DNA of 64,000 nt from Chloroflexota bacterium (GTDB lineage: Bacteria; Chloroflexota; Anaerolineae; Anaerolineales; Villigracilaceae), in the NCBI GenBank assembly GCA_016191845.1, contig JACPVF010000015.1, positions 62,001-126,000 on the forward strand, written 5' to 3'. This document shows, in pieces, positions 1 to 64,000 of this stretch. The notes beneath the pieces were generated by a model, which ran no database searches, was not told the DNA's origin, and was given only the letters and a program-made list of their open reading frames with translations. The position numbers and the translations under genes are program-made. How positions within the stretch are numbered: the first letter of the stretch is position 1; every line of letters starts with the position of its first letter.

Positions 1-90
1 GGTGACCACCTTTTCGGGCAGGGGAATAAAGTTGTAAGGTGCGTGGGCAGTGCGATTCTCATCCACTTTGGGTTGCACAGGGATCGTCAT
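1..90 (-). CDS. Type III CRISPR RAMP protein, TIGR03986-like (N-terminus only)
   Basis: Only the first 30 codons lie in the window; the gene runs off its left edge. The start ATG (90-88) overlaps the TGA of csx19 as ATGA, so it is the next gene of the same operon. The visible N-terminus contains APYNFIPLPEKVV, which I recognise as the opening motif of the TIGR03986 family of CRISPR RAMP proteins, usual companions of Csx10 and Csx19 in type III-D loci. It would be a Cas7-like backbone subunit of the crRNA-guided complex. The family call rests on this short motif and the gene order only. Confidence 0.7.
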   Translation of the reverse strand, partial: MTIPVQPKVDENRTAHAPYNFIPLPEKVVT

Positions 91-632
91 TTTGCCACCT
101 CCATCGCTTTCTTTCCAATCGAAAGCCCGGCCAGATGGCTTAGGGCAATGCGGGCTTCGCCGGTTTGTTCGTCGTACATAACTATGTGATGCACTTCGAG
201 GCGGACACATTCCTCGTCGCCGAAGACGCCATCCACGGGCATGAATTGGTTCGGGATGCCTTTGCGGAATTCGCTGACTTCCAGGAAGTCGCCCTGGCGT
301 CCTTCGCTTTTGTCGCCCCACAGGATCTGGCTCTCCACGATGACATCGCCCGCGTCCACCACGCGGCGGGCCTGCCAGTCGCCCAGTTCGTCACGGAAGA
401 GGCGCACTTCATCATCCTCGCCGAAGACGAAGGCTTGTTGTAGGGTCTTGCCGCGCAGTTCGGGCTGGCCGGGACCGGTAACCAGCGTTCCATTAACCAA
501 CCGCCCCCAAATTACGCCATCGTCGGCAAAGGCCAGCAGGGTGGAACGTTTCTCGTTCAACTGGCTTTCCAACCAGGCGCGAACATCATTATTATCGGGC
601 AATTTCTCAATCGGTTCGGTGAAGTTATTCAT
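87..632 (-). CDS. csx19: CRISPR-associated protein Csx19 (TIGR03984 family)
   Basis: A 181-residue soluble protein that I recognise as the TIGR03984/Csx19 family by overall sequence (for example GRLVNGTLVTGPG near residue 43 and a C-terminal ALSHLAGLSIGKKA). Csx19 is a small accessory subunit diagnostic of subtype III-D; its biochemical role is not well defined. The start ATG (632-630) lies inside the end of the preceding RAMP gene (8-base overlap), and its own stop overlaps the next ATG, so it is translated within the operon. There is no membrane segment and no recognisable nuclease motif. Confidence 0.8.
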   Translation of the reverse strand: MNNFTEPIEKLPDNNDVRAWLESQLNEKRSTLLAFADDGVIWGRLVNGTLVTGPGQPELRGKTLQQAFVFGEDDEVRLFRDELGDWQARRVVDAGDVIVESQILWGDKSEGRQGDFLEVSEFRKGIPNQFMPVDGVFGDEECVRLEVHHIVMYDEQTGEARIALSHLAGLSIGKKAMEVAK

Positions 633-2070
633 GGCTCACCTGCGCTTTCGCGAGTTCATCGTTGAAGAGTTTGACCCATTTCTCCAAATCGTCGGCATAA
701 GGGGTGACGCTGACTTTCAAGCCGTCAGCTTTGAAATTCCATTCGCCCTCGGAGGTCGCAAGCGTAGCGGAAACGCCTTTCAGCCGGCCGCGGCCAATGC
801 CAGACTCGCCGCCGATGGGCAGATCGCCCGTCCACAGGTCTTTGAGCAGGAGCAGGAGCAGGCCGAGTTCAGCTGCTTTGGGGTCACGCAGGATCAGGTC
901 AAGGGTGATGCGGGTTTCGGGATTCCCAACAGCGGGCTGTTCGCTAAATAGGGCGGATTCGAACGCGCCGCCAGTGAAGCGATCGATCTTCACGCGGGTA
1001 ACCACCAACGAGTCCACTTTAGTGATCTCGGATTCTTTGATGCCTACGCGGCTGGCTTTTACGTTTTTGTCGCCGCGCTCGATGGAGGACGGACCAAACA
1101 TGTCATCCACGAAATTCTGGGAGGCGGCCACCTTGTTTCCCGAAACCGTGCGGGCGATCTTGAGAGCCCGTTGACGTAGAACGCCTGCCCAGCTTGTGCC
1201 GGGGATGACGGGGACGCGTTCCTGTTTACCCGGACGCGGGGAGTGCAGGTGGACCATATCCGGTCCACTGTCAGACTTGCCAAAGCCGGACCGGATCATC
1301 AGGGTGCCGTCGATGCTGAAGGTGGCAGTGAGGTGGGCAGTCTTGCGTAAATCCACGTTGTCAAGACTCGCCCCGAGTTTTTCGGTGAGGGTCACGCCTG
1401 GGCGTTCGGGTGAGGCAGGGAACCAATCACGCGCTGACAACCAGGCGAGCAGGCCGTCGCGGGTTAGCAGGTCGTATTTCCAGACACGCCAGTTGACGGC
1501 CGTGACCTGTCCAAAGCCGCGGCGTTTACGGGCGCCGAGGGTGATCTGCCGATCTTCCAAACCATGCAGGGCGGTGGCGAGGGCGCTCAACAGTTTTTCG
1601 CCATCCTTGTTGATCGCCAGTTCGAAGCGCAGGTCGAAGGTGGAACCTGCCGCCAGTAATTGCATGTCGAATTTCTTTTCATCGGCGGCGGTGCGGGTTT
1701 CGGGATCAATGGCCACGCCGTCGCGCAATTCGATGCCGGCCGCATGACCGGGCGCATCGAACACGATCAGGGGGCTTTGTTCACCGTCATCGTCGCCACG
1801 GAAGCCGCCAAAGAGGGCCGAGGCGAGCGATGCACCGCTTTCCTTTTTGCCGAAGCCCAACTGCCGTTCGCGCAGGTAGTTGCGCAACGCCCCGGCGATG
1901 GAGGTGCCAGGCAGGAAGGGCTGCTGGTTTAGCTCATCCACCAGCAGGGGCATATCGGTGAGTTCGTCTACATCGCCATTGCCAAAATGGGCCGGGGATT
2001 CGAGTACAAGGGAGCCAGTCACCACCCAGCGTTCGGTAATGGAGCGGTGTTGTGTTCGGTTAGTTGCCAT
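625..2070 (-). CDS. Double RAMP (Cas7-like) subunit of a type III-D complex
   Basis: A 481-residue protein with two RAMP/Cas7-type halves. The N-terminal half has FLPGTSIAGALRNYLRER (about residues 52-69) and a glycine-rich loop RKRRGFGQV near residue 200. The C-terminal half repeats the pattern with VPVIPGTSWAGVLRQR and the loop GGESGIGRGRL. Such tandem RAMP domains build the backbone that binds crRNA and, in the active ones, cleaves target RNA. I chose the ATG at 2070 because GGAGG lies just upstream (2077-2081) and the protein then begins before the first RAMP strand; an upstream in-frame start would overlap csx10 much further. It overlaps csx10 by 11 bases. Which III-D group 7 subunit it represents is not certain. 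Confidence 0.75.
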   Translation of the reverse strand: MATNRTQHRSITERWVVTGSLVLESPAHFGNGDVDELTDMPLLVDELNQQPFLPGTSIAGALRNYLRERQLGFGKKESGASLASALFGGFRGDDDGEQSPLIVFDAPGHAAGIELRDGVAIDPETRTAADEKKFDMQLLAAGSTFDLRFELAINKDGEKLLSALATALHGLEDRQITLGARKRRGFGQVTAVNWRVWKYDLLTRDGLLAWLSARDWFPASPERPGVTLTEKLGASLDNVDLRKTAHLTATFSIDGTLMIRSGFGKSDSGPDMVHLHSPRPGKQERVPVIPGTSWAGVLRQRALKIARTVSGNKVAASQNFVDDMFGPSSIERGDKNVKASRVGIKESEITKVDSLVVTRVKIDRFTGGAFESALFSEQPAVGNPETRITLDLILRDPKAAELGLLLLLLKDLWTGDLPIGGESGIGRGRLKGVSATLATSEGEWNFKADGLKVSVTPYADDLEKWVKLFNDELAKAQVSHE

Positions 2071-3529
2071 TTTTTCCTCCGCTCTTTTTGGACAGGATCG
2101 CCAACACCGCATCGAGCAGGCGCAGGCGGTATTCCGCATTGAGTTCGGGAGTGATCGCGACGGTTTTTGTGCCCAGTTTGCGTTCGGGTCGGAAACCGTC
2201 CTCCCAGACCTGGTCCAACATCTCAGGTTTTTCGAGCAGGTCTTCGATCCATTCCGTCAGGCGGGGACGGCCCTGGCCGAATGTGACGCGGGCTTTTTCC
2301 ATTTTTTTCCAGCCAGGCTTGCCTTTGCTGTCTTCGGCAAACTTTTTCAGGCGGGGGAGGTCGCGGGTTTCTAGAACGTCGCGCACGATGACGCGCCAGC
2401 GGGAGAGTTGACTGTTGGGGACTCCGCCGGCATAGAGTTCGGCGGCTTCGCGGGCGCAGTGAATGATTTGCTCGTCGAGATCGCGGCGCAGGAGACGGAT
2501 GAGCATTCGGTTGGCAACAGGATCGTCTTTCGCGAGTTGACCGGTGGCAAGAGGAACGAGCTCAAGTTCAACTTTCTGCCACTCAACTTCCGCAGGCATT
2601 TCCAGGTTGACCGCTACTCGGCCAAACCCTTCGGCGCGTCGTTCGCCCAGCCCGGTGGATTCGAGTTTCTGCCAATCATCGAGGCTTGCATCAGCTTCCA
2701 CCTCAAAAACGCTCCCGGCGGCGATGGCAATGACTTGCGGGAGGGGCAATCCCCAGGAGCGGTTGTAACCGCTGATAATCTCCGTGCGGCGTTGGGAGGA
2801 GCCCGGTGTGACGGCCTTTCCCAAGCGAGTGGACAGGGCGGTTGCGATATCCAAAGTGAATTGACCATCTTCGTCGCGCACGATGGCGGGACTGAGCAGG
2901 GTAATGGTGATCTTTTGGGCAACTTTCAGGATTTGATCTGTTTCGCGCCAGGTTTCGGACAGGGGCGCGGTCTCCACTTTGGCATGACCATAGCCAGCGG
3001 TGCGCGCCTTGCCCAACAGGATGGTCTGGTCTTTCAGGAGTTTCTGTAGAGCTTGCGCATCGGATTCGTTTTCCGCCAGGACCATGCCTTGGAGTTGCAT
3101 CCCGGCCGGCAGGGCGATGTAACGATAGACAGCACCAGCTTCGCTGGTGGCGTGTCCACGCACGGCATCGCGCTGAGTGTGGACGTTGACCTGCTCGATT
3201 TTGTCCACGGCGAATAGAGAAGAACCTTCGATTTTTCCAAAATCGCTGGCTTGGAAATATTTTGGTTTGCGATATTTGAGAGGATTGGGTAATGAGCGCT
3301 TGCCATCCATCACAGGATAGGCGTTTAGGAAACGCGTCGCTCCATTCAGGAACAGGCGGCGGAAGTCGTCATCGGCGGCATCCATTTTTCCTTTGTAAGC
3401 CTGGATGGCCGCGCCCCGCAAGGCGCTGCCGGGGATATAGAAGCGACTGTCGGCGCTGTTGGGATCGCCGCCAAGGTTGCCAGCCAGGACGGGTTCCTGG
3501 AGGGTGAGGGTGTAGAGGAAACCGTTCAT
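2060..3529 (-). CDS. csx10: CRISPR-associated RAMP protein Csx10
   Basis: A 489-residue protein matching the Csx10 family, the Cas5-type subunit that marks subtype III-D. It opens with a RAMP strand and IPGSALRGAAIQAYKG (about residues 33-48), has a first glycine-rich loop LGKARTAGYGHAKV near residue 185 and a second, TGLGERRAEGFGRV, near residue 306, so it carries two ferredoxin-like halves. In related complexes this subunit holds the 5' tag of the crRNA next to Cas10. The start ATG overlaps the stop of the Csm3-like gene as ATGA. The C-terminal ~150 residues are helical with no motif I recognise. Confidence 0.85.
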   Translation of the reverse strand: MNGFLYTLTLQEPVLAGNLGGDPNSADSRFYIPGSALRGAAIQAYKGKMDAADDDFRRLFLNGATRFLNAYPVMDGKRSLPNPLKYRKPKYFQASDFGKIEGSSLFAVDKIEQVNVHTQRDAVRGHATSEAGAVYRYIALPAGMQLQGMVLAENESDAQALQKLLKDQTILLGKARTAGYGHAKVETAPLSETWRETDQILKVAQKITITLLSPAIVRDEDGQFTLDIATALSTRLGKAVTPGSSQRRTEIISGYNRSWGLPLPQVIAIAAGSVFEVEADASLDDWQKLESTGLGERRAEGFGRVAVNLEMPAEVEWQKVELELVPLATGQLAKDDPVANRMLIRLLRRDLDEQIIHCAREAAELYAGGVPNSQLSRWRVIVRDVLETRDLPRLKKFAEDSKGKPGWKKMEKARVTFGQGRPRLTEWIEDLLEKPEMLDQVWEDGFRPERKLGTKTVAITPELNAEYRLRLLDAVLAILSKKSGGKNGN

Positions 3530-4170
3530 TGGATCGCCTCCCCAAATGCCTGGAAGAGTTTCTGGGTGGTGGACGCGTCGTCCAGTTCTGCTTGGAGCCA
3601 GCCGCGACCGCGGTTGCGACCAGTGCCTGCGTGACGCAGGTCGAGGATGGCAGCGGCGAGGAACTGTAGTTCGGTCTCAGACGGTTCACGGTCGAAGGAG
3701 AGCGAGGCTTCAAGGGTGACGCCCGGCAGGAGCACACGCATGGACCGCAGGGTGGCGTGATCGGGGGCGCCGTTCTCGTTGATGGAAGTCTGGCGGCGGA
3801 TGCCGGCCAGGCTGAAAAGAACATCCTCGGGTATTAATTCTTTCTTGTCAATCGCCTTACTGACTTCGGCGCGCAGGGCGGAGGGGAATTGGGCGTCGCC
3901 GACGTGTAGGATGCCGCGCTCTTTGAGTCCTGCCCCACCCAATCCAAACAGGGCGTTCTTGGCGTCACGCCATTCTTGAACATCCTTGAGCGCGAAGACG
4001 ATATTTTCAGCCGACTCGGCCAGCAGGCCTTTGAGAGTTTTGCCGCGCAGGAAAGGGAAGCCTGCCAGGTCGTGTTCGATCTCGCGGTCTATGAGGCCGG
4101 CCACGCCATCGCCGCGACCGAAAGTGGCCGCGCTTTTGATGGTGAGGGTGAGCGTTCGATTGAGAGTCAT
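3526..4170 (-). CDS. Csm3-like Cas7 RAMP protein
   Basis: A 214-residue single-RAMP protein resembling Csm3/Cmr4, the repeated backbone subunit that cleaves bound target RNA. The segment GVAGLIDREIEHDLAG followed by FPFLRGKTLKGLLAE (residues 22-52) corresponds to the Csm3 region with the catalytic aspartate and the conserved G-x-LKG loop; D28 or D34 are the candidate catalytic residues. The glycine-rich loop TGRNRGRGWL lies at about residues 182-191. Translation is coupled to cas10 upstream and csx10 downstream by 4-base ATGA overlaps. Length is typical of the family. Confidence 0.8.
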   Translation of the reverse strand: MTLNRTLTLTIKSAATFGRGDGVAGLIDREIEHDLAGFPFLRGKTLKGLLAESAENIVFALKDVQEWRDAKNALFGLGGAGLKERGILHVGDAQFPSALRAEVSKAIDKKELIPEDVLFSLAGIRRQTSINENGAPDHATLRSMRVLLPGVTLEASLSFDREPSETELQFLAAAILDLRHAGTGRNRGRGWLQAELDDASTTQKLFQAFGEAIQ

Positions 4171-5789
4171 TTCACGGCCTCCTTACTCTTCAGAGATACA
4201 TGATGATCAAGCAATTCCACAGCATCGAAGTAGTAACATACGCCATCCTTCCAACCGGTCTCGTGTACCAAAAGTCCGTCAAATTTGGGCAGGTCGCCCA
4301 GCGCAAAGTCTTCCAGGTATTTTTGCACGGCCTTCGAACCGAGGCGAAGGGGTTGGCGCAGGCCGATGACCTTGTTGTGCTTCTCGCCCCAGTAGGGACC
4401 GTTGAATTCGGCGATGACGGCTTCCACTTTTTGCCAGTCTTCCATTTTGAGAGGGCGCAGGTGCAGTTTGCCTTCATCGACCGTATACTCCCGATTGCGA
4501 ATGGTTTCGAGTGAACCACTCAGGCCGCTTTGGGCGAAGTGCCAGTCGAGGGCGGAACAATCAGGATTGGGTTCACGGTTGAGGGTCTTGGCAGAGGCGG
4601 TGAGTTCCTCGGCGAGTTTGTAGGCGCGGGCGAAGGGGTAGTGTAGCTTGACTATGGACACGCCCGCGCTGGCGCGGAAGTCTTTCACGCTGGCTTTGTG
4701 GGCTTCTTGCTCAAAGGTCTGGATGAAGGAAGCTGCCAGCGAAACGCCGATGAGACCATTGCAGACGAAGGTGACATCATCGCCACCAAAGACCAGCGGA
4801 CGAAGGGGTAGGTATTTGCGTTTGACTTCTTCGCCGTCTTCGTCCATTTCCTCGACGAAGGGTACATCGCCATTCTTGACGGCCTGCACCACCAGCCCAA
4901 CCGCGGATTCCAACGCAGCGCGGCTGACGGCCTCGATGGTTTTTGAGAAGGAACGCAATTTTTTGATGTAGTCGCGATCGTCCTTTGCGTCTTCGCCAAG
5001 TTGACGGACGCGCGACCCCATGCGGTTGCCGTCTGCATGAATAACGGCAATGTAACTTTCATCGCCTTTGAATCTTCCAATTTTTTCGAGGTCGTAGGGG
5101 AAGGTAAAGTCTTCAGACGCGTTCTTGAGGATATGGTTGAGCCTCTGATTGGCGGCTTTACGCCAGCCGCGTTTGGCCGCGGCCTCGCGTGAGACCAGAC
5201 CGCCCCCGTCTTCGCCGGGCAGCCCGAGGCGTTCACCGTTCCATTTTCCGCCTAACGTGGAAGCCGCGGGCAGGCCGGTCGAGTCGCAAATTGCATTTAC
5301 ACCCAGGCCGAGCCAAGGGGAGGGAAGGGGGCGCGAGAGTTTGTAGGCTTGAATTTGTTGCCGCAGGTCATCGAGCGCTTTGGGCAGGAGCACCTCGTTT
5401 AAGCCAACCTCAAATGAATGATCGTGCAAGGCCAGGACGGTGAGGCCGGGCGCATCTTTTAATAGGCGCAAGGTGTGGGCGCGGGTAAATGCAAGGGCAT
5501 CGGCTTTTGTGCGGAACAAGATGAGGGTGTTGCCACCCGCGGCTTGAATGACTTCGGCCTGCAGACTGGCGTCGCGTTCGATGGCGGCGTCGGTGTAATC
5601 CCAGTCGTGGCTGGATGGGTTTTTGATGTTGTGGCTGAGTTTCAGTTTATCCAGCGTTTCGAAGACCCACAGGCTGGTGGCACGGTAGACCAATTCCGAT
5701 GCACCGATGTTCTCCTGCAGGCGGTTGCTGGCAAAGATGTAGTCTTGAATGCCTGTGGTATCGAGCAGGGTCAGGGTATATTTTGACAT
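4167..5789 (-). CDS. cas10: Cas10, short form with GGDD palm and no HD domain
   Basis: A 540-residue Cas10-family large subunit. It begins DTTGIQDYIFASNRLQENIG, the usual start of the first palm domain. HADGNRMG lies near residue 250 and VFGGDDVTF near residue 332; the intact GGDD implies cyclic oligoadenylate synthesis on target RNA binding, as known for the family. There is no N-terminal HD nuclease domain, and the protein is much shorter than usual Cas10, so no DNase activity is expected from this subunit. The ATG at 5789 is preceded by AAGGAG at 6-7 bases; an ATG at 5804 overlaps that site and is less likely. It lies 38 bases downstream of the membrane protein gene. Confidence 0.88.
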   Translation of the reverse strand: MSKYTLTLLDTTGIQDYIFASNRLQENIGASELVYRATSLWVFETLDKLKLSHNIKNPSSHDWDYTDAAIERDASLQAEVIQAAGGNTLILFRTKADALAFTRAHTLRLLKDAPGLTVLALHDHSFEVGLNEVLLPKALDDLRQQIQAYKLSRPLPSPWLGLGVNAICDSTGLPAASTLGGKWNGERLGLPGEDGGGLVSREAAAKRGWRKAANQRLNHILKNASEDFTFPYDLEKIGRFKGDESYIAVIHADGNRMGSRVRQLGEDAKDDRDYIKKLRSFSKTIEAVSRAALESAVGLVVQAVKNGDVPFVEEMDEDGEEVKRKYLPLRPLVFGGDDVTFVCNGLIGVSLAASFIQTFEQEAHKASVKDFRASAGVSIVKLHYPFARAYKLAEELTASAKTLNREPNPDCSALDWHFAQSGLSGSLETIRNREYTVDEGKLHLRPLKMEDWQKVEAVIAEFNGPYWGEKHNKVIGLRQPLRLGSKAVQKYLEDFALGDLPKFDGLLVHETGWKDGVCYYFDAVELLDHHVSLKSKEAVK

Positions 5790-5827
5790 ATCCGCTCCTT
5801 TCAAAGAAGGTTAACTGTATTGGCTGA

Positions 5828-6634
5828 TTATTCTTCCCGATTCTTCAGTCCCCGCCCAACGACGAGCACCATACTGGCAACTGTAGCGGGCATGTTTGCG
5901 ATGACGGTATTTGAAAAAGCATTCATAGCTGTTTTTATGGTGTATCCGAAAGGCGCATAAAGGATAAATCCCGCTTTTTCCTTCTCTAAAGTTCCGCTTT
6001 GACGATTGATAAAGCTGATGAAATCCTTTTCGTCTTCCTCATCGTCAATGGGCACCACGGTAATCCCAACTTCCGAGACTTTATCAAGGCGGGTGACATA
6101 CCCTGTATTGAGCAATCCTGTCATGTGCAGCCGTTCTTCGATTTTCGACAGCGCTTTTCGGGCTTCATTTCTCAGGGTTTGCGGCTGGTCAGGCTTGAGT
6201 TCAGGGCGGCGGACGTTTCCGTGGTAGATGTGAATGGGCAAATTGGTTGGGTCGAGTTGGTACAACGCTTTTTCGAGGGCGCTGTTGACCCTCTCTTTGA
6301 TGACCTTATCCAGATCGTTGTAGGTCTTCAGCCCCAAAAAGCCGGCGGCAAACGAGATGAACAAGGCCACCCATCCGAAGATGAGCAGTTTTTGATCCAG
6401 TTTCCATTCAAAGATTTTTAGGTTGTATGCTTGATCGGTTTCGAGGTTTTCCACCCGGGTGGTCAATTCTTCTAGACTTGCCGGGGTGGAAGAGGCTTGA
6501 ACGGTTCCTTGAGGTGCCAGAAAGCCAGGGGAGTACTTCCACCCCCAAATAAAGACAGCTGCAATCAGCAGCATGCTCAAAAATGCGAACGTCCATAGGA
6601 TGCTTATTTCAAATCTGAATATACGTTCTCTCAT
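5828..6634 (-). CDS. Two-helix membrane protein of unknown function, first gene of the III-D operon
   Basis: I do not recognise the family. The 268 residues show a membrane helix at about 10-31, an outside loop with a predicted coiled coil at about 52-80 (LEELTTRVENLETDQ), a second helix at about 83-102, a charged linker and a soluble C-terminal domain from about 130 to 262. That domain has alternating strands and helices (IHIYHG, GITVVPID, AGFILYAPFG, SMVLVVGRG), which resembles a Rossmann-like fold. It sits directly upstream of cas10 under the operon promoter. By context it could be a membrane effector responding to cyclic oligoadenylate, as Csx23 and Cam1 do, but no CARF or SAVED motif is evident, so this is inference. 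Confidence 0.6.
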   Translation of the reverse strand: MRERIFRFEISILWTFAFLSMLLIAAVFIWGWKYSPGFLAPQGTVQASSTPASLEELTTRVENLETDQAYNLKIFEWKLDQKLLIFGWVALFISFAAGFLGLKTYNDLDKVIKERVNSALEKALYQLDPTNLPIHIYHGNVRRPELKPDQPQTLRNEARKALSKIEERLHMTGLLNTGYVTRLDKVSEVGITVVPIDDEEDEKDFISFINRQSGTLEKEKAGFILYAPFGYTIKTAMNAFSNTVIANMPATVASMVLVVGRGLKNREE

Positions 6635-6702
6635 ATCCTTGCACCCACTTTCCCTTGTCGAACTTCAATGAAAGACGCTTGCCCCGTTCGGGGGAGATGC
6701 GC

Positions 6703-6745
6703 TGACAACACTTTCATTATAGAACGGTTGTTGTCAAAAAGACAA
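6703..6745 (-). promoter_or_regulatory. Promoter and inverted-repeat operator of the III-D operon
   Basis: On the minus strand TATAAT (6721-6716) is preceded by TTGTCT (6745-6740) with an 18-base spacer. TGACAACA (6703-6710) and TGTTGTCA (6729-6736) form a perfect 8-base inverted repeat that brackets the -10 box. A second small palindrome, TTGTC-n5-GACAA (6731-6745), covers the -35 box. The arrangement fits a repressor operator; the regulator is unknown, but the WYL-family gene next door is a candidate. The mRNA leader to the first gene would be about 75 bases and contains a small GCCCCG/CGGGGG hairpin. Confidence 0.6.
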
Positions 6746-6771
6746 GAGATGAATCTCATGATTTTTTACAC

Positions 6772-7956
6772 TTAATACGTACCCGGGATCTCCATTCTAT
6801 CGAGGCGGAAGGTCCGCTGGGCGCGGCGGCTCTGGCACCAGGCGATGACGTAGGTCTGCCCGCCGCGCTCTTCGATGGAGAGCGGGGTGATGCGCCGAAC
6901 TTCGGCGGGGTAGCCGGGGGTGCGGTAGTAGATATCCAGGGCCTGTTGCAGGCGCAAATAGGTTTCGAGCACGTCAAGTTTGGGTTGGCTTTTGCCGATG
7001 GGCTGTAAAACCGAGTTCCGAGGGGACTGGGTGAAATGTGTCCGTTTGGACGGCGGTTCTGGTGGTTCTTCGTGCCCGGCCAAGTATACGCCGCGCCGTT
7101 GGAGTAGTTTGAGCAAAGATTTTGCCTGATGAGTGGGAACCAGGATGTGGCGCGGGGAGATAAATTCCTGTACCAATCGTCGCAATGCGGGCTGGCGACG
7201 CAGGGCGCGTACCTGCTCGGGGTGGGAAAATTCCAGGACGAGGCCTTCGCTCACCCGCAGTGTAGGCTGATTCAACACTCGGGAACGGATCGGACCAGGC
7301 AAAGGGCCGCCCAGCCCACGTTCCAGGAGAGGGAGGAGAACATCGGGGGTTGCGGCGGGGGAAATATATCTTGGCGTCAATGGATAGCAACCTGGGGAGG
7401 CGGGACGCAGAAACCTCTCCAACTCCCAGAGCAGGTCGAGGTGCTGGGGCAGCGGAACCAGGTATTGGTCGCCGTCAAGATGGCAGGGTTCGGGCGCTTT
7501 GGGTGTGGGCAGGTTCCCTTCGCCTTTGAGGAAATAGCGCCCCCAGGCCGTCAGTCGATCCTCTTTCAACAGGCCCAAAGCCTGCAACTGGCTGAGGAAT
7601 TTTTGATCTTTGGCGGTCAGGGATTTGTCGTATTTCAATTTCCAGAGCAGCTTCTTGCGAAATTGGCGGGTCTTGCGATCTTTGGGAGCGTTTTGCCAGG
7701 CGTCGATCAGGTCGAAGGTCTGTGCCTCGATGTCCTTGTTCAGCCAGCGGCGGGCGAAACCAGTGACGCGCAGGCGGCCATCGAAGACATCCAACAGGCC
7801 TGCTTCCTTGCACAGGGCGATCCAGAAGGACAGGCGTGGCTGGAGGGTGACCTTCTGGCGTTGGAACTCGCGCCAGATCTGTCGTTGCGGGATGCCGCGC
7901 CGCAGGGCATTCAGCAGGGTCAGGATGAGATAGAATGCGGGGTATGACTCAGGCAT
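6772..7956 (-). CDS. WYL-domain-like CRISPR-locus regulator, copy 1
   Basis: A 394-residue protein. The N-terminal half is basic and helical (about 1-190) and may hold a winged helix. The C-terminus (ITPLSIEERGGQTYVIAWC, then RTFRLDRME) is the classic end of WYL domains, which bind nucleotide or nucleic acid ligands and regulate CRISPR and phage-defence loci in known cases. The gene is divergent from the 100-repeat array. The start at 7956 is chosen because it matches where similarity to the second copy (28203-29393) begins; no good ribosome binding site is visible, so the true start may differ. Its N-terminal half and last ~45 residues are nearly identical to copy 2 while the middle is diverged. 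Confidence 0.7.
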   Translation of the reverse strand: MPESYPAFYLILTLLNALRRGIPQRQIWREFQRQKVTLQPRLSFWIALCKEAGLLDVFDGRLRVTGFARRWLNKDIEAQTFDLIDAWQNAPKDRKTRQFRKKLLWKLKYDKSLTAKDQKFLSQLQALGLLKEDRLTAWGRYFLKGEGNLPTPKAPEPCHLDGDQYLVPLPQHLDLLWELERFLRPASPGCYPLTPRYISPAATPDVLLPLLERGLGGPLPGPIRSRVLNQPTLRVSEGLVLEFSHPEQVRALRRQPALRRLVQEFISPRHILVPTHQAKSLLKLLQRRGVYLAGHEEPPEPPSKRTHFTQSPRNSVLQPIGKSQPKLDVLETYLRLQQALDIYYRTPGYPAEVRRITPLSIEERGGQTYVIAWCQSRRAQRTFRLDRMEIPGTY

Positions 7957-8040
7957 GCCATCATTGTATGCAAATAAAAGAGGAAATGCAAACGGGGCAG
8001 GCTGTGAAAAAAATCGCATGGAAGCGATTACCGTTCGCAA

Positions 8041-8233
8041 AAGAAGGTTTGGGAGGGAAGAATCAGTTTAAGCGAATTTGGAGGAGATTGGAGGAGGATT
8101 CATGCAAGTGGAGAGGGGGAGTTTGGAATGATTTTAAGCAAAAAGTCCTTGGGGTTCGCAAGGCTGGTACAAGCGGGAGATGGAGAGTGATATAATGAGC
8201 ATCAGCGAGATTGGACGAGGTTAAAAACCAAGA
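8041..8233 (+). promoter_or_regulatory. CRISPR leader of array 1 with extended -10 promoter
   Basis: The A/G-rich region between the WYL gene and the first repeat is nearly identical to 29493-29685 before array 2, which marks it as a conserved leader. An extended -10 box, TGATATAAT (8188-8196), lies about 38 bases before the first repeat and reads toward the array; no good -35 is visible, as is usual with a TGn extension. Transcription would start near 8203. The conserved stretch upstream, from about 8045, probably includes the site recognised by the acquisition machinery. Confidence 0.7.
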
Positions 8234-11200
8234 GTCCCCGCTGGCCTGCCTCTGTTTAGAGGATTGAAACTCCTGACCATCGCAGTTATCTGCCTTCTGG
8301 TCATTCTAGTCCCCGCTGGCCTGCCTCTGTTTAGAGGATTGAAACACGGATTACCCTCTGTGGCGCGGCGCTTGCGAGGAGCTGGTCCCCGCTGGCCTGC
8401 CTCTGTTTAGAGGATTGAAACCCGACCACACCCCTGCCCAGTCTCCCAGCACCGAAAACAGGTGTCCCCGCTGGCCTGCCTCTGTTTAGAGGATTGAAAC
8501 TTAATACCCTGGAGAGCGAGTGGCCGCATGGCCGTACAGGTCCCCGCTGGCCTGCCTCTGTTTAGAGGATTGAAACGATACTGTTGAGTACCTTTCCACA
8601 CATATGAATACCAGGTCCCCGCTGGCCTGCCTCTGTTTAGAGGATTGAAACTGGTTGGCCTCGTCGTAGTTGCAGTACGCTCCCATTTGTCCCCGCTGGC
8701 CTGCCTCTGTTTAGAGGATTGAAACGTGAGACTATTGGCTATTGTGCCTCCTATAGATTGGACGTCCCCGCTGGCCTGCCTCTGTTTAGAGGATTGAAAC
8801 CATAGCCTTGGCCCGCGCCGACAGCTGGTCAGGAGAAGTCCCCGCTGGCCTGCCTCTGTTTAGAGGATTGAAACGTGTATCCGATGCAGCCACTGGGGCT
8901 GCAGGTCAGATAGGTCCCCGCTGGCCTGCCTCTGTTTAGAGGATTGAAACTGTCTTCCTTCGTGGCCTTGAGTTCCTCGATGCGAGCTGGTCCCCGCTGG
9001 CCTGCCTCTGTTTAGAGGATTGAAACTGGGGGGGAGTGGAATAGGATGGAATTTCTTCAGTCGGTCCCCGCTGGCCTGCCTCTGTTTAGAGGATTGAAAC
9101 TTGAAATTCCGCCAGGTAGGGCGCAAAAGCAGGCATAGGTCCCCGCTGGCCTGCCTCTGTTTAGAGGATTGAAACCAAAGTCGTCACCAACCCAGTGATT
9201 GGGGGTAACGGTAGTCCCCGCTGGCCTGCCTCTGTTTAGAGGATTGAAACCAGCGAGCGTCAAGCGCCGCTTGCGAAAATGCCTGCCAGTCCCCGCTGGC
9301 CTGCCTCTGTTTAGAGGATTGAAACTTCGGGGCTGGTGGGCGTAGAGCGCAGGTCGGTGAACGGGTCCCCGCTGGCCTGCCTCTGTTTAGAGGATTGAAA
9401 CTTCGAAAACGCCCAGGTCCAGATTGCGTCGTAGACGACAATGTCCCCGCTGGCCTGCCTCTGTTTAGAGGATTGAAACTTCATTAATTGCACCACACGC
9501 GGTCAATACGAGTACAAGTCCCCGCTGGCCTGCCTCTGTTTAGAGGATTGAAACTTCCCGAGAAGATGCAATACTTCTGGCCCGACCACTCGTCCCCGCT
9601 GGCCTGCCTCTGTTTAGAGGATTGAAACCGACGGCAGGCTCGGTGGCGGCGGGGACTTCGGTGGCCGTCCCCGCTGGCCTGCCTCTGTTTAGAGGATTGA
9701 AACTCAGATCACCATCTACTTGCCAGTAAAGAGTCAATCCTTGTCCCCGCTGGCCTGCCTCTGTTTAGAGGATTGAAACTTCGACAACGATCACAGTGCT
9801 AACTTTCACGGCGGCAGTCCCCGCTGGCCTGCCTCTGTTTAGAGGATTGAAACTATTTCTTGGTTTCCCAACTGGGCCAAGTAATAGTCGTCCCCGCTGG
9901 CCTGCCTCTGTTTAGAGGATTGAAACATCCACGTTGACGTTCGCCGTCCCTTCCACCTGACAAGTCCCCGCTGGCCTGCCTCTGTTTAGAGGATTGAAAC
10001 CTGTAAGCCGTTGGCGGCAGACAGCTCGGGGGTGGAAGTCCCCGCTGGCCTGCCTCTGTTTAGAGGATTGAAACTTGCTCAGTGCATGCACCCCCCGTGG
10101 TTGGTACAGCAAGTCCCCGCTGGCCTGCCTCTGTTTAGAGGATTGAAACCATTCACCCACGAAACGAAATCTCTTTGTGCGACCAGGAGTCCCCGCTGGC
10201 CTGCCTCTGTTTAGAGGATTGAAACGATTGCCTTTGATAGCTTGCTTCCATGTTCCATAGTCGTCCCCGCTGGCCTGCCTCTGTTTAGAGGATTGAAACC
10301 AAAAACGGCAGTGGCCGTCGGCTCAACGGGAATGTTGTGTCCCCGCTGGCCTGCCTCTGTTTAGAGGATTGAAACAACATTCTCGCCGTTTTTGAAGGTT
10401 GCATCTTCGACAACGAGTCCCCGCTGGCCTGCCTCTGTTTAGAGGATTGAAACGAATCGTGACGTTGGCGTTATCGCCAAGAGTCATTCCGGTCCCCGCT
10501 GGCCTGCCTCTGTTTAGAGGATTGAAACTAGCATCCTTAGGGCCATCAAATTGAATGATCGTAGTCCCCGCTGGCCTGCCTCTGTTTAGAGGATTGAAAC
10601 TTTGGTCAACGCGCATCTGCGAGACGACGATCTTAATATGTCCCCGCTGGCCTGCCTCTGTTTAGAGGATTGAAACGAGATGCTGACAGGCCAGGGCGAA
10701 TTCTCGTTCCAGACGTCCCCGCTGGCCTGCCTCTGTTTAGAGGATTGAAACCGTTGTAGCCATGATTTCTGGCATAAGTGCCGACCTCAAGTCCCCGCTG
10801 GCCTGCCTCTGTTTAGAGGATTGAAACCGTAAAGTGCTGAACACGAGAATCGTTGAGCCAAACAGTCCCCGCTGGCCTGCCTCTGTTTAGAGGATTGAAA
10901 CAAGCATTCTGCCAGGTAGATATTGCCAGAGCCACTGACGGTCCCCGCTGGCCTGCCTCTGTTTAGAGGATTGAAACCACTGACGCCAAGATCTGCGGTC
11001 TGAGCAGTTCCATTGGTCCCCGCTGGCCTGCCTCTGTTTAGAGGATTGAAACTTTGAAACCGAAATCCGTAGGAAACACACAAAAGGTGGTCCCCGCTGG
11101 CCTGCCTCTGTTTAGAGGATTGAAACTAATCCTTTGCCAATTCTGGTTCCCACTGGGAAGTCGTAGTCCCCGCTGGCCTGCCTCTGTTTAGAGGATTGAA

Positions 11201-14200
11201 ACACTGACCTTCCCAGATCGAGCCATAGCCATACCAGATGGTCCCCGCTGGCCTGCCTCTGTTTAGAGGATTGAAACTCGCTGGAGGTAACCACCACCGG
11301 CGATTGCAATGTAAGTCCCCGCTGGCCTGCCTCTGTTTAGAGGATTGAAACTTGGCCGTCTCTAATAACGTTGTTCAACACCACACCGGAAGTCCCCGCT
11401 GGCCTGCCTCTGTTTAGAGGATTGAAACTTCTTGGCGAGCATCATCCCAGCAGAACTTGGCTTGGGGTCCCCGCTGGCCTGCCTCTGTTTAGAGGATTGA
11501 AACAATAAACGTCGGTTTGACGCCGCCGCGCTCGAAGTAGTCCCCGCTGGCCTGCCTCTGTTTAGAGGATTGAAACAAAATGCAACAGCAACCACAATAG
11601 ACAAAACGTTCCAATACGTCCCCGCTGGCCTGCCTCTGTTTAGAGGATTGAAACTATGAAACCTCCCTCAATGGAGAGGTTTTCCATAACCGTCCCCGCT
11701 GGCCTGCCTCTGTTTAGAGGATTGAAACTTCCTCGCCCGCGCTCTGGTTGGCAACGGCGGTAAACGTCCCCGCTGGCCTGCCTCTGTTTAGAGGATTGAA
11801 ACTTTGAAAACCAGCCATTCGCCTTTTCTCCAAGTTCACTAGTCCCCGCTGGCCTGCCTCTGTTTAGAGGATTGAAACGAACGAACAGGTGCGTGTGTGG
11901 CCAAATATTTCTCCAGGTCCCCGCTGGCCTGCCTCTGTTTAGAGGATTGAAACCTGGCAGTGAAGGTAATTTCTGACCAGTAGTCGGAGTCCCCGCTGGC
12001 CTGCCTCTGTTTAGAGGATTGAAACAACGTTGCCGACAACTGCTCGCCCATCTTCTCCATAGTCCCCGCTGGCCTGCCTCTGTTTAGAGGATTGAAACTC
12101 CTTAGGAGAGTCTCGGCCAACGCGCAAGCGTTGAGTCCCCGCTGGCCTGCCTCTGTTTAGAGGATTGAAACCAACCGTGTCAGCAGCGGATTTTCTCGCC
12201 TGCGCTCGAGTCCCCGCTGGCCTGCCTCTGTTTAGAGGATTGAAACTGTGGATTGCCTATCCGATGGCCGAGTGGCTTCCGAGGTCCCCGCTGGCCTGCC
12301 TCTGTTTAGAGGATTGAAACAAAGAAGCCGAGTACCATGACCCAGCCCCACTTTCCTGGTCCCCGCTGGCCTGCCTCTGTTTAGAGGATTGAAACTTTAT
12401 CTGAATGCCCCCGTTAGTTCCCCATTTCCACATCGTCCCCGCTGGCCTGCCTCTGTTTAGAGGATTGAAACGTAAACAACGGTTTCTTCCTCAGGCTGTC
12501 GCGCCTCAAGTCCCCGCTGGCCTGCCTCTGTTTAGAGGATTGAAACAATCTGGTCAACGAGACCCTGTGCCCATTCAGCAGTCGTCCCCGCTGGCCTGCC
12601 TCTGTTTAGAGGATTGAAACACCATCAGGATGTACCGCAATGGAGATGCTCGCCGGGATGTCCCCGCTGGCCTGCCTCTGTTTAGAGGATTGAAACTTAC
12701 ACACTCCTTTTTGATTTTTTTTCGCCGATGATCGTCCCCGCTGGCCTGCCTCTGTTTAGAGGATTGAAACAAGACGATCATGTTTTCTTCCGTTTGGGGC
12801 TGGATACCGTCCCCGCTGGCCTGCCTCTGTTTAGAGGATTGAAACACGTATCCTTGAGGGCAGTACGCTTTAGGGCTTACAGAAGTCCCCGCTGGCCTGC
12901 CTCTGTTTAGAGGATTGAAACTCGTTGTTGCTCAGCGCGTGCGGTACAATCATTCGGCAGTCCCCGCTGGCCTGCCTCTGTTTAGAGGATTGAAACATAC
13001 ATGGACGCTCACAGGCAATCATTGCTGCCATTAGGTCCCCGCTGGCCTGCCTCTGTTTAGAGGATTGAAACAAAACTACTACGATTACGATCACTCTCTT
13101 GTTCATTCAAGTCCCCGCTGGCCTGCCTCTGTTTAGAGGATTGAAACTTCACGGTGAACAGATCTTGAACCGGTTGGCGGCTGTCCCCGCTGGCCTGCCT
13201 CTGTTTAGAGGATTGAAACAAGTGGATGTAGCCGTCAGGGATGGCGAGGTCGTATTGTCCCCGCTGGCCTGCCTCTGTTTAGAGGATTGAAACACGTGTT
13301 GGCCTGAGCGCCACATGCGCTAAGCAGAAGTGTGTCCCCGCTGGCCTGCCTCTGTTTAGAGGATTGAAACGCAGATATCCTGGGGCGTAGGCCCACAGGC
13401 GGTCAAGTCCCCGCTGGCCTGCCTCTGTTTAGAGGATTGAAACAAAACTACTACGATTACGAAAACGTTCTTCTTCATCATTGTCCCCGCTGGCCTGCCT
13501 CTGTTTAGAGGATTGAAACTTGTGTGCCACATCGAGGTACAGTCTAGCGACCACGCCGGTCCCCGCTGGCCTGCCTCTGTTTAGAGGATTGAAACATCTG
13601 TGGTCGCCAACGTGGCTTCGGGCATGGGGGTGCTGTCCCCGCTGGCCTGCCTCTGTTTAGAGGATTGAAACCCTGAGCGATGTGTGGTCCATTCAAACTT
13701 GTGGGTCTTGTCCCCGCTGGCCTGCCTCTGTTTAGAGGATTGAAACTAAGAATACCAGCCCTCAGGCTGCGGGGCCGATGTGTCCCCGCTGGCCTGCCTC
13801 TGTTTAGAGGATTGAAACTTCTGCCGTCCGGTCGCTACACCTGGTTCAAAACCTGGTCCCCGCTGGCCTGCCTCTGTTTAGAGGATTGAAACATCATATT
13901 GGCGAGCATACTGTTCATGAGTGGACCCAGTCCCCGCTGGCCTGCCTCTGTTTAGAGGATTGAAACATCGTACCAACGCAAGGCAAATCCTTAAAGCCAA
14001 GCGGTCCCCGCTGGCCTGCCTCTGTTTAGAGGATTGAAACCAACGAGCTTTTTGAGAGTAATCATGAGATTCTCTCCTTGTCCCCGCTGGCCTGCCTCTG
14101 TTTAGAGGATTGAAACTACGTTCCAAAGTGGTCTGGTAGCCACAGGGTTTTGGGTCCCCGCTGGCCTGCCTCTGTTTAGAGGATTGAAACGAGCAAGCTA

Positions 14201-15672
14201 TCAATGCCTTCGAACATCTCGCGCATGGAAGTCCCCGCTGGCCTGCCTCTGTTTAGAGGATTGAAACACGCAGTCAGCGACCTGCTGGGTACCGCATGCG
14301 GTAAGTAGTCCCCGCTGGCCTGCCTCTGTTTAGAGGATTGAAACTTGAATGCGTGAGTCACCGATCCACTCTGGGGTAGTTGTCCCCGCTGGCCTGCCTC
14401 TGTTTAGAGGATTGAAACCTGGGGCCTTCGCGGCCGCGGGCGACAGACTCACCGAGTCCCCGCTGGCCTGCCTCTGTTTAGAGGATTGAAACTCCACATG
14501 ATTGCGCAAGGCAATCTCGGGAAGACGAGTCCCCGCTGGCCTGCCTCTGTTTAGAGGATTGAAACCAGGGCTTCCGGCGTCATCTTGGCAGATGTAGACT
14601 CCTGTCCCCGCTGGCCTGCCTCTGTTTAGAGGATTGAAACTCGTCGGGGTGGCCGAGGTGCTGGCGGGCGTGAAGGCGTCCCCGCTGGCCTGCCTCTGTT
14701 TAGAGGATTGAAACGGGTTGTTCGGGTTGAATGCGGTGGATGCGTACCCGAGTCCCCGCTGGCCTGCCTCTGTTTAGAGGATTGAAACCGCCCCCCCACC
14801 TCTGACAAAGGGAACTCTGGGCCTGGTCCCCGCTGGCCTGCCTCTGTTTAGAGGATTGAAACTAGTTGGATACGATTTTGGGGATCCCTTTGAGGATCCC
14901 GTCCCCGCTGGCCTGCCTCTGTTTAGAGGATTGAAACAACAGGGTCCGGGCGTGAAGAGTAATACTCACGCTCGTCCCCGCTGGCCTGCCTCTGTTTAGA
15001 GGATTGAAACTCGTTGGCTTGACGCCGCCCGCGTTGAATACTTTCCACGTCCCCGCTGGCCTGCCTCTGTTTAGAGGATTGAAACTTTTCGAAATCCACA
15101 TCCCAGTCATTGGCGATGTGATGTCCCCGCTGGCCTGCCTCTGTTTAGAGGATTGAAACTAGCAACCTCCAATCAGCACTGCAGGTGAAGATATTTGTCC
15201 CCGCTGGCCTGCCTCTGTTTAGAGGATTGAAACTATTGAGGCAGAGTGTATTTGCCGCTGGCAAGTCTGTAGGTCCCCGCTGGCCTGCCTCTGTTTAGAG
15301 GATTGAAACGAGCCGAAGTCGGCACGGCGGTAGGGATGGGGGTGGCGTCCCCGCTGGCCTGCCTCTGTTTAGAGGATTGAAACTTACTTCAAGTCCGATG
15401 TTCTGGTCTTGGATGACTTGTCCCCGCTGGCCTGCCTCTGTTTAGAGGATTGAAACTCTTGGCACTCGCGCTGCTTATACCCCTTTTCCAGGATGTCCCC
15501 GCTGGCCTGCCTCTGTTTAGAGGATTGAAACCAGGATAGCCGTTCTTGGTCAGAAGGCTGTTGAGGTCGTCCCCGCTGGCCTGCCTCTGTTTAGAGGATT
15601 GAAACTGGCTCAGTACCGCCATATTGTTCTTCTTCGTCACGTCCCCGCTGGCCTGCCTCTGTTTAGAGGATT
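8234..15672 (+). CRISPR. CRISPR array 1: 100 repeats, 99 spacers
   Basis: I counted 99 complete 37-base repeats plus a terminal truncated one. The repeat starts GTCCCCGCTGGCC, has the palindrome CCTCTGTTTAGAGG at positions 16-29 and ends ATTGAAAC. The first unit is 8234-8270; the last starts at 15641 and diverges after 32 bases, marking the old (distal) end. Unit spacing is 72-79 bases, so spacers are about 35-42 bases, mostly 37-39. The leader-proximal end is at 8234. Apart from the terminal unit the repeats look identical by eye. The repeat shares its ATTGAAAC end and stem position with array 2. Reading frames through the array are artefacts of the repeat. No cas6 gene is seen in the window. 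Confidence 0.98.
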
Positions 15673-16101
15673 TTTTCGGTTCTTCATCGTAGTAAACCTT
15701 CGGCTTACCGTCATTCTTTTGATGTGCCTTGACATGGTATCTTCCATTTTTGTCCTTCCTGATTTTCGTCAGAAAAAAGAGGGACTAATCATACTGGGGG
15801 CCCTTTTATAGTTGTGTAACAATGAATCTGAGGTTTTTATGTATCCAATTCCACTTAACTTGGATTATTTTTGTCCATTGCGTCGTAATTCTTCACTGTT
15901 GCAGTGGCTACATGCCGTGTAGAAAACACTCTCCTGAATTTCAGGAGAGTGTTTTTCTTTCAGCGCTTTACTTTTTTGCTTCTTCGCTCTCTAAAAAAGT
16001 AGGAAATAAATAAACAGTCGTAGAGGAGGCTTCCATGGAAGTAATGAAAATATGCGGTCTCGCGGTTGCCTTTCCTTTCCGGGAGGTGACCTAAGGAAAA
16101 C
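15673..16101. other. Array 1 trailer and upstream region of the sigma factor gene
   Basis: No convincing gene is found here. After the truncated last repeat the sequence is A/T-rich and contains one strong bidirectional terminator (15923-15955). The last ~140 bases must hold the promoter of the sigma factor gene, but I see no standard -35/-10 pair. Two short plus-strand reading frames (15599-15811 and 15822-16013) lack ribosome binding sites and are cysteine-rich or hydrophobic without pattern, so they are not called. Confidence 0.5.
15923..15955. terminator. Strong bidirectional terminator after array 1
   Basis: A perfect 16-base inverted repeat (15923-15938 with 15940-15955, core ACACTCTCCTGAA) flanked by A and T runs on both sides. 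It would end the array transcript and also stop minus-strand transcription from entering the array. Confidence 0.85.
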
Positions 16102-16764
16102 ATGAAGGAGATTTCTGTGACGCAACCCCAGAACCTGGATGAACTCCTCCGACGGACTGGCGGCGGCGATTTTCAAGCCTTCAATGACCTCTACAATATC
16201 GCAAGCGGGCCGCTGCTGGCTTACATAAGAAATCACTTTTCTTCCACTCTCTCTCTGGAGGATATGGAAGATGTAGTTCATGGTGTGCTTGTGCGACTAC
16301 CTCAAATTGCAGCAGCTTATCGAGGTGAACACAATGCATCCAGTGCATGGAAATGGCTATATACGCTTGTCCGTAACGATGCTTTAAAAATGGTCAATGT
16401 ATATCAAAGATATTCGCAAGATGATAACACCCCACACGACAACGACATGGATGTTGCTCCGTCCGTCTCTAAAAGAAACCTTTTCCAAGGTGAGCTGCAA
16501 GAGAAGGGCGGTCGTTTCGTGGAGAATGAAGCTTTGAACATGGCCATCCTCGATCAGGTGTTACGGTATGTCAGGACCCTTCCTGCTCAAGACCGAAAAG
16601 TGTTTTACCTACGGTTTGTACAAAACTACACTCTGGAGCAGGTAGGAAGGGAAATAGGCAGGACAAAGGTTAGAGTTAAGCAAATCGTAGATGGCTTAGT
16701 ACAGAGGATCCAGCAGGAACTTGGAGTTGACCTTTCTCGGGATGGCTGGTCCTTATCTGATTGA
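16102..16764 (+). CDS. ECF-like RNA polymerase sigma factor
   Basis: A 220-residue sigma-70 family protein with only regions 2 and 4. Region 2 spans about residues 27-98 (FNDLYNIASGPLLAYIR, then SLEDMEDVVHGVLVRLPQ) and region 4 about 150-210, with the helix-turn-helix NYTLEQVGREIGRTKVRVKQ. The linker (about 105-140) is acidic and longer than usual. Two starts are possible: ATG 16102, or GTG 16117, which has an ideal AAGGAG six bases upstream; the second would shorten the protein by five residues. It is the first gene after array 1 and points toward the VWA-to-Cas2 operon, which it may control. No anti-sigma gene is adjacent. Confidence 0.8.
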   Translation: MKEISVTQPQNLDELLRRTGGGDFQAFNDLYNIASGPLLAYIRNHFSSTLSLEDMEDVVHGVLVRLPQIAAAYRGEHNASSAWKWLYTLVRNDALKMVNVYQRYSQDDNTPHDNDMDVAPSVSKRNLFQGELQEKGGRFVENEALNMAILDQVLRYVRTLPAQDRKVFYLRFVQNYTLEQVGREIGRTKVRVKQIVDGLVQRIQQELGVDLSRDGWSLSD

Positions 16765-16881
16765 TGATTACATATGAAACTTGGTGTAAGTCCTCACTTG
16801 TATATTGAAATAGCCAGGTTGGGCAGGGAATCTTTTGTCCGGCCTGGTTTATATTTTAAAGACATAATTCTGCATATAACA

Positions 16882-16950
16882 ATGAGAGGAGGTGGTGACA
16901 GTGCAATTCTTTTGAGCAACAAAAAGAAAAAGGAGGTGAAAGTCTTTTGA
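16882..16950 (+). CDS. Possible 22-codon leader peptide
   Basis: A tiny frame starting at ATG 16882 ends at the TGA at 16948-16950, overlapping the TTG start of the XRE-type gene. It would encode a lysine-rich 22-residue peptide and contains the AGGAGGTG ribosome binding site of the next gene. A TATAAC box lies three bases upstream of its ATG. It could be a leader peptide coupling translation, or chance. The rest of the 16765-16946 gap shows nothing else. Confidence 0.25.
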   Translation: MRGGGDSAILLSNKKKKEVKVF

Positions 16951-17306
16951 ACGGTGAAATTGCCAGTTCGGACAAAAATAATGGAGTAGGTTTGCTTCCA
17001 GCCGCCGTGGTCTGGCGTGCATCCCAGTTGGCGCGTCAAATCCAGGATCAATCACACTCTACCGAAACCGAACCTGAGCCTTTGGAATTAATAGGCTTGA
17101 CCATTGGCATTTTGAGACGCAGGAAACGGTTATCCCATTTGCAGTTCGCAACGAAGATAGGATGCTCGGTGGAAGAATTATTGGTGCTTGAATCTGGCCT
17201 GCTTTCAGATGAAAAACTGGTGAAATACCTGCCCGCGGTTATATGTGAGATAGGAGATGAAAGAAATATAATCCAGATGCTCGTAAGTCAAATTAAATTT
17301 GCTTAA
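16947..17306 (+). CDS. Small XRE-like helix-turn-helix protein
   Basis: A 119-residue protein. The C-terminal half (about 48-105: LTIGILRRRKRLSHLQFATK followed by IGCSVEELLVLESG) is an XRE/Cro-type helix-turn-helix; the N-terminal 45 residues are polar and probably disordered. The start is TTG at 16947, supported by a strong AGGAGGTG seven to eight bases upstream. It sits between the sigma factor and the VWA gene and is followed by a hairpin, so it is a likely local regulator of the downstream operon or of the sigma gene. No partner is evident. Confidence 0.65.
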   Translation: MNGEIASSDKNNGVGLLPAAVVWRASQLARQIQDQSHSTETEPEPLELIGLTIGILRRRKRLSHLQFATKIGCSVEELLVLESGLLSDEKLVKYLPAVICEIGDERNIIQMLVSQIKFA

Positions 17307-17328
17307 TTTGATATGTGATCGCTTGAAG

Positions 17329-17357
17329 ACAGACGACCTATAATCCGGGTCGTCTGT
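17329..17357 (+). terminator. Hairpin between regulator genes and the VWA operon
   Basis: ACAGACGACC (17329-17338) pairs with GGTCGTCTGT (17348-17357), followed by a short T-rich stretch. The loop contains TATAAT (17339-17344), so the site may act as a weak terminator and as part of the promoter for the VWA-to-Cas2 operon. No matching -35 is clear. Confidence 0.5.
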
Positions 17358-17426
17358 TTACTTAACAAAGGGGGCCAGAACCACTCTTTTCAATTGAAGA
17401 ATAACGAAACGCCCAGGAAACGACAA

Positions 17427-19745
17427 ATGAAAAAGATGCATTTACCTTTCCTACTTGTATTAGTTGTAATGATATTGTTTTTACCTTCCAGCGCAGGTGC
17501 CGGGCCGGCAAAAAAAGTGACCGTGGTTCTGCTTTTGGATAACTCAGGCAGCATGAACGTGAGCGACCCGCAGGACCTGCGCTTTACCGGGGCCAGGCTT
17601 TTCTCTACGTTGTTGGATAAAAGTGATGCTTTGGGATTGGTGGTCTTCTCCACACAGGCAGAAGCTTTAACAGAGCATCTAATGATATTGAATGCTCAAT
17701 CGGACAGACAAAACCTGCTGGCCAGCCTGGATAGTATTCCTTCCCCCCAGGGATACACCGATATCAAGGCGGCGCTGGAGCAGGCCAGGAGATTACTGCC
17801 ACAATTTGTGGAGCCTGAGGAAAAAGTGGTTCTTGTCCTTCTCACCGATGGTCAGCCCGAAATCCCGGTTCCATACCCGCAATATGAGCAGGAGGCCTTG
17901 GACCTGGCAAAAAGCCTGCACGTACCAGTCATGGCAATCGCGTTGACATCCTCTGCACAGACTCCATTTCTGGATCGCATGACCCAGGTGACAGGCGGAC
18001 AGGTTTATCCAGCCCGTGATGCTTCAGACCTGATGCGAATTTACCTGCAAGTGTTGGGGGAGATCAAGGACCGCACAGTGATTGGAGGGCGGGAATTTCA
18101 AGCTGAAACCTCCCTGAACATCGATCCTGCACTCGCCCCTTACCTTTATTCTGCAACTTTCGTGATTACAGGGGAGTCGTCAGCGCAGGTTCAACCTGTG
18201 GGTCCTCAGGCTGATATTTTGTCCTCGAGTGTATTTGAGGATGGCGATCCACGGTTTATCGTGCGCACGCTGGAAAACCCGCTGGGCGGGAGGTACACCT
18301 TCCGCTTAGCGGGTGGGGGCAAACACCAAGTGTGGGTCATCTTGTATTCAAAATTGCGTGCAAAAATTGTACAACCTGGTTCTTTCTTTCCTGAAGGGCA
18401 AGATCTGCCGATTATGGTCAATATGCTGGAAGAAACGCCTACCGGACAATTTATCAAAATCATCGGTCAAGCTGAGTTTACCGCGCTCATAACCCGTCCG
18501 GACGGCAGTCAAGAAAGCCTGGATCGCTTTTATGATGACGGAACTCACGGGGATAGGGTGGCTGGAGATGGAGACTATACGCGTGTATACCCCAATACAG
18601 GCTTGCAAGGGGAATATCAGATTGAAGTCCAGGGATGGAAAGGTGCAATTCCTGTTCAGGCAGAGGGACAGGTTGAAATCATACCTTTCCCTGAAATTCA
18701 GGTGATAGCTCCTGTGCCTGACTCAAAAATTCGTTCGGATGTAGTGAAGTTTGTCGTTCATCTGTCAACAGATCCGCCGGATTCATTGGACCAAGGGTAC
18801 CTTGTTGCTCATCTGACCAATCCCTTGGGTCAGGAAGAGGAGATCGTACTCAAACCCGACAAAACTGGTTATGTAGGGACATATAAACCAGCTGTAGGCG
18901 GAAAGATTCGTGCGCACATCGAAACACACCAAGCGCGTTATCGGGGCGTGGAGTTTCAGACGGCTCTGGATTATGAGTTCGACCTGGAATTGATCCACTT
19001 TGCGGATGTGCAGGTCGAGAAAATGCAGACGTTGACCGGCTGTCTTAAAGAAGGCAGGGCTGTCGATGTTTCTCTGACTCTTAAGGCAGACACTGCTGAG
19101 TCCCTGCATCTATCGGCATCAACTGGTTGGGAGGTTTTTCCATCCCAGATCCAGGCCAGCCCAGGCAGTCAACTTGTTACTGTCCAGCTTCGTTCAATTC
19201 AGCCAGGGGAGAATGATCAGGACGAACTGGTTACGCTGTATGTAAATGGGGACAACACCCTAATGATTCGGCCCGCAGCGGAAATCCAGGTGGTTGTGCA
19301 AAACCCAGGCCTGCTGGTGCGTTGTCAGATTCCCATCCGCTGGGGCAGCGGTGTATTGCTGGTGCTCCTTGCCGGGACAATTGGCTTTCGTCGCATTCAA
19401 GCAGCCAGACGGCCTGTACGGATTAGTGGCACGCTCCGATATGGCCCGCGGCTGGATGATCACGCTCATCTGGTTGAAGTGGACCTGACCGCTTTACAAA
19501 AGCACAGGATCTCCATCGGTAGTAGTGAGACCTGTGCTGTGCGCATTGTGGCTGGCAGACTCGATCCTGAACATGCCCGCCTGGTGATGGAAGAGCAGGC
19601 AGACAGACATGTGGTCATCCTGGAACCCCTGGGTCAGGTCCAGAAGGGATATGGATGGCAAACGACACGCTTTGCTTTAGGGCACGCACAGATATTCCGT
19701 ATGGGCACACTTGAATTCCAGTATCTCAGTGATAGCGGTGAGTGA
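17427..19745 (+). CDS. Secreted/membrane VWA protein with C-terminal FHA-like domain
   Basis: A 772-residue protein: signal peptide (about 1-26), then a von Willebrand A domain (about 31-215) with a complete MIDAS metal site (D38-x-S40-x-S42, T111, D141), Ig-like beta-rich segments (about 220-630), one membrane helix near 637-655 and a cytoplasmic tail whose last ~100 residues look like an FHA domain (RISIGSSETCAVRI and DPEHARL). FHA domains bind phosphothreonine. The ATG at 17427 gives a clean signal peptide and has AGGAAA upstream; a TTG at 17394 is less likely. The next gene starts 11 bases after its stop with a shared ribosome binding site. By topology it could anchor the downstream tubulin-like protein to the membrane; that is inference. 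Confidence 0.75.
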   Translation: MKKMHLPFLLVLVVMILFLPSSAGAGPAKKVTVVLLLDNSGSMNVSDPQDLRFTGARLFSTLLDKSDALGLVVFSTQAEALTEHLMILNAQSDRQNLLASLDSIPSPQGYTDIKAALEQARRLLPQFVEPEEKVVLVLLTDGQPEIPVPYPQYEQEALDLAKSLHVPVMAIALTSSAQTPFLDRMTQVTGGQVYPARDASDLMRIYLQVLGEIKDRTVIGGREFQAETSLNIDPALAPYLYSATFVITGESSAQVQPVGPQADILSSSVFEDGDPRFIVRTLENPLGGRYTFRLAGGGKHQVWVILYSKLRAKIVQPGSFFPEGQDLPIMVNMLEETPTGQFIKIIGQAEFTALITRPDGSQESLDRFYDDGTHGDRVAGDGDYTRVYPNTGLQGEYQIEVQGWKGAIPVQAEGQVEIIPFPEIQVIAPVPDSKIRSDVVKFVVHLSTDPPDSLDQGYLVAHLTNPLGQEEEIVLKPDKTGYVGTYKPAVGGKIRAHIETHQARYRGVEFQTALDYEFDLELIHFADVQVEKMQTLTGCLKEGRAVDVSLTLKADTAESLHLSASTGWEVFPSQIQASPGSQLVTVQLRSIQPGENDQDELVTLYVNGDNTLMIRPAAEIQVVVQNPGLLVRCQIPIRWGSGVLLVLLAGTIGFRRIQAARRPVRISGTLRYGPRLDDHAHLVEVDLTALQKHRISIGSSETCAVRIVAGRLDPEHARLVMEEQADRHVVILEPLGQVQKGYGWQTTRFALGHAQIFRMGTLEFQYLSDSGE

Positions 19746-19756
19746 AAGGAGAACCC

Positions 19757-22612
19757 ATGCAAACCGAGATCCGATTTGAACCCACGTTGTTTGTGTTCCT
19801 GGGGACCAGCTCAGCACAGATCGGCTGGCGCCTCAAGGATCTGGTCCGCCAGGCCTATGGCGATGTTCCCATTCTGCGCTTTTTATGGGTGGATGCAGAT
19901 AGTACGGTTGACCCGGCCATTGCCTCCTGGTTCAGCCCCGTGGAGCGGGTGGAACTGACCGGCTTCAATGGTGACGCTGTGTTGGCCAACCTTGGAAATT
20001 TTCCCCACATTCGTAGCTGGTGGCCGCGGGAATCACGCCTGAAAGCCGGATACATCAACCGCGGCGCTGGTCAAATGCGGCCAGTGGGACGGCTGGCGCT
20101 GTTTCGCATGTTCAATGACCGTAATGCGGGGCCGGCCTTCATCGATAAACTGCGCCTGGCCTGTGAGTCCATCCAGCAGATTGAGAACATCGATGCCACG
20201 GAGCGAATGAGCAATGATGGCATGCACTTTGTGGTGGAACGCGGCAGCGTGCGGGTGGTGATCCTGTTTTCCACCTGTGGCGGGACAGGAAGTTCAATGG
20301 CCTTTGACCTGGCGTACCTGTGCCGCCATCAGTTGCGGGAAGCCAACCCCACCGTCATGTCTGTGGCTCTGCTGCCATCGATCATGGACAAGGCTATCAA
20401 GAACGAGACCCCTACTCAGAGAGAACGCATCCGTGCCAATACCTACGCCTGGTTCAAGGAAAACAATCACCTAATCGAGAATCCGCGTTGGAACGTCTCC
20501 TACCCGGAAGGCGCGCCTTTGAATGTTCAAACGCCGCCATTCGATATGAACTTTGTGGTGGAGATCGGCAACCAGGCGGGCAACCGCCTGAATTCCGAGG
20601 ATGACATCTTCAGCATGATCGCCTCTGCTATTTTCCTGGACACGGGTTCCTCCATTGGTGGAGCGATCCGCGGCTTCAATGCCAATGTCAGCGTTCTCCT
20701 GGATGAATTTCAAGGACGACGGCGTTCCTACAGTTCCATGGCGGCAGCCACCCTGATCTATCCAGCGCAGAAGATCCTTTCCTATGCCAGCGCGCGTTTG
20801 GGGCAGAGCATGATCCGTCAGGCCTGCCTTGCCCTTCCAGATCGCAGGCAGGTCACTGAGGCTGCCTCGGCACTCCTGGGGCGTTTGCGCCTGCGCGATG
20901 ATCAACTTTTGGAAGACCTGCTGAACGGGCAGCAGGTGGGAGCCTTGAATGTGCCTGGCATTCGCAAATCGGAGGACATTGAGGAGATTCGCCGCCTGCT
21001 GGCCTTGCAGGAGGAAGGCAATGTTCGCGATCGTGAATACCTGAAAAATCATATAGGAGTGCAGGCGGGTCAGGTAACGCGTTCGGTGGAGGCGGGACTG
21101 GATCAGGAAATTCTGGCCATCGTCCGTGAACGTGGTGTCAGTTTTGCCCAGGCTGTTCTGGCAGAGTTGACGGCCGAGAACAGTACCCTCGAAAACGTAT
21201 CCGAGTCGACCTGCTCTCTGTATGGGCTGAAGGCGCGCCTGACCCAAAAGGGCGTCAGTGAATTTCAACTGGCACAGGCCGAACAGGAATATACGCGGGC
21301 GCGTGAACATTTGCGGGCCATGGCTGGAGACCTGTTGCGCACTGCCCAGAAGACCTTCTTCCACAAATCCTGGCAGGAAAGCCTCAACCGTGTGCGCACG
21401 GACTGTCTGACCTGGATGGGAGAGACCAATCAGCGTACGCTTCAACTGCATGCCCAGCGGCAGGCGGCCCATCTATATGAGCAGCTCGGGGACCACGTGC
21501 GTAAGCTGAAGGCGATCCTGGCTTCCATCCAGCAGACGCTGGAACGGGTCCACGAAAGGCTGGAAGAGTCCGCCCAATGCCAGACGAAGTCCTCCTCAGC
21601 AGATCACGGCATTTATGAGCTGACCATCGAAGCGGTCGGCCCTGATTACATCCAGGCCTATTATCAGGCCAGCGCTGCCGTGCTGGATCCGATGGCGGTT
21701 TATCAGACCTATGGTCAGCAGCTTCTAACGCAATCTCTCCAGCAGCTGGCCTTGTGGGGCGAAGCGGACTGGATGGATGGCCTGAAAACGCATGCACGCA
21801 CATACTTTGCAAATGAGGTGCAAAATACCTCGCTGTTGCAGGCCATGACCCAGTTTTATGGACGTCAGGCCTCCCAGAAGATCGAGACCCAATTCGACCG
21901 CCTGGTGCGATACTGCCATCCCTTCTGGCAATATGACGCCAACAGCGGGATCCAGGGTCAGGAGGGCAAGAGCATCATCGGTCTGGAGGATGAACATAGC
22001 GACCTGCTCCCGCCCAAATATCGTGAGGATCCGCAGTACGAGATCAAGTCCACCGGCTTCAAACACCGCATTGATTTTGCCCGCGTCCAGCATGGACTGC
22101 CCTCCTTTCTATTACGCGACATGCAGGATTACAAGGCCTACTATGACGTCAAACGCAAGGGGTTGGATCCCCTGCATGTCTTTCCTGAGGCATTTGTGGC
22201 GGATGAGGTCATCCCCGAGGAAAAGATCGAGGCCCGCAACATTTTCGCTTGTGCAGCGGCTTTCGGATATGTGATCCAGGTGGGTTCCTTCTACTATTTC
22301 GACCCTCAGAAGGAATATGCCAGCCGTAATATCCGGCCTCCGCGTGAAAACCGCCTGGATCAGGGGCGGGAGAAAGCCGAGGATGCCTTTGTGCAGCGTG
22401 ATGATTTGCTGCGCGAGGCCGAACAGTTGATCGAACGTGACATTGTCAACATGGGCAATCAGGCTGCCATCCGCCTCCTGGAGGAATGTGTGGCGGAATA
22501 TAAACAGACGCTGTCTCGTTTGGCGCCAGATGGTGATTTGCGCAAGCAAATGGAGGATGAGATCCGCGCTCTGAACGCGAAGCAGCAGCAGCTTGGCAAG
22601 CTGTGGGTGTGA
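19757..22612 (+). CDS. Tubulin-like (Tubulin_2 family) large protein
   Basis: A 951-residue protein whose N-terminal ~450 residues resemble the tubulin-like family PF13809. LFVFLGTSSAQIGWRLKD (residues 11-28) matches the first nucleotide-binding loop and CGGTGSS (174-180) is the tubulin/FtsZ signature loop that binds GTP phosphates. MSVALLPSIMD follows as the expected next strand. The remaining ~500 residues are mainly helical, with coiled-coil stretches around 520-620 and a short beta segment near 835-850. GTP-dependent polymerisation is expected from the family but unproven here. The ATG at 19757 has AAAGGAG five bases upstream. It lies between the VWA gene and a large unknown gene in the operon that ends with cas1 and cas2. 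Confidence 0.75.
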   Translation: MQTEIRFEPTLFVFLGTSSAQIGWRLKDLVRQAYGDVPILRFLWVDADSTVDPAIASWFSPVERVELTGFNGDAVLANLGNFPHIRSWWPRESRLKAGYINRGAGQMRPVGRLALFRMFNDRNAGPAFIDKLRLACESIQQIENIDATERMSNDGMHFVVERGSVRVVILFSTCGGTGSSMAFDLAYLCRHQLREANPTVMSVALLPSIMDKAIKNETPTQRERIRANTYAWFKENNHLIENPRWNVSYPEGAPLNVQTPPFDMNFVVEIGNQAGNRLNSEDDIFSMIASAIFLDTGSSIGGAIRGFNANVSVLLDEFQGRRRSYSSMAAATLIYPAQKILSYASARLGQSMIRQACLALPDRRQVTEAASALLGRLRLRDDQLLEDLLNGQQVGALNVPGIRKSEDIEEIRRLLALQEEGNVRDREYLKNHIGVQAGQVTRSVEAGLDQEILAIVRERGVSFAQAVLAELTAENSTLENVSESTCSLYGLKARLTQKGVSEFQLAQAEQEYTRAREHLRAMAGDLLRTAQKTFFHKSWQESLNRVRTDCLTWMGETNQRTLQLHAQRQAAHLYEQLGDHVRKLKAILASIQQTLERVHERLEESAQCQTKSSSADHGIYELTIEAVGPDYIQAYYQASAAVLDPMAVYQTYGQQLLTQSLQQLALWGEADWMDGLKTHARTYFANEVQNTSLLQAMTQFYGRQASQKIETQFDRLVRYCHPFWQYDANSGIQGQEGKSIIGLEDEHSDLLPPKYREDPQYEIKSTGFKHRIDFARVQHGLPSFLLRDMQDYKAYYDVKRKGLDPLHVFPEAFVADEVIPEEKIEARNIFACAAAFGYVIQVGSFYYFDPQKEYASRNIRPPRENRLDQGREKAEDAFVQRDDLLREAEQLIERDIVNMGNQAAIRLLEECVAEYKQTLSRLAPDGDLRKQMEDEIRALNAKQQQLGKLWV

Positions 22613-22625
22613 ATTGGAGGTTGCC

Positions 22626-24854
22626 ATGACCGTCTCCACCCTGTCTTGCACCCCATCCGTGGTAATCACCCTGGGTAAATCCCTGATGCCGGTCGCCATG
22701 GAAGTCAAACGGCTTCTCCTGCGCGAGGATACCCAGCGCATGGTGACCACCGCTTTTCTCCATCCGCCTCATTGTGGCATGGAATGGTCTCCGGGCTGGA
22801 TCTCCCAGGAGAATCCCGGCATTGATCCAAACTTGTCCCCCTGCTCCTGGAAACAGGTATTCGAACAGGCACAGGCGGCGGACAAGGTGTTGAAAGAAGG
22901 CTTGCAGGCCTCCCTGCACGACCTGCGGTCCCATGGACGATTGATGGAAGCCGGACTGGGAGAGAAGGCCTTCCTGCCCCTGGATATTTTCCTGCTGGCG
23001 GATCTGTCTGAAGCGGAGGCGGCTGCGCTGTTGGTGGTGATCCCGCAGTTACAATCCATTTTGAAAGAGGAACCCTATGCCAGACTCCATTTTCTCTTCA
23101 ATCTGGCCTCTTTCCAGGAAGATGCTCTTCAGAATGCCAATCAGTTCTTCACGTTGAGCTGCCTGGTGGAGATGCTGGATGGGAGTGAGCGCTTCCCCAA
23201 ATTGGACCCCCGTCCGCAGATCTACCTGTTCGACCGCTATAAGGAGGGTACCTGGGAAGCGCAGGATGCTGCTGAGGTACATGTGCTCCTAGAAAATTTC
23301 CTGCTGGCGCTGCTGTCGGGAGGGCTGGCCCAGCACTTGGCTCATGCTATCCCTGCTTTGGAGGCGGAAGAACAACACGCGTATTTCAGCAGCGCTGGAG
23401 CCACCAGCCTGATCTTCGATCCCAATCAGCTGCAGGTGGAATGCGTCAGACGCCTTGCGTTGGAATTGCTTGAATCAGAATTCGACGTGAGCCTTCTGCC
23501 CGATCCCGGACCCCTGGAGGCAGCGGTTCAGGATTTCATGGACCAGCAGGGCCGTCTTCAGGGGTGGCGCGAGTCCCTTTGCCATGGGACAGGTTTCCAT
23601 CCGCTTCCCGCTCAAAACCAGTTGAAATTTCATATTGCAGACCTGCGCTTTGAAGATGTTCCTCCTGAAGAATGGGCCAGGCGGATCCGGGAGTATGCGC
23701 GAAAGTATGAAAAACAGGCCTGGCCGGCTTGCTGTGCGCAGGTAGATGAGAATGCTCGCAGCTTGCAATCAAGTTTTTTGGAGCGGCTGGAGAATTTCAT
23801 GGATCGTCTCCCGCATTCGGTACGCTTTTATCCGGGTGGGGTGCAGGCGGCGCGCGAAGTGATACAGGTTATTCAAAAGGAAATTCACGAACAGATCCAC
23901 CATCCCCAAGAGTATATTTCAGAAGCTGCCTGGCAGGAGCAGATGGAGGCCAATCTGGTGACTCTCGAGCATGCGCTGGCTGCCCTGCCTGAGCCTCCCA
24001 AATGGGTAAAACGCCTGCCTACTTTTGCAAAGAAACCTGTGGTCCAGTTATTCAATCTGGTCTGCCTGCGGCGTGAACTTCAGACCTTGCTGGAACTGCG
24101 CCAGAAAAGTATGAGCCTTTTGGAGCGCAAACTGGCTGCGCGAATGGAGCAGTTCCTGCACCAAAAAAACACGGAACTGGAAGGCGCCGTCGTGGAAGTC
24201 TTGAAACGACAGGACCAGCAACTCACCCGTCTGCAAAGGAATCTGTCGGGCATGAAACGACATTTTCTGGAGCGGACGGATGATCCCCGTCCATCTTCCT
24301 GTCCCTTTCGAATTCAGGTCGTGGATGAGTCTGTGTTGGCGTGGGCCTATTACCAGGGACAACGTCCCCCCGAGGGATTTCTTCACAACCTTCTGGAAGA
24401 TCATGCCTTTTTGCAAGGTTGGCAAAAGGTGTCTTCTAAGGACCTGATGCAAAGACTCAAGGCCTTTTGCGAAGAAGTTTATCGCCCCCTACAAAGCCTG
24501 GATATTGGACAGATTCTTCAGCATCGTGCGCAAAAAGACATCCGCGACTTGGCCGATGCGCTGCGGCAGGGAACGGTTCCTCTCCTGCGGCCAGATTTCG
24601 ACCAGACCGGCAGCAATCCTGCTTTTCAATTGCGCTTTTTCCTGGCGGGGAATGCAATTGCTTCCTCAATGTATGAGGAGCTGCGTCATGATCTGCCGGT
24701 ATGGCAGGCGATTGAGAGTGGGAGTGCTTCTCAAATCTTGTGCTGCCGGGTTCGATTGCTGATTCCCGGTTCTTCTTTGGCATTGATTCTGGAGCGTGGA
24801 CGCCCCGCGTATAAGGCATTGGATAAGGAACAACGCAGGGAAAATTTCCTATGA
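22626..24854 (+). CDS. Large protein of unknown function, partner of the tubulin-like protein
   Basis: I do not recognise this 742-residue protein. The first ~290 residues alternate strands and helices (SVVITLGKSLMPVAMEV at 11-27, PLDIFLLADLSEAEAAALLV near 115-134, ARLHFLFNLASFQ near 150), reminiscent of a degenerate tubulin or Rossmann fold that lacks the glycine-rich GTP loop. The rest is helical, with a long amphipathic stretch around 450-560 and many Leu/Gln. There are no signal peptide or membrane helices. GGAGG sits five bases before the ATG, 13 bases after the tubulin-like stop, and its own stop overlaps the RNase H start as ATGA. A non-catalytic partner of the tubulin-like protein is a reasonable guess. 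Confidence 0.5.
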   Translation: MTVSTLSCTPSVVITLGKSLMPVAMEVKRLLLREDTQRMVTTAFLHPPHCGMEWSPGWISQENPGIDPNLSPCSWKQVFEQAQAADKVLKEGLQASLHDLRSHGRLMEAGLGEKAFLPLDIFLLADLSEAEAAALLVVIPQLQSILKEEPYARLHFLFNLASFQEDALQNANQFFTLSCLVEMLDGSERFPKLDPRPQIYLFDRYKEGTWEAQDAAEVHVLLENFLLALLSGGLAQHLAHAIPALEAEEQHAYFSSAGATSLIFDPNQLQVECVRRLALELLESEFDVSLLPDPGPLEAAVQDFMDQQGRLQGWRESLCHGTGFHPLPAQNQLKFHIADLRFEDVPPEEWARRIREYARKYEKQAWPACCAQVDENARSLQSSFLERLENFMDRLPHSVRFYPGGVQAAREVIQVIQKEIHEQIHHPQEYISEAAWQEQMEANLVTLEHALAALPEPPKWVKRLPTFAKKPVVQLFNLVCLRRELQTLLELRQKSMSLLERKLAARMEQFLHQKNTELEGAVVEVLKRQDQQLTRLQRNLSGMKRHFLERTDDPRPSSCPFRIQVVDESVLAWAYYQGQRPPEGFLHNLLEDHAFLQGWQKVSSKDLMQRLKAFCEEVYRPLQSLDIGQILQHRAQKDIRDLADALRQGTVPLLRPDFDQTGSNPAFQLRFFLAGNAIASSMYEELRHDLPVWQAIESGSASQILCCRVRLLIPGSSLALILERGRPAYKALDKEQRRENFL

Positions 24855-25288
24855 ACCGCCTTTTTCTGCACCCCACCCTGCTTCTGGTTTATACCGATGG
24901 CGCCATCCGACCGGAACGCGGTTTGAGCGGCCTGGCTGCCATCGTTCGTGGGGAAGGGGGAAGGATTTTGCACTGGAAATGCCGCCAAGCCGGGCGTATG
25001 ACCTGCAATGAGGCTGAATATGCCGCTGCCATTATGGCATTGGAATTCATGCATTCCCTGCGGCCGCAGGAAATCCGTTTGTATAGTGACAGCCAGGTAC
25101 TGGTTCAACAGATGAGTGGGCTGGCGGCAGCCCGTGCACCTGCGTTGCGTCAGGCGCAGATTCGCCTCCGTAGTTTGGTGCTTGGGTATCAGCGGGTCAG
25201 TTTTCACCATATTCCTCGCGAACAAAATCGCCTGGCAGACGCTCTGGCCAATGAAGTTGTGGATGGGGATGGAAGGGAGTGGACATGA
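24851..25288 (+). CDS. Ribonuclease HI
   Basis: A 145-residue RNase HI that keeps all four catalytic acids: D16 (YTDGA), E56 (NEAEYAA), D80 (YSDSQ) and D130 (ADALANE). It should cut the RNA strand of RNA-DNA hybrids using two metal ions. It lacks an N-terminal hybrid-binding domain. Its ATG overlaps the TGA of the preceding gene and its own TGA overlaps the RemA-like start, so it is translationally linked to both. Next to a reverse transcriptase and cas1 it most likely clears RNA from hybrids made during spacer acquisition, rather than serving general replication. Confidence 0.88.
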   Translation: MNRLFLHPTLLLVYTDGAIRPERGLSGLAAIVRGEGGRILHWKCRQAGRMTCNEAEYAAAIMALEFMHSLRPQEIRLYSDSQVLVQQMSGLAAARAPALRQAQIRLRSLVLGYQRVSFHHIPREQNRLADALANEVVDGDGREWT

Positions 25289-25524
25289 ACAAGCTGGCTG
25301 AGGTTGGTCTGGGAGGCAGAGTGGCCTCAGAACGAGTGGTGGCTGTTGGCCGTTACACTTCGATGCCCATCCGTCGTGCGGTCCGCCTGGCTCGCAAGGA
25401 GGGGCGGCTGATCGATCTAACCTTTGGGCGTGCCTGTCGCTGGGTGTTCTTTTTGGACAGCGGGCATTTGGTGTTGGGCGCCTTAGATTCCTTATCTCTA
25501 CATGAAGAAAGCGAGGAACAATGA
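25285..25524 (+). CDS. RemA-like DUF370 protein
   Basis: A 79-residue protein matching the RemA/DUF370 family along its length: EVGLGGRVASERVVAV (5-20), the P-I-R-R-A segment near 27-31, GRLIDLTFGRACRWVFF (40-56) and SGHLVLGAL (58-66). RemA of Bacillus is a ring-forming DNA-binding activator of biofilm genes; the conserved arginine and DxTxGR segments are retained here. The ATG at 25285 overlaps the RNase H stop and has AAGGGAG upstream; the stop overlaps the RT start. Its presence between RNase H and the reverse transcriptase is unexpected and suggests it binds DNA or hybrid in spacer acquisition, or regulates the operon. Confidence 0.8.
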   Translation: MNKLAEVGLGGRVASERVVAVGRYTSMPIRRAVRLARKEGRLIDLTFGRACRWVFFLDSGHLVLGALDSLSLHEESEEQ

Positions 25525-26804
25525 CAACCCGATTATTGGAATTGATTGCCGCTCCGGAGAATCTGCTTTCTGCTTGGCGTTCTGTACGCGGTAACATCCC
25601 CAAATACCGCCGCAGCCGCGCCTCCGGACCGGACGGCGTTTCATTGGCCGATTTTGAACAGGATCTCACCACGCAACTCAAAGTCTTGCGGGATATGCTC
25701 CTGAAAGGCAGATACCAGCCTTCACCGCCGGCTTATTTCGACATTCCCAAAAAGAATGGAGCCAAACGAACCCTGGCCATCCTTTCGGTACAGGACCGTG
25801 TCGCGCAACGGGCGGCACAACAAGTACTTGAGCCGCTCTGGGAACCCGATTTCCTGCCTTGCAGTTTCGGCTTCCGTCCCGGGATTTCCCTGGAACGGGC
25901 GGTGGCGCATGTACAAAATCTGCGCAGGAATCACAATGGCTGGGTAGTGGATGGGGACATTGCCGCTTGTTTTGACACGCTGGACCATGATATCCTGATG
26001 TCTTTCGTTCAGCACAAGATCAAGGACCAGCGCACGGTGGCCTTGTTGCAGAATTGGCTGGATGTGGGGGTGATGCAGGTCGGCCCTCCGCAAAACCTGG
26101 ATATGCAGGCGGCAACCCGCGTAGAAAATGCCAAGGGCATTGCCCGCCAGGGTCTGAATTGGGTGTTGGAGAGTCTGATGGACCAGACAGATCCTTATGG
26201 CGCCTATGAGTATTACAGTGACGATCCTGTCCATCCTTCTGCCCAGGTTGATGACTCGACTTTCCCGGATCGCGGAGCATTGGTGTCGCAGATGCGCAAA
26301 GGTACGCTCCGCCGCTTGATGGCCAGCGGTGTGATGATGGGGGTCGGTTTCGTGCGGGCGCGTGCTGGCGGCGTCTTTTCGAAGGCAGGCACTGCGTTGA
26401 GGACAGTTGCATCCTCTCCCCTGGCGCGCCGCTTGCTCAAGCGCAATGCGTTGACGGTCGGCGGCTTTGCTGGCCTGGCTGCCGCCGCTGCTGTAACGGC
26501 TTATCTCCTGAATCGGAAGGCTGGCGCCGCGCCGCTGGGTGTCCTGCAGGGCAGCCCGCTTTCTCCCCTGTTGGCCAACGTATACCTGCATCCCTTTGAT
26601 GTGCATTTGTCTCGGACGGGATACCAGCTTGCACGCTTTGCAGATGATTGGGTGGTCCTTTGCCCGAGCCGTGAACAGGCAGAAAATGCTTATAACGATG
26701 CTGTGCGTTCGCTGGCCCGCCTGCACCTGAAGATTAATACGGACAAGACAAAAATCCTTGCACCTGACCAGCCGCTGGAATGGCTGGGCGCTGTGATTCG
26801 TTAG
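25521..26804 (+). CDS. CRISPR-associated group II intron-like reverse transcriptase with large insertion
   Basis: A 427-residue reverse transcriptase. The fingers-palm motifs are intact: GPDGVSLADFE (36-46), IPKKNGAKRTLAI (75-87), FGFRPG (116-121), catalytic D146 in DGDIAACFDTLDHD, VLQGSPLSPLLANVYL (341-356), FADD at 373-376, INTDKTKI (405-412) and WLGAVIR at the very end. Between motif A and QGSP there are about 185 residues instead of roughly 50. The extra part holds an acidic Tyr-rich stretch (about 225-250), a glycine-rich stretch and a hydrophobic segment at 310-330 that could cross or touch the membrane. There is no thumb, maturase or endonuclease domain, and no Cas1 fusion; cas1 follows 31 bases on. 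Expected role: copying RNA into DNA for new spacers. Confidence 0.88.
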   Translation: MTTRLLELIAAPENLLSAWRSVRGNIPKYRRSRASGPDGVSLADFEQDLTTQLKVLRDMLLKGRYQPSPPAYFDIPKKNGAKRTLAILSVQDRVAQRAAQQVLEPLWEPDFLPCSFGFRPGISLERAVAHVQNLRRNHNGWVVDGDIAACFDTLDHDILMSFVQHKIKDQRTVALLQNWLDVGVMQVGPPQNLDMQAATRVENAKGIARQGLNWVLESLMDQTDPYGAYEYYSDDPVHPSAQVDDSTFPDRGALVSQMRKGTLRRLMASGVMMGVGFVRARAGGVFSKAGTALRTVASSPLARRLLKRNALTVGGFAGLAAAAAVTAYLLNRKAGAAPLGVLQGSPLSPLLANVYLHPFDVHLSRTGYQLARFADDWVVLCPSREQAENAYNDAVRSLARLHLKINTDKTKILAPDQPLEWLGAVIR

Positions 26805-26835
26805 GACCGGTTGCGTTTTATTGAAAGGAGCCATG

Positions 26836-27897
26836 ATGTCTACCCTGTATCTTACCCAGCCTGGTGCGCAACTGCACAAGGAACATGACCGTCTGTTGGT
26901 GAAACGTGAGGGGGAGGTGCTGGAATCCATTCCGTTGATCAAGGTCGACCAGGTGGTATTGATGGGCCGTGGGGTGGGTATTACCACGGCTGCATTGCAT
27001 GCCCTGACCCGCGGCGGCGTGGACATTGTCTACCTTTCAGGAGCAGGACGGTATATCTCAAGGGTGGTAGGCCCCGAGCACAAGAATGGCCGTCTCCGTC
27101 ATCAGCAGTCCCTGGCTGCGGCAGATCCGAACTTTTCCTTGCGGGTGGCACAGAATATCGTGCAGGGGAAGGTCATCAATCAGCGTGCTGTGGTACGCCG
27201 TCATGCGGAGGGTGCTCCTTGGGCGGGACGGGCTCTATCAGCTATGGATGTAATGCTCAAACAGGTTCAATCGGCGCGGGATGCGGATCAACTACGGGGC
27301 ATGGAAGGTCAGGCCGCCAAGGAATATTTTGGGCTATTCCGTCGTATGTTGAAGCCGCCGTCTGAGGGCAATTCCTGGGGGTTTGATCGTCGTGCTTACT
27401 ATCCGCCTCCCGATCCGATCAACGCGCTGTTGTCCTTTTTGTATTCTCTGATCCTGCGTGATATGACCACCGCCTGCGAACTGATCGGCCTGGATCCCTA
27501 TCTGGGCTTTTTCCACGTGATCGATTATGGCCGTCCATCAATGGCGTTGGATTTGATGGAAGAGTTTCGCCCGATTGTGGCGGATTCGATCGTGCTGGAA
27601 GCCGTCAATCGTCCCTATATTTCTTTGGAGGATTTCGAACAGGTGGACCTGACGGAGAAGGAGGCAGAACGGGATGAATTGGAGGCTCCGCGCGCCAGCC
27701 TGCAGGCTGTCTACTTGGCCGCCAGCGGTCGGGAGAAAATCATTGCCATGTATGAAAACCGCGTCAACGATGAAAGCATGTTTACCTTCCAGGACCAGAA
27801 GGTTTCCTACCGCACCATTTATCAGCTGCAGGCGCAGGCCATGGCGCGCATGATCCTGGGCGAGGCAGATCGATATGAGCCCTTTACGGTGCGCTGA
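26836..27897 (+). CDS. cas1: CRISPR integrase Cas1
   Basis: A 353-residue Cas1. The N-terminal beta domain spans about 1-85 and the helical catalytic domain follows with metal ligands E157 (GMEGQAAKEYF), H227 (FFHVIDYGRP) and E242 (LMEEFRPIV). It joins with Cas2 to insert prespacers at the leader end of the arrays. I chose the second of two adjacent ATGs (26836) because AAAGGAG lies five bases before it; the first would be only two bases away. The C-terminal ~70 residues, after a charged stretch (DLTEKEAERDELEA), match the helical end seen in RT-associated Cas1 proteins. It is separate from the reverse transcriptase, unlike RT-Cas1 fusions. Confidence 0.95.
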   Translation: MSTLYLTQPGAQLHKEHDRLLVKREGEVLESIPLIKVDQVVLMGRGVGITTAALHALTRGGVDIVYLSGAGRYISRVVGPEHKNGRLRHQQSLAAADPNFSLRVAQNIVQGKVINQRAVVRRHAEGAPWAGRALSAMDVMLKQVQSARDADQLRGMEGQAAKEYFGLFRRMLKPPSEGNSWGFDRRAYYPPPDPINALLSFLYSLILRDMTTACELIGLDPYLGFFHVIDYGRPSMALDLMEEFRPIVADSIVLEAVNRPYISLEDFEQVDLTEKEAERDELEAPRASLQAVYLAASGREKIIAMYENRVNDESMFTFQDQKVSYRTIYQLQAQAMARMILGEADRYEPFTVR

Positions 27898-27903
27898 TCT
27901 GAG

Positions 27904-28197
27904 ATGGGAGGGCAGGTGAACACCCAGTTTCTGGTCGTCAGTTACGATATTTCCTCAAGCCGACGCCGTCGTAAGGTAATGAAGGCACTCGAAGGCTACG
28001 GGGAGCGAGTCCAATATAGCGTGTTCGAGTGTAATCTTGCGCCGAAGAAGATAGAAGAAATGCGAAGGCACCTGGCAAAAATCATCTCGCCCAAAGACAG
28101 CCTGCGCATCTATTTTCTAAGCGCCGACGACGTCAAACGCATCCTGCGGATGGGCGATCCGCGCGTGGTAACGGATCGAGTCTTTATCATGCAATAG
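27904..28197 (+). CDS. cas2: Cas2
   Basis: A small ferredoxin-fold Cas2 of up to 97 residues, with the usual FLVVSYDISSSRRRRKVMKA start, the VQYSVFEC strand and a C-terminal RVFIMQ strand. It is the structural dimer at the centre of the Cas1-Cas2 integrase. Two starts are possible: ATG 27904, or GTG 27916 with GGAGG four bases upstream, which would remove four residues. It starts seven bases after the cas1 stop and is the last gene of the long plus-strand operon; the WYL copy 2 gene ends five bases beyond it on the opposite strand. Confidence 0.93.
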   Translation: MGGQVNTQFLVVSYDISSSRRRRKVMKALEGYGERVQYSVFECNLAPKKIEEMRRHLAKIISPKDSLRIYFLSADDVKRILRMGDPRVVTDRVFIMQ

Positions 28198-28202
28198 CGG
28201 AA

Positions 28203-29393
28203 TCAATACGTACCGGGGATCTCCATCCTGTCGAGGCGGAAAGTGCGCTGGCCGCGGCGGGACTGGCACCAGGCAATGACGTAGGTCTGCCCGTTGCGCT
28301 CTTCGATGGAGAGCGGGGTGATACGCCGCGGCTCGGGGGCATAACCCGGGGCGTGATAGAGCATGTCCAAGCCCTGCTGCAACTGGAGATATTTTCTCAG
28401 CACTTGCAGTTTGGGCACGGAAGGTCCAAGCGGCTGTAACAGGCTCGGTTTGGTGAAGTGGGTGCGTTTCGGCTGCTCCTCAGGCGAGGTTTCTTCGTGG
28501 GTCTCCAGGCAGATGCCGCGCCGCACAAGCATCTTCATGAGGCTGACGGCTTGTCTTTCATCTACCATCACATGGCGCGGGGAGATCACCCGGTGGATGT
28601 GGGTGCGAAAGTTGGATTGCCGTCGCAGCGCAGACAGATCCTCGGGGTGCGAGAACTCAAGGGTAACACCGCGAAGAATGCGCAGGCTGGGCTGGCCCAG
28701 GAGTTGGGCGCGGATGCCGCCCGGCAAAGGGCCACCCAGGCCAAGCTCCAGCAGGTCGACCCATGCCTGCGGGTCCCCGTTTGCATATTGCAAGGCGCGT
28801 CGGTTGAGGGGATACCTGCCTGGGGAGGCGGGACGCAGGAACCTCTCCAACTCCCAGAGCAGGTCGATATGCTGGGGAAGAGGGACCAGGAACTGGTCGC
28901 CGTCGAGGTGACAGGTTTCGGGCGCTTTGGGAGTGGGCAGGTCCCCTTCGCCTTTGAGGAAGTAGCGTCCCCAGACAGTCAGCCTGTCTTCTTTCACCAG
29001 GCCCAAAGCCTGCAACTGGCTGAGGAATTTCTTGTCCTTGGCGGTCAGAGATTTGTCGTATTTCAACTTCCAGAGCAGTTTCTTGCGGAATTGGCGGGTC
29101 TTGCGATCTTTGGGAGCGTTTTGCCAGGCGTCGATCAGGTCGAAGGTCTGTTCCTCGATGTCCTTGTTCAGCCAACGGCGGGCGAAACCAGTGACGCGCA
29201 GGCGGCCATCGAAGGCATCCAACAGGCCTGCCTCCTTGCACAGGGCGATCCAGAAGGACAGGCGTGGCTGGAGGGTGACCTTCTGGCGTTGGAACTCGCG
29301 CCAGATCTGTCTTTGCGGGATGCCGCGCCGCAGGGCATTCAGCAGGGTCAGGATGAGATAGAATGCGGGGTATGACTCAGATGGTGCTGTCAC
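28203..29393 (-). CDS. WYL-domain-like CRISPR-locus regulator, copy 2
   Basis: A 396-residue paralogue of the protein at 6772-7956. The first ~190 residues and the last ~45 (ITPLSIEERNGQTYVIAWC, RTFRLDRME) are almost the same in both; the central ~140 residues differ strongly. The start is GTG at 29393, supported by AAGGAG eight bases upstream; no ATG lies in a suitable place. It converges on cas2 and is divergent from array 2, the same layout as copy 1 with array 1. The pattern suggests that one regulator accompanies each leader. Known WYL proteins act as ligand-controlled transcription regulators or as CRISPR accessory factors. Confidence 0.7.
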   Translation of the reverse strand: MTAPSESYPAFYLILTLLNALRRGIPQRQIWREFQRQKVTLQPRLSFWIALCKEAGLLDAFDGRLRVTGFARRWLNKDIEEQTFDLIDAWQNAPKDRKTRQFRKKLLWKLKYDKSLTAKDKKFLSQLQALGLVKEDRLTVWGRYFLKGEGDLPTPKAPETCHLDGDQFLVPLPQHIDLLWELERFLRPASPGRYPLNRRALQYANGDPQAWVDLLELGLGGPLPGGIRAQLLGQPSLRILRGVTLEFSHPEDLSALRRQSNFRTHIHRVISPRHVMVDERQAVSLMKMLVRRGICLETHEETSPEEQPKRTHFTKPSLLQPLGPSVPKLQVLRKYLQLQQGLDMLYHAPGYAPEPRRITPLSIEERNGQTYVIAWCQSRRGQRTFRLDRMEIPGTY

Positions 29394-29492
29394 AGATGCA
29401 ACTCCTTGCGAATCATTGTACGCATATCGACAGGGAGATGCAAATGTGTGAAGCTGTGCAAAAAATCGTATGCAAGCGATTACCGTTCGCAA

Positions 29493-29685
29493 AAAGAGGT
29501 TTGGGAAGGAGGAATCAGTTTAAACGAGTTTGGAGGAGATCGGAGGAGGATTCATGCAAGTGGAAAGGGGGAGTTTGGAGCGATTTTGAGCAAAAAGTCC
29601 TTGGGGTTCGCAAGGCTGGTACAAGCGGGAGATGGAGAGTGATATAATGCGCATTAGCGAGATCGGACGAGCTCAAAAAAACAGG
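29493..29685 (+). promoter_or_regulatory. CRISPR leader of array 2
   Basis: Nearly identical to the array 1 leader. It keeps the extended -10 box TGATATAAT (29640-29648) at the same distance from the first repeat. A few substitutions and one small length change lie between the box and the repeat. Confidence 0.7.
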
Positions 29686-32562
29686 GTCCCCATCGCATTG
29701 CCTCTATTCAGAGGATTGAAACGACATTACTAATCTCCTGTTGAAAAGTTTGAAAAACAAGTCCCCATCGCATTGCCTCTATTCAGAGGATTGAAACAAC
29801 CTGGCCCGTATACGGGTTGACTAAATCGTTATAGAGTCCCCATCGCATTGCCTCTATTCAGAGGATTGAAACATGTTAGAGAGCAAATATCCGAGGGGAT
29901 ATTCGAATCGTCCCCATCGCATTGCCTCTATTCAGAGGATTGAAACTTGATGATGGAAAGGTGTTGATACTTGCGGTACAACTCGTCCCCATCGCATTGC
30001 CTCTATTCAGAGGATTGAAACGTATATGCCACGAGTGTGACTAACCCGATAAAGCCAGGTCCCCATCGCATTGCCTCTATTCAGAGGATTGAAACTTCAT
30101 TTCTGAAAATCTCCTTTCTGAGGGTGCTTAACGTGTCCCCATCGCATTGCCTCTATTCAGAGGATTGAAACGACTGGACCACGATGGTCACAGTTTTGCC
30201 AAATGCGGGTCCCCATCGCATTGCCTCTATTCAGAGGATTGAAACACTCTTGATTCTTCCCATGGGGGGACCTGTGCTGTTACGTCCCCATCGCATTGCC
30301 TCTATTCAGAGGATTGAAACTATTTGCATAATTCAATATGCCATTCCGCCACCCATAGTCCCCATCGCATTGCCTCTATTCAGAGGATTGAAACGTCTTC
30401 AGCGGTCTGCGCAGCGGTGCGGTCACCCCAGGGTCCCCATCGCATTGCCTCTATTCAGAGGATTGAAACTAATTACCTCCCTCTGGAAAGTTCAAACCGC
30501 TAGGAGTCCCCATCGCATTGCCTCTATTCAGAGGATTGAAACTCATTGCGCCATGCCTGCCTGCGGGCGGCGCGGCGGGAGTCCCCATCGCATTGCCTCT
30601 ATTCAGAGGATTGAAACACGAGGGTGAAATCACCACGGATAGTTTCCGCTGTGAGTCCCCATCGCATTGCCTCTATTCAGAGGATTGAAACTAGGGGCAA
30701 AGGTGACAGCACTTTCTCCTTTCTTTAAAGGTCCCCATCGCATTGCCTCTATTCAGAGGATTGAAACTCTTGCTGAGAGCGTCTTTACCGTACTCTTCGG
30801 GATTCTGTCCCCATCGCATTGCCTCTATTCAGAGGATTGAAACACCTTCAGGAGCGTTTGCGACGAAGTCGTCGTATGTGGTCCCCATCGCATTGCCTCT
30901 ATTCAGAGGATTGAAACAATTTGCCATCGTAAAGGCCATCAACAGATCCCAATGAGTCCCCATCGCATTGCCTCTATTCAGAGGATTGAAACGTTGGAGC
31001 CATTGTGCTGGTGGGTGTGACCGTCAGCGAGTCCCCATCGCATTGCCTCTATTCAGAGGATTGAAACCTTTTGTGAAGGTCAAGCGACTGATAACGGCTC
31101 CCGTTGTCCCCATCGCATTGCCTCTATTCAGAGGATTGAAACATTGGTAGCGCCATTCACGACAGTGTAGGAGTGACCCTTGTCCCCATCGCATTGCCTC
31201 TATTCAGAGGATTGAAACCAGAACTCTCCTCTGTACGAGTAGATGGCTGCTCCCGGAGGTCCCCATCGCATTGCCTCTATTCAGAGGATTGAAACCACAA
31301 TGACGAGATGCGCTGTGGGCTTTTGCACGATGATGTCCCCATCGCATTGCCTCTATTCAGAGGATTGAAACACCATCGCGCTGTTACCCCAAACCACGAC
31401 AGGATCGTCGTCCCCATCGCATTGCCTCTATTCAGAGGATTGAAACCAGTTGAAGAGCAGCGACGGGAAGATTACAGCAGGAGCGTCCCCATCGCATTGC
31501 CTCTATTCAGAGGATTGAAACATTATTTCCCGTAGGGCTTCAAAATCATCAGAAGCATATGGTCCCCATCGCATTGCCTCTATTCAGAGGATTGAAACAT
31601 TCCAAGGAAAGGCCCGTATAAGAAGATAGGGCAACGTCCCCATCGCATTGCCTCTATTCAGAGGATTGAAACATGTATGGCGCCAAGATGGCGATCGCTT
31701 GTTCGCTATAAGTCCCCATCGCATTGCCTCTATTCAGAGGATTGAAACAAGTGCATTGGTTCCGTCCGTATCAGCTTCTACCGCTTTCACGTCCCCATCG
31801 CATTGCCTCTATTCAGAGGATTGAAACTCTGGGTCGTACGTACCTTACTTTTTTTCTCCTTTCTGTGTCCCCATCGCATTGCCTCTATTCAGAGGATTGA
31901 AACGAGGGTTGATGCACGCCATTGAGCGAGTAGCCGCGCGAGGTCCCCATCGCATTGCCTCTATTCAGAGGATTGAAACAATGGCAGATCTTGTGCGTAT
32001 CGATGCCGAGCGCCACGTCCCCATCGCATTGCCTCTATTCAGAGGATTGAAACAAACAGTCATCACAGTTGGTTCCGCGAATAAAATACAGGTCCCCATC
32101 GCATTGCCTCTATTCAGAGGATTGAAACCTGTCCTTACTTCTTTATAACCTTTCACGATTCGAACTCTTGTCCCCATCGCATTGCCTCTATTCAGAGGAT
32201 TGAAACGAACTTACGGGTAGTCATAGGATCCTCCATAACGTGGTTGTCCCCATCGCATTGCCTCTATTCAGAGGATTGAAACTTCGGTACTTCGTGACGG
32301 TCTCTGATCGAGTAGACAAGTCCCCATCGCATTGCCTCTATTCAGAGGATTGAAACATCCCAGATTGCTGCGTCATCGCTTACCTTCACATACTCGTCCC
32401 CATCGCATTGCCTCTATTCAGAGGATTGAAACCTGCACGATCCTGAAATATGCGTTGGTCTCTGCTGCCAGGTCCCCATCGCATTGCCTCTATTCAGAGG
32501 ATTGAAACGGATGCCTTCTTCGTAAAGCGCTTGCCGACCCAAGTCCCCATCGCATTGCCTCT

Positions 32563-32627
32563 GCGTGTCCCCCGAATGTTCTCCGAAGGGGGTTTCAGCC
32601 CCTGCGGACAAGCACCCGCGGGGCGTG
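32563..32627. repeat. Palindromic element inside a CRISPR repeat, copy A
   Basis: About 65 bases lie between the first 20 bases of a repeat (32543-32562) and its last ten (32628-32637), replacing the repeat's stem half. It contains CCCCC..GGGGG and a hairpin of CCCCTGCGG with CCGCGGGG. A related copy sits in the repeat at 32837. Confidence 0.7.
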
Positions 32628-32857
32628 GGATTGAAACGCGCTGAGGTGGGACGTATAAGGGAGTCACGTCCGCGACTTGTGCACCTGACACTGTCCTTTG
32701 CCTCTATTTAGAGGATTGAAACCACACCACGTTGACGCACTTCTGCTCGTTACCCGTCAGGTCCCCACTACCTTGCCTTTGTTTAGAGGATTGAAACTCA
32801 ACTGCGGCTACTAATGCCCTCAGTAGGGGCTGGATGGTCCTCCATCGCATTGCCTCT

Positions 32858-32918
32858 ACGCGTCTCCTGAGTGTTCTTCGAAGGGAATTCAGCCCCCGCG
32901 GAGAGCGCGCGGGGCGCG
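32858..32918. repeat. Palindromic element inside a CRISPR repeat, copy B
   Basis: A relative of copy A at the same position in another repeat. The core TTCGAAGGG...TTCAGCCCC is shared and the hairpin CCCCGCG/CGCGGGG is stronger. The two copies differ at many positions and in length by about four bases, so this is not a recent duplication. Confidence 0.7.
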
Positions 32919-32974
32919 GGATTGAAACGCCTGGTCCAATTGGCGTATGATGTATTCGAGGATAGGAGGAAATC

Positions 32975-33964
32975 ATGAAACTGTTACGGATCGTCCCCGT
33001 TCTGGCCCTGTTGCTACAGGGGTGTGCAAGTGGTCCCCTGGGGTCAACCCCCACCTCCACACCCACGCTGCCCCCCACGGTCACCCCCAGCGTCACTCCC
33101 ACCGCAACTATCACCCCCACACCATTTCCCACCTCCACGCCTACTCTGCATCCCACGCAGGTGGAAAGCGGCGCAAACGGCCTGCCCATCTTCCCTGAGG
33201 CCTCCATCAGCCGCGGCGATAAGATCGAGATCGCCTTCAGCCAGGCGGTGCTCAATGAACTGGACGTCCGGGCGATCGTCATCGAACAGGCCGCCCTGGA
33301 TGACCTGCGCCAGATGCTGCTGGGACAGTGGCTGTACATCCTGCGCGCGCCCGACTACAAAACCGTCAACCCCAAGGATTTGGACAGCCTCAGGCGAGCC
33401 AACAGCCTGAGCGACGGCATGGGCATCCAATTGGAGGGGCAGTACCTGAACGTCAAACCCAGCCTCGAGATCCGCATCGATTTCGTGCGGGGCTGCCGCG
33501 AAAAAGAGCGGGATGAATTCACCCTCTTAAGGCAGAGCCTGTCACAGCAAACCAAGGGACGCGTCCTGACCCAGGGCGGGTACGGGGTCAGCACCATTGG
33601 CCGTATGCAGGGCGGCGGCGGGAATATCTATGGCTTCACCTACATCACCTCCTACTCCATCCGCATGGTCAACTATGTGGATTGTCTGCTGGTGGGAAAG
33701 TATCGCGGTCATGCCGCCGAGGCGGCGGCCGAAATGCTGCGCACCTCGGCCATTTATTCCTACGAGATCATCCTCATGTACATGCGGCATATCCCCGGGT
33801 TTGCTTCGGACGTGTTGAATAACAAGCACTTCGAATACCGCATCATCACCTACGACAAGAAACTGATCGGCCTGGCCGTGTTGGGTGGATGTCTGCTGGA
33901 GGAATTCTTTTGCCCGGAAGGAAGCGCTGCCTGGAGATTTTCCATCATGCCATACGGGCCTTAG
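32975..33964 (+). CDS. Lipoprotein of unknown function with Thr/Pro-rich linker
   Basis: A 329-residue exported lipoprotein: signal peptide with lipobox LLQGC (cysteine about residue 17), a Thr/Pro/Ser-rich linker (about 24-62) of the kind common in Anaerolineae surface proteins, then a globular domain (about 65-329) I do not recognise. AGGAGG lies five bases before the ATG. It directly follows the decayed end of array 2 on the same strand, so read-through from the array is possible, but nothing links it functionally to CRISPR. The domain has Gly-rich (GRMQGGGGNIYG) and aromatic patches and late cysteines (GGCLLEEFFC). Confidence 0.7.
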   Translation: MKLLRIVPVLALLLQGCASGPLGSTPTSTPTLPPTVTPSVTPTATITPTPFPTSTPTLHPTQVESGANGLPIFPEASISRGDKIEIAFSQAVLNELDVRAIVIEQAALDDLRQMLLGQWLYILRAPDYKTVNPKDLDSLRRANSLSDGMGIQLEGQYLNVKPSLEIRIDFVRGCREKERDEFTLLRQSLSQQTKGRVLTQGGYGVSTIGRMQGGGGNIYGFTYITSYSIRMVNYVDCLLVGKYRGHAAEAAAEMLRTSAIYSYEIILMYMRHIPGFASDVLNNKHFEYRIITYDKKLIGLAVLGGCLLEEFFCPEGSAAWRFSIMPYGP

Positions 33965-34000
33965 GCGGGCGTATCATCCTTTCCTTATAGAAAAAGAAAA

Positions 34001-34031
34001 AAAGGGACTGAGCCTACGCTCAATCCCTTTT
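34001..34031. terminator. Bidirectional terminator after the lipoprotein gene
   Basis: AAAGGGACTGAGC pairs with GCTCAATCCCTTT (one mismatch) around a CTAC loop, with A-rich and T-rich flanks. It serves the lipoprotein gene and the small minus-strand genes. Confidence 0.75.
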
Positions 34032-34038
34032 GAAATGT

Positions 34039-34218
34039 CTACCCTTGACCTAAGCCAAACCAGAGAGCTGTCAAGATCAAGGCGGCAATACCTGCCAGGA
34101 AGATCTCCATGATGCAGGCCCCGCTATCGCCGCGCCTTCTCAGGAGTTGCCTGACCAAGAAGACGGGCGTAGCCATCCCAAATAGGTAGCTAAGAACGAA
34201 CGGGGTCTATTCAGCCAT
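34039..34218 (-). pseudogene. Small membrane protein, interrupted by an early TAG
   Basis: A well-placed ATG at 34218 (after AAAGGAGATCGAA) is followed by only two codons and then TAG (34209-34207). The same frame stays open for about 55 further codons to 34039 and encodes a small protein with a helix (IFLAGIAALILTALWFG). Either the gene is broken by one nonsense mutation, or translation begins at the ATG at 34176, giving 45 residues. It partners the 38-residue membrane peptide gene just upstream, and the two overlap. Confidence 0.4.
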
Positions 34219-34327
34219 TTCGATCTCCTTTCTCGATCTGGTTGCTCTTCCACATGGCTTGTGTCACGGCATGGATCAAGCCGCCTGCAGATGCCAGGAA
34301 GATCAACAAAACTATTATGATGTTCAT
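34211..34327 (-). CDS. Small single-helix membrane peptide
   Basis: A 38-residue peptide with one membrane helix (MNIIIVLLIFLASAGGLIHA) and a basic/polar tail. The ATG at 34327 has AAGGA seven bases upstream. Its stop overlaps the start region of the broken small membrane gene that follows. No family is recognised. A longer in-frame extension upstream lacks a ribosome binding site. The remaining gap up to 34489 shows nothing else. Confidence 0.5.
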   Translation of the reverse strand: MNIIIVLLIFLASAGGLIHAVTQAMWKSNQIEKGDRNG

Positions 34328-34489
34328 TGCATGATCCTTTCTTGGTGCTGGCGGGATGTCTTGCACTCCAAGCATAAGAGAGGCATATCCCATTTCGAAT
34401 AGGCAGCCCGATGGAGTTTGATCCATCGTTTTGTTATTTATCCTCATTTTTCTGTTGATTGGGTGTATCCCCCTCCCACGAATAAAGAA

Positions 34490-34517
34490 AACTGTCTGGC
34501 TATATCACCAGACAGTT
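34490..34517 (-). terminator. Terminator of the sensor kinase/response regulator operon
   Basis: AACTGTCTGG pairs with CCAGACAGTT around an 8-base loop; on the minus strand it is followed by a T-rich run. It lies 34 bases after the response regulator stop. Confidence 0.75.
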
Positions 34518-34551
34518 ATGATTAATAATTAGAATCGAGTGGGGGATTAAA

Positions 34552-35244
34552 TCATGAACGCGTGTAGCGAACTTTTTTCTGGCGATACCATTGGATGATC
34601 TCATCCAGTTGTGCGTCGTCAGGAATCTCATCCAGATCGATGAGAATCTCCTTGATTTTCCCGACGCGAGCCTTTACTCCTTCGGCACTTAGCCCCATGG
34701 CTGTACCGATTTGCGAGTAGCTGATTTGACGGTCCAGATATCTCAGGGTTTCCCAGTGATCTTTATCGAGTGGATCGGGTTTGTCGGCGATGGCCTTGGA
34801 AAGAAAATCGGCAGGCACGGGTGAGAGAAACACATATCCCTTCCAGACATATTCCACAAGGTCGCAGAAATTCACGTCCATTGGCCGAACGAACACGAAT
34901 GAAGCCCGCAGTTCCAGCAACTGCTTCACGTAATAGCTATAATCGATCTCTTTCGGGCTTAAGGCCGTATAGGCAATGATAGGAAATCCCATCCCAAATT
35001 TTTCGCGCAATTTCCGAATAACCACCATACCCCCATGATCTGGGTCACCTAGATCAGGAGGGAGTCCCATGTCAACTGCGGCCATTTCGACGGGTTCGCC
35101 GCGTTTCTGGCTTTCTTCCACCTGATAAAGTGCATTGCCCACATCCCCGGCGTGGATGATGTTCCAGCCTCCATCTCTTAATTCGAGGGACAGGGCGGAT
35201 AATTGGATCCTTGAGTCTTCCACGAGTAGGATATTTCTCGTCAT
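34552..35244 (-). CDS. Response regulator with C-terminal helix-turn-helix
   Basis: A 230-residue protein: receiver domain (about 1-130; LLVEDSR start, phospho-acceptor D58 in AAVDMGLPPD, P-I-I-A-Y-T-A segment near 90) and a C-terminal DNA-binding helix-turn-helix (about 165-210; QISYSQIGTAMGLSAEGVKA). The segment between D58 and T93 has an extra acidic stretch (DLGDPDHGG). It starts three bases after the sensor kinase stop, so the two form a two-component pair on one transcript. The HTH is not of the usual NarL or OmpR form. Targets are unknown. Confidence 0.8.
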   Translation of the reverse strand: MTRNILLVEDSRIQLSALSLELRDGGWNIIHAGDVGNALYQVEESQKRGEPVEMAAVDMGLPPDLGDPDHGGMVVIRKLREKFGMGFPIIAYTALSPKEIDYSYYVKQLLELRASFVFVRPMDVNFCDLVEYVWKGYVFLSPVPADFLSKAIADKPDPLDKDHWETLRYLDRQISYSQIGTAMGLSAEGVKARVGKIKEILIDLDEIPDDAQLDEIIQWYRQKKVRYTRS

Positions 35245-35247
35245 GGG

Positions 35248-37491
35248 TCAGACCTCATCTTTGAGCGGCAGAGCGGGAAATGTAGCTTCCACACAGGTGC
35301 CCGTATTATCGGGACCACGGCTAATACTGGTGCTTGCGCCAAATTTTAATTCAAAATCATTGAGCAGCGCGTAAATGCCACGTCGGCTGCGCTTACCGTC
35401 AGAATCTTGTGGAAGTGGGTTGCCATTGTTCAGGATTTGCACGGAGAGCTCGGCATTCTTTCGTTTTGCGTCAATCTTGATCTCATTGGTCTCCCCATGA
35501 AATACTGCATTATTCATGGCTTCTGTGATCAAGCGATAGAGGGCCAACTTCGACCAGGCTGCTTCGCGCTCGATGCGGGGGTCAATATCCAGTTGGACCG
35601 CGGGACGGCGGCCGTTCTTCCCTATGGGCAAGGTACTGATGAAGTTCGCCAATTCGTCGGTTAACGACTCGCTCAAAAACATAGGCGGGATGGAAGATTG
35701 TGCCAGAGAGACTGCGCGTAGAAAATCATCCACCCGTTGTAATAAGGGCGACATCCCGCATTCATTGAAATCACCGGGCGGTTGGATATTGCAGGTACGC
35801 TGGAAAATCTTTTCGCCCTCCTCCCGTACACCGGTTTTCAAGCCGTAGCGGCTGAACAAGTTGTGCACGCCCAACTCAGGTCGTCCAAAACCTTCAAATA
35901 GGATACTCTTATAGCGCTCACGCGAAGCCAGAATGGCGAATGTCTGTGAGAAACTTAACACCATGAAACGGAACAAGCCATCGAAACTGCGCGGTTTGCG
36001 GTAATTCAGGAACATGGCCCCCAAATATTCCTTGCGGGTTCCCACCGGTACGAAACAGACTGATTCTATTTTTTCACGAATGGTAAAAGAGGGTGGATCT
36101 GTCTTAAGCCAACGGGCAAATATTGAATCAGGATATACCCGATCAGCAAAGTTGGGCTTCCAATCGCGAATGAGCTGTACAAGCGGACTGCGTGGATCCT
36201 GAATGCCCTGTTGCATGCGCTCGGGATGAAAGAGATGTCCGCGATATAAGGGACGATTGATGGGGTAACCCGTAGGTGATAATGGATAATAGATGATTAC
36301 ATCGGCTCCCAACTTCTCCTCGGCAAATTGGGCAAATTCCTGAAACATGGTCTCTTCGGAGTAACTATGGCTGGAGAGTTCTTCCCAGAGGTCGTAAGCC
36401 TCCTGCACCAACAAGTCCGTTTTTTCCGCTGAGATGGCAGCCCCTAGGATGCGGGCAATTACCTCGAGGGTGTAAATATCGTCCCATCGGAAGACATTAG
36501 GATGATCATCCTGCACATCCAAGATGCCATATGTTATACCCAGATGCTGGATGGGAACTGCAATCTCAGCCTTGGTGTCGTCTAGTGCACCGTCCACCAA
36601 CCGATGATACTCTGGGCATTTATTGATATCGTTCCAGCCTTCTGAGGTGCCATTTTGGAAGACTTTGCCTGTGATTCCATGCTCAAGCGGCAAGACCTTG
36701 CCAATCACGCTGGGGTAATCACCCGCCTCGGCCACTACGATCAGGGCGCTACGATCCATATTGGGTTCCAGGATGAATACCCGGTTGAAGCGCAGGCGAT
36801 TTTCGATCTGCTGAACAATGGCTGTCCACTCGGTACGGGTATTTGGCATTCCAAGAAATTCGACGATCAAGTTGCGCAGTACATCGATCTGGACTCGATC
36901 TTCGACGCCTAATCGCTGCATGAAGTATATGATGACGGCAACTACGCTATACAGGATAGCAATCCCTATACTAAGGACAAATTCGCCGCTGAACTGGTTC
37001 ATGCCCGAAAACACCAGTATGCCGAACAAGATGGATAAACTGAACCAAAGCCAACGGTTTTGACCGTAATTAGACCAGCGGATGGCCTCGTAGGCCAGCC
37101 AGGCGAAAGTCAACAAGCTATACCCTGTAACCAGAAGAATGATCAGATCGTTATGATCATGGGTGACAAAACTCAAGGCCAGCAAAAGGATTAGATTAAG
37201 ACATAGCACGGCCAGAAAAATTTGACCCCGAATCCGATGGCGGCGTTTCAGTGCCTCACGGGGGATGGGCTGCAGGTGAGGGTCTCGCCTTCGACTGGGG
37301 GAGGTTAGATATTCCCATATCCATGCTCCGAAGTTGATCGTCGCCCAAAAGCTCACCAGCCACCAGGGAAGAATGGGCGTGACAAAAGAGAGAACGATTA
37401 GGGAGGAAAGGGCCAGAAAGGTAAGGCGTATCCCTTGAATGGGGCGCCTTAACTCGAAACTGGGAACACGGGAAAAACTTGAATCGCTCAT
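35248..37491 (-). CDS. Membrane sensor histidine kinase with two GAF-like domains
   Basis: A 747-residue protein. The N-terminal ~210 residues hold about six membrane helices, followed by a GAF domain (about 215-385), a second GAF-like region (about 395-545) and a C-terminal kinase part. The ATPase domain has ITEAMNNAVFHG (N box), QILNNGNPLP (G1) and RRGIYALLND (G2), like NarX/DegS kinases. A clear phospho-acceptor histidine box is not obvious. The start at ATG 37491 is chosen over a TTG at 37521; neither has a strong ribosome binding site. It is paired with the response regulator downstream. The promoter region was entered by an IS1-family element about 130 bases upstream. Confidence 0.75.
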   Translation of the reverse strand: MSDSSFSRVPSFELRRPIQGIRLTFLALSSLIVLSFVTPILPWWLVSFWATINFGAWIWEYLTSPSRRRDPHLQPIPREALKRRHRIRGQIFLAVLCLNLILLLALSFVTHDHNDLIILLVTGYSLLTFAWLAYEAIRWSNYGQNRWLWFSLSILFGILVFSGMNQFSGEFVLSIGIAILYSVVAVIIYFMQRLGVEDRVQIDVLRNLIVEFLGMPNTRTEWTAIVQQIENRLRFNRVFILEPNMDRSALIVVAEAGDYPSVIGKVLPLEHGITGKVFQNGTSEGWNDINKCPEYHRLVDGALDDTKAEIAVPIQHLGITYGILDVQDDHPNVFRWDDIYTLEVIARILGAAISAEKTDLLVQEAYDLWEELSSHSYSEETMFQEFAQFAEEKLGADVIIYYPLSPTGYPINRPLYRGHLFHPERMQQGIQDPRSPLVQLIRDWKPNFADRVYPDSIFARWLKTDPPSFTIREKIESVCFVPVGTRKEYLGAMFLNYRKPRSFDGLFRFMVLSFSQTFAILASRERYKSILFEGFGRPELGVHNLFSRYGLKTGVREEGEKIFQRTCNIQPPGDFNECGMSPLLQRVDDFLRAVSLAQSSIPPMFLSESLTDELANFISTLPIGKNGRRPAVQLDIDPRIEREAAWSKLALYRLITEAMNNAVFHGETNEIKIDAKRKNAELSVQILNNGNPLPQDSDGKRSRRGIYALLNDFELKFGASTSISRGPDNTGTCVEATFPALPLKDEV

Positions 37492-37554
37492 TTCTTCAAC
37501 ATGGCTGATTTGTATATGCAACTATTGTAGGGGAGAATGACACAAAATACCACC

Positions 37555-37609
37555 CCTGTTCATCGTAGGCAAATTGAGATTTGGAGGGAATTTTTTTACC
37601 CTGAACAGG
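37555..37609. promoter_or_regulatory. Inverted repeat upstream of the sensor kinase
   Basis: CCTGTTCA (37555-37562) and TGAACAGG (37602-37609) form a perfect 8-base inverted repeat separated by 39 bases. It may be an operator pair for the kinase operon. The IS element begins 13 bases beyond it. Confidence 0.35.
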
Positions 37610-37622
37610 TAACTTTTTTTGC

Positions 37623-38410
37623 AGGAGTACCTAAAGGCAAAGTGATATAAAATCAGGAAATGAGACGTCCAAACTGCAAAACACAAACCAGGCAAGTGAA
37701 AAATGGGTTCAATGGGTCAGGCAGCCAGAAGTATCTTTGCAAGGAATGCGGGCATAAATACACACCTGAGCCAAAAGCTAACGGGTATCCAGCCGAGACA
37801 CGCCAGTTAGCCATCCGCATGTATGTGGAAGGGAACAGCTATGGCTCCATCGCCAGAATATTGAAGGTTAACCCGCAAAGTGTGGCGAATTGGATCCAAA
37901 GCTACTCTACGAAACTGCCATCGGCGCCCTTGCCAGCCAAGGTGAAAAAGGCTGAGTTGGATGAGCTATACACCTTTGTGGGCAAGAAAAAAACGAAATC
38001 TACATCTTGACCATCGTAGATCTGGATACTCGCTGTGTTTTGAGTTGGGATGTAGTGGCTGAAAGAACTTCCGAACCTTTACAAGCCTGCTTGGAACGTG
38101 CCCCGCAAGCCAAACAGTACTACAGCGATGCTTTTCCAGTGTACGACACTTTGTATTATGGGGCTCCCTATGAAATGCGGACGGACAAACAGGAAACCTA
38201 TTCAGTGGAAGCTGTTAATGCTGATCTGCGGCACTATCTGAAGCGGTTGGCTCGTAAATCCAGGTGTTTCTCACGACGAATGCAGGCACTGGCTAGAAAC
38301 CTTCGTCTCTTTGTTTATTGTTACAACCATCGCCAGATCATGAAACGCCTCTATCCTAAATATGCCTTTCACCTCGTTGACTTCGTATCACTTCATGTTT
38401 AGATACTCTC
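37623..38410 (+). mobile_element. IS1-family insertion sequence, apparently intact
   Basis: About 788 bases. The ends are imperfect inverted repeats: left from about 37625 (GAGTACCTAAA...AAGTGATA) and right to about 38408 (TATCACTT...TTTAGATACTC), matching over some 30 bases with interruptions. The 8-base sequence TTTTTTGC occurs directly outside both ends (37615-37622 and 38411-38418), as expected for an IS1 target duplication. It contains a two-frame transposase with a slippery A-run. Confidence 0.85.
37660..38402 (+). CDS. IS1-family transposase made by -1 frameshifting (InsA/InsB')
   Basis: The first frame (37660-38010, 116 residues) has a zinc-finger-like start (CKTQ then CKECGHKY) and a helix-turn-helix (SYGSIARILKVNPQSVANWI), like InsA. 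The second frame (to 38402) has the catalytic DDE domain, like InsB. Near 37985-37992 the run of seven A followed by C is a typical IS1 slip site. A -1 shift there gives a smooth fusion reading KKKNEIYILTIVDLDTR, about 247 residues in total. The separately open second frame from 38007 lacks part of this catalytic start, which supports the fusion as the real enzyme. Confidence 0.85.
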
Positions 38411-38545
38411 TTTTTTGCGCTGGAACTATTCTTTGTAGTGGATTATGCTATTGTAGGGCATTTAGCAGGATAAGAAATGCTCACTCTCACAGTCTGGTTA
38501 ATGATTAAGTTGGACCATATGAAAGTCACTTATAACACCACTAAA

Positions 38546-38632
38546 ATCTGCCCAGTGTGGCGTACAACATGTATACGGGTATAAAATTCGTAGACGAACG
38601 TAGGCGGCGGAGACAAGTTTCCGCCGCTTTTT
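38546..38632 (+). repeat. Dispersed intergenic element with terminator-like hairpin, copy 1
   Basis: About 87 bases beginning ATCTGCCC and containing GGGTATAAAATTCGTAGACG, then the hairpin GGCGGCGGA/TTCCGCCGC and a T run. It is very similar to 58576-58684 and, in its first half, to 47037-47095. It lies in the gap between the IS element and the first MalT-like gene; the rest of that gap (38411-38545) shows nothing. Confidence 0.6.
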
Positions 38633-38661
38633 GATTTATCTCTTTCAAGTTAAAGCAGGAC

Positions 38662-38696
38662 TTGGAGGTTGACTAGGTGTTATATAATCTGTACCT
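38662..38696 (+). promoter_or_regulatory. Apparent leaderless promoter of MalT-like gene 1
   Basis: TATAAT (38683-38688) lies only eight bases before the ATG at 38697, so transcription should begin at or near the start codon. TTGGAG at 38662 is a possible weak -35. No ribosome binding site is present. Confidence 0.5.
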
Positions 38697-41432
38697 ATGT
38701 CTGTTCCGATTCTTGCTACGAAACTCTATATCTTGCCGCTGCCTCCCAAAGTAGTGACCCGTCCTCGTTTAATCAAGCAGCTTACCGAAGGTTTATTCAT
38801 CGGGCGCAAATTGACTCTGATCTCTGCCCCGGCGGGTTTTGGGAAGAGCACACTCGTCAGCGAATGGATCGCGAGTTGTGAGCGACCAGTTGCCTGGCTA
38901 TCGCTGGATGAAAACGATAATGACCCTGCGCGGTTTCTAGTCTACTTCATTGCCGCGTTACAGACCATTTGGCCAAATCTGGGGGCAGAGATATTGAATA
39001 TGCTTCAAGCTCCGCAACTGTTCCCCATTGATTCCGTTCTCACAGCCTTGCTCAATGAGATCGCGACCATTCCCAATGACTTTATCCTCGTTCTGGATGA
39101 CTACCACTTGGTTGATACAAAATCAATTGATGAAGCGCTCACTTTTTTAATTGACCATTTGCCGCCTCAGATGCATTTGGTCATTACAACTCGTGAAGAC
39201 CCGTCTCTGCCCATTCCCCGATTGCGCGCCCGAAATCAATTGACCGAACTTCGCGCGGCGGACTTGCGTTTTATCACATCCGAAGCCGCTGAATTTTTCG
39301 ATCAGGTGATGGGTCTCAACCCCTCGACGGAAGATATTGCCACATTGGAATCCCGCACCGAAGGCTGGATCGCTGGTCTGCAACTCGCCGCACTTTCGTT
39401 GAAGGGACAGGAGGATGTCCACGGATTCATCCAGGCATTTGCTGGCGATCACCGTTATATTGTGGACTATCTGATCGAAGAGGTATTGCAGCGTCAGCCT
39501 GAACCCATTCGAAACTTTTTGCTGCAAACATCCATTCTTGAGCGCTTGAATGGTTCACTCTGCGATGCTGTTATTGGGAACCATCCCGAAGGGACATTCC
39601 AACAGGGAGGTAAATCAAAATTGGAACAATTACAACGGGGCAATCTGTTTCTCATTCCTTTGGATGACAAGCGGGATTGGTATCGTTATCACCATTTGTT
39701 TGCTGATGTCCTTCGTATGCACTTGATAACGGAACAGCCCGATCAGGTACATGTCTTGCATCGCCGCGCGAGTGAATGGTATGAACAGAATGGTTCGGCG
39801 AACGATGCGATCCGTCACGCGTTGGCCGCAAAGGATTTCGAGCGGGCGGCAGACCTGATGGAACGGGGGATCCCGATCATGCGCAGCAGTAGACAGGAGT
39901 CCACGCTGTTGGGCTGGCTCCAGGCGCTCCCTGAAAAGTTGATCCGTCACAGACCCGTGCTCTGCGCCGCACATGCATGGACGTTGCTGGCTGGCGGCAA
40001 ACTCGAAAACGTGGAAGCCCGACTGCGGGACACCGAACAGTGGCTGGACACCACAGCCAACAGGAGTGAGATGGTCGTGGTGAACCAAGAGGAGTTTGCC
40101 CAGTTACCGGGTGTAATCTCCGTGTATCGTGCTGTGCTGTCTCAGGCTCGGGGCGATGTGCCCGACACGGTGAATTATGCGCGGCAGGCGCTTGACCTCT
40201 TTGCGGAGGAAAATCATCTTGGGCGCGGAGCAGCCGCAACGCTGCTGGGACTTGCCTCCTGGGCAAGCGGCGATCTCGATGCAGCGCAGAGTTCGTATGA
40301 AGATGGTATCGCCAGTTTGCAAAGGGCTGGGCACATCTCTGACGTCATTGGCAATGCGCTCTCGCTGGCAGATATATGGATTGCCCAAGGTTGTTTGCGT
40401 GAAGCAATGCGCATCTACGAGCAGGGATTACAGTTTGCAACTGCACAGAGCGGACTGACGTTGCGGGGAGCCGCGGATATGTACGTGGGAATGAGCGAGT
40501 TGTACCGTGAGCGGAATGATCTGGATATTGCAGAACAATACCTGCTGAAAAGCAGCGAGCTTGGCGAATTTGCAGGGCTGCCGCAAAACTCGTATCGCTG
40601 GCGTGTGGCGATGGCTCGAATACGGGAAGTGCAAGGCGATGTGGATGCCACTCTCGACTTGCTCCATGATGCGGAGCGCCGGTACGTGAGCGACTTCTCT
40701 CCCAATGTGCATCCCATCGCAGCGTTACGGACCCGGATATTGATCCGGCAAGGAAGATTGAGTGAAGCCCTCGGCTGGGTTCAAGAACAGAAACTGTCGT
40801 CGGAGGAACCTCTCGGTTACCTGCGTGAGTTCGAGCATATCACTCTGGCTCGGCTGTTGCTGGCTCGCTACAAAGCCGACCATGCCGGTCACTTCCTTCT
40901 GGAGGCAATGGGACTGCTCGAGCGACTCCTGAAAGCGGCGGAAGATGGAGGGAGGCAGGGAAGCGTGATCGAAATCCTGATCTTGCAAGCGCTTGCTCAC
41001 CAGATTCAAGAGAATATCCCTGCGGCTCTCGCATCACTGGAGCGCGCGCTGACATTGGCTGAACCTGAGGGCTACGTGCGCATCTTTTTGGATGAAGGTC
41101 CGGGTATGGCAACGCTGCTTCGTGAGGCTGCCACGCGCCAGATCATGCCGAACTATTCGGGGAGGTTGCTTGAGTCGTTGAAACAGGAACCGCCCAAAGG
41201 TAGGGATGATACACCTCATCCTGTTTTGCAACCTCTCGTTGAGTCACTCAGTCAGCGTGAGCTTGAAATTCTTCGTTTGTTCAAAACTGAATTGTCGGGT
41301 CCCGAAATCGCTCAGGAGCTTGTCATCGCTTTGAGCACGGTACGGACGCATACCAAGAGTCTCTACAGCAAACTCAATGTCAATAGCCGTCGGGCGGCTG
41401 TGAAACGCGCGATTGAGCTTGGCTTGATCTAA
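38697..41432 (+). CDS. MalT-like LuxR-family STAND regulator 1
   Basis: A 911-residue transcription regulator: a STAND-type NTPase with Walker A SAPAGFGKST (43-52) and Walker B FILVLDDYH near 122-130, a helical arm, TPR-like superhelix (about 400-800) and a C-terminal LuxR helix-turn-helix (about 850-905; LSQRELEILRLFKTEL and STVRTHTKSLYSKLNV). Proteins of this build bind ATP and an inducer, oligomerise and activate transcription. It appears to be translated from a leaderless mRNA. The next gene (41582) is a membrane protein whose promoter carries a motif also found next to the second MalT-like gene, so it is a plausible target. Confidence 0.88.
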   Translation: MSVPILATKLYILPLPPKVVTRPRLIKQLTEGLFIGRKLTLISAPAGFGKSTLVSEWIASCERPVAWLSLDENDNDPARFLVYFIAALQTIWPNLGAEILNMLQAPQLFPIDSVLTALLNEIATIPNDFILVLDDYHLVDTKSIDEALTFLIDHLPPQMHLVITTREDPSLPIPRLRARNQLTELRAADLRFITSEAAEFFDQVMGLNPSTEDIATLESRTEGWIAGLQLAALSLKGQEDVHGFIQAFAGDHRYIVDYLIEEVLQRQPEPIRNFLLQTSILERLNGSLCDAVIGNHPEGTFQQGGKSKLEQLQRGNLFLIPLDDKRDWYRYHHLFADVLRMHLITEQPDQVHVLHRRASEWYEQNGSANDAIRHALAAKDFERAADLMERGIPIMRSSRQESTLLGWLQALPEKLIRHRPVLCAAHAWTLLAGGKLENVEARLRDTEQWLDTTANRSEMVVVNQEEFAQLPGVISVYRAVLSQARGDVPDTVNYARQALDLFAEENHLGRGAAATLLGLASWASGDLDAAQSSYEDGIASLQRAGHISDVIGNALSLADIWIAQGCLREAMRIYEQGLQFATAQSGLTLRGAADMYVGMSELYRERNDLDIAEQYLLKSSELGEFAGLPQNSYRWRVAMARIREVQGDVDATLDLLHDAERRYVSDFSPNVHPIAALRTRILIRQGRLSEALGWVQEQKLSSEEPLGYLREFEHITLARLLLARYKADHAGHFLLEAMGLLERLLKAAEDGGRQGSVIEILILQALAHQIQENIPAALASLERALTLAEPEGYVRIFLDEGPGMATLLREAATRQIMPNYSGRLLESLKQEPPKGRDDTPHPVLQPLVESLSQRELEILRLFKTELSGPEIAQELVIALSTVRTHTKSLYSKLNVNSRRAAVKRAIELGLI

Positions 41433-41452
41433 AACGACCTAACAGGATAACC

Positions 41453-41482
41453 AAAACCCCGCCAGAGAAATTTGGCGGGTTT
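41453..41482 (+). terminator. Terminator after MalT-like gene 1
   Basis: AAAACCCCGCCA pairs with TGGCGGGTTTT around an 8-base loop, 20 bases past the stop codon. Confidence 0.85.
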
Positions 41483-41495
41483 TCGATTCTCCCCA

Positions 41496-41529
41496 CCCGA
41501 AATCCCCACATCTGGGGAAGACATCTCCC
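41496..41529 (+). promoter_or_regulatory. Possible MalT-type operator upstream of the 41582 gene
   Basis: CCGAAATCCCC (41497-41507) is shared exactly with 55018-55028, which precedes the gene beside the other MalT-like regulator. It overlaps the palindrome CCCCACATCTGGGG (41504-41517) and is followed by CATCTCCC (41522-41529). A possible -10, TATATT, lies at 41542-41547. Confidence 0.4.
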
Positions 41530-41581
41530 CACATTCATTTGTATATTGTCTTCCACGAAATAAAATCCTCAAGGAGCTTCT

Positions 41582-42298
41582 GTGAACAGCGACAACCTGC
41601 AAAATACCCTCTATAGCCTGGCACAATCTGGCTCACTCACTAATCCTGCTTATAACACGCTATTGCATGATTACACTAAGTATCATGCCGTGCTCTTTAT
41701 CGAGGGAGGTGTTTTTGCGCTCATTCTTATAATGCTAAGTGTGTATTTTTGGCGGCGATTTAAGCGAATGCATAGGGCTGAAACCTGCAATTGGACATTT
41801 GAGAAAAAAACGTATTTTTGTTTTGGGCTGACAAGCACTGTCGTCTCCTTATTAATGCTTTTGATTGTGACGGCAAATCTAAGCAACATATTAAACCCCC
41901 AAGAGGGCTTTGCCCAATCCATTCCAGACCTTGGCACGCCGCAAGCGGGCACACACAAGGCTGTGCTTTACCAAGCAGTCAATGCTTGGGTGCAGTCGGG
42001 TAGTACCGACATCCCATCTATTCTGCAAGACGAAGTGCGCAATCGCCTCTCATGGCAAGTGCCAAAGGCGATTATCTGCAGCATCTTGCTCGCGGCGTTT
42101 GTTGCTTTCACAGCACGTTTATGGAAAAGACTGATAAAAATTTCACAAGTAAGTGGGACCATGTGGAGCATGAAAGAAAAAGTTCTCATCATAATTGGAG
42201 TGGCGGCCATCCCCGCTACTTTGTTACTCATGATAATGGCTCTGGCAAACACGCAAGCATCGTTCGCACCTATAACCTTGACTCTGTTATTTAGCTAG
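41582..42298 (+). CDS. Four-helix membrane protein of unknown function
   Basis: A 238-residue protein with membrane helices at about 37-57, 82-102, 160-180 and 200-222 and a polar outside loop between helices 2 and 3. I recognise no family. The start is GTG at 41582 with AAGGAG five bases upstream. It lies alone between the MalT-like gene 1 terminator and the next operon, with a motif-bearing promoter; a role in a membrane stress or signalling response controlled by the neighbouring regulator is possible but unproven. Confidence 0.6.
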   Translation: MNSDNLQNTLYSLAQSGSLTNPAYNTLLHDYTKYHAVLFIEGGVFALILIMLSVYFWRRFKRMHRAETCNWTFEKKTYFCFGLTSTVVSLLMLLIVTANLSNILNPQEGFAQSIPDLGTPQAGTHKAVLYQAVNAWVQSGSTDIPSILQDEVRNRLSWQVPKAIICSILLAAFVAFTARLWKRLIKISQVSGTMWSMKEKVLIIIGVAAIPATLLLMIMALANTQASFAPITLTLLFS

Positions 42299-42394
42299 TT
42301 CCTGACACAAAACGCAGTGAATAGTTTGAATATTGCCTTCGTAAACAAAACTCTGCAAAGATTTTGACTTTTAAAGAAAAGAGAAAAACAACCA

Positions 42395-43045
42395 ATGATC
42401 AACAATCAAAATAAAACGAACAAGATCATATCAACAAAGCTCATCCGCTGGACCGGGTTAGCCGCCATGGTGGCAGGCGCTATTTTTGCGGGCATTCAGC
42501 CCATCCACCCACCGGATGTACTGTTGTCAGTCACCACCAGCGTCTGGGCCATTATCACCTCTCTCAAGACAGTCATGTGCATCCTCTTCCTGTTCGGCAT
42601 TGCCGGGATCTATGCCCGTCAAGTGGAAGAGTCTGGCTGGCTGGGTCTGGTAGGCTATCTCATGTTTACCATCTCCTGGACTCTCCAGACAGCCTTTGTA
42701 TTCTCTGAAGCCTTTATCCTGCCAGTCCTGGCGACCACAGTGCCGCAGTTCATCGAAAGCTACCTGGGAATCGTCAACGGACATCCGGGCAACATGGACC
42801 TCGGCGTGCTCCCGGCGATTTATGGACTCGTGGGAATCTTTTATCTGCTTGGCGGTCTGCTGCTCGGCATCGCGACGTATCGCGCCCGCATCCTGCCGCG
42901 CTGGATGGCTGCTCTTCTTGCCTTTACGGCTGTGGTGACCCCTGCGGCTGCACTGCTCCCGCACGCGCTCCAACGGCTGGTGGCAATACCGATGGGAGTT
43001 GCCCTGGCTGGATTGGGATATGCGCTCTGGTCTGAACGACCCTAA
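42395..43045 (+). CDS. Six-helix membrane protein of unknown function
   Basis: A 216-residue hydrophobic protein with about six membrane helices and no catalytic motif that I can see. The N-terminus is polar and Asn/Lys-rich. The ATG at 42395 has only a weak GAGAAA upstream. Its 3' end overlaps the start of the truncated DUF4386-like gene, which suggests that a deletion may have brought the two together. It is the first gene of a plus-strand run that continues to the PhzF-like genes. Confidence 0.55.
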   Translation: MINNQNKTNKIISTKLIRWTGLAAMVAGAIFAGIQPIHPPDVLLSVTTSVWAIITSLKTVMCILFLFGIAGIYARQVEESGWLGLVGYLMFTISWTLQTAFVFSEAFILPVLATTVPQFIESYLGIVNGHPGNMDLGVLPAIYGLVGIFYLLGGLLLGIATYRARILPRWMAALLAFTAVVTPAAALLPHALQRLVAIPMGVALAGLGYALWSERP

Positions 43046-43610
43046 CTACATCATCGGCTCTGGACCGGACACTCCGGTCATCATTGGCGGCATTCTGGAG
43101 ATCATCGTAGCGCTTGCTGGCATCGGCACCGCCGTTGCATTGTTCCCGGTGGTCAAGAGGCAGAACGAAGGAGTTGCGCTGGGCTTCATTGGATCCCGGG
43201 TTCTGGAAGCCAGTACGATCTTTGCTGATGTTGTCAGCCTGCTGGCGGTCGTGGCCTTGCGGCGGGCTGGAGTTGGAGAAGATGCGTTGGTCACTGGTAA
43301 GGCACTGGTCGCCTTGTCTGGCTTGTTCCGCCTTGGACAAAACCTCATGCCAGCCATCAACGCCCTGCTGCTGGGCTCCCTATTGTATCAATCGCGCCTG
43401 GTGCCGCGCATCCTTCCCCTGCTCGGTCTTATCGGAGCGCCGCTGCTTATCGCGAACACCGTCGTTCTTATGTTTGGCATTGCCAGCGGACCGGTTTTTG
43501 TGTTGACAGGAGTCGGCGTTCTCCCGATTGCGCTATGGGAGTTTTCACTGGGCGTCTGGCTCACCGTCAAGGGATTCAACTCATCTGCAATCACCTCCCT
43601 GCCTGCATAA
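43020..43610 (+). pseudogene. DUF4386-like membrane protein lacking its N-terminus
   Basis: The open frame encodes about 196 residues that begin inside the family's conserved region: LNDPNYIIGSG, then GGILEIIVALAGIGTAVALF and PVVKRQNEGVALGF. In DUF4386 proteins one to two membrane helices precede this point; here they are missing and the frame simply starts within the end of the preceding gene. The ATG at 43020 has no clear ribosome binding site (a TTG at 42999 is also in frame). Five membrane helices remain. I read it as a 5'-deleted remnant, although the shortened protein might still be made by coupling with the overlapping upstream gene. Confidence 0.5.
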
Positions 43611-43672
43611 ACCGTGACGAACAAAATGCCCTCTCTATCATTCATTGGACTCTAGAAAGAAAGGATTCTAGA

Positions 43673-44599
43673 ATGAAAGCAATCGTAGCGGCCCAATACG
43701 GCGGACCTGAAGTTCTTCAGCTCAAAGAAGTTGAGAAACCAACGCCCAAAGACAATGCAATCTTGATCAAAATACACGCGACCACCGTCACCGCCGCGGA
43801 TTTTCGAATGCGCAGTTTTTCGGTTCCTGCTCCATTATGGATCCCTGCTCGAATCGCTTTGGGCATCACGAGACCCAAACAGCCGATCTTCGGTACCGAA
43901 CTTGCCGGAGAAGTGGAAGCGGTTGGCAAAAATGTGACCCGTTTCAAGGTTGGTGACCAGGTGTTCGCCTCGACTCTCACAGAGAATTTTGGCGGCTATG
44001 CCGAATACAAATGCCTGCCCGAAAAAGCGATGGTGACGATCAAACCAGCCAATATAACCTTCGAGGAGGCGGCAGCCCTTCCAGTCGGTGCAACCACAGC
44101 ATTACGTCTGCTGCGGAAAGGCAATATCAAGCGCGGACAAAAGGTCCTGATCTATGGTGCTTCGGGAAGTGTCGGCACCTATGCTATCCAGTTGGCAAAA
44201 CATCTCGGGGCAGAGGTGGCCGGAGTTTGCAGCACCGCCAATCTGGAGATGGTAAGATCCCTGGGTACCGATCACGTCATTGATTATACAAAAGAGGATT
44301 TTTCATCCAGAGAAGAACGCTATGATGTTATTTTCGATACGGTTGCAAAATTCCCGAAATCAAAATCCTCGAAAGTCCTCGCGCCAAACGGGATATTTGT
44401 ATCGATGGCAAAACTGGATACAAAAGAAAGCATGGATAACTTGATATTCATCAAGGAATTGATCGAGAGGGGCGAGATCAAAGCGATCATTGACCGGTGC
44501 TATCCCCTGGAAGACATGGTTGAGGCACATCGTTACGTTGACGCGGGTCATAAAAAGGGGAATGTTGTCATCTCAGTAGGACATAAGAATGGAAAATGA
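43673..44599 (+). CDS. Zinc-independent MDR family NAD(P)-dependent oxidoreductase
   Basis: A 308-residue medium-chain dehydrogenase/reductase of the quinone oxidoreductase type. The N-terminal GroES-like domain (about 1-115) includes [12 protein letters not shown]; the Rossmann domain has [19 protein letters not shown] (about 158-176) for NAD(P)H binding. No zinc-ligand cysteine pattern is seen. Such enzymes reduce quinones or enones using NADPH. The ATG at 43673 has AAAGGA seven bases upstream. The next small gene begins 11 bases before its stop. The substrate cannot be told from sequence. Confidence 0.82.
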
Positions 44600-44855
44600 A
44601 CAACGATCAAACCCCGATGCGAAACAACTGCCAATGTACACTTTCAAAATCAAGGGTCACCTGGGTCAACAGTGGATGAACTGGTTTGATGGGCTGACCG
44701 CCACTCTGCAAGAAGATGGCAACACCCTTCTGAGTGGGTCGGTTGTTGATCAATCCGCACTGCATGGCATCTTGAAGAAAATCCGCGATCTGGGAATGCC
44801 GCTTCTTTCAGTCAACTTTTCCGGCTCCGGTCAACCCGATGACAAATCAAAATGA
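44589..44855 (+). CDS. Small conserved protein, paralogue of 54689-54943
   Basis: An 88-residue soluble protein. The part from about residue 16 ([10 protein letters not shown]) to 77 is related to the protein at 54689-54943: both have a Y-x-(F/I)-(K/R) start, a DGNTLL(S/V)G strand-turn and a -L-x-x-L-x-I-L/-V-N-F end. The pattern beta-helix-beta suggests a small alpha/beta fold. It overlaps the oxidoreductase gene upstream and its stop overlaps the next ATG (ATGA). The family is not recognised; paralogues in two operons that also contain membrane proteins suggest a sensing or regulatory role. Confidence 0.55.
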
Positions 44856-45246
44856 ATAACTCAATTCTCTACTTTCTTGACTCCATCTTTATTGGCATTG
44901 GTGCGACCTTGACCTTTGACCTTTGGGTGCTGTTTCTCAAATACACCTTCAAGATTACCCCGTTGGATGGATTGTGCATTACATGATTGGCACCGGCTTC
45001 TCCATTGCTTTTGTTGCATTGGTTGGAAATAGCTGGCTTCAGCATCCAACACCGTTATCCGCAATCATCTTTGGAGTCGTCACTGTCTTTTTGCCTTTCT
45101 TCATTATGCAGCCATCATTCGGGCTTGGGTTTGCATCCTCAAAAATGCCTAATCCGAGGCAGGCAAGACTTCGTAGTTTGATAAATCATACCGTCTTCGG
45201 CGTCGGTCTTTACCTTACCGGCTTGTTATTCAACTGGTTGATATAG
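44852..45246 (+). pseudogene. DUF2938-like membrane protein with frameshift and internal deletion
   Basis: Frame 1 (ATG 44852 to TGA 44986) encodes the family-like start, IFIGIGATLTFDLWVLFLK. The continuation, VGWIVHYMIGTGFSIAF and then QPSFGLGFASSKMPNP...HTVFGVGLYL, lies in another frame from about 44960 to 45246. These two pieces match the beginning and the end of DUF2938 membrane proteins, but the middle segment is missing, so there is both a frame change and a loss of sequence near 44960. It follows the small conserved gene with an ATGA overlap. Confidence 0.6.
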
Positions 45247-45255
45247 GAGATTTTC

Positions 45256-46041
45256 ATGTACGCACCCATTTTTCAAGTTGATGCTTTTACCACACACCGA
45301 TTTGCAGGCAATCCCGCTGCTGTGGTCTTGCTGAAGAACTTCCTGGAAGACACGATTATGCAGGCTATTGCCGCTGAAAACAATCTGGCTGAAACTGCGT
45401 TTCTTGTTTCTTCTGACGACAGCTATCACATCCGCTGGTTTACACCTACTGTCGAAGTGCCGCTCTGTGGTCATGCGACTTTGGCAAGCGCGGCGGTCGT
45501 GATGGAGCGACTCGAACCGGCACGCACCCATGTGATCTTTCACTCGGCAAGTGGACCTTTGCCAGTGAATAAGGGTGGCAAAGGATATATCATGGATTTT
45601 CCTGCGCGCTTTTCGGAGCAGATCCCTCTGCCGCCCGGTCTCGCAGAGGCGCTCGGCGTCGTTCCGCTCGAAGTGTTTACTCATCCGCTTAACTACCTGG
45701 CATTGCTGGATAGCGCCGACACAGTGCGCAAGCTTTCACCTGATATGGCAGCCATTGCCCGCCTGGATCGCACTGGAGTCATCGTAACTGCGCCCGGGGA
45801 TCACATGTATGATTTCGTCAGCCGTTACTTTGCCCCAGCGAAAGGCATACCGGAGGATCCTGTTACCGGTGGCGCGCACTGCATGTTGACCCCCTTTTGG
45901 GAAAAGAAACTGGGGAAGACCGATTTTTATGTCTTCCAGGCCTCGCAGCGCGGCGGGGAAATTATCTGCCGGTTGAAACAGGACCGCGTGGAGTTGGAAG
46001 GCAGTTGTGTCTTTTACTTAGAAGGCAAAGCAGAGATATAG
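45256..46041 (+). CDS. PhzF-family isomerase/epimerase-like protein
   Basis: A 261-residue PhzF-fold protein made of two similar halves. FAGNPAAVV (about 16-24), NLAETAF (43-49, with the catalytic-type glutamate E46), PLCGHATLASAA (71-82) and DPVTGGAHC (about 203-211) are the conserved family motifs. Members act as isomerases related to diaminopimelate epimerase; most have unknown substrates. AGGAG lies six bases before the ATG. The next gene is a second PhzF-like copy, broken by a stop codon. Confidence 0.85.
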   Translation: MYAPIFQVDAFTTHRFAGNPAAVVLLKNFLEDTIMQAIAAENNLAETAFLVSSDDSYHIRWFTPTVEVPLCGHATLASAAVVMERLEPARTHVIFHSASGPLPVNKGGKGYIMDFPARFSEQIPLPPGLAEALGVVPLEVFTHPLNYLALLDSADTVRKLSPDMAAIARLDRTGVIVTAPGDHMYDFVSRYFAPAKGIPEDPVTGGAHCMLTPFWEKKLGKTDFYVFQASQRGGEIICRLKQDRVELEGSCVFYLEGKAEI

Positions 46042-46134
46042 AAATGATGTCGGTGACCAAGAAACAAAGTGCCTTCAAACAACGCTTTCTATTTTAAAAG
46101 AACATAAATAACTCTTTGAAGGAAAAAAAACAGC

Positions 46135-46980
46135 ATGGATATACTACGAATCGCAGCCTTTTCTCATAATAACAGAGGCGGCAACCCTGCAGGCGTTGTC
46201 ATTTGCAATGAAATGCCGACCGAAAAGGAAATGCTCGCAATTGCAAAGCAGGTTGGTTATTCCGAAACTGCATTTCTGACACAGGTAAATGACGGCTGGA
46301 GGGTCCGTTACTTTGCCCCAGAAATGGAGGTACCTTTCTGCGGTCATGCCACGATTGCCAGTGGTGCAGCTCTGGGAGAAAATTTTGGCGAAGGTATATT
46401 TAAATTCATCACCAATCGAGATGAAATAACCGTCAGCGTCTCAAAATCTGACAAGGGCACTTTTGTCGCTACATTGCAATCTCCCCAAACATGGTCTGAG
46501 CCCGCTCCAAATGAATATGTGGAAAAAATATTAAAGGAGTTCAATCTGACCATTGCAGATCTTGATGCTAATTATCCAGTACGCTTCGCTTTTGCAGGTG
46601 CAAAACACCTTATTCTAGTCTTAAAAGATCGCAAGAAACTTGCTGAAATGTCTTATCACTTTGATCAGGTAAAAACCCTTATGCAAGATGAAGATTTGGT
46701 GACAATTGATTTGCTGTGGAGGGAATCAAATTAACTGTTCCATTCCAGAAATCCCTTTCCCCCTGGCGGGGTGTACGAAGATCCCGCGACGGGCGCCGCC
46801 GCTGCCGCACTTGCAGGTTATCTGCGTGACATTGAATGGCAGGGTGGAAACAGTTTTGATATTTTGCAGGGCGAGGATATGGGATATCCGTCTCGCTTGT
46901 CTATACACTACACAATGAATAAAGGTGAAGGTGTTGAGGTAAGTGGCGAGACATATCATATCTTAAAAGCAAATAGCTGA
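46135..46980 (+). pseudogene. Second PhzF-family gene interrupted by an in-frame TAA
   Basis: The frame from 46135 encodes a normal PhzF start (GGNPAGVV, SETAFL, PFCGHATIASGAA) up to residue 199, then hits TAA at 46732-46734. The same frame continues without any shift: LFHSRNPFPPGGVYEDPATG and on to 46980, which is the expected second half of the family. Without the stop the protein would have 281 residues. So a single nonsense change separates the two halves. It could be a recent mutation, a sequencing error or, less likely, read-through. No ribosome binding site for re-initiation is apparent. Confidence 0.75.
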
Positions 46981-47036
46981 AGCATCATTTATGATCGGAA
47001 AGGTATCGAAATTCGCCAACTTTCCATATCACAACC

Positions 47037-47095
47037 ACAATCGGATCTGCCCTGCGTGGTACAAATCTGGTATGCAGGTATAGTTTTCGGCCTGC
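47037..47095 (+). repeat. Dispersed intergenic element, partial copy
   Basis: CACAATCGGATCTG (47036-47049) is identical to 58575-58588, and the following 45 bases (GTGGTACAAA...GGTATAG) resemble both other copies. The hairpin half is missing. The remainder of the 46981-47272 gap holds only a terminator. Confidence 0.5.
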
Positions 47096-47216
47096 GCAGC
47101 TTATGACCACAGCGTAGCCCTCAGATACGGGATAAAACACCCTAAAAAAGAATAAATTTCTCTGTTTGTGAGATACTGTTTATGGTATTCGATTTCACTC
47201 TCATACACAATCATGC

Positions 47217-47250
47217 CCCACTCCCCGCCTTTTAAAAGGTAGGGAGTGGG
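47217..47250. terminator. Bidirectional terminator between convergent genes
   Basis: CCCACTCCC pairs with GGGAGTGGG across a loop with TTTTAAAA, followed by T-rich sequence on the plus strand. It separates the PhzF region from the minus-strand CPBP operon. Confidence 0.8.
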
Positions 47251-47272
47251 TTTATTATGCTGTAAGACGGCC

Positions 47273-48028
47273 TTAAGGAAAGTTCATCATCAATGGCATC
47301 GCTAAAGCAATGATTACAAGCATGGTTATTTCAGATAGAACACCAAATATTATTCGCTTTTTGATATTTACGGTATTGGTGACATCCATCATTTGCCGCA
47401 TCAGCGAAACAATCACGTTCCCAGACTGGTGAAGCCCGATTACGAACCACAACGAGCCCGTTTGATACAACGCGTAGGCCAGCGTCAGGCCGAGAAAGGG
47501 AAGATGATACCAATCGGTGATGGGGCGGGTCAACAGCCTGATGACATGGTTGAGCGTGTACACCGCTGCGCTGACCAGCACAAACGCCAGAAGCGGCGAT
47601 GACTGCATAAAACGCCATAAATAACCGCGTGTGAGTATATCCTCTCCTGTGGCGGCAGGAAAATTCGTGACCAAAGTCCATAACAGTCCGCTGCACAGGG
47701 TGCGCCATGAAAAACGGAACCGCGCGCCCCGTCTCACCCCAAGTTGAATGCCAATCCATTCAAGAATTGATTGTGCTGTCAGTCCCAATCCCACACCGAA
47801 CAGGTAATTTTTCCACCACCCATCCAACAACCCCATCCCATACGCTGACAGCCCCACCCCATCCTGCCAGCGGGCGACCAGAGCAGCAGCGGGAAGGACA
47901 AGGAGAAACATCAACAGGATGGAATAGGGTTTTCCGGGAATGTTCAAGATGTCCTGGCCGTTTGCTTCAGCCAGTTGATAAAGCAGGAACAGGATCAGGA
48001 AGCCAGAGAAAATAATAAAGGAGTTCAT
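47273..48028 (-). CDS. CPBP-family intramembrane protease-like protein
   Basis: A 251-residue membrane protein with about seven helices. GEDILTRGYLWRF (about 128-140) corresponds to the E-E-x-x-x-R motif of the CPBP/Rce1 family, though the first glutamate pair reads E-D; FLGLTLAYALYQTGSLW and IGLHQSGNVI give the later conserved H and N. The altered first motif leaves activity uncertain. The ATG at 48028 is five bases after the stop of the TMEM175-like gene, so translation is probably coupled. It ends the operon led by the single-domain response regulator. Confidence 0.7.
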   Translation of the reverse strand: MNSFIIFSGFLILFLLYQLAEANGQDILNIPGKPYSILLMFLLVLPAAALVARWQDGVGLSAYGMGLLDGWWKNYLFGVGLGLTAQSILEWIGIQLGVRRGARFRFSWRTLCSGLLWTLVTNFPAATGEDILTRGYLWRFMQSSPLLAFVLVSAAVYTLNHVIRLLTRPITDWYHLPFLGLTLAYALYQTGSLWFVIGLHQSGNVIVSLMRQMMDVTNTVNIKKRIIFGVLSEITMLVIIALAMPLMMNFP

Positions 48029-48032
48029 GGCT

Positions 48033-48647
48033 CTATTTGACAAGAAAAACAACTGGGGCAATCAAAATCCAAGAAAACTTTGCCAGGTCTGGGTCCAGAT
48101 AAGACAGCCCAATGGAGAAAAGAAAGATGATGGGGGCGATCAGGTTTCTTACTACGCCGCGGCGCACAACGGATACCTGCGTATCCCTTGCAATCAAACG
48201 GCGCTTGTACGCGGCGTACCCCCAGAGTAAGGTGGAAAGCAACCCCACCAACGAAGCACTCGAAGCGTACAGGATGGTGGCGGTACGGTTGCCATTCTCG
48301 CTGATGACCGAAGTTGGGAATGGAATGAATGCCACCGCCACCAGCACCAGCAAGTTGATAAACAACAGGCGGGTATCGTACCGTTCGATGTACTGATACT
48401 GGCGATGGTGGATGATCCAGAAATTCCCGATACTCAAAAAACTGACCATATAGCCAAGATACTTGGGCCAGATGGCAAGCAGATGGTTCAGGAGTTCGGC
48501 ATTGCTGGCATGAGCAATATCTCCAGGCAGGCGGATTTCCAGTGCCAGGAGCGTGATTGCGATGGCAAAGACCGCGTCGCTGAAAAAGACGAGCCGCTCC
48601 AATCCCATTTCATCTTTTTCGGTATGCAGATTAATTCGTTTGCTCAT
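48033..48647 (-). CDS. TMEM175-family (DUF1211) potassium channel-like protein
   Basis: A 204-residue membrane protein. LERLVFFSDAVFAIAITLLA (about 15-34) is the hallmark first helix of the bacterial TMEM175 family, with the FSD motif; WIIHHRQYQYIE follows helix 3. About five to six helices are seen, as usual for a single-repeat bacterial member, which would form a tetrameric K+ channel. The ATG at 48647 has GGAGGAA three bases upstream; a much longer upstream extension has no support. It sits between a small membrane protein and a CPBP protein. Confidence 0.8.
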   Translation of the reverse strand: MSKRINLHTEKDEMGLERLVFFSDAVFAIAITLLALEIRLPGDIAHASNAELLNHLLAIWPKYLGYMVSFLSIGNFWIIHHRQYQYIERYDTRLLFINLLVLVAVAFIPFPTSVISENGNRTATILYASSASLVGLLSTLLWGYAAYKRRLIARDTQVSVVRRGVVRNLIAPIIFLFSIGLSYLDPDLAKFSWILIAPVVFLVK

Positions 48648-48661
48648 GGGTTCCTCCACGT

Positions 48662-48958
48662 CTATTCCTGCTTCGACAGGACGCCCTGTACCAACACCAC
48701 AGCGCCCAGCGAAATCAAAATGAAGGGACCAAAGATGTTCCAGGGAAGATCGGTCGTAGAGACCACGGCGACGGCAGAACATACTGCAAACGCCGTCAGG
48801 GCTTGCACGTAATTCCCGCGGAAGGCGCGGTCTGCGGCAAGCGCCAGCCCGATCACGAACATCAAGCCAGGCCACCAACTGCCTGTGAATATGAGAACGC
48901 CTAGTCCGATCAGAAAAATTCCGCCTGCGATGCCTGATTTTGTACGTTTTGTATTCAT
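48662..48958 (-). CDS. Small membrane protein, three to four helices
   Basis: A 98-residue hydrophobic protein with helices at about 8-24, 27-41, 50-66 and 74-92. IAGGIFLIGLGVLIFTGSWW resembles small LiaI/LiaF-like membrane proteins of stress operons, but the match is too general to name it. Its ATG overlaps the response regulator stop as ATGA, and the TMEM175-like gene follows 14 bases later. Confidence 0.55.
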   Translation of the reverse strand: MNTKRTKSGIAGGIFLIGLGVLIFTGSWWPGLMFVIGLALAADRAFRGNYVQALTAFAVCSAVAVVSTTDLPWNIFGPFILISLGAVVLVQGVLSKQE

Positions 48959-49335
48959 TGGTTTGCGCCTCGATCTAAAATGATTTTGCGAATGGTGTTC
49001 ACCAAGACCCCATCCGTTTTTTGTTTTGGGATGAATGCCGCCACACCGACCTGTTCGGCGCGCTGGCGGTTGGACGGTTCGTCATATAACGTCAGGATGA
49101 TGACCACACATTGCGGCTGAGATTGCCGCAATCGTTCGGCAGCGCTCAATCCATCTAGCAAGGGCAAACGGATGTCCATCACCACCACGTGAGGCTGGAG
49201 TTCACGCGCGAGCCGAAGGGCTTCCCAGCCATCGCCCGCCTCGCCCACTACCGAGAAGTCGGGTTCGAGCGCGAGATGCATTCTCACCCCGCGGCGGATA
49301 TTGGGGTCGTCATCAACGAGTAGAATCTTGATCAT
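48955..49335 (-). CDS. Single-domain response regulator
   Basis: A 126-residue receiver domain with no output domain. D8-D9-D10 form the acidic pocket, D54 (VVVMDIRLPLLDG) is the phospho-acceptor and K104 is the conserved lysine. The sequence is close to NarL-type receivers, and it may have lost a C-terminal helix-turn-helix or act by protein contact. It is the first gene of a minus-strand operon and is divergent from the full-length NarL-type regulator at 49459, so a shared kinase (50105-52156) could phosphorylate both. Confidence 0.8.
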   Translation of the reverse strand: MIKILLVDDDPNIRRGVRMHLALEPDFSVVGEAGDGWEALRLARELQPHVVVMDIRLPLLDGLSAAERLRQSQPQCVVIILTLYDEPSNRQRAEQVGVAAFIPKQKTDGVLVNTIRKIILDRGANQ

Positions 49336-49387
49336 GCCCTCAGTTTACCCAGCGGGCTTTTTCGATGTATCGGTAAAAGGTTGTTGC

Positions 49388-49437
49388 CCCATCTCCGTCT
49401 TAAGTCTGAAGCGACTTTTATCAAGGGAATTTATAAT
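49388..49437 (+). promoter_or_regulatory. Promoter of the NarL-type regulator with shared 17-base motif
   Basis: CCCATCTCCGTCTTAAG (49388-49404) recurs exactly at 52229-52245. A -10 box TATAAT (49432-49437) follows after 27 bases, the same distance as at the second site. This points to an activator binding above the -35 region, perhaps the encoded response regulator itself. Confidence 0.55.
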
Positions 49438-49458
49438 TGGGCACAAGGAGAGATGTTT

Positions 49459-50100
49459 ATGTCGATTCGTATTCTGCTTGTGGATGATCACGCGGTGGTC
49501 CGTCAGGGGCTGAAAATGTTCCTTGGTTTGGATCCAGACCTGGAGGTCATAGGTGAAGCGGAAAACGGGGAAGAGGCAATCCGCCTGACGAGGGAATTGA
49601 ATCCCGATGTGGTGCTGATGGATCTGCTCATGCCCGTCATGGACGGCATCACCGCTATTGCGCACATCCGCCGCGATTTCCCCGATACAGAAGTCATCGC
49701 CCTGACCAGCGTGCTCGAAGACGAAGCCGTAATGAAAGCCATGCGCGCGGGCGCCATTGGCTATCTGCTCAAGGATACGCAGGCGGAGGAACTGCGCCGC
49801 GCCATCAAAGCCGCCGCGGCAGGGCAGGTACAACTCTCGCCGCAAGCCGCCGCCCGCCTTATGCGTGAAGTGCGCGCGCCCGAAAGCCCCGAGAAATTAA
49901 CCGAACGCGAGACCGACGTGTTGCGCCTGCTGGCATTGGGACGCGCCAACAAGGAAATTGCACTCGAACTCAACATCGGCGAGAAGACGGTCAAAACGCA
50001 CGTCAGCGGGATTTTGCGCAAGTTGGGTGTGCCGAGCCGCACACAAGCCGCGCTGTATGCCGTGCGCATCGGATTGGTTTTCATCGAAGGTGAGAAGTAA
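49459..50100 (+). CDS. NarL/LuxR-type response regulator
   Basis: A 213-residue regulator with a receiver domain (D8-D9, phospho-acceptor D54 in VVLMDLLMPVMDG, lysine K104 in LLKDTQ) and a LuxR helix-turn-helix (about 148-208; LTERETDVLRLLALG, then NKEIALELNIGEKTVKTHVS). The ATG at 49459 is eight bases after AAGGAG; an ATG at 49453 is too close to that site. The kinase gene starts four bases after its stop, so they form a classical pair. Its promoter carries a motif shared with the CPBP gene at 52319, a likely co-regulated target. Confidence 0.9.
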   Translation: MSIRILLVDDHAVVRQGLKMFLGLDPDLEVIGEAENGEEAIRLTRELNPDVVLMDLLMPVMDGITAIAHIRRDFPDTEVIALTSVLEDEAVMKAMRAGAIGYLLKDTQAEELRRAIKAAAAGQVQLSPQAAARLMREVRAPESPEKLTERETDVLRLLALGRANKEIALELNIGEKTVKTHVSGILRKLGVPSRTQAALYAVRIGLVFIEGEK

Positions 50101-50104
50101 ATTC

Positions 50105-52156
50105 ATGCTCCGAATGAATCGCATCAGCGTCAAAATCACGGCGGGCGTGCTGGCGTTCGTCCTGCTGCTGGCAGTTGTCACCAGCCTGCTTGTGGCGCGT
50201 GGATTCGACCAGGCAAAACAAGCCGCCGTCCAGCGCAGCGCCGACAGTTTGCAGACGCAAAGCCGCGACACATTGATCCAACTGACCGCGCAGGAAGCGC
50301 AACTCTACGATCTCGAATTGCAGCAAGCCGCGCGCGTTACGAAGGTCGCTGCTGACTTCATGGCGCAGGCGCACGCATCAGGCACCGCCGTGGATTGGTC
50401 TGCCGTGCCCAACGTGGTGTACCAATCATCGCAACTGACCTTGAGCGACAACGGTTTGTTGTATTACGACGCCAACCCCAAGCGCCGCACAGAGATCCTG
50501 CACATCGGCGGCATCACGCCCAACGCAGTCACCGATCAAAGACTGCGCGATTCGGCGGCGCTCGAAGATTTGTTCCCATCTTTGCTCGCACAGACCGAAA
50601 CGGGCGTGGGCATCTACTTTCAAGGTCCGCAATTGACGTTTCGCTACTACCCCGTGCGCGGACTGCCCGAACTCGAATTGCAGAACGGCGCGGCAGAGGC
50701 GGCGCAAACCATGCGCATCGATGATTTTGCCGTTGCGCCGAACAACAACCCCGAACGCAAGACCGTCTGGCTCTCGCCGTATCTCGACGATGCGGGGCAG
50801 GGGCTGCTCATCAGCGCCGACACACCGATTTACTACGACGATGAATTTCAAGGTTTTATCGGTATCGATGTCTCTCTCTCTCGTTTGATCGAGCGGCTGA
50901 ACCAACTTAAACCCACCGAAAACAGTTTTGCCTTTTTAATGGATTCGAACGGACTCATCATTGCCGTCCCGCAGGCAGGCGCAGTCAAACTCGCCAGCCG
51001 TACCCTGACCGAACAGGAACAGGCATCCAACGGTTTACTCGGCACGGCACTGACCGACATCAACCCCGAACTGGCTTCCATGATGGAATCAAGCCCAACG
51101 TCCGCTAGCGACGCGCTGGAAGTGACCCTCAACGGGCAACCCGTCCTCATCACGCACGCTTCACTTCCCGACCTGGGCTGGACTCTATCCATCGTCATTC
51201 CTCTCACCGAAGTCACCGCCGAGTCCCAGAATGTGGCGCGTTCCATCGAAGCCGACGCCGTCGCCACAGTACGCAACACGTTGCTCATCATGGTGCTCTT
51301 TTTTGTCGGCGCGGCGCTGGTCACCATCTGGCTCAGCCAGCGGTTTCTGGCGCGACCCATCGCAGAAATGCTCGGTGGTGTGCGCGCCATTACCGCGGGA
51401 GATTTAAACGTATCTGTACCTGTCACATCGAACGATGAATTTGGCGAACTCGCCGCATCCTTCAACCAGATGACCGACGAGCTCAACCGCCGCACCCACG
51501 AACTCGCCCAAACCAGCGCCGAACTGCAACTGAAGGAAACGCAGGTGAAAGTGGCGGCATTGGAAGAACGCCAGCGGCTGGCGCGTGAACTGCATGATTC
51601 GGTCTCGCAGGCGTTATACGGGATCGCCTTGGGCGCGCGCACGGCTCAGACTCAACTGGAGCGGGATCCCGCCAAACTGGCGGAGCCGCTCGATTACATT
51701 CTCTCGCTCGCCGAAGCGGGGCTTTCTGAAATGCGCGCCCTCATCTTTGAACTGCGCCCCGAATCTCTCCAGAACGAAGGGCTGGTTGCCGCGCTAACCA
51801 AACAATCGGACGCGCTGCGCACCCGCTACAAACTGGACCTGGTCACGCACTTCGACCCCGAGCCTGATATTCCGCTCAAAGCCAAGGAAGCCCTCTACCG
51901 CATCGCTCAGGAAGCCATGCACAATATCGCCAAACATGCCCACGCCACGCGGGTAGAATTGTCGTTGCGGACCAGCGATGGAAAACTAACGCTGGAGATT
52001 AGAGACAACGGCAAAGGGTTCGAAGCGGCTCGCGAATATCCTGGTCATCTTGGGCTCAAGTCCATGCCCGAACGTGCTGCACAGATCGGCGGCAGGTTCC
52101 ACATTGAAAGTGCGCCTGGCACTGGGACGACCATCACCGTACAGCTCATAAAATAA
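50105..52156 (+). CDS. Membrane sensor histidine kinase, NarL-partner type
   Basis: A 683-residue kinase: membrane helix (about 12-32), an extracellular double-Cache-like sensor (about 40-390), second helix (about 395-417), HAMP domain (about 420-470), coiled linker, HisKA_3 box LARELHDSVSQALYG (about 498-512, with the acceptor histidine) and HATPase domain with AMHNIAKHAHA, DNGKGF and GHLGLKSMPERA. The outside domain suggests binding of a small ligand. The ATG at 50105 has a weak ribosome binding site and probably depends on coupling to the regulator gene. A strong terminator follows. Confidence 0.88.
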   Translation: MLRMNRISVKITAGVLAFVLLLAVVTSLLVARGFDQAKQAAVQRSADSLQTQSRDTLIQLTAQEAQLYDLELQQAARVTKVAADFMAQAHASGTAVDWSAVPNVVYQSSQLTLSDNGLLYYDANPKRRTEILHIGGITPNAVTDQRLRDSAALEDLFPSLLAQTETGVGIYFQGPQLTFRYYPVRGLPELELQNGAAEAAQTMRIDDFAVAPNNNPERKTVWLSPYLDDAGQGLLISADTPIYYDDEFQGFIGIDVSLSRLIERLNQLKPTENSFAFLMDSNGLIIAVPQAGAVKLASRTLTEQEQASNGLLGTALTDINPELASMMESSPTSASDALEVTLNGQPVLITHASLPDLGWTLSIVIPLTEVTAESQNVARSIEADAVATVRNTLLIMVLFFVGAALVTIWLSQRFLARPIAEMLGGVRAITAGDLNVSVPVTSNDEFGELAASFNQMTDELNRRTHELAQTSAELQLKETQVKVAALEERQRLARELHDSVSQALYGIALGARTAQTQLERDPAKLAEPLDYILSLAEAGLSEMRALIFELRPESLQNEGLVAALTKQSDALRTRYKLDLVTHFDPEPDIPLKAKEALYRIAQEAMHNIAKHAHATRVELSLRTSDGKLTLEIRDNGKGFEAAREYPGHLGLKSMPERAAQIGGRFHIESAPGTGTTITVQLIK

Positions 52157-52170
52157 TCGACCGTCATATC

Positions 52171-52198
52171 AAAAACGCTCCTGCGGGGGAGCGTTTTT
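52171..52198 (+). terminator. Terminator after the sensor kinase
   Basis: AAAAACGCTCC pairs with GGAGCGTTTTT around a short GC loop, 14 bases past the stop codon. Confidence 0.9.
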
Positions 52199-52228
52199 GA
52201 TTTCCAGCCATCAGGCGAAGGTGGGTCG

Positions 52229-52278
52229 CCCATCTCCGTCTTAAGACCGATGAGAAAAAGAGACACGCTGGCTACAAT
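52229..52278 (+). promoter_or_regulatory. Promoter of the CPBP gene with shared 17-base motif
   Basis: The 17-base motif CCCATCTCCGTCTTAAG (52229-52245) is followed after 27 bases by a -10-like TACAAT (52273-52278), matching the layout at 49388-49437. Confidence 0.55.
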
Positions 52279-52318
52279 GCAATCAAGATTTCAAATTCCT
52301 AATTTATTGGAGGCATCC

Positions 52319-53071
52319 ATGCAAACCCAGGTTTCCATCTCGTCAACTGAAAATTCACAGGGCACGGTCAAGGCGTTCTTTGAGCAACGCCCCGTCTTTT
52401 CTGCCGTGCTCATCTTTACCGCTTTTGTCATCTTGTCTGCCCTGTTCGGCATTGCGGCGAAAACACTCTTACCGCAGTTCCAGCCTGAATTCATCGCCCT
52501 GATCGCGCTGTCAGTTTTGGTGGCGGTCGCCTTGTCCCTGCTCGGTTGGTGGAAAGCCGCAGGTTTCAACCTCCCCGCTGAATGGCGTGACTCCCGCCTG
52601 ATGCTCGTCCCCTTCATCATCGTGCTTGGGCTGCCCTTTCTGATGGGCATCAAGACCACCGATATCGGCACGTTCGTCTACCTGTTGATCGCTTACGCCC
52701 TGACGGGTTTCATGGAAGAAGGTCTCATGCGCGGCATTGTCCTGCGCGTGCTCAAACCCACAGGCACGACCCGCAGTGTGGTCATCTCCTCCCTGCTCTT
52801 TGGTCTCATGCACATCGGCAACTTGCTCTACCGCAACCCCGCCATCGTCTTCGCCCAAATGATCGGCGCTTTCGTACACGGCATCGGGCTCAGCACCATC
52901 CGCCTGCGCACAAACACCATCTGGTTCCCCGTTATCCTTCACGCCCTGCACGATCTGGCGTTGAAATACACCAACTTCCCCGCCATCCCGCTGGATGTGG
53001 TGCAGGTCACATTGCTGATGATCTACGGTATATTCTTATTGCGCGGCTGGAAGAATCCCGAAGAGGCATAA
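52319..53071 (+). CDS. CPBP-family intramembrane protease
   Basis: A 250-residue protein with about seven membrane helices. GFMEEGLMRGIVLRVL holds the E-E-x-x-x-R motif; FGLMHIGNLLYRNP and VILHALHDLALK supply the conserved histidines of the CPBP/Abi family. The full motif set suggests an active membrane protease. TTGGAGG lies five bases before the ATG at 52319. It is monocistronic with its own terminator, and the promoter shares a motif with the upstream response regulator gene, so it may be a member of that regulon. Confidence 0.85.
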   Translation: MQTQVSISSTENSQGTVKAFFEQRPVFSAVLIFTAFVILSALFGIAAKTLLPQFQPEFIALIALSVLVAVALSLLGWWKAAGFNLPAEWRDSRLMLVPFIIVLGLPFLMGIKTTDIGTFVYLLIAYALTGFMEEGLMRGIVLRVLKPTGTTRSVVISSLLFGLMHIGNLLYRNPAIVFAQMIGAFVHGIGLSTIRLRTNTIWFPVILHALHDLALKYTNFPAIPLDVVQVTLLMIYGIFLLRGWKNPEEA

Positions 53072-53095
53072 TCGATAAGTGCCAATAACTTGACA

Positions 53096-53130
53096 CGCCC
53101 TGCTTATGCTCCATAAGCAGGGCGCTTTTT
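53096..53130 (+). terminator. Terminator after the CPBP gene
   Basis: CGCCCTGCTTATG pairs perfectly with CATAAGCAGGGCG around a 3-base loop, followed by five T. Confidence 0.9.
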
Positions 53131-53151
53131 GTTAACGCAGCGGAACTGGCG

Positions 53152-53718
53152 CTATGACTCAATGGCCTGTAACAACTCGTTCGTTTCCACGATCGTGGCA
53201 AATTCGCCGCTCAAGGTTGCCAGCGTCACATCGTGGATATCCTGCGCAGAGTATTTGCGTCCGTCATGACCAGTGAGTTCGAAGGCGGCGGTGGCGTCTG
53301 AGACGAGGCAGGTTCCAAAACCGAGGTTGCCAGCCATGCGCGTCGTTGTGGACACACAATGCGGGGTGGTGAGACCGACGATGACCAGTGAGTTACATCC
53401 GATCTTGCAGAGTTGCTGCTCCAAATCTGTGCCGATGAAGGCGCTGTTGACACTTTTCTGGATCAACGGTTCGCCATCGAATGGTTGCAGCGCGTCTTTG
53501 ATGGTGTTGCCAGGATGCTTGGGGTTCAAGGGCGAGGTCGGCGAAAGGGACATGTGCTGAATATGGAAGACGGGGAGTCGGTGCTTGCGCCATGCCTCCA
53601 ACAACCTGGCGATGTTATCTTCCGCCTGTGGATTATTCCTCTCGCCCCAAATAGGATCATCGAATCCTTTTTGAACGTCGATGATGATTAGGGCGGTGTT
53701 TTGAGAAAGTTTTTCCAT
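53152..53718 (-). CDS. Isochorismatase-like cysteine hydrolase
   Basis: A 188-residue member of the isochorismatase superfamily. The catalytic triad is visible: D14 (LIIIDVQKGF), K88 (LIQKSVNSAF) and C121 (TTPHCVSTTTRMA). Family members hydrolyse amides such as nicotinamide or isochorismate; the substrate here is unknown. AAAGGA lies six bases before the ATG. It is the last gene of a four-gene minus-strand operon of mostly membrane proteins. Confidence 0.88.
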   Translation of the reverse strand: MEKLSQNTALIIIDVQKGFDDPIWGERNNPQAEDNIARLLEAWRKHRLPVFHIQHMSLSPTSPLNPKHPGNTIKDALQPFDGEPLIQKSVNSAFIGTDLEQQLCKIGCNSLVIVGLTTPHCVSTTTRMAGNLGFGTCLVSDATAAFELTGHDGRKYSAQDIHDVTLATLSGEFATIVETNELLQAIES

Positions 53719-53734
53719 GAATGATCCTTTCTCT

Positions 53735-54373
53735 TTATTTTACCCGTCTCATTCCAACCGCGCTGATGGCGCCCACCCATACGAGCAACATGGGCAGGGA
53801 AGCGAACAGGATAGCGGTGAGCAGGGAGTTGGCAACGGCGAAACTGAGTCCGCCGAGGATGAGGGCGAAGGTAAGGATAATTCCGAGCCAGTTGATCCAG
53901 GCAGGAATGAGGCGAGTGCGCGCACCAAGAATGGATGTGGAAATGCTCAGCAGCGCCAATGCCATCAATTTGAAGGTGTCGATCTGGTTGACCAGCACCA
54001 GCAATGTGCGGAAGGGAGTCTCAGCCGAAGCGAGCAAATCAGGATTGACGAGGGTTTGCTGCACAGCCGCCTGCACAAGCGAAATCGTGCCTGCAACCAC
54101 GCCTACGCTCAAGACCATACGGGCAAGAGGCTTTTCGTCTGCGGTTTGGAACAGGCTGGAAACGGCTACAGCAAAGAGCAGGATGGATATGCCTGCGACC
54201 CCGTCAATGAGAAAGACCTGTATCAGACGCGCCAGTTGATTGGCGAGTAGGGCTTGCTGAAGCTCCCCATTGGACATGGACGGGGAGAGCGTCCCTGTGG
54301 GGATCAATAGTCCAATCACCCAAACAATCACATAGAGAAAACCGAAAAACGCGAGCCAATTTCTTTTGTTCAT
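53735..54373 (-). CDS. Six-helix membrane protein of unknown function
   Basis: A 212-residue protein with about six membrane helices and short loops; I cannot assign a family with confidence, though the layout is similar to DUF4386-type proteins. The ATG at 54373 overlaps the TAA of the YrdB-like gene (TAATG) and has GGAGG five bases upstream. A longer start has no support. It is the third gene of the operon. Confidence 0.55.
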   Translation of the reverse strand: MNKRNWLAFFGFLYVIVWVIGLLIPTGTLSPSMSNGELQQALLANQLARLIQVFLIDGVAGISILLFAVAVSSLFQTADEKPLARMVLSVGVVAGTISLVQAAVQQTLVNPDLLASAETPFRTLLVLVNQIDTFKLMALALLSISTSILGARTRLIPAWINWLGIILTFALILGGLSFAVANSLLTAILFASLPMLLVWVGAISAVGMRRVK

Positions 54374-54705
54374 TACTGCCTCCAGATAACCATCAAAATT
54401 TTGTTGAGAATGTAGATACCGCCGAAAGCAACGGTCAGATCGACTTTGCCTGTGCTGTATAACGCCCAGCACGTCAGACCAAATAAAACGAGTTCGAGCA
54501 GGAAGAGCCAGGGTTCATTCAAGCGCATGGAAGATTTCGGGGCAAGGAAAGTTCCCCACACCATGGCGAACAGGATGGGAGCGCCCAAACCGAGCAGGAA
54601 CTTCATGAAGGTGTTGCTGCCTGTTTGGAAACCCCAATATCCGAAGATGGCGAGGATACAGAGTTCGAGCAGAAAGCGCACGAGCAGATTAATCATTTTG
54701 AACAT
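54373..54705 (-). CDS. YrdB/DUF2568-family membrane protein
   Basis: A 110-residue protein with four membrane helices. NLLVRFLLELCILAIFGYWG (6-25) and FAMVWGTFLAPKSSMRL (46-62) match the DUF2568 (YrdB) family, whose function is unknown. The ATG at 54705 has AGGAG nine bases upstream and overlaps the end of the preceding small gene by 17 bases. Coupling continues to the next gene through TAATG. Confidence 0.75.
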   Translation of the reverse strand: MFKMINLLVRFLLELCILAIFGYWGFQTGSNTFMKFLLGLGAPILFAMVWGTFLAPKSSMRLNEPWLFLLELVLFGLTCWALYSTGKVDLTVAFGGIYILNKILMVIWRQ

Positions 54706-54943
54706 TTTTGAGTTCTCCTGTTTTGCCAGTTTTGATCTTCATGCACAAAATCGTCAAATTGAGATTGTGCGCGCGGAACAAAACACCCATCACGGCAGCC
54801 TGGTCGGGCAATTCGCCAACCAGCAGGGTGTTGCCGTCGTTGTCTTCGGTGTGGACCAACTCTGGGAACCAGGCAGCCTGTTCGAGGTCCAGTTTATCGC
54901 GCAGGCGGATCTTGTAGAAAATCGGGCGTTGGTTTGCGTTCAT
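54689..54943 (-). CDS. Small conserved protein, paralogue of 44589-44855
   Basis: An 84-residue soluble protein starting with a strand (IFYKIRLRD), then a helix, DGNTLLVGELPDQAAVMGVL and a final strand LTILCMKI. It aligns over about 60 residues with the 88-residue protein at 44589. No family is recognised. It is the first gene of the minus-strand operon that includes the YrdB-like protein, another membrane protein and the hydrolase, and it is divergent from the GIN lipoprotein. Confidence 0.6.
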   Translation of the reverse strand: MNANQRPIFYKIRLRDKLDLEQAAWFPELVHTEDNDGNTLLVGELPDQAAVMGVLFRAHNLNLTILCMKIKTGKTGELKNVQND

Positions 54944-54975
54944 GTCCCCATCTTATTCACGCAGGTCGTTTCCTC

Positions 54976-55041
54976 CATCTCCCGATGGAGGTATTTGTGG
55001 GGGTAGTTTTTCCCCCGCCGAAATCCCCCCGTTGGGAGATG
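54976..55041. promoter_or_regulatory. Divergent promoter region with operator-like repeats
   Basis: CATCTCCC (54976-54983) and GGGAGATG (55034-55041) form an inverted repeat, and CCTCCATC/GATGGAGG forms a smaller one at its left end. CCGAAATCCCC (55018-55028) repeats the motif at 41497. The region lies between the 54943 operon and the GIN lipoprotein gene and is likely to be regulated. Confidence 0.45.
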
Positions 55042-55087
55042 GAAAAGGATGCTATGTGACCTACACTGGGCGGCAAGGAGAAAAACC

Positions 55088-55867
55088 ATGAAAAACATAC
55101 TCTTTGCTTTCGTCATGTCCATGTTTGCTCTTTCCGCCTGTGGTCTGACACCCTCGCTTGTGACAGGTTCAGGGAAAATGGTCACCCAAACCTTCGACGT
55201 GCAGGACTTCGACCAGATCCGTCTCGGTATGTCGGGCGTGATGTACATTGAGCAGGGCGACGATTTCAGCCTGACTGTCGAAGCCGATGACAACATCCTC
55301 CCGATCATGAAGGTGGAAGTGGAGAAGGGCGTGCTGACCATCCGTGCCAAGCCCGAGGTGTCTGGGTTTCAATCTGAAACCATCATCTATCGCGTGATCC
55401 TGCCTGAATTGAGCGCCATCGATCTCTCTAGTTCGGCGGATATCCGCGTGGAGGATTTCGCCGCAGACTCGTTAAGGGTCGACATCAACGGATCGGGCAA
55501 TGTGACCTTCATGAACCTGGACGTGGCTTCGCTCTCTGTCCGCATCAGCGGATCGGGCGATATGATCCTGCCGAATGTGTCGGCGAAAACCATCCTTGCC
55601 GAAGTCAACAACTCGGGTTCGATGGATGTGGCAGGCGAAACCAAATCGCTGACCGTAAAGGCATCCGGATCTGGCGACGTGCTGATGGAAAAACTCAAGG
55701 CATCCACAGTGGAGGTGGCAGTCAATGGCAGCGGTGATGTCACGGTGTGGGCGGTGGACACGCTGGATGTATCCATCAGCGGAAGCGGCTATGTGAAGTA
55801 CCTCGGTTCGCCCAAGCTGACCGAAAAGATCAACGGCAGCGGAGACCTGGCAAAACTTGAAAATTAG
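55088..55867 (+). CDS. GIN-domain (DUF2807) lipoprotein
   Basis: A 259-residue exported lipoprotein. The signal peptide ends in the lipobox LSAC (cysteine about residue 18). The rest is a right-handed beta-helix-like DUF2807 domain with recurring G-S-G-D/N turns (INGSGNV, ISGSGDM, ASGSGDV, VNGSGDV, ISGSGYV), once described as a putative adhesin head (GIN). The ATG at 55088 is seven bases after AAGGAG. It is followed by a strong terminator and lies next to the MalT-like gene 2, whose possible operator motif is in its promoter. Confidence 0.85.
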   Translation: MKNILFAFVMSMFALSACGLTPSLVTGSGKMVTQTFDVQDFDQIRLGMSGVMYIEQGDDFSLTVEADDNILPIMKVEVEKGVLTIRAKPEVSGFQSETIIYRVILPELSAIDLSSSADIRVEDFAADSLRVDINGSGNVTFMNLDVASLSVRISGSGDMILPNVSAKTILAEVNNSGSMDVAGETKSLTVKASGSGDVLMEKLKASTVEVAVNGSGDVTVWAVDTLDVSISGSGYVKYLGSPKLTEKINGSGDLAKLEN

Positions 55868-55875
55868 CGAACACA

Positions 55876-55909
55876 AAACTGACGGTCACCTTGAGGTGAC
55901 CGTCAGTTT
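55876..55909. terminator. Bidirectional terminator between convergent genes
   Basis: AAACTGACGGTCACC pairs perfectly with GGTGACCGTCAGTTT around TTGA. The stop codon of the minus-strand MalT-like gene lies inside the stem (55903-55905). Confidence 0.9.
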
Positions 55910-58521
55910 ATTAATTTCATTTCGCGTGCTTTTCCTGCCGCTTTCACGCGGTCATCCACATTCAACTTGCCATAAATATGCTTGACGTGCGTCTTGACCG
56001 TGCCAACCGAAAGGACAAGTTTGTCGGCGATCTCAGGGTTCGACAACCCTTCGGCGATCAGTCTCAACACATCGATCTCTCGCTCCGTCAGCGGCTCGAT
56101 CAAGGCAGATTGATCAATATGGACGGGCTTGCCAAATGCCGCCAACAGGCTTGCTACAAAATCATCTTTGCGCAATTTCTGAACCTGCGTCAGTAGATTT
56201 TTCATCTCTTCGCCTTCATCGAGAAAGATGCGCACATAGCCGTTTGCCTTGCCAATCTCCAACGCGCGTTCCAACGTTTTGAGGGCAGCGGATGACTTGC
56301 CCGCCTCCTGCTCCACCAACGCGTGGACGATGTGCAGTTCCATCTCGTATTCGAGGTACCCTGCCTCACGTGCCAGCCGAACTTGCTCACCCACCAGGCG
56401 GCGACTCTCATCCCAGGCTTTTTTCCACATAAGATGACGCACTTTCAACAGAGTCGCCAGACGATACGGGAAAAACAGCGGCTGTCCCGATGGATGATAT
56501 GCACGCGCCCAAGACTCGAACGCCGAACCATCTCCGAGCCTGAACATCAACTCCGCATGGACAGCGCGCGCCCAGTCGATGGCGTTGGTCATGCCGCCGC
56601 GTTTTGCCAATTCCAGGAAGTCATCGGCTGCCTTGCGAGCGTCCTCCTCATTTCCGTTAATGCGTTCCAGTTTTGTGAGCAGGGCATACAGGCGCATTGC
56701 CACATCGGGCATCCCGCCAGACTGCTCCTCCAATGTGCGCGTGAAATCCGCCTCCCGCCATGCCGCCTCCAGATCATTGACCTGATACAAAAACGCCGCC
56801 TGATAGACATTTGCCCACCCGCGCACCAGGCTGGAAGCACCTCTTTGGATCGAATCCAGCAGTTGACGGTTGAGGGCAAGGGCGCGTCCTAACTCGCCGC
56901 GCTCGGTCACCACCTGCACGCGGGCACAGGTGGCGATCCATGCCGTGATCGAGTCTCCTGCCTGCTCGCACAAGCGGATGGTCTCAACATAGGCTTCTTC
57001 CGCCTCTGCCAGCGGTCTGCCCGAGGCGTGGGTGGCAATGGCAATTCCCAACTGTGCGAAACTGCGCCACAGAAAATCGCCTGGAGCTAGTTGCTTCAAC
57101 GCCAGATTCGCCAGCCACAGCGACCCGGACGAGTCGTTTTGCGATATGCGAAGGAGGGCGCTTCTTACCACGTTCAAACGTCCAAGCGACGCAGCATCAT
57201 CCATGTTCTTCCGTTCTGCGCAATCAAGTAAAGGTAAAATGCGCTCAGAACCGTACCCAAGCCAGATCCACGACCAGCCGAGAAAGGCGCTCAGGGACGG
57301 ATATTCCGCTAACACGGATTCGGGCAACGTTTCCACGTGCTTCATCAAGCCTGCAAGCTCCGCCTGCCCCCAGGTCTGACTGATGGCGTGTTCCACCAAT
57401 GTGGCGACTCGTTCATGTTCGTTTGCCGTGATCCAATGACGAATGGCGTCAAGTATTAAGTTATTCTTCTCGAACCATTCGGCGGCGCGACGGTGCAGGT
57501 CTGCGGTTTCGCTCGAAGCACGGCGTCTGAGCAAGTCGGCAAAAAGATGGTGATAACGATACCAATTCGATTCAGAATCAAGTGGGATGATGAACAGGTT
57601 GGCGCGTTCCAATTCCGCAAGCATGGTTTCGGACTGGTCGCGTTGCAGGACATAATCACACAATGACGCGTTGAAGCGATCCAAAATGGAAGTTTTCAGC
57701 AGGAATTCGCGCAGAGCCTCGGGCTGGTGCGAGAGCACTTCATCGGTGAGATAGTCTGCCACGTATCGATTGCTGCCCGCGAACGCGGAAATGATTTCAC
57801 TGGGGTTAGACGATTTTTGCAAGGAGAGTGCAGCAAGCTGCAAGCCTGCTACCCAGCCTTCGGTGCGCGCTTCCAGCGTGCGGATGTCTTCTGTACTCAG
57901 TGAAAGCCCCATCGTTTGATTCAGGAACTGCGCGGCTTCCTCTTCGGTGAAGCGCAGATCGTCGGCGCGGATCTCTGTCAACTGTCCACGCGCCCGCCAG
58001 CGTCCCAGCGGGAGAGGCGGGTCAACGCGGCTGTTGAAAACAAGGTGGATGTTGCTGGGAAGGTGGTCGATCAGGTAGGTAAACGCGTCATGAATTGGCT
58101 GTTGGGTGATATGGTGATAATCGTCCAGCACCAGCACAACGTTTTTGCTTGAAAACTCGGACATATCATTGATGAGCGCGGCAGTCAATTCGCGGGGGTT
58201 GGTGGAACCAGCCTCCAGAAGGGAAACAAGCACGGGGACAGAATCAGGCTCTAGTGGGCGAAATGAGGCGGCAATATATGTAAAAAAGCGACCTGGCTCA
58301 CTGTCGTCTTCGTCCAATGAATACCAAGCCACTTTTGAATGTTCGTTTGTGGCAAGCCATGCAGAGAGTAGCGTGGTCTTTCCAAAGCCTGGCGGTGCGG
58401 AAATAATGGTCAACCTGCCGTTTACACCTGTCCGTATGCTTTCGATCAGCCTTTGACGGGAAACATACCTTTCCGTCGGGAGTGGTGGGTAGAGTTTCGT
58501 TTGCAGAATTGGAATCGGCAT
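55903..58521 (-). CDS. MalT-like LuxR-family STAND regulator 2
   Basis: An 872-residue homologue of the regulator at 38697: Walker A SAPPGFGKTT (41-50), Walker B VVLVLDDYHH near 127-136, TPR-like middle and a C-terminal LuxR helix-turn-helix (about 805-865; LTEREIDVLRLIAEGL and GTVKTHVKHIYGKLNV). Both start with the same pattern, P-I-L-x-T-K-L-Y. The ATG at 58521 has no ribosome binding site, and TATAAT lies seven bases upstream, so the mRNA looks leaderless. The neighbouring GIN lipoprotein gene converges on it. Confidence 0.88.
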   Translation of the reverse strand: MPIPILQTKLYPPLPTERYVSRQRLIESIRTGVNGRLTIISAPPGFGKTTLLSAWLATNEHSKVAWYSLDEDDSEPGRFFTYIAASFRPLEPDSVPVLVSLLEAGSTNPRELTAALINDMSEFSSKNVVLVLDDYHHITQQPIHDAFTYLIDHLPSNIHLVFNSRVDPPLPLGRWRARGQLTEIRADDLRFTEEEAAQFLNQTMGLSLSTEDIRTLEARTEGWVAGLQLAALSLQKSSNPSEIISAFAGSNRYVADYLTDEVLSHQPEALREFLLKTSILDRFNASLCDYVLQRDQSETMLAELERANLFIIPLDSESNWYRYHHLFADLLRRRASSETADLHRRAAEWFEKNNLILDAIRHWITANEHERVATLVEHAISQTWGQAELAGLMKHVETLPESVLAEYPSLSAFLGWSWIWLGYGSERILPLLDCAERKNMDDAASLGRLNVVRSALLRISQNDSSGSLWLANLALKQLAPGDFLWRSFAQLGIAIATHASGRPLAEAEEAYVETIRLCEQAGDSITAWIATCARVQVVTERGELGRALALNRQLLDSIQRGASSLVRGWANVYQAAFLYQVNDLEAAWREADFTRTLEEQSGGMPDVAMRLYALLTKLERINGNEEDARKAADDFLELAKRGGMTNAIDWARAVHAELMFRLGDGSAFESWARAYHPSGQPLFFPYRLATLLKVRHLMWKKAWDESRRLVGEQVRLAREAGYLEYEMELHIVHALVEQEAGKSSAALKTLERALEIGKANGYVRIFLDEGEEMKNLLTQVQKLRKDDFVASLLAAFGKPVHIDQSALIEPLTEREIDVLRLIAEGLSNPEIADKLVLSVGTVKTHVKHIYGKLNVDDRVKAAGKAREMKLIN

Positions 58522-58528
58522 GAAGATA

Positions 58529-58534
58529 ATTATA
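58529..58534 (-). promoter_or_regulatory. -10 box of an apparent leaderless promoter, MalT-like gene 2
   Basis: TATAAT on the minus strand (58534-58529) ends seven bases before the ATG at 58521. Transcription would begin at or next to the start codon, the same layout as for MalT-like gene 1. Confidence 0.5.
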
Positions 58535-58575
58535 AAGGGGAAATTTCTCAGTTGTTCGCTGTTCCGACTGTAATC

Positions 58576-58684
58576 ACAATCGGATCTGGACAGCGGGGTA
58601 CATATCCGTTATATGGGTATAAATTTCGTAGACGAACGTAGGCGGCACGTAGGCGGCGGAGAGAATTCTCCGCCGTTTTTTTAT
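58576..58684 (+). repeat. Dispersed intergenic element with terminator-like hairpin, copy 2
   Basis: It shares GGGTATAAA and TTCGTAGACGAACGTAGGCG with 38546-38632 and ACAATCGGATCTG with 47037. CGTAGGCGGC is duplicated here, followed by the hairpin CGGCGGAGA/TCTCCGCCG and a run of seven T. The rest of the 58522-58799 gap shows no gene. Confidence 0.6.
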
Positions 58685-58799
58685 TATTAATTGAACTTTG
58701 CACACATATACTATTTTCAGAGTTTAGGACAAGCAGCGATTTGTTACTTCAATTCGTCGATATGTGCTTCAAAAATAATCAAGATAAAAAACTGACTTC

Positions 58800-61397
58800 T
58801 CAGGCTGTTGCATTTTTCACCCGAGAGTAGAAAAACCTTTTGGTAATTTCAGTAACTGCCATATAGAGCGCGGTTAATCCCAGCACGGCTAATATCAGTG
58901 GCGCAGGCAGTGGGATAAATCCAAACAGGAAGTTGAAGGGAAGGTAGGGTAAAACAAGAGTAATACCGACCACAATCAGCGTGCTTACCAGCAACAGGTT
59001 GCCTGGACGACTGCGGAAGAAGAGGCCGCGCGTCCGCACGACCAGGGCAATCATCAATTCGGTCAATAACGACTCGATGAACCAGCCGGTGCGAAATTCC
59101 TCTGGTGTGGCGCGGAATAGAAATAGTAATATGCCGAAGGTGAGAAAGTCAAAGATCGAACTAACCAAACCAAAAAGTATCATGTAATCGCGGATAAATT
59201 TAGTGTTCCAGCGGCGCGGCTTTGCCACCCATTCCGCGTCGACATTGTCACTGGCGATGGTGGTGGCGGGAATGTCTGACAGGAAATTGTTGAGCAGGAT
59301 TTGTGGAGCAAGCAGGGGTAGAAATGGCAGTAGTAGGGAAACCCCAGCCATGCTGAACATATTCCCAAAGTTGGCGCTGATGGTGGTCAAAATATACTTG
59401 AGTGTATTGGCAAAGGTTACGCGGCCAACATCAATCCCTTCGCGAAGAATGTCCAGATCCTGTTTGAGTAAAACGAAGTCGGCTGCGTCTTTGGCCACAT
59501 CCACGGCCGTGTCCACCGAAATGCCTACATCAGCGGCGTGCAGGGCGGGGGCGTCGTTGATGCCGTCGCCCATGTAGCCAACCACATGACCCGTTTTACG
59601 CAAAGCCAGAATGATCCGTTCCTTTTGATTGGGATCCACTTCCGCAAAGATATTTGTCCGCTCGGCGGCATGCCAGAGCGCTTCGTCGGGCATGTCGTTC
59701 AATTGACTGCCGGTCAGCAGGCCCATGACGGGCAGGTGGACAGCTTGGGCAACGTGCCATGCAACTTTATCGTTATCGCCAGTGATAATCTTTAATTGTA
59801 CGCCTCGCTGTGCCAGGTCGATGATGGCTTTCTCCACATCCGATTTGGGCGGATCGAAGAAAAGCAGGAAGCCGATGAAGGTCATGTCCCTTTCATCCGC
59901 GCTGGAATAGGAGGCGGCCTGCCTATTAAACTTGCGGATCGCCACCCCTAACACACGAAACCCTTTTTTGCTCCAGTCGCTGTAGCGCTGTTCGATTCCC
60001 GCCAACGTTTTTCCATCGAGTGGATGGCTTTCATCAACCACTTGTATTTGATTGCAAATTTTCAGAATATTTTCCAGCGCGCCTTTGGTGATCAAGGTGT
60101 GTTCCCCCTGACCCTTAGCGGTCACCACACTCAGGCATTTGCGCACGAAATCGTATGGGACCTCATCGATCTTTTGCTCGCTGGCGGGTTTGATCCCAGC
60201 TTGTTGGGCGTACGCTTTAACAGCTTCGTCCAGGGGATTGTTTATGCCGGTTTGATATTGAGCGTTGAGATAAGCGGCATGGAGCACAGCGACCGATGGC
60301 TGTCCAGCAGGATCAAGCGCACCATCCAGGCGAACGATGCCCTCGGTCAGGGTGCCGGTCTTGTCGGTGCAGAGTACGTCCATGCTGCCAAAGTTCTCGA
60401 TCGAGTTTAGCCGTCGTACGATCACACCGCGTTTTGCCATTTGTTGTGCGCCGTGAGCGAGGGTGATGCTGATGATAGCGGGAAGCAACTCTGGGGCGAG
60501 TCCGACCGCAAGTGCAAGTGCAAAGAGCAGTGAGTCGATGGGTGGCTTGGCTAGGAAGATGTTGATCGCCAGAACGATGACAACCATCACCAGCATGACC
60601 TGGGTGAGCAGGTAGCCAAAGTTTTTGACGCCGCGTTCAAACTCGGTTTGGGCAGGGCGCAGACTGAGCCGTTCCGCGATCTGACCGAATACAGTGGATT
60701 TACCGGTCTGTACGATCAGAACGCGCGCCATGCCACTGCGCACACTGGTGCCCATGAAAATACTATTGGTCCGTTCCGCCAGACTCGCTTTGACAGGGAC
60801 GATCCCTGGTGTCTTCTCCACCGGGAAAGTTTCACCGGTCAGCACAGCCTGGTTAACAAAGAAATCGTTGCTCTCGAGAACGACCCCATCCGCGGGGATT
60901 AAACTGCCTGCTGACAACAGAACCACATCTCCCGGCACCACCTGTTCGGATGGTATCAACTGTGGTTTTCCCCCACGCAGCACGCTGGATTTAATGGTCA
61001 CTTGTGAGCGCAATTTGTTGACAGCGGTACTGGCTCGATATTCCTGCACAAAACCGAGCATGGTGCTACCGATGACCACGGCCAACACAATTGCCGCGTC
61101 GGTCCATTCGCCTACAAAGGCGGAGACGATGGATGCGAAGATTAGAATCAAAACGAGTGGGCTTTTGAATTGACTCAACAACAGCCCAACCGTGGTGGTT
61201 TTCCCCTGTGCTTTAAGCACGTTTGGACCATATTGCTTGATACGGTTCTCCGCGTCTGCCTGCAGAATACCATTTGGGGTGGTGGCCAGGGACGAAACCA
61301 GTTGGTCACCAGAAAGATTCCAATAAGCCATTAGGGGACCGGACTCCTCCCGAGGCTTTGCTTTGGGTCTGATCGGAAAACGTCTCAAAGGTTTCAT
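58800..61397 (-). CDS. MgtA-type P-type ATPase (magnesium transport)
   Basis: An 865-residue P-type ATPase of the Mg2+-importing P3B subfamily. LTGETFPVEK is the actuator motif, DKTGTLT (near residue 342) holds the phosphorylated aspartate, GDGINDAPAL is the hinge motif, and LLNNFLSDIPATTIASDNVD in the C-terminal membrane part is typical of MgtA/MgtB. About ten membrane helices are expected. The ATG at 61397 has only a weak ribosome binding site. The promoter gap is short (77 bases) and shows no recognisable magnesium-sensing leader. Confidence 0.88.
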   Translation of the reverse strand: MKPLRRFPIRPKAKPREESGPLMAYWNLSGDQLVSSLATTPNGILQADAENRIKQYGPNVLKAQGKTTTVGLLLSQFKSPLVLILIFASIVSAFVGEWTDAAIVLAVVIGSTMLGFVQEYRASTAVNKLRSQVTIKSSVLRGGKPQLIPSEQVVPGDVVLLSAGSLIPADGVVLESNDFFVNQAVLTGETFPVEKTPGIVPVKASLAERTNSIFMGTSVRSGMARVLIVQTGKSTVFGQIAERLSLRPAQTEFERGVKNFGYLLTQVMLVMVVIVLAINIFLAKPPIDSLLFALALAVGLAPELLPAIISITLAHGAQQMAKRGVIVRRLNSIENFGSMDVLCTDKTGTLTEGIVRLDGALDPAGQPSVAVLHAAYLNAQYQTGINNPLDEAVKAYAQQAGIKPASEQKIDEVPYDFVRKCLSVVTAKGQGEHTLITKGALENILKICNQIQVVDESHPLDGKTLAGIEQRYSDWSKKGFRVLGVAIRKFNRQAASYSSADERDMTFIGFLLFFDPPKSDVEKAIIDLAQRGVQLKIITGDNDKVAWHVAQAVHLPVMGLLTGSQLNDMPDEALWHAAERTNIFAEVDPNQKERIILALRKTGHVVGYMGDGINDAPALHAADVGISVDTAVDVAKDAADFVLLKQDLDILREGIDVGRVTFANTLKYILTTISANFGNMFSMAGVSLLLPFLPLLAPQILLNNFLSDIPATTIASDNVDAEWVAKPRRWNTKFIRDYMILFGLVSSIFDFLTFGILLFLFRATPEEFRTGWFIESLLTELMIALVVRTRGLFFRSRPGNLLLVSTLIVVGITLVLPYLPFNFLFGFIPLPAPLILAVLGLTALYMAVTEITKRFFYSRVKNATA

Positions 61398-61474
61398 CTC
61401 AATCTATCTTCAGATAACAAATCCGCTTTCGTCTGGTTGAGGGCGGAGTATCTTATAGTATATGGATTGCCGGA

Positions 61475-61879
61475 TTACAACGGAAGGTGGCCGCGAACTT
61501 TTACGGCGATCTGGCGATCTGTCATCTTGTCAGTGGTTTCAACTACAAAGATATGCGCTTTGAGCCCTTCGTACTGGATGCGTTTTTCCAACTCGCCCTT
61601 TGCCTCGCCGGGTCCAAAGATCTGGATGGTTTCAGCCTCACGAATGACAGCAATGACCTCGTCGTAGAACTTGTTGAGGGCATTCCCAAACTTTCTATCT
61701 CTCGCGTCTTCTGACGTCACTTCTTTCAATCCTTCCGGAGTCTTGGAGTGTGAACTACCGGAATAGCGGATATGTTTTCCAATGTTTGAGATCACATGTT
61801 TAACTTCTTCTTCACCATCGGCGAGAATTACAATGATCGCTTCCCGATGGTCGATCCATAAGCCAATTTCTGTTTTCAT
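61475..61879 (-). CDS. Small protein related to bacterial eRF1/Pelota-like domains
   Basis: A 134-residue soluble protein starting MKTEIGLWIDHREAIIVIL, followed by NIGKHIRYSG, NALNKFYDEVIAVIREAETI and IFGPGEAKGELEKRI, ending ETTDKMTDRQIAVKVR. I recognise this pattern as a widespread family often labelled translational machinery protein, distantly related to the C-terminal domain of archaeal/eukaryotic release factors. Its function is not established; it may act at stalled ribosomes. The ATG at 61879 has AGGAG six bases upstream. It follows the RNB exoribonuclease gene by ten bases, so they are probably co-transcribed. Confidence 0.65.
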   Translation of the reverse strand: MKTEIGLWIDHREAIIVILADGEEEVKHVISNIGKHIRYSGSSHSKTPEGLKEVTSEDARDRKFGNALNKFYDEVIAVIREAETIQIFGPGEAKGELEKRIQYEGLKAHIFVVETTDKMTDRQIAVKVRGHLPL

Positions 61880-61889
61880 TGGTATCTCC

Positions 61890-63377
61890 TCATCTGTTTC
61901 TGGACGAACTGACCTTTTTGAAATCGATAAATCCGCGTTCAACGTCAGTATCGATCAATTGCACGCGCAACTTCTGCCCAACATCCATGCCTTCAAACCC
62001 TTTAACAAGCTTGCCTTCCACAGGGATGGTTAAGAGCCGAACCCATGTCCCCTTTTCGGAAGCGCCAGTGACGATTGCGTCGAACTGCTGCCCGATCTTC
62101 GATTCGAGCAGGAGCGCAGCAGCGGATTTTTCGACGCGTCGTTCCACTTTGTTGGCTGCATCTTCTGCCTCGGTGCAATGGATTGCCAATCCGTCCAACT
62201 GATCTTTGCTGTAGGGCGTGGGCTCACCATTCAAAGCCGCTTTCAACAAACGCTGGGTAAGCAGGTCGGGATAGCGGCGGTTTGGGGCAGTCGAGTGGGA
62301 ATAATCCTTGACCGCCAGGCCAAAGTGGCCGAGGGCGTCTCCATCGGGAAGTTCGGCGATGTACTCACCGTTTCCCAAAAGTTTGATCACCGCCAGCGAC
62401 AGGTCGGGGAAGCGCAGTGGATCCGCGGCTTTTTGCTGGACGAGGAAAGTTTCCAACGCCTGTGAATCTGGTTCGGGTGGAAGATTGACCTTGTGTTCCG
62501 CGGCGATCTCAACGATGCGTTCCCAGCGCTTCGGGATCCGGACCACGCGGCGGATCGACGGGAACTTATGGGACGCGAGGAAACGCGCCGTCACGCCATT
62601 GGTGGTGATCATGAAGTCTTCGATGATCTGCTTGGCGCGGTTGGTCTCCTCGATCTCGAGCGACTGAATTTGATCGCCATCGAAGACCGGCTTGGCCTGG
62701 ATGGTTTCCAGACTTAGCGCTCCGTGACTGTGGCGAAGGTTCTTCATGCTTTGAGCAGTTTTATCCTGCAGCCGTAGGTTCTCCTCCAACCCGGGGACGG
62801 CAGAGACGGCCTCAGGGATATTTCCATTTCCATCCATCCATGCAGCAAGACTGTTGTAGGCCAGCTTGGCATGGTTGCGGACGTGCGCCGTATAGATCTC
62901 CGAACCCAGGAGCGATCCATCTCCACCAATCTCCATCTCGACCACCACGGCAAGACGATCCTGACCGATATTCAGGGATGTGAGATCGGTGGAAAGCCTC
63001 TCGGGAAGCATGGGGAACATCTCGGCCGCGGTATAGACCGAGGTGGTGTTGTGACGGGCGTGTTGGTCAATGGCCGTTCCATCTTTGACCAGCGCGGCCA
63101 CATCCGCAATGGCAACCATTATTTTGACTTTGCCATCAGGCATGGACTCTGCAACCGTCAGTTGGTCCAGGTCGAGCGAGTCATCGTTATCGATGGAACA
63201 CCAAAGTAATTCGCGTTGGTCACGAGCCTGCCCGTTGTGCGTTCCCGTTGCGGGTTGAATCTTGTCGAGTTCAACGAACACCGCAGGCGAAAAGTCCGGG
63301 AATAGGTTGCGTTCAACCATCGTCCGGTGGGCGATATTCCGCAAAATGGCACGATGGTGATTTTCATTTGTGTTCAT
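61890..63377 (-). CDS. RNB-domain exoribonuclease (RNase II/R family)
   Basis: A 495-residue protein dominated by an RNB catalytic domain (about 45-390). CSIDNDDSLDLDQL (about 60-73) holds the aspartates that bind the metal ions, and HSTAPNRRYPDLLTQRLL is the conserved C-terminal part of the domain. A short S1-like tail follows (about 425-485, GTWVRLLTIPVEGKLVKGFE). The cold-shock domains found at the start of RNase R are missing, so the protein is short. It should degrade RNA from the 3' end. The ATG at 63377 has GAAGGA about six bases upstream. Confidence 0.85.
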   Translation of the reverse strand: MNTNENHHRAILRNIAHRTMVERNLFPDFSPAVFVELDKIQPATGTHNGQARDQRELLWCSIDNDDSLDLDQLTVAESMPDGKVKIMVAIADVAALVKDGTAIDQHARHNTTSVYTAAEMFPMLPERLSTDLTSLNIGQDRLAVVVEMEIGGDGSLLGSEIYTAHVRNHAKLAYNSLAAWMDGNGNIPEAVSAVPGLEENLRLQDKTAQSMKNLRHSHGALSLETIQAKPVFDGDQIQSLEIEETNRAKQIIEDFMITTNGVTARFLASHKFPSIRRVVRIPKRWERIVEIAAEHKVNLPPEPDSQALETFLVQQKAADPLRFPDLSLAVIKLLGNGEYIAELPDGDALGHFGLAVKDYSHSTAPNRRYPDLLTQRLLKAALNGEPTPYSKDQLDGLAIHCTEAEDAANKVERRVEKSAAALLLESKIGQQFDAIVTGASEKGTWVRLLTIPVEGKLVKGFEGMDVGQKLRVQLIDTDVERGFIDFKKVSSSRNR

Positions 63378-63418
63378 GGCAAATCCTTCCGTCAACTGAA
63401 TAGAAGGTTGTAAGAAAA

Positions 63419-63880
63419 TCAGTCCGATGTCATTCGCTGTCTATATTCATCATATTCTGGCAACAAACGGTCGTATTCCTCGTCCATCAGAGGAGACGAG
63501 ATCATGAAATCCGCGGTGGCACGGTTGCAGGCAATCGGAATGTTCCATACGACAGCCATCCGTAGAAGCGCCTTTATATCCGGATCGTGAGACATGGGTT
63601 CCAGCGGGTCCCAAAAGAAGATCAGAAAGTCAATGTCGCCATCCACGATCTTTGCCCCAATTTGTTGATCGCCGCCCAGCGGCCCGCTTTCGAGTTTGTG
63701 AATCGGGAAACCGAGTTCCTTTTCCAACAAGGTACCGGTCGTGCCAGTGGCATAGATGGTGTGGTGGGCGAGTAAAACTTTATTGTATTTTGCCCATTCG
63801 ACCAGATCCTGCTTTTTATTGTCATGCGCGACCAGAGCAACTTTTTTGTCACGCTCGATCGTGATCTTGTTCTGTTCCAT
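63419..63880 (-). CDS. mgsA: Methylglyoxal synthase
   Basis: A 153-residue enzyme that turns dihydroxyacetone phosphate into methylglyoxal and phosphate. Family motifs are intact: LVAHDNKKQDLVEW (16-29), ATGTTGTLL (44-52, phosphate binding), LESGPLGGDQQIGA (63-76, with the catalytic aspartate), FFWDPLEPMSHDPDIKALLR (88-107) and CNRATADFMI (118-127). The ATG at 63880 has AAGGAG five bases upstream. It lies at the head of a run with the RNB nuclease and the small release-factor-like gene. Confidence 0.95.
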   Translation of the reverse strand: MEQNKITIERDKKVALVAHDNKKQDLVEWAKYNKVLLAHHTIYATGTTGTLLEKELGFPIHKLESGPLGGDQQIGAKIVDGDIDFLIFFWDPLEPMSHDPDIKALLRMAVVWNIPIACNRATADFMISSPLMDEEYDRLLPEYDEYRQRMTSD

Positions 63881-63894
63881 ACAAACTCCTTGAA

Positions 63895-64000
63895 CTAGCC
63901 AACGTGAAGATCAATCACCTGGCGGAAGTGGAAACCGTAGATGGCGAATGTGATCGCCAGTGGGAAGAGACGTGGACGCCGGAACAGAGTCCAGAAGAAG
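63895..64000 (-). CDS. C-terminal end of a probable radical SAM (DUF4070-type) protein
   Basis: Only the last ~34 codons are in the window; the gene enters from the right edge and ends at TAG (63897-63895), 15 bases before the mgsA start. The residues read FFWTLFRRPRLFPLAITFAI, then YGFHFRQVI, which resembles the C-terminal end of B12-binding radical SAM proteins with a DUF4070 domain. This is too short for a firm call. Confidence 0.4.
   Translation of the reverse strand, partial: FFWTLFRRPRLFPLAITFAIYGFHFRQVIDLHVG

What the first reader, a model, noticed from the sequence alone, without database searches (positions are those of the whole stretch)
17427..28197. Eight-gene operon joins a VWA/tubulin-like membrane module to an RT-Cas1-Cas2 acquisition module
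The genes for VWA-FHA protein, tubulin-like protein, unknown 742-residue protein, RNase HI, RemA-like protein, reverse transcriptase, Cas1 and Cas2 follow each other on one strand. Gaps are 11 and 13 bases or ATGA overlaps through the RT, then 31 and 6 bases. The last five fit spacer acquisition from RNA; the first three look like a polymer-forming, membrane-anchored apparatus. I know of no described CRISPR adaptation system with a tubulin homologue. Inference: acquisition may be spatially organised, for example at the membrane where phage RNA or DNA enters.
Basis: partly seen in the sequence, partly recalled or inferred. Interest (0 to 1): 0.95.

Follow-up and report, generated by a model that had tools for sequence, protein, structure and literature searches.

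The report
Tubulin-linked CRISPR spacer-acquisition operon
In some Chloroflexota bacteria, genes for a pair of tubulin-like proteins and a membrane protein sit in one conserved operon with the enzymes that probably write new virus memories from RNA, which suggests, but does not prove, that this step is organised on a scaffold at the membrane.

Summary
It is not a one-off: tubulin and RT lie in one block, in the same order, in 8 genomes (this one included) of three families, and rearranged in a ninth. Eleven CRISPR-linked tubulins form one clade (100/100), while 23 of 26 sampled Tubulin_2 places show no cas1 nearby. The 'unknown 742-residue protein' is a degenerate tubulin paralogue. The effector nearby is type III-D.

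New here: of 18 related operons without tubulin (RNase H-RT-Cas1-Cas2), 13 carry an SPFH-like protein, usually in the RNase H-RT gap; no locus has both. Both are scaffold-type families, so I favour a scaffold that gathers RT, Cas1 and Cas2; this is inference.

Against: the two deepest tubulins of the clade sit beside arrays or cmr genes without RT-cas1; some operons lack both scaffolds; a vWA/tubulin association with CRISPR was already named in one sentence (PMC10910872). Both AlphaFold models were unusable.

The parts
16102..16764 (+). sigma-70/ECF-like sigma factor upstream of the operon
   Evidence: TIGR02937 3.4e-18; homologue in the same place in L016-L019 and L021; not in the other two loci that reach upstream of VWA, L020 and L072
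16947..17306 (+). small HTH-like gene between sigma and VWA (HTH by eye, no family test)
   Evidence: homologue in the same place in L016-L019 at 44-56% identity; not found in L021
16812..16849 (+). terminator-like hairpin between sigma gene and HTH-like gene
   Evidence: 17 pairs then TATATTTTAA; the total number of such sites is not above chance
17427..19745 (+). VWA protein: signal-like N-terminus, VWA with intact MIDAS (DNSGS, T, D), hydrophobic stretch near residue 635, FHA-like C-terminus
   Evidence: PF00092 1.1e-13; motifs, invariant in 5 rows; KD 2.32 at residue 6, 1.52 at 635; PF16697 in 5 of 5 members
19757..22612 (+). tubulin-like GTPase of the Tubulin_2/FtsZl1 family, G-box GGTGS intact; the most conserved protein of the operon
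   Evidence: PF13809 2.5e-47; GGTGS at residue 175; mean pairwise identity 0.69 in 8 genomes, dN/dS 0.03 in one pair
22626..24854 (+). second, degenerate tubulin-like protein (742 aa) without a GGTGS motif
   Evidence: hhalign against the tubulin profile Prob 94-96 versus at most 0.8 for controls; 72 and 80 bits to the tubulins of L091 versus at most 1.9 for shuffles
24851..25288 (+). RNase H (RVT_3), catalytic D/E/D/D motifs present
   Evidence: PF13456 4.7e-23; motifs
25285..25524 (+). RemA-like DNA-binding protein (DUF370/PF04025)
   Evidence: PF04025 3.1e-15; PDB 7bm2 1.3e-10
25521..26804 (+). group II-like reverse transcriptase with a ~150-residue insert (about residues 190-337) between motif A (144) and motif B (343); FADD intact
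   Evidence: RVT_1 5.7e-31; alignment of 11 RTs; motifs
26836..27897 (+). Cas1, catalytic E, H, D motifs present
   Evidence: PF01867 5.4e-85; motifs
27904..28197 (+). Cas2
   Evidence: PF09827 2.1e-23
28203..29492 (-). WYL-domain regulator beside the leader of array 2
   Evidence: PF13280 1.8e-12; homologue after cas2 in L017, L018 and L068-L070, fragment in L019
29686..32508 (+). CRISPR array 2, 38 repeats
8234..15677 (+). CRISPR array 1, 100 repeats (the last one degenerate), 99 different spacers of 35-42 nt
6772..8040 (-). WYL paralogue beside the leader of array 1; the stretches before the two arrays are 88% identical over 269 bp
87..5804 (-). type III-D effector genes (Csx19, Cas7, Csx10/Cas5, Cas7, Cas10 with HD and GGDD)

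Best explanation
A CRISPR adaptation operon, beside type III-D genes, whose RT-Cas1-Cas2 enzymes are gathered on a membrane-linked protein scaffold. Shown: a conserved block VWA - tubulin GTPase - degenerate tubulin partner - RNase H - RemA-like - RT - Cas1 - Cas2 with catalytic motifs present. Inferred: (1) RT copies RNA into cDNA, RNase H removes the RNA, Cas1-Cas2 inserts the product, and the RemA-like protein bends or wraps the leader DNA; (2) the GTP-binding tubulin and its partner form a polymer or ring held at the membrane by the VWA protein through its cytoplasmic FHA-like end; (3) the polymer brings RT and Cas1 together, or gates them upon an envelope signal. SPFH-like proteins would do the scaffold job in related operons without tubulin.
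For: Tubulin and RT in one block, in the same order, in 8 genomes of three families, plus a rearranged form with an RT without insert in a ninth, G497 (L095). Eleven CRISPR-linked tubulins form one clade, 100/100. Distances of TUB track RT and Cas1 (r 0.96 each). TUB under strong purifying selection (dN/dS 0.03 in the G119-G086 pair). The third protein is a tubulin paralogue, giving a pair. VWA MIDAS, RT, RNase H and Cas1 motifs present. Scaffold swap: SPFH-like gene in 13 of 18 tubulin-less RNase H-RT loci and 0 of 9 tubulin-RT loci. A RemA relative forms rings that wrap DNA (PMC8481266, passages).
Against: Two deep members of the clade lie beside cmr genes (G312) or arrays (G275) without RT/cas1 next to the triad, so the link may be to CRISPR loci in general. 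G155 and 17 loci of other families have RNase H-RT-Cas1-Cas2 without tubulin, and G071 shows 1.2 kb upstream of RNase H without a recognised third gene, so the module is not needed everywhere. 5 of 18 tubulin-less loci show neither scaffold, two of them on short contigs. In G119 only a C-terminal piece of VWA is left. The RT insert occurs with and without tubulin and its hydrophobic stretch is no clear membrane helix. Polymerisation, location and RNA origin of spacers are untested; array 1 found no phage match. Structure models unusable.
Confidence: 0.4

Rival explanations
1. The VWA-tubulin pair module is a separate envelope or stress-response machine (FtsZl1-type membrane remodelling) that CRISPR loci use as an effector or alarm; it shares transcription with the adaptation genes but takes no part in spacer acquisition.
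For: The two deepest clade members sit beside cmr genes (L074) or arrays (L073/L096) without RT-cas1; G227 has cas6 and a Csx15-like gene beside the triad and no cas1 found in the genome, 88% complete; the module also occurs without cas genes (L091); sigma and HTH-like genes upstream suggest induced expression.
Against: In 8 of 8 loci with tubulin, RNase H and RT the module is followed on the same strand by RNase H-RemA-RT with gaps under 0.4 kb or overlaps, not by effector genes; SPFH-like genes lie close to this position in tubulin-less adaptation operons.
Confidence: 0.33
2. The module is a regulator: VWA senses the envelope, the FHA-like end and tubulin pair relay it, and the outcome is control of cas expression or Cas1 activity, without spatial organisation.
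For: VWA with intact MIDAS plus FHA-like end in one protein; sigma, HTH-like and WYL genes around the operon.
Against: Two large tubulin-family proteins make an unlikely signal relay (judgement); no kinase among the eight genes.
Confidence: 0.14
3. Hitch-hiking: a defence-island neighbour kept in place by transfer of the block as a unit, with no functional link.
For: Patchy distribution: P0002 matches in 12 of 150 family genomes, 8 of them (this one included, one only a fragment) of the close type; no match in the same-genus genome G014.
Against: Same order across three families with tubulin identity down to 0.50; ATGA overlap at the joint in this window; a second, rearranged association in G497; dN/dS 0.03.
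Confidence: 0.08
4. The tubulin pair acts on DNA, for example moving the array or captured DNA (TubZ-like), with RemA as the DNA adaptor.
For: RemA-like DNA-binding gene in the same operon.
Against: RemA lies between cas1 and cas2, away from tubulin, in G497 (L095) and is present in tubulin-less G155 (L103); the family is Tubulin_2/FtsZl1, not TubZ.
Confidence: 0.05

Closest known systems
FtsZl1 (Tubulin_2, PF13809) - vWA operons, Makarova and Koonin 2010 (PMC2875224, passages read)
   Same: large tubulin-superfamily protein encoded beside a VWA protein, most of which keep the MIDAS motif; predicted membrane complexes
   Different: The main text has no occurrence of CRISPR; here the module is joined by gene order to RNase H-RemA-RT-Cas1-Cas2 and has a second, degenerate tubulin
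RT-Cas1-Cas2 adaptation modules of type III CRISPR: Toro 2017 (PMC5541045, passages), Silas 2017 (PMC5513706, term search only)
   Same: group II-like RT next to Cas1 and Cas2; the Chloroflexi clade RT-CRISPR-9 also has RT separate from Cas1
   Different: No occurrence of tubulin or RNase H in either main text; Toro states that no complete operons were available for clade 9; membership of this RT in clade 9 was not tested because its sequences are not held
CRISPR-linked vWA systems with tubulin domain proteins, and adaptation modules with RNaseH, Altae-Tran 2023 (PMC10910872, passages)
   Same: states that vWA systems associate with CRISPR loci alongside tubulin domain proteins (UAS-7, 87, 91, 100, 129, 139, 149, 155) and adaptation modules with RNaseH (UAS-3, 45); the Fig. 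6B legend lists HflK and vWA
   Different: one sentence and a legend in what I saw; whether any UAS is this operon could not be checked (supplements not open); no second tubulin, SPFH alternative or mechanism in those passages
RNase H-(SPFH-like)-RT-Cas1-Cas2 operons of other Chloroflexota (found here)
   Same: RNase H, RT, Cas1, Cas2 on one strand; the RT also with a long insert in the five read in full
   Different: SPFH/Band_7-like protein or nothing in place of the tubulin module; no RemA hit in 17 of 18

Membership tests
Tubulin_2 / FtsZl1 | PF13809 match above the curated cut-off | tested here: met
   162.3 bits, cut-off 27
Tubulin_2 / FtsZl1 | GTP-binding glycine box | tested here: met
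   GGTGS at residue 175, invariant in 7 rows
Tubulin_2 / FtsZl1 | neighbouring VWA gene with MIDAS | tested here: met
   DNSGS at 38, GYTD at 109, LLTDG at 138
Tubulin_2 / FtsZl1 | GTP hydrolysis and filament formation | not testable with these tools
   needs biochemistry; no solved relative by sequence at E 0.1
742-aa protein as a tubulin-family member | profile similarity to tubulin-like proteins beyond controls | tested here: met
   hhalign Prob 94-96 versus at most 0.8 for eight control families; 72 and 80 bits to the two L091 tubulins, but 17 bits or less to five other tubulins
742-aa protein as a tubulin-family member | GTP-binding glycine box | tested here: not met
   no GGTGS in the printed sequence; hence called degenerate
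742-aa protein as a tubulin-family member | tubulin fold | tested here: inconclusive
   AlphaFold mean pLDDT 38.6 with 3 sequences
RT-associated CRISPR adaptation module | RT with active-site motifs next to cas1 and cas2 | tested here: met
RT-associated CRISPR adaptation module | CRISPR arrays and type III effector close by | tested here: met
   arrays 8234-15677 and 29686-32508; type III-D genes 87-5804
RT-associated CRISPR adaptation module | spacers taken from RNA | not testable with these tools
   needs experiments; array 1 against 50,697 phage records gave no match
RT-CRISPR-9 clade (Chloroflexi) | RT gene separate from cas1 | tested here: met
   separate ORFs, 31-base gap
RT-CRISPR-9 clade (Chloroflexi) | phylogenetic placement with the published members | not tested
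   published sequences not held
SPFH/Band_7-like partner in related operons | Band_7 profile match | tested here: inconclusive
   12 homologous proteins in the RNase H-RT gap; Band_7 at E below 1e-3 in 6 of 12, above the curated cut-off in 4 of 12

The most novel reading that the evidence does not exclude
RT-based CRISPR adaptation in Chloroflexota is built on exchangeable protein scaffolds, either a GTP-driven tubulin pair tied to the membrane by a VWA receptor or an SPFH-type assembly, so that copying RNA into spacers happens only in a dedicated, signal-gated place in the cell.
Probability: 0.28. Interest if true: 0.92.

Novelty: new variant of a known kind. Interest (0 to 1): 0.74.

Why it matters
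How CRISPR adaptation finds and handles its substrate in the cell, above all RNA substrate in type III systems, is poorly understood. A conserved operon that ties RT, RNase H, Cas1 and Cas2 to a tubulin pair with a membrane VWA protein, with a second scaffold-type family in related operons, makes the question of spatially organised or gated acquisition directly testable by gene removal and imaging. It also suggests a specific context and role for FtsZl1-vWA modules, whose function the 2010 paper could only predict.

Tried and rejected
AlphaFold of the 742-aa protein and of the RT gave mean pLDDT 38.6 and 37.0 with three-row alignments; not used, and no fold search was run.

Idea that the RT insert is tied to the tubulin module: it looked so inside the family (9 full-length insert RTs; 4 cas1-linked RTs without insert, in G107, G077, G047 and G007, which show no P0002 match), but the phylum sample showed long inserts in tubulin-less operons (five RTs read in full) and a tubulin operon whose RT has no insert (G497, L095). 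Rejected.

Idea that the insert is a membrane helix: highest 19-residue KD 1.59-1.83 in five operon RTs against 1.23-1.33 in their Cas1; 1.27-2.16 over 11 RTs; but up to 1.73 in Cas1 of other loci. Left open.

The effector was first read as type III-B from Pfam names (my script labels Cmr_a, Cmr3, Cmr_c); corrected to III-D.

Spacers of array 1 against phages (array 2 was not searched there), and the RT alignment against viral contigs: nothing. All spacers against the fetched loci: only 17-base matches, plus hits of the long stretch before the degenerate last repeat of array 2 (first ten lines shown).

Rows and places left out: from the tree L094, the G346 fragment (L102) and the G076 fragment (L022); L090, L091b and L026 were re-extracted after a frame slip. 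In the phylum RT search 20 of the 21 genomes then without a fetched stretch were fetched; G627, and a second place in G467, were not. The CRISPR label of G227, G275 and G312 rests on neighbours other than RT-cas1 and was given by me before the tree was built.
Full report
WHAT IS THERE. Families are confirmed by Pfam for seven of the eight; the third had no significant hit. Active-site motifs are present: VWA MIDAS, tubulin GGTGS, RNase H D/E/D/D, RT motif A (144), QGSPLSP (343) and FADD (373), Cas1 E/H/D. Two arrays flank the operon: 100 repeats at 8234-15677 and 38 at 29686-32508, with different repeats but stretches before them that are 88% identical over 269 bp. The effector genes at 87-5804 on the other strand are type III-D, with HD and GGDD in Cas10.

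IS IT CONSERVED? Among 150 genomes of the family P0002 matched in 12: this genome, seven others of the close type (65-80% identity, of which G076 is only a fragment with a stop) and four distant ones (26-30%). In G086, G133, G062 and G094 the order is VWA - TUB - U742 - RNase H - RemA - RT - Cas1 - Cas2; G119 has the same up to RT, where the contig ends at the start of cas1, but only a C-terminal piece of VWA. A sigma homologue lies upstream in these five and is missing in the other two loci that reach upstream of VWA, G055 (L020) and G227 (L072); the HTH-like gene is in four of the five. G154, another family, has TUB to Cas2. G346, a third family, has a TUB fragment, a large ORF in the place of U742 that my profile does not recognise, then RNase H, RemA and RT to the contig end. 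So 8 genomes of three families hold tubulin and RT in one block in the same order. In G055 the block is split over two contigs inside U742. G015 and G071 carry RNase H to Cas2 without visible tubulin: the G015 contig ends inside RNase H, while the G071 contig has 1.2 kb upstream of RNase H without a recognised U742. G227, again another family, has VWA-TUB-U742 with RNase H divergent at the contig edge and cas6 and a Csx15-like gene behind it; no cas1 was found in that genome, 88% complete.

BACKGROUND. In 281 Chloroflexota genomes Tubulin_2 gave 26 places in 22 genomes. With a Cas1 profile built from this operon, cas1 was on the fetched stretch for 3 of the 26 (G000, G062, G497); several stretches are cut by contig ends, and one cas1-less stretch (L163) has an array of 6 repeats about 9.5 kb away, while L090 and L171 show three-copy repeats. 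In a tree of 42 tubulin domains the 11 rows that I had labelled CRISPR-linked (nine of the close type plus G275 and G312) form one clade, 100/100. G497 stands apart beside a cas-less tubulin (96/93, a long branch with odd composition); one origin for all 12 is not rejected (p-AU 0.117). In G275 the link is arrays on both sides, in G312 a cas10/cmr3/cmr4 cluster; neither has RT or cas1 next to the triad. Both genomes hold a cas1 elsewhere, and G312 an RT beside it.

THE 'UNKNOWN' THIRD PROTEIN. A profile of nine U742 proteins finds the two tubulins of the cas-less locus L091 at 72 and 80 bits, against at most 1.9 bits for shuffled or reversed sequences; it scores 17 bits or less on five other tubulins and does not recognise the third genes of G497 and G346. 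Profile-profile comparison with the tubulin set gives 94-96% probability over 519-697 columns, against at most 0.8% for eight control families. In L091 a gene matching the VWA profile is followed by two tubulin family members in a row. So the first three genes are VWA, tubulin and degenerate tubulin. U742 has no GGTGS. Its AlphaFold model is too poor to use.

CO-INHERITANCE. Over 8 genomes pairwise distances of TUB correlate with U742, RNase H and RT (0.96 each), over 7 with Cas1 (0.96), over 6 with Cas2 (0.88), over 5 with VWA (0.89), and over 8 with RemA only 0.66. This shows inheritance as a unit, not contact. TUB is the most conserved protein (mean identity 0.69), U742 the least (0.38); dN/dS in the G119-G086 pair is 0.03 for TUB and 0.06-0.13 for the four other genes tested there.

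WIDER VIEW. A phylum search with the RT alignment hit 26 of 400 genomes. Of 20 newly fetched stretches, 17 hold RNase H, RT, Cas1 and Cas2 without tubulin (families f36, f46, f72); three hold RT without Cas1. In the five of these 17 RTs that I read in full there is also a long stretch between the two halves of the RT with a hydrophobic segment. With G155 this makes 18 tubulin-less RNase H-RT loci. Twelve have a homologous protein of about 430-565 residues in the RNase H-RT gap and one more (L129) has it further upstream on the other strand: 13 of 18, against 0 of 9 loci with tubulin and RT. Pfam calls it Band_7/SPFH at E below 1e-3 in 6 of the 12, over the curated cut-off in 4. Five of 18 have neither; two of these are short contigs (L122, L130). 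Two loci (L113, L114) have a VWA gene between cas1 and cas2.

MECHANISM. Shown: gene content, order, conservation, motifs. From the literature: RT-Cas1 systems can take up RNA spacers (starts of abstracts in a listing); RemA of Geobacillus forms rings and wraps DNA (PMC8481266, passages); FtsZl1 proteins are predicted to act in membrane complexes with VWA proteins (PMC2875224, passages). Recalled, from no call: SPFH proteins form membrane-bound cages, and IHF bends leader DNA in E. coli. Inferred: RemA plays the leader-bending part; the tubulin pair is a GTP-driven scaffold tied to the membrane by VWA; the SPFH-like protein is the alternative scaffold. I give this 0.4, because the deep clade members point to a link with CRISPR loci in general rather than with adaptation alone.

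PRIOR WORK. [quoted passage not shown] its Fig. 6B legend lists HflK and vWA. PMC9755687 (passages) reports RNase H-like and DUF370 neighbours of novel Cas1. PMC5541045 (passages) has a Chloroflexi clade RT-CRISPR-9 with RT separate from Cas1 and no complete operon. Searches for tubulin with RT/Cas1/VWA, tubulin-like with CRISPR adaptation, PF13809, DUF370 with CRISPR, FtsZ-like with vWA and Cas1, and SPFH with Cas1 and RT brought up, beyond these, no paper whose listing points to this operon; the other listed papers were not opened, except PMC9871819 (passages), which has no CRISPR. Most subscription papers and all supplements are not covered.

VERDICT. Observation confirmed. Interpretation partly supported. 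A new variant of a known kind: an RT-containing CRISPR adaptation module joined to an FtsZl1-vWA module with a tubulin pair, and a related form with an SPFH-like protein.

Noticed in passing
L112, L114-L120, L127-L129, L131, L103: RNase H-RT-Cas1-Cas2 operons without tubulin carry an SPFH/Band_7-like protein in 13 of 18 loci.
   Followed up: partly
L113:3946-6357 and L114 (3317-3958 region): A VWA gene lies between cas1 and cas2 in these tubulin-less loci.
   Followed up: no
window 6772-8040 and 28203-29492: Two WYL paralogues, each beside the leader side of one array; stretches before the arrays 88% identical.
   Followed up: partly
window 25521-26804, residues about 190-337 of the RT: Long insert between RT motifs A and B, also present in RTs of tubulin-less operons; function unknown.
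   Followed up: partly
L022:18213-18470: Remnant of the tubulin N-terminus in G076; no other operon gene was recognised on the stretch.
   Followed up: no
L158 (G620:C83): A 3518-residue open frame with two Tubulin_2 domains.
   Followed up: no
window 38534-38590, 47033-47089, 58572-58628: Three copies of a 57-nt repeat far from the arrays, 65-77% alike.
   Followed up: no
window 5828-6634: 268-aa protein without a family hit upstream of cas10, with a partial relative (30%) in the same place in L016.
   Followed up: no
L072:12287-12673, L020:6094-6477, L096:2430-2816: Csx15-like gene near the tubulin loci: profile match in L072; L020 and L096 by eye only.
   Followed up: partly
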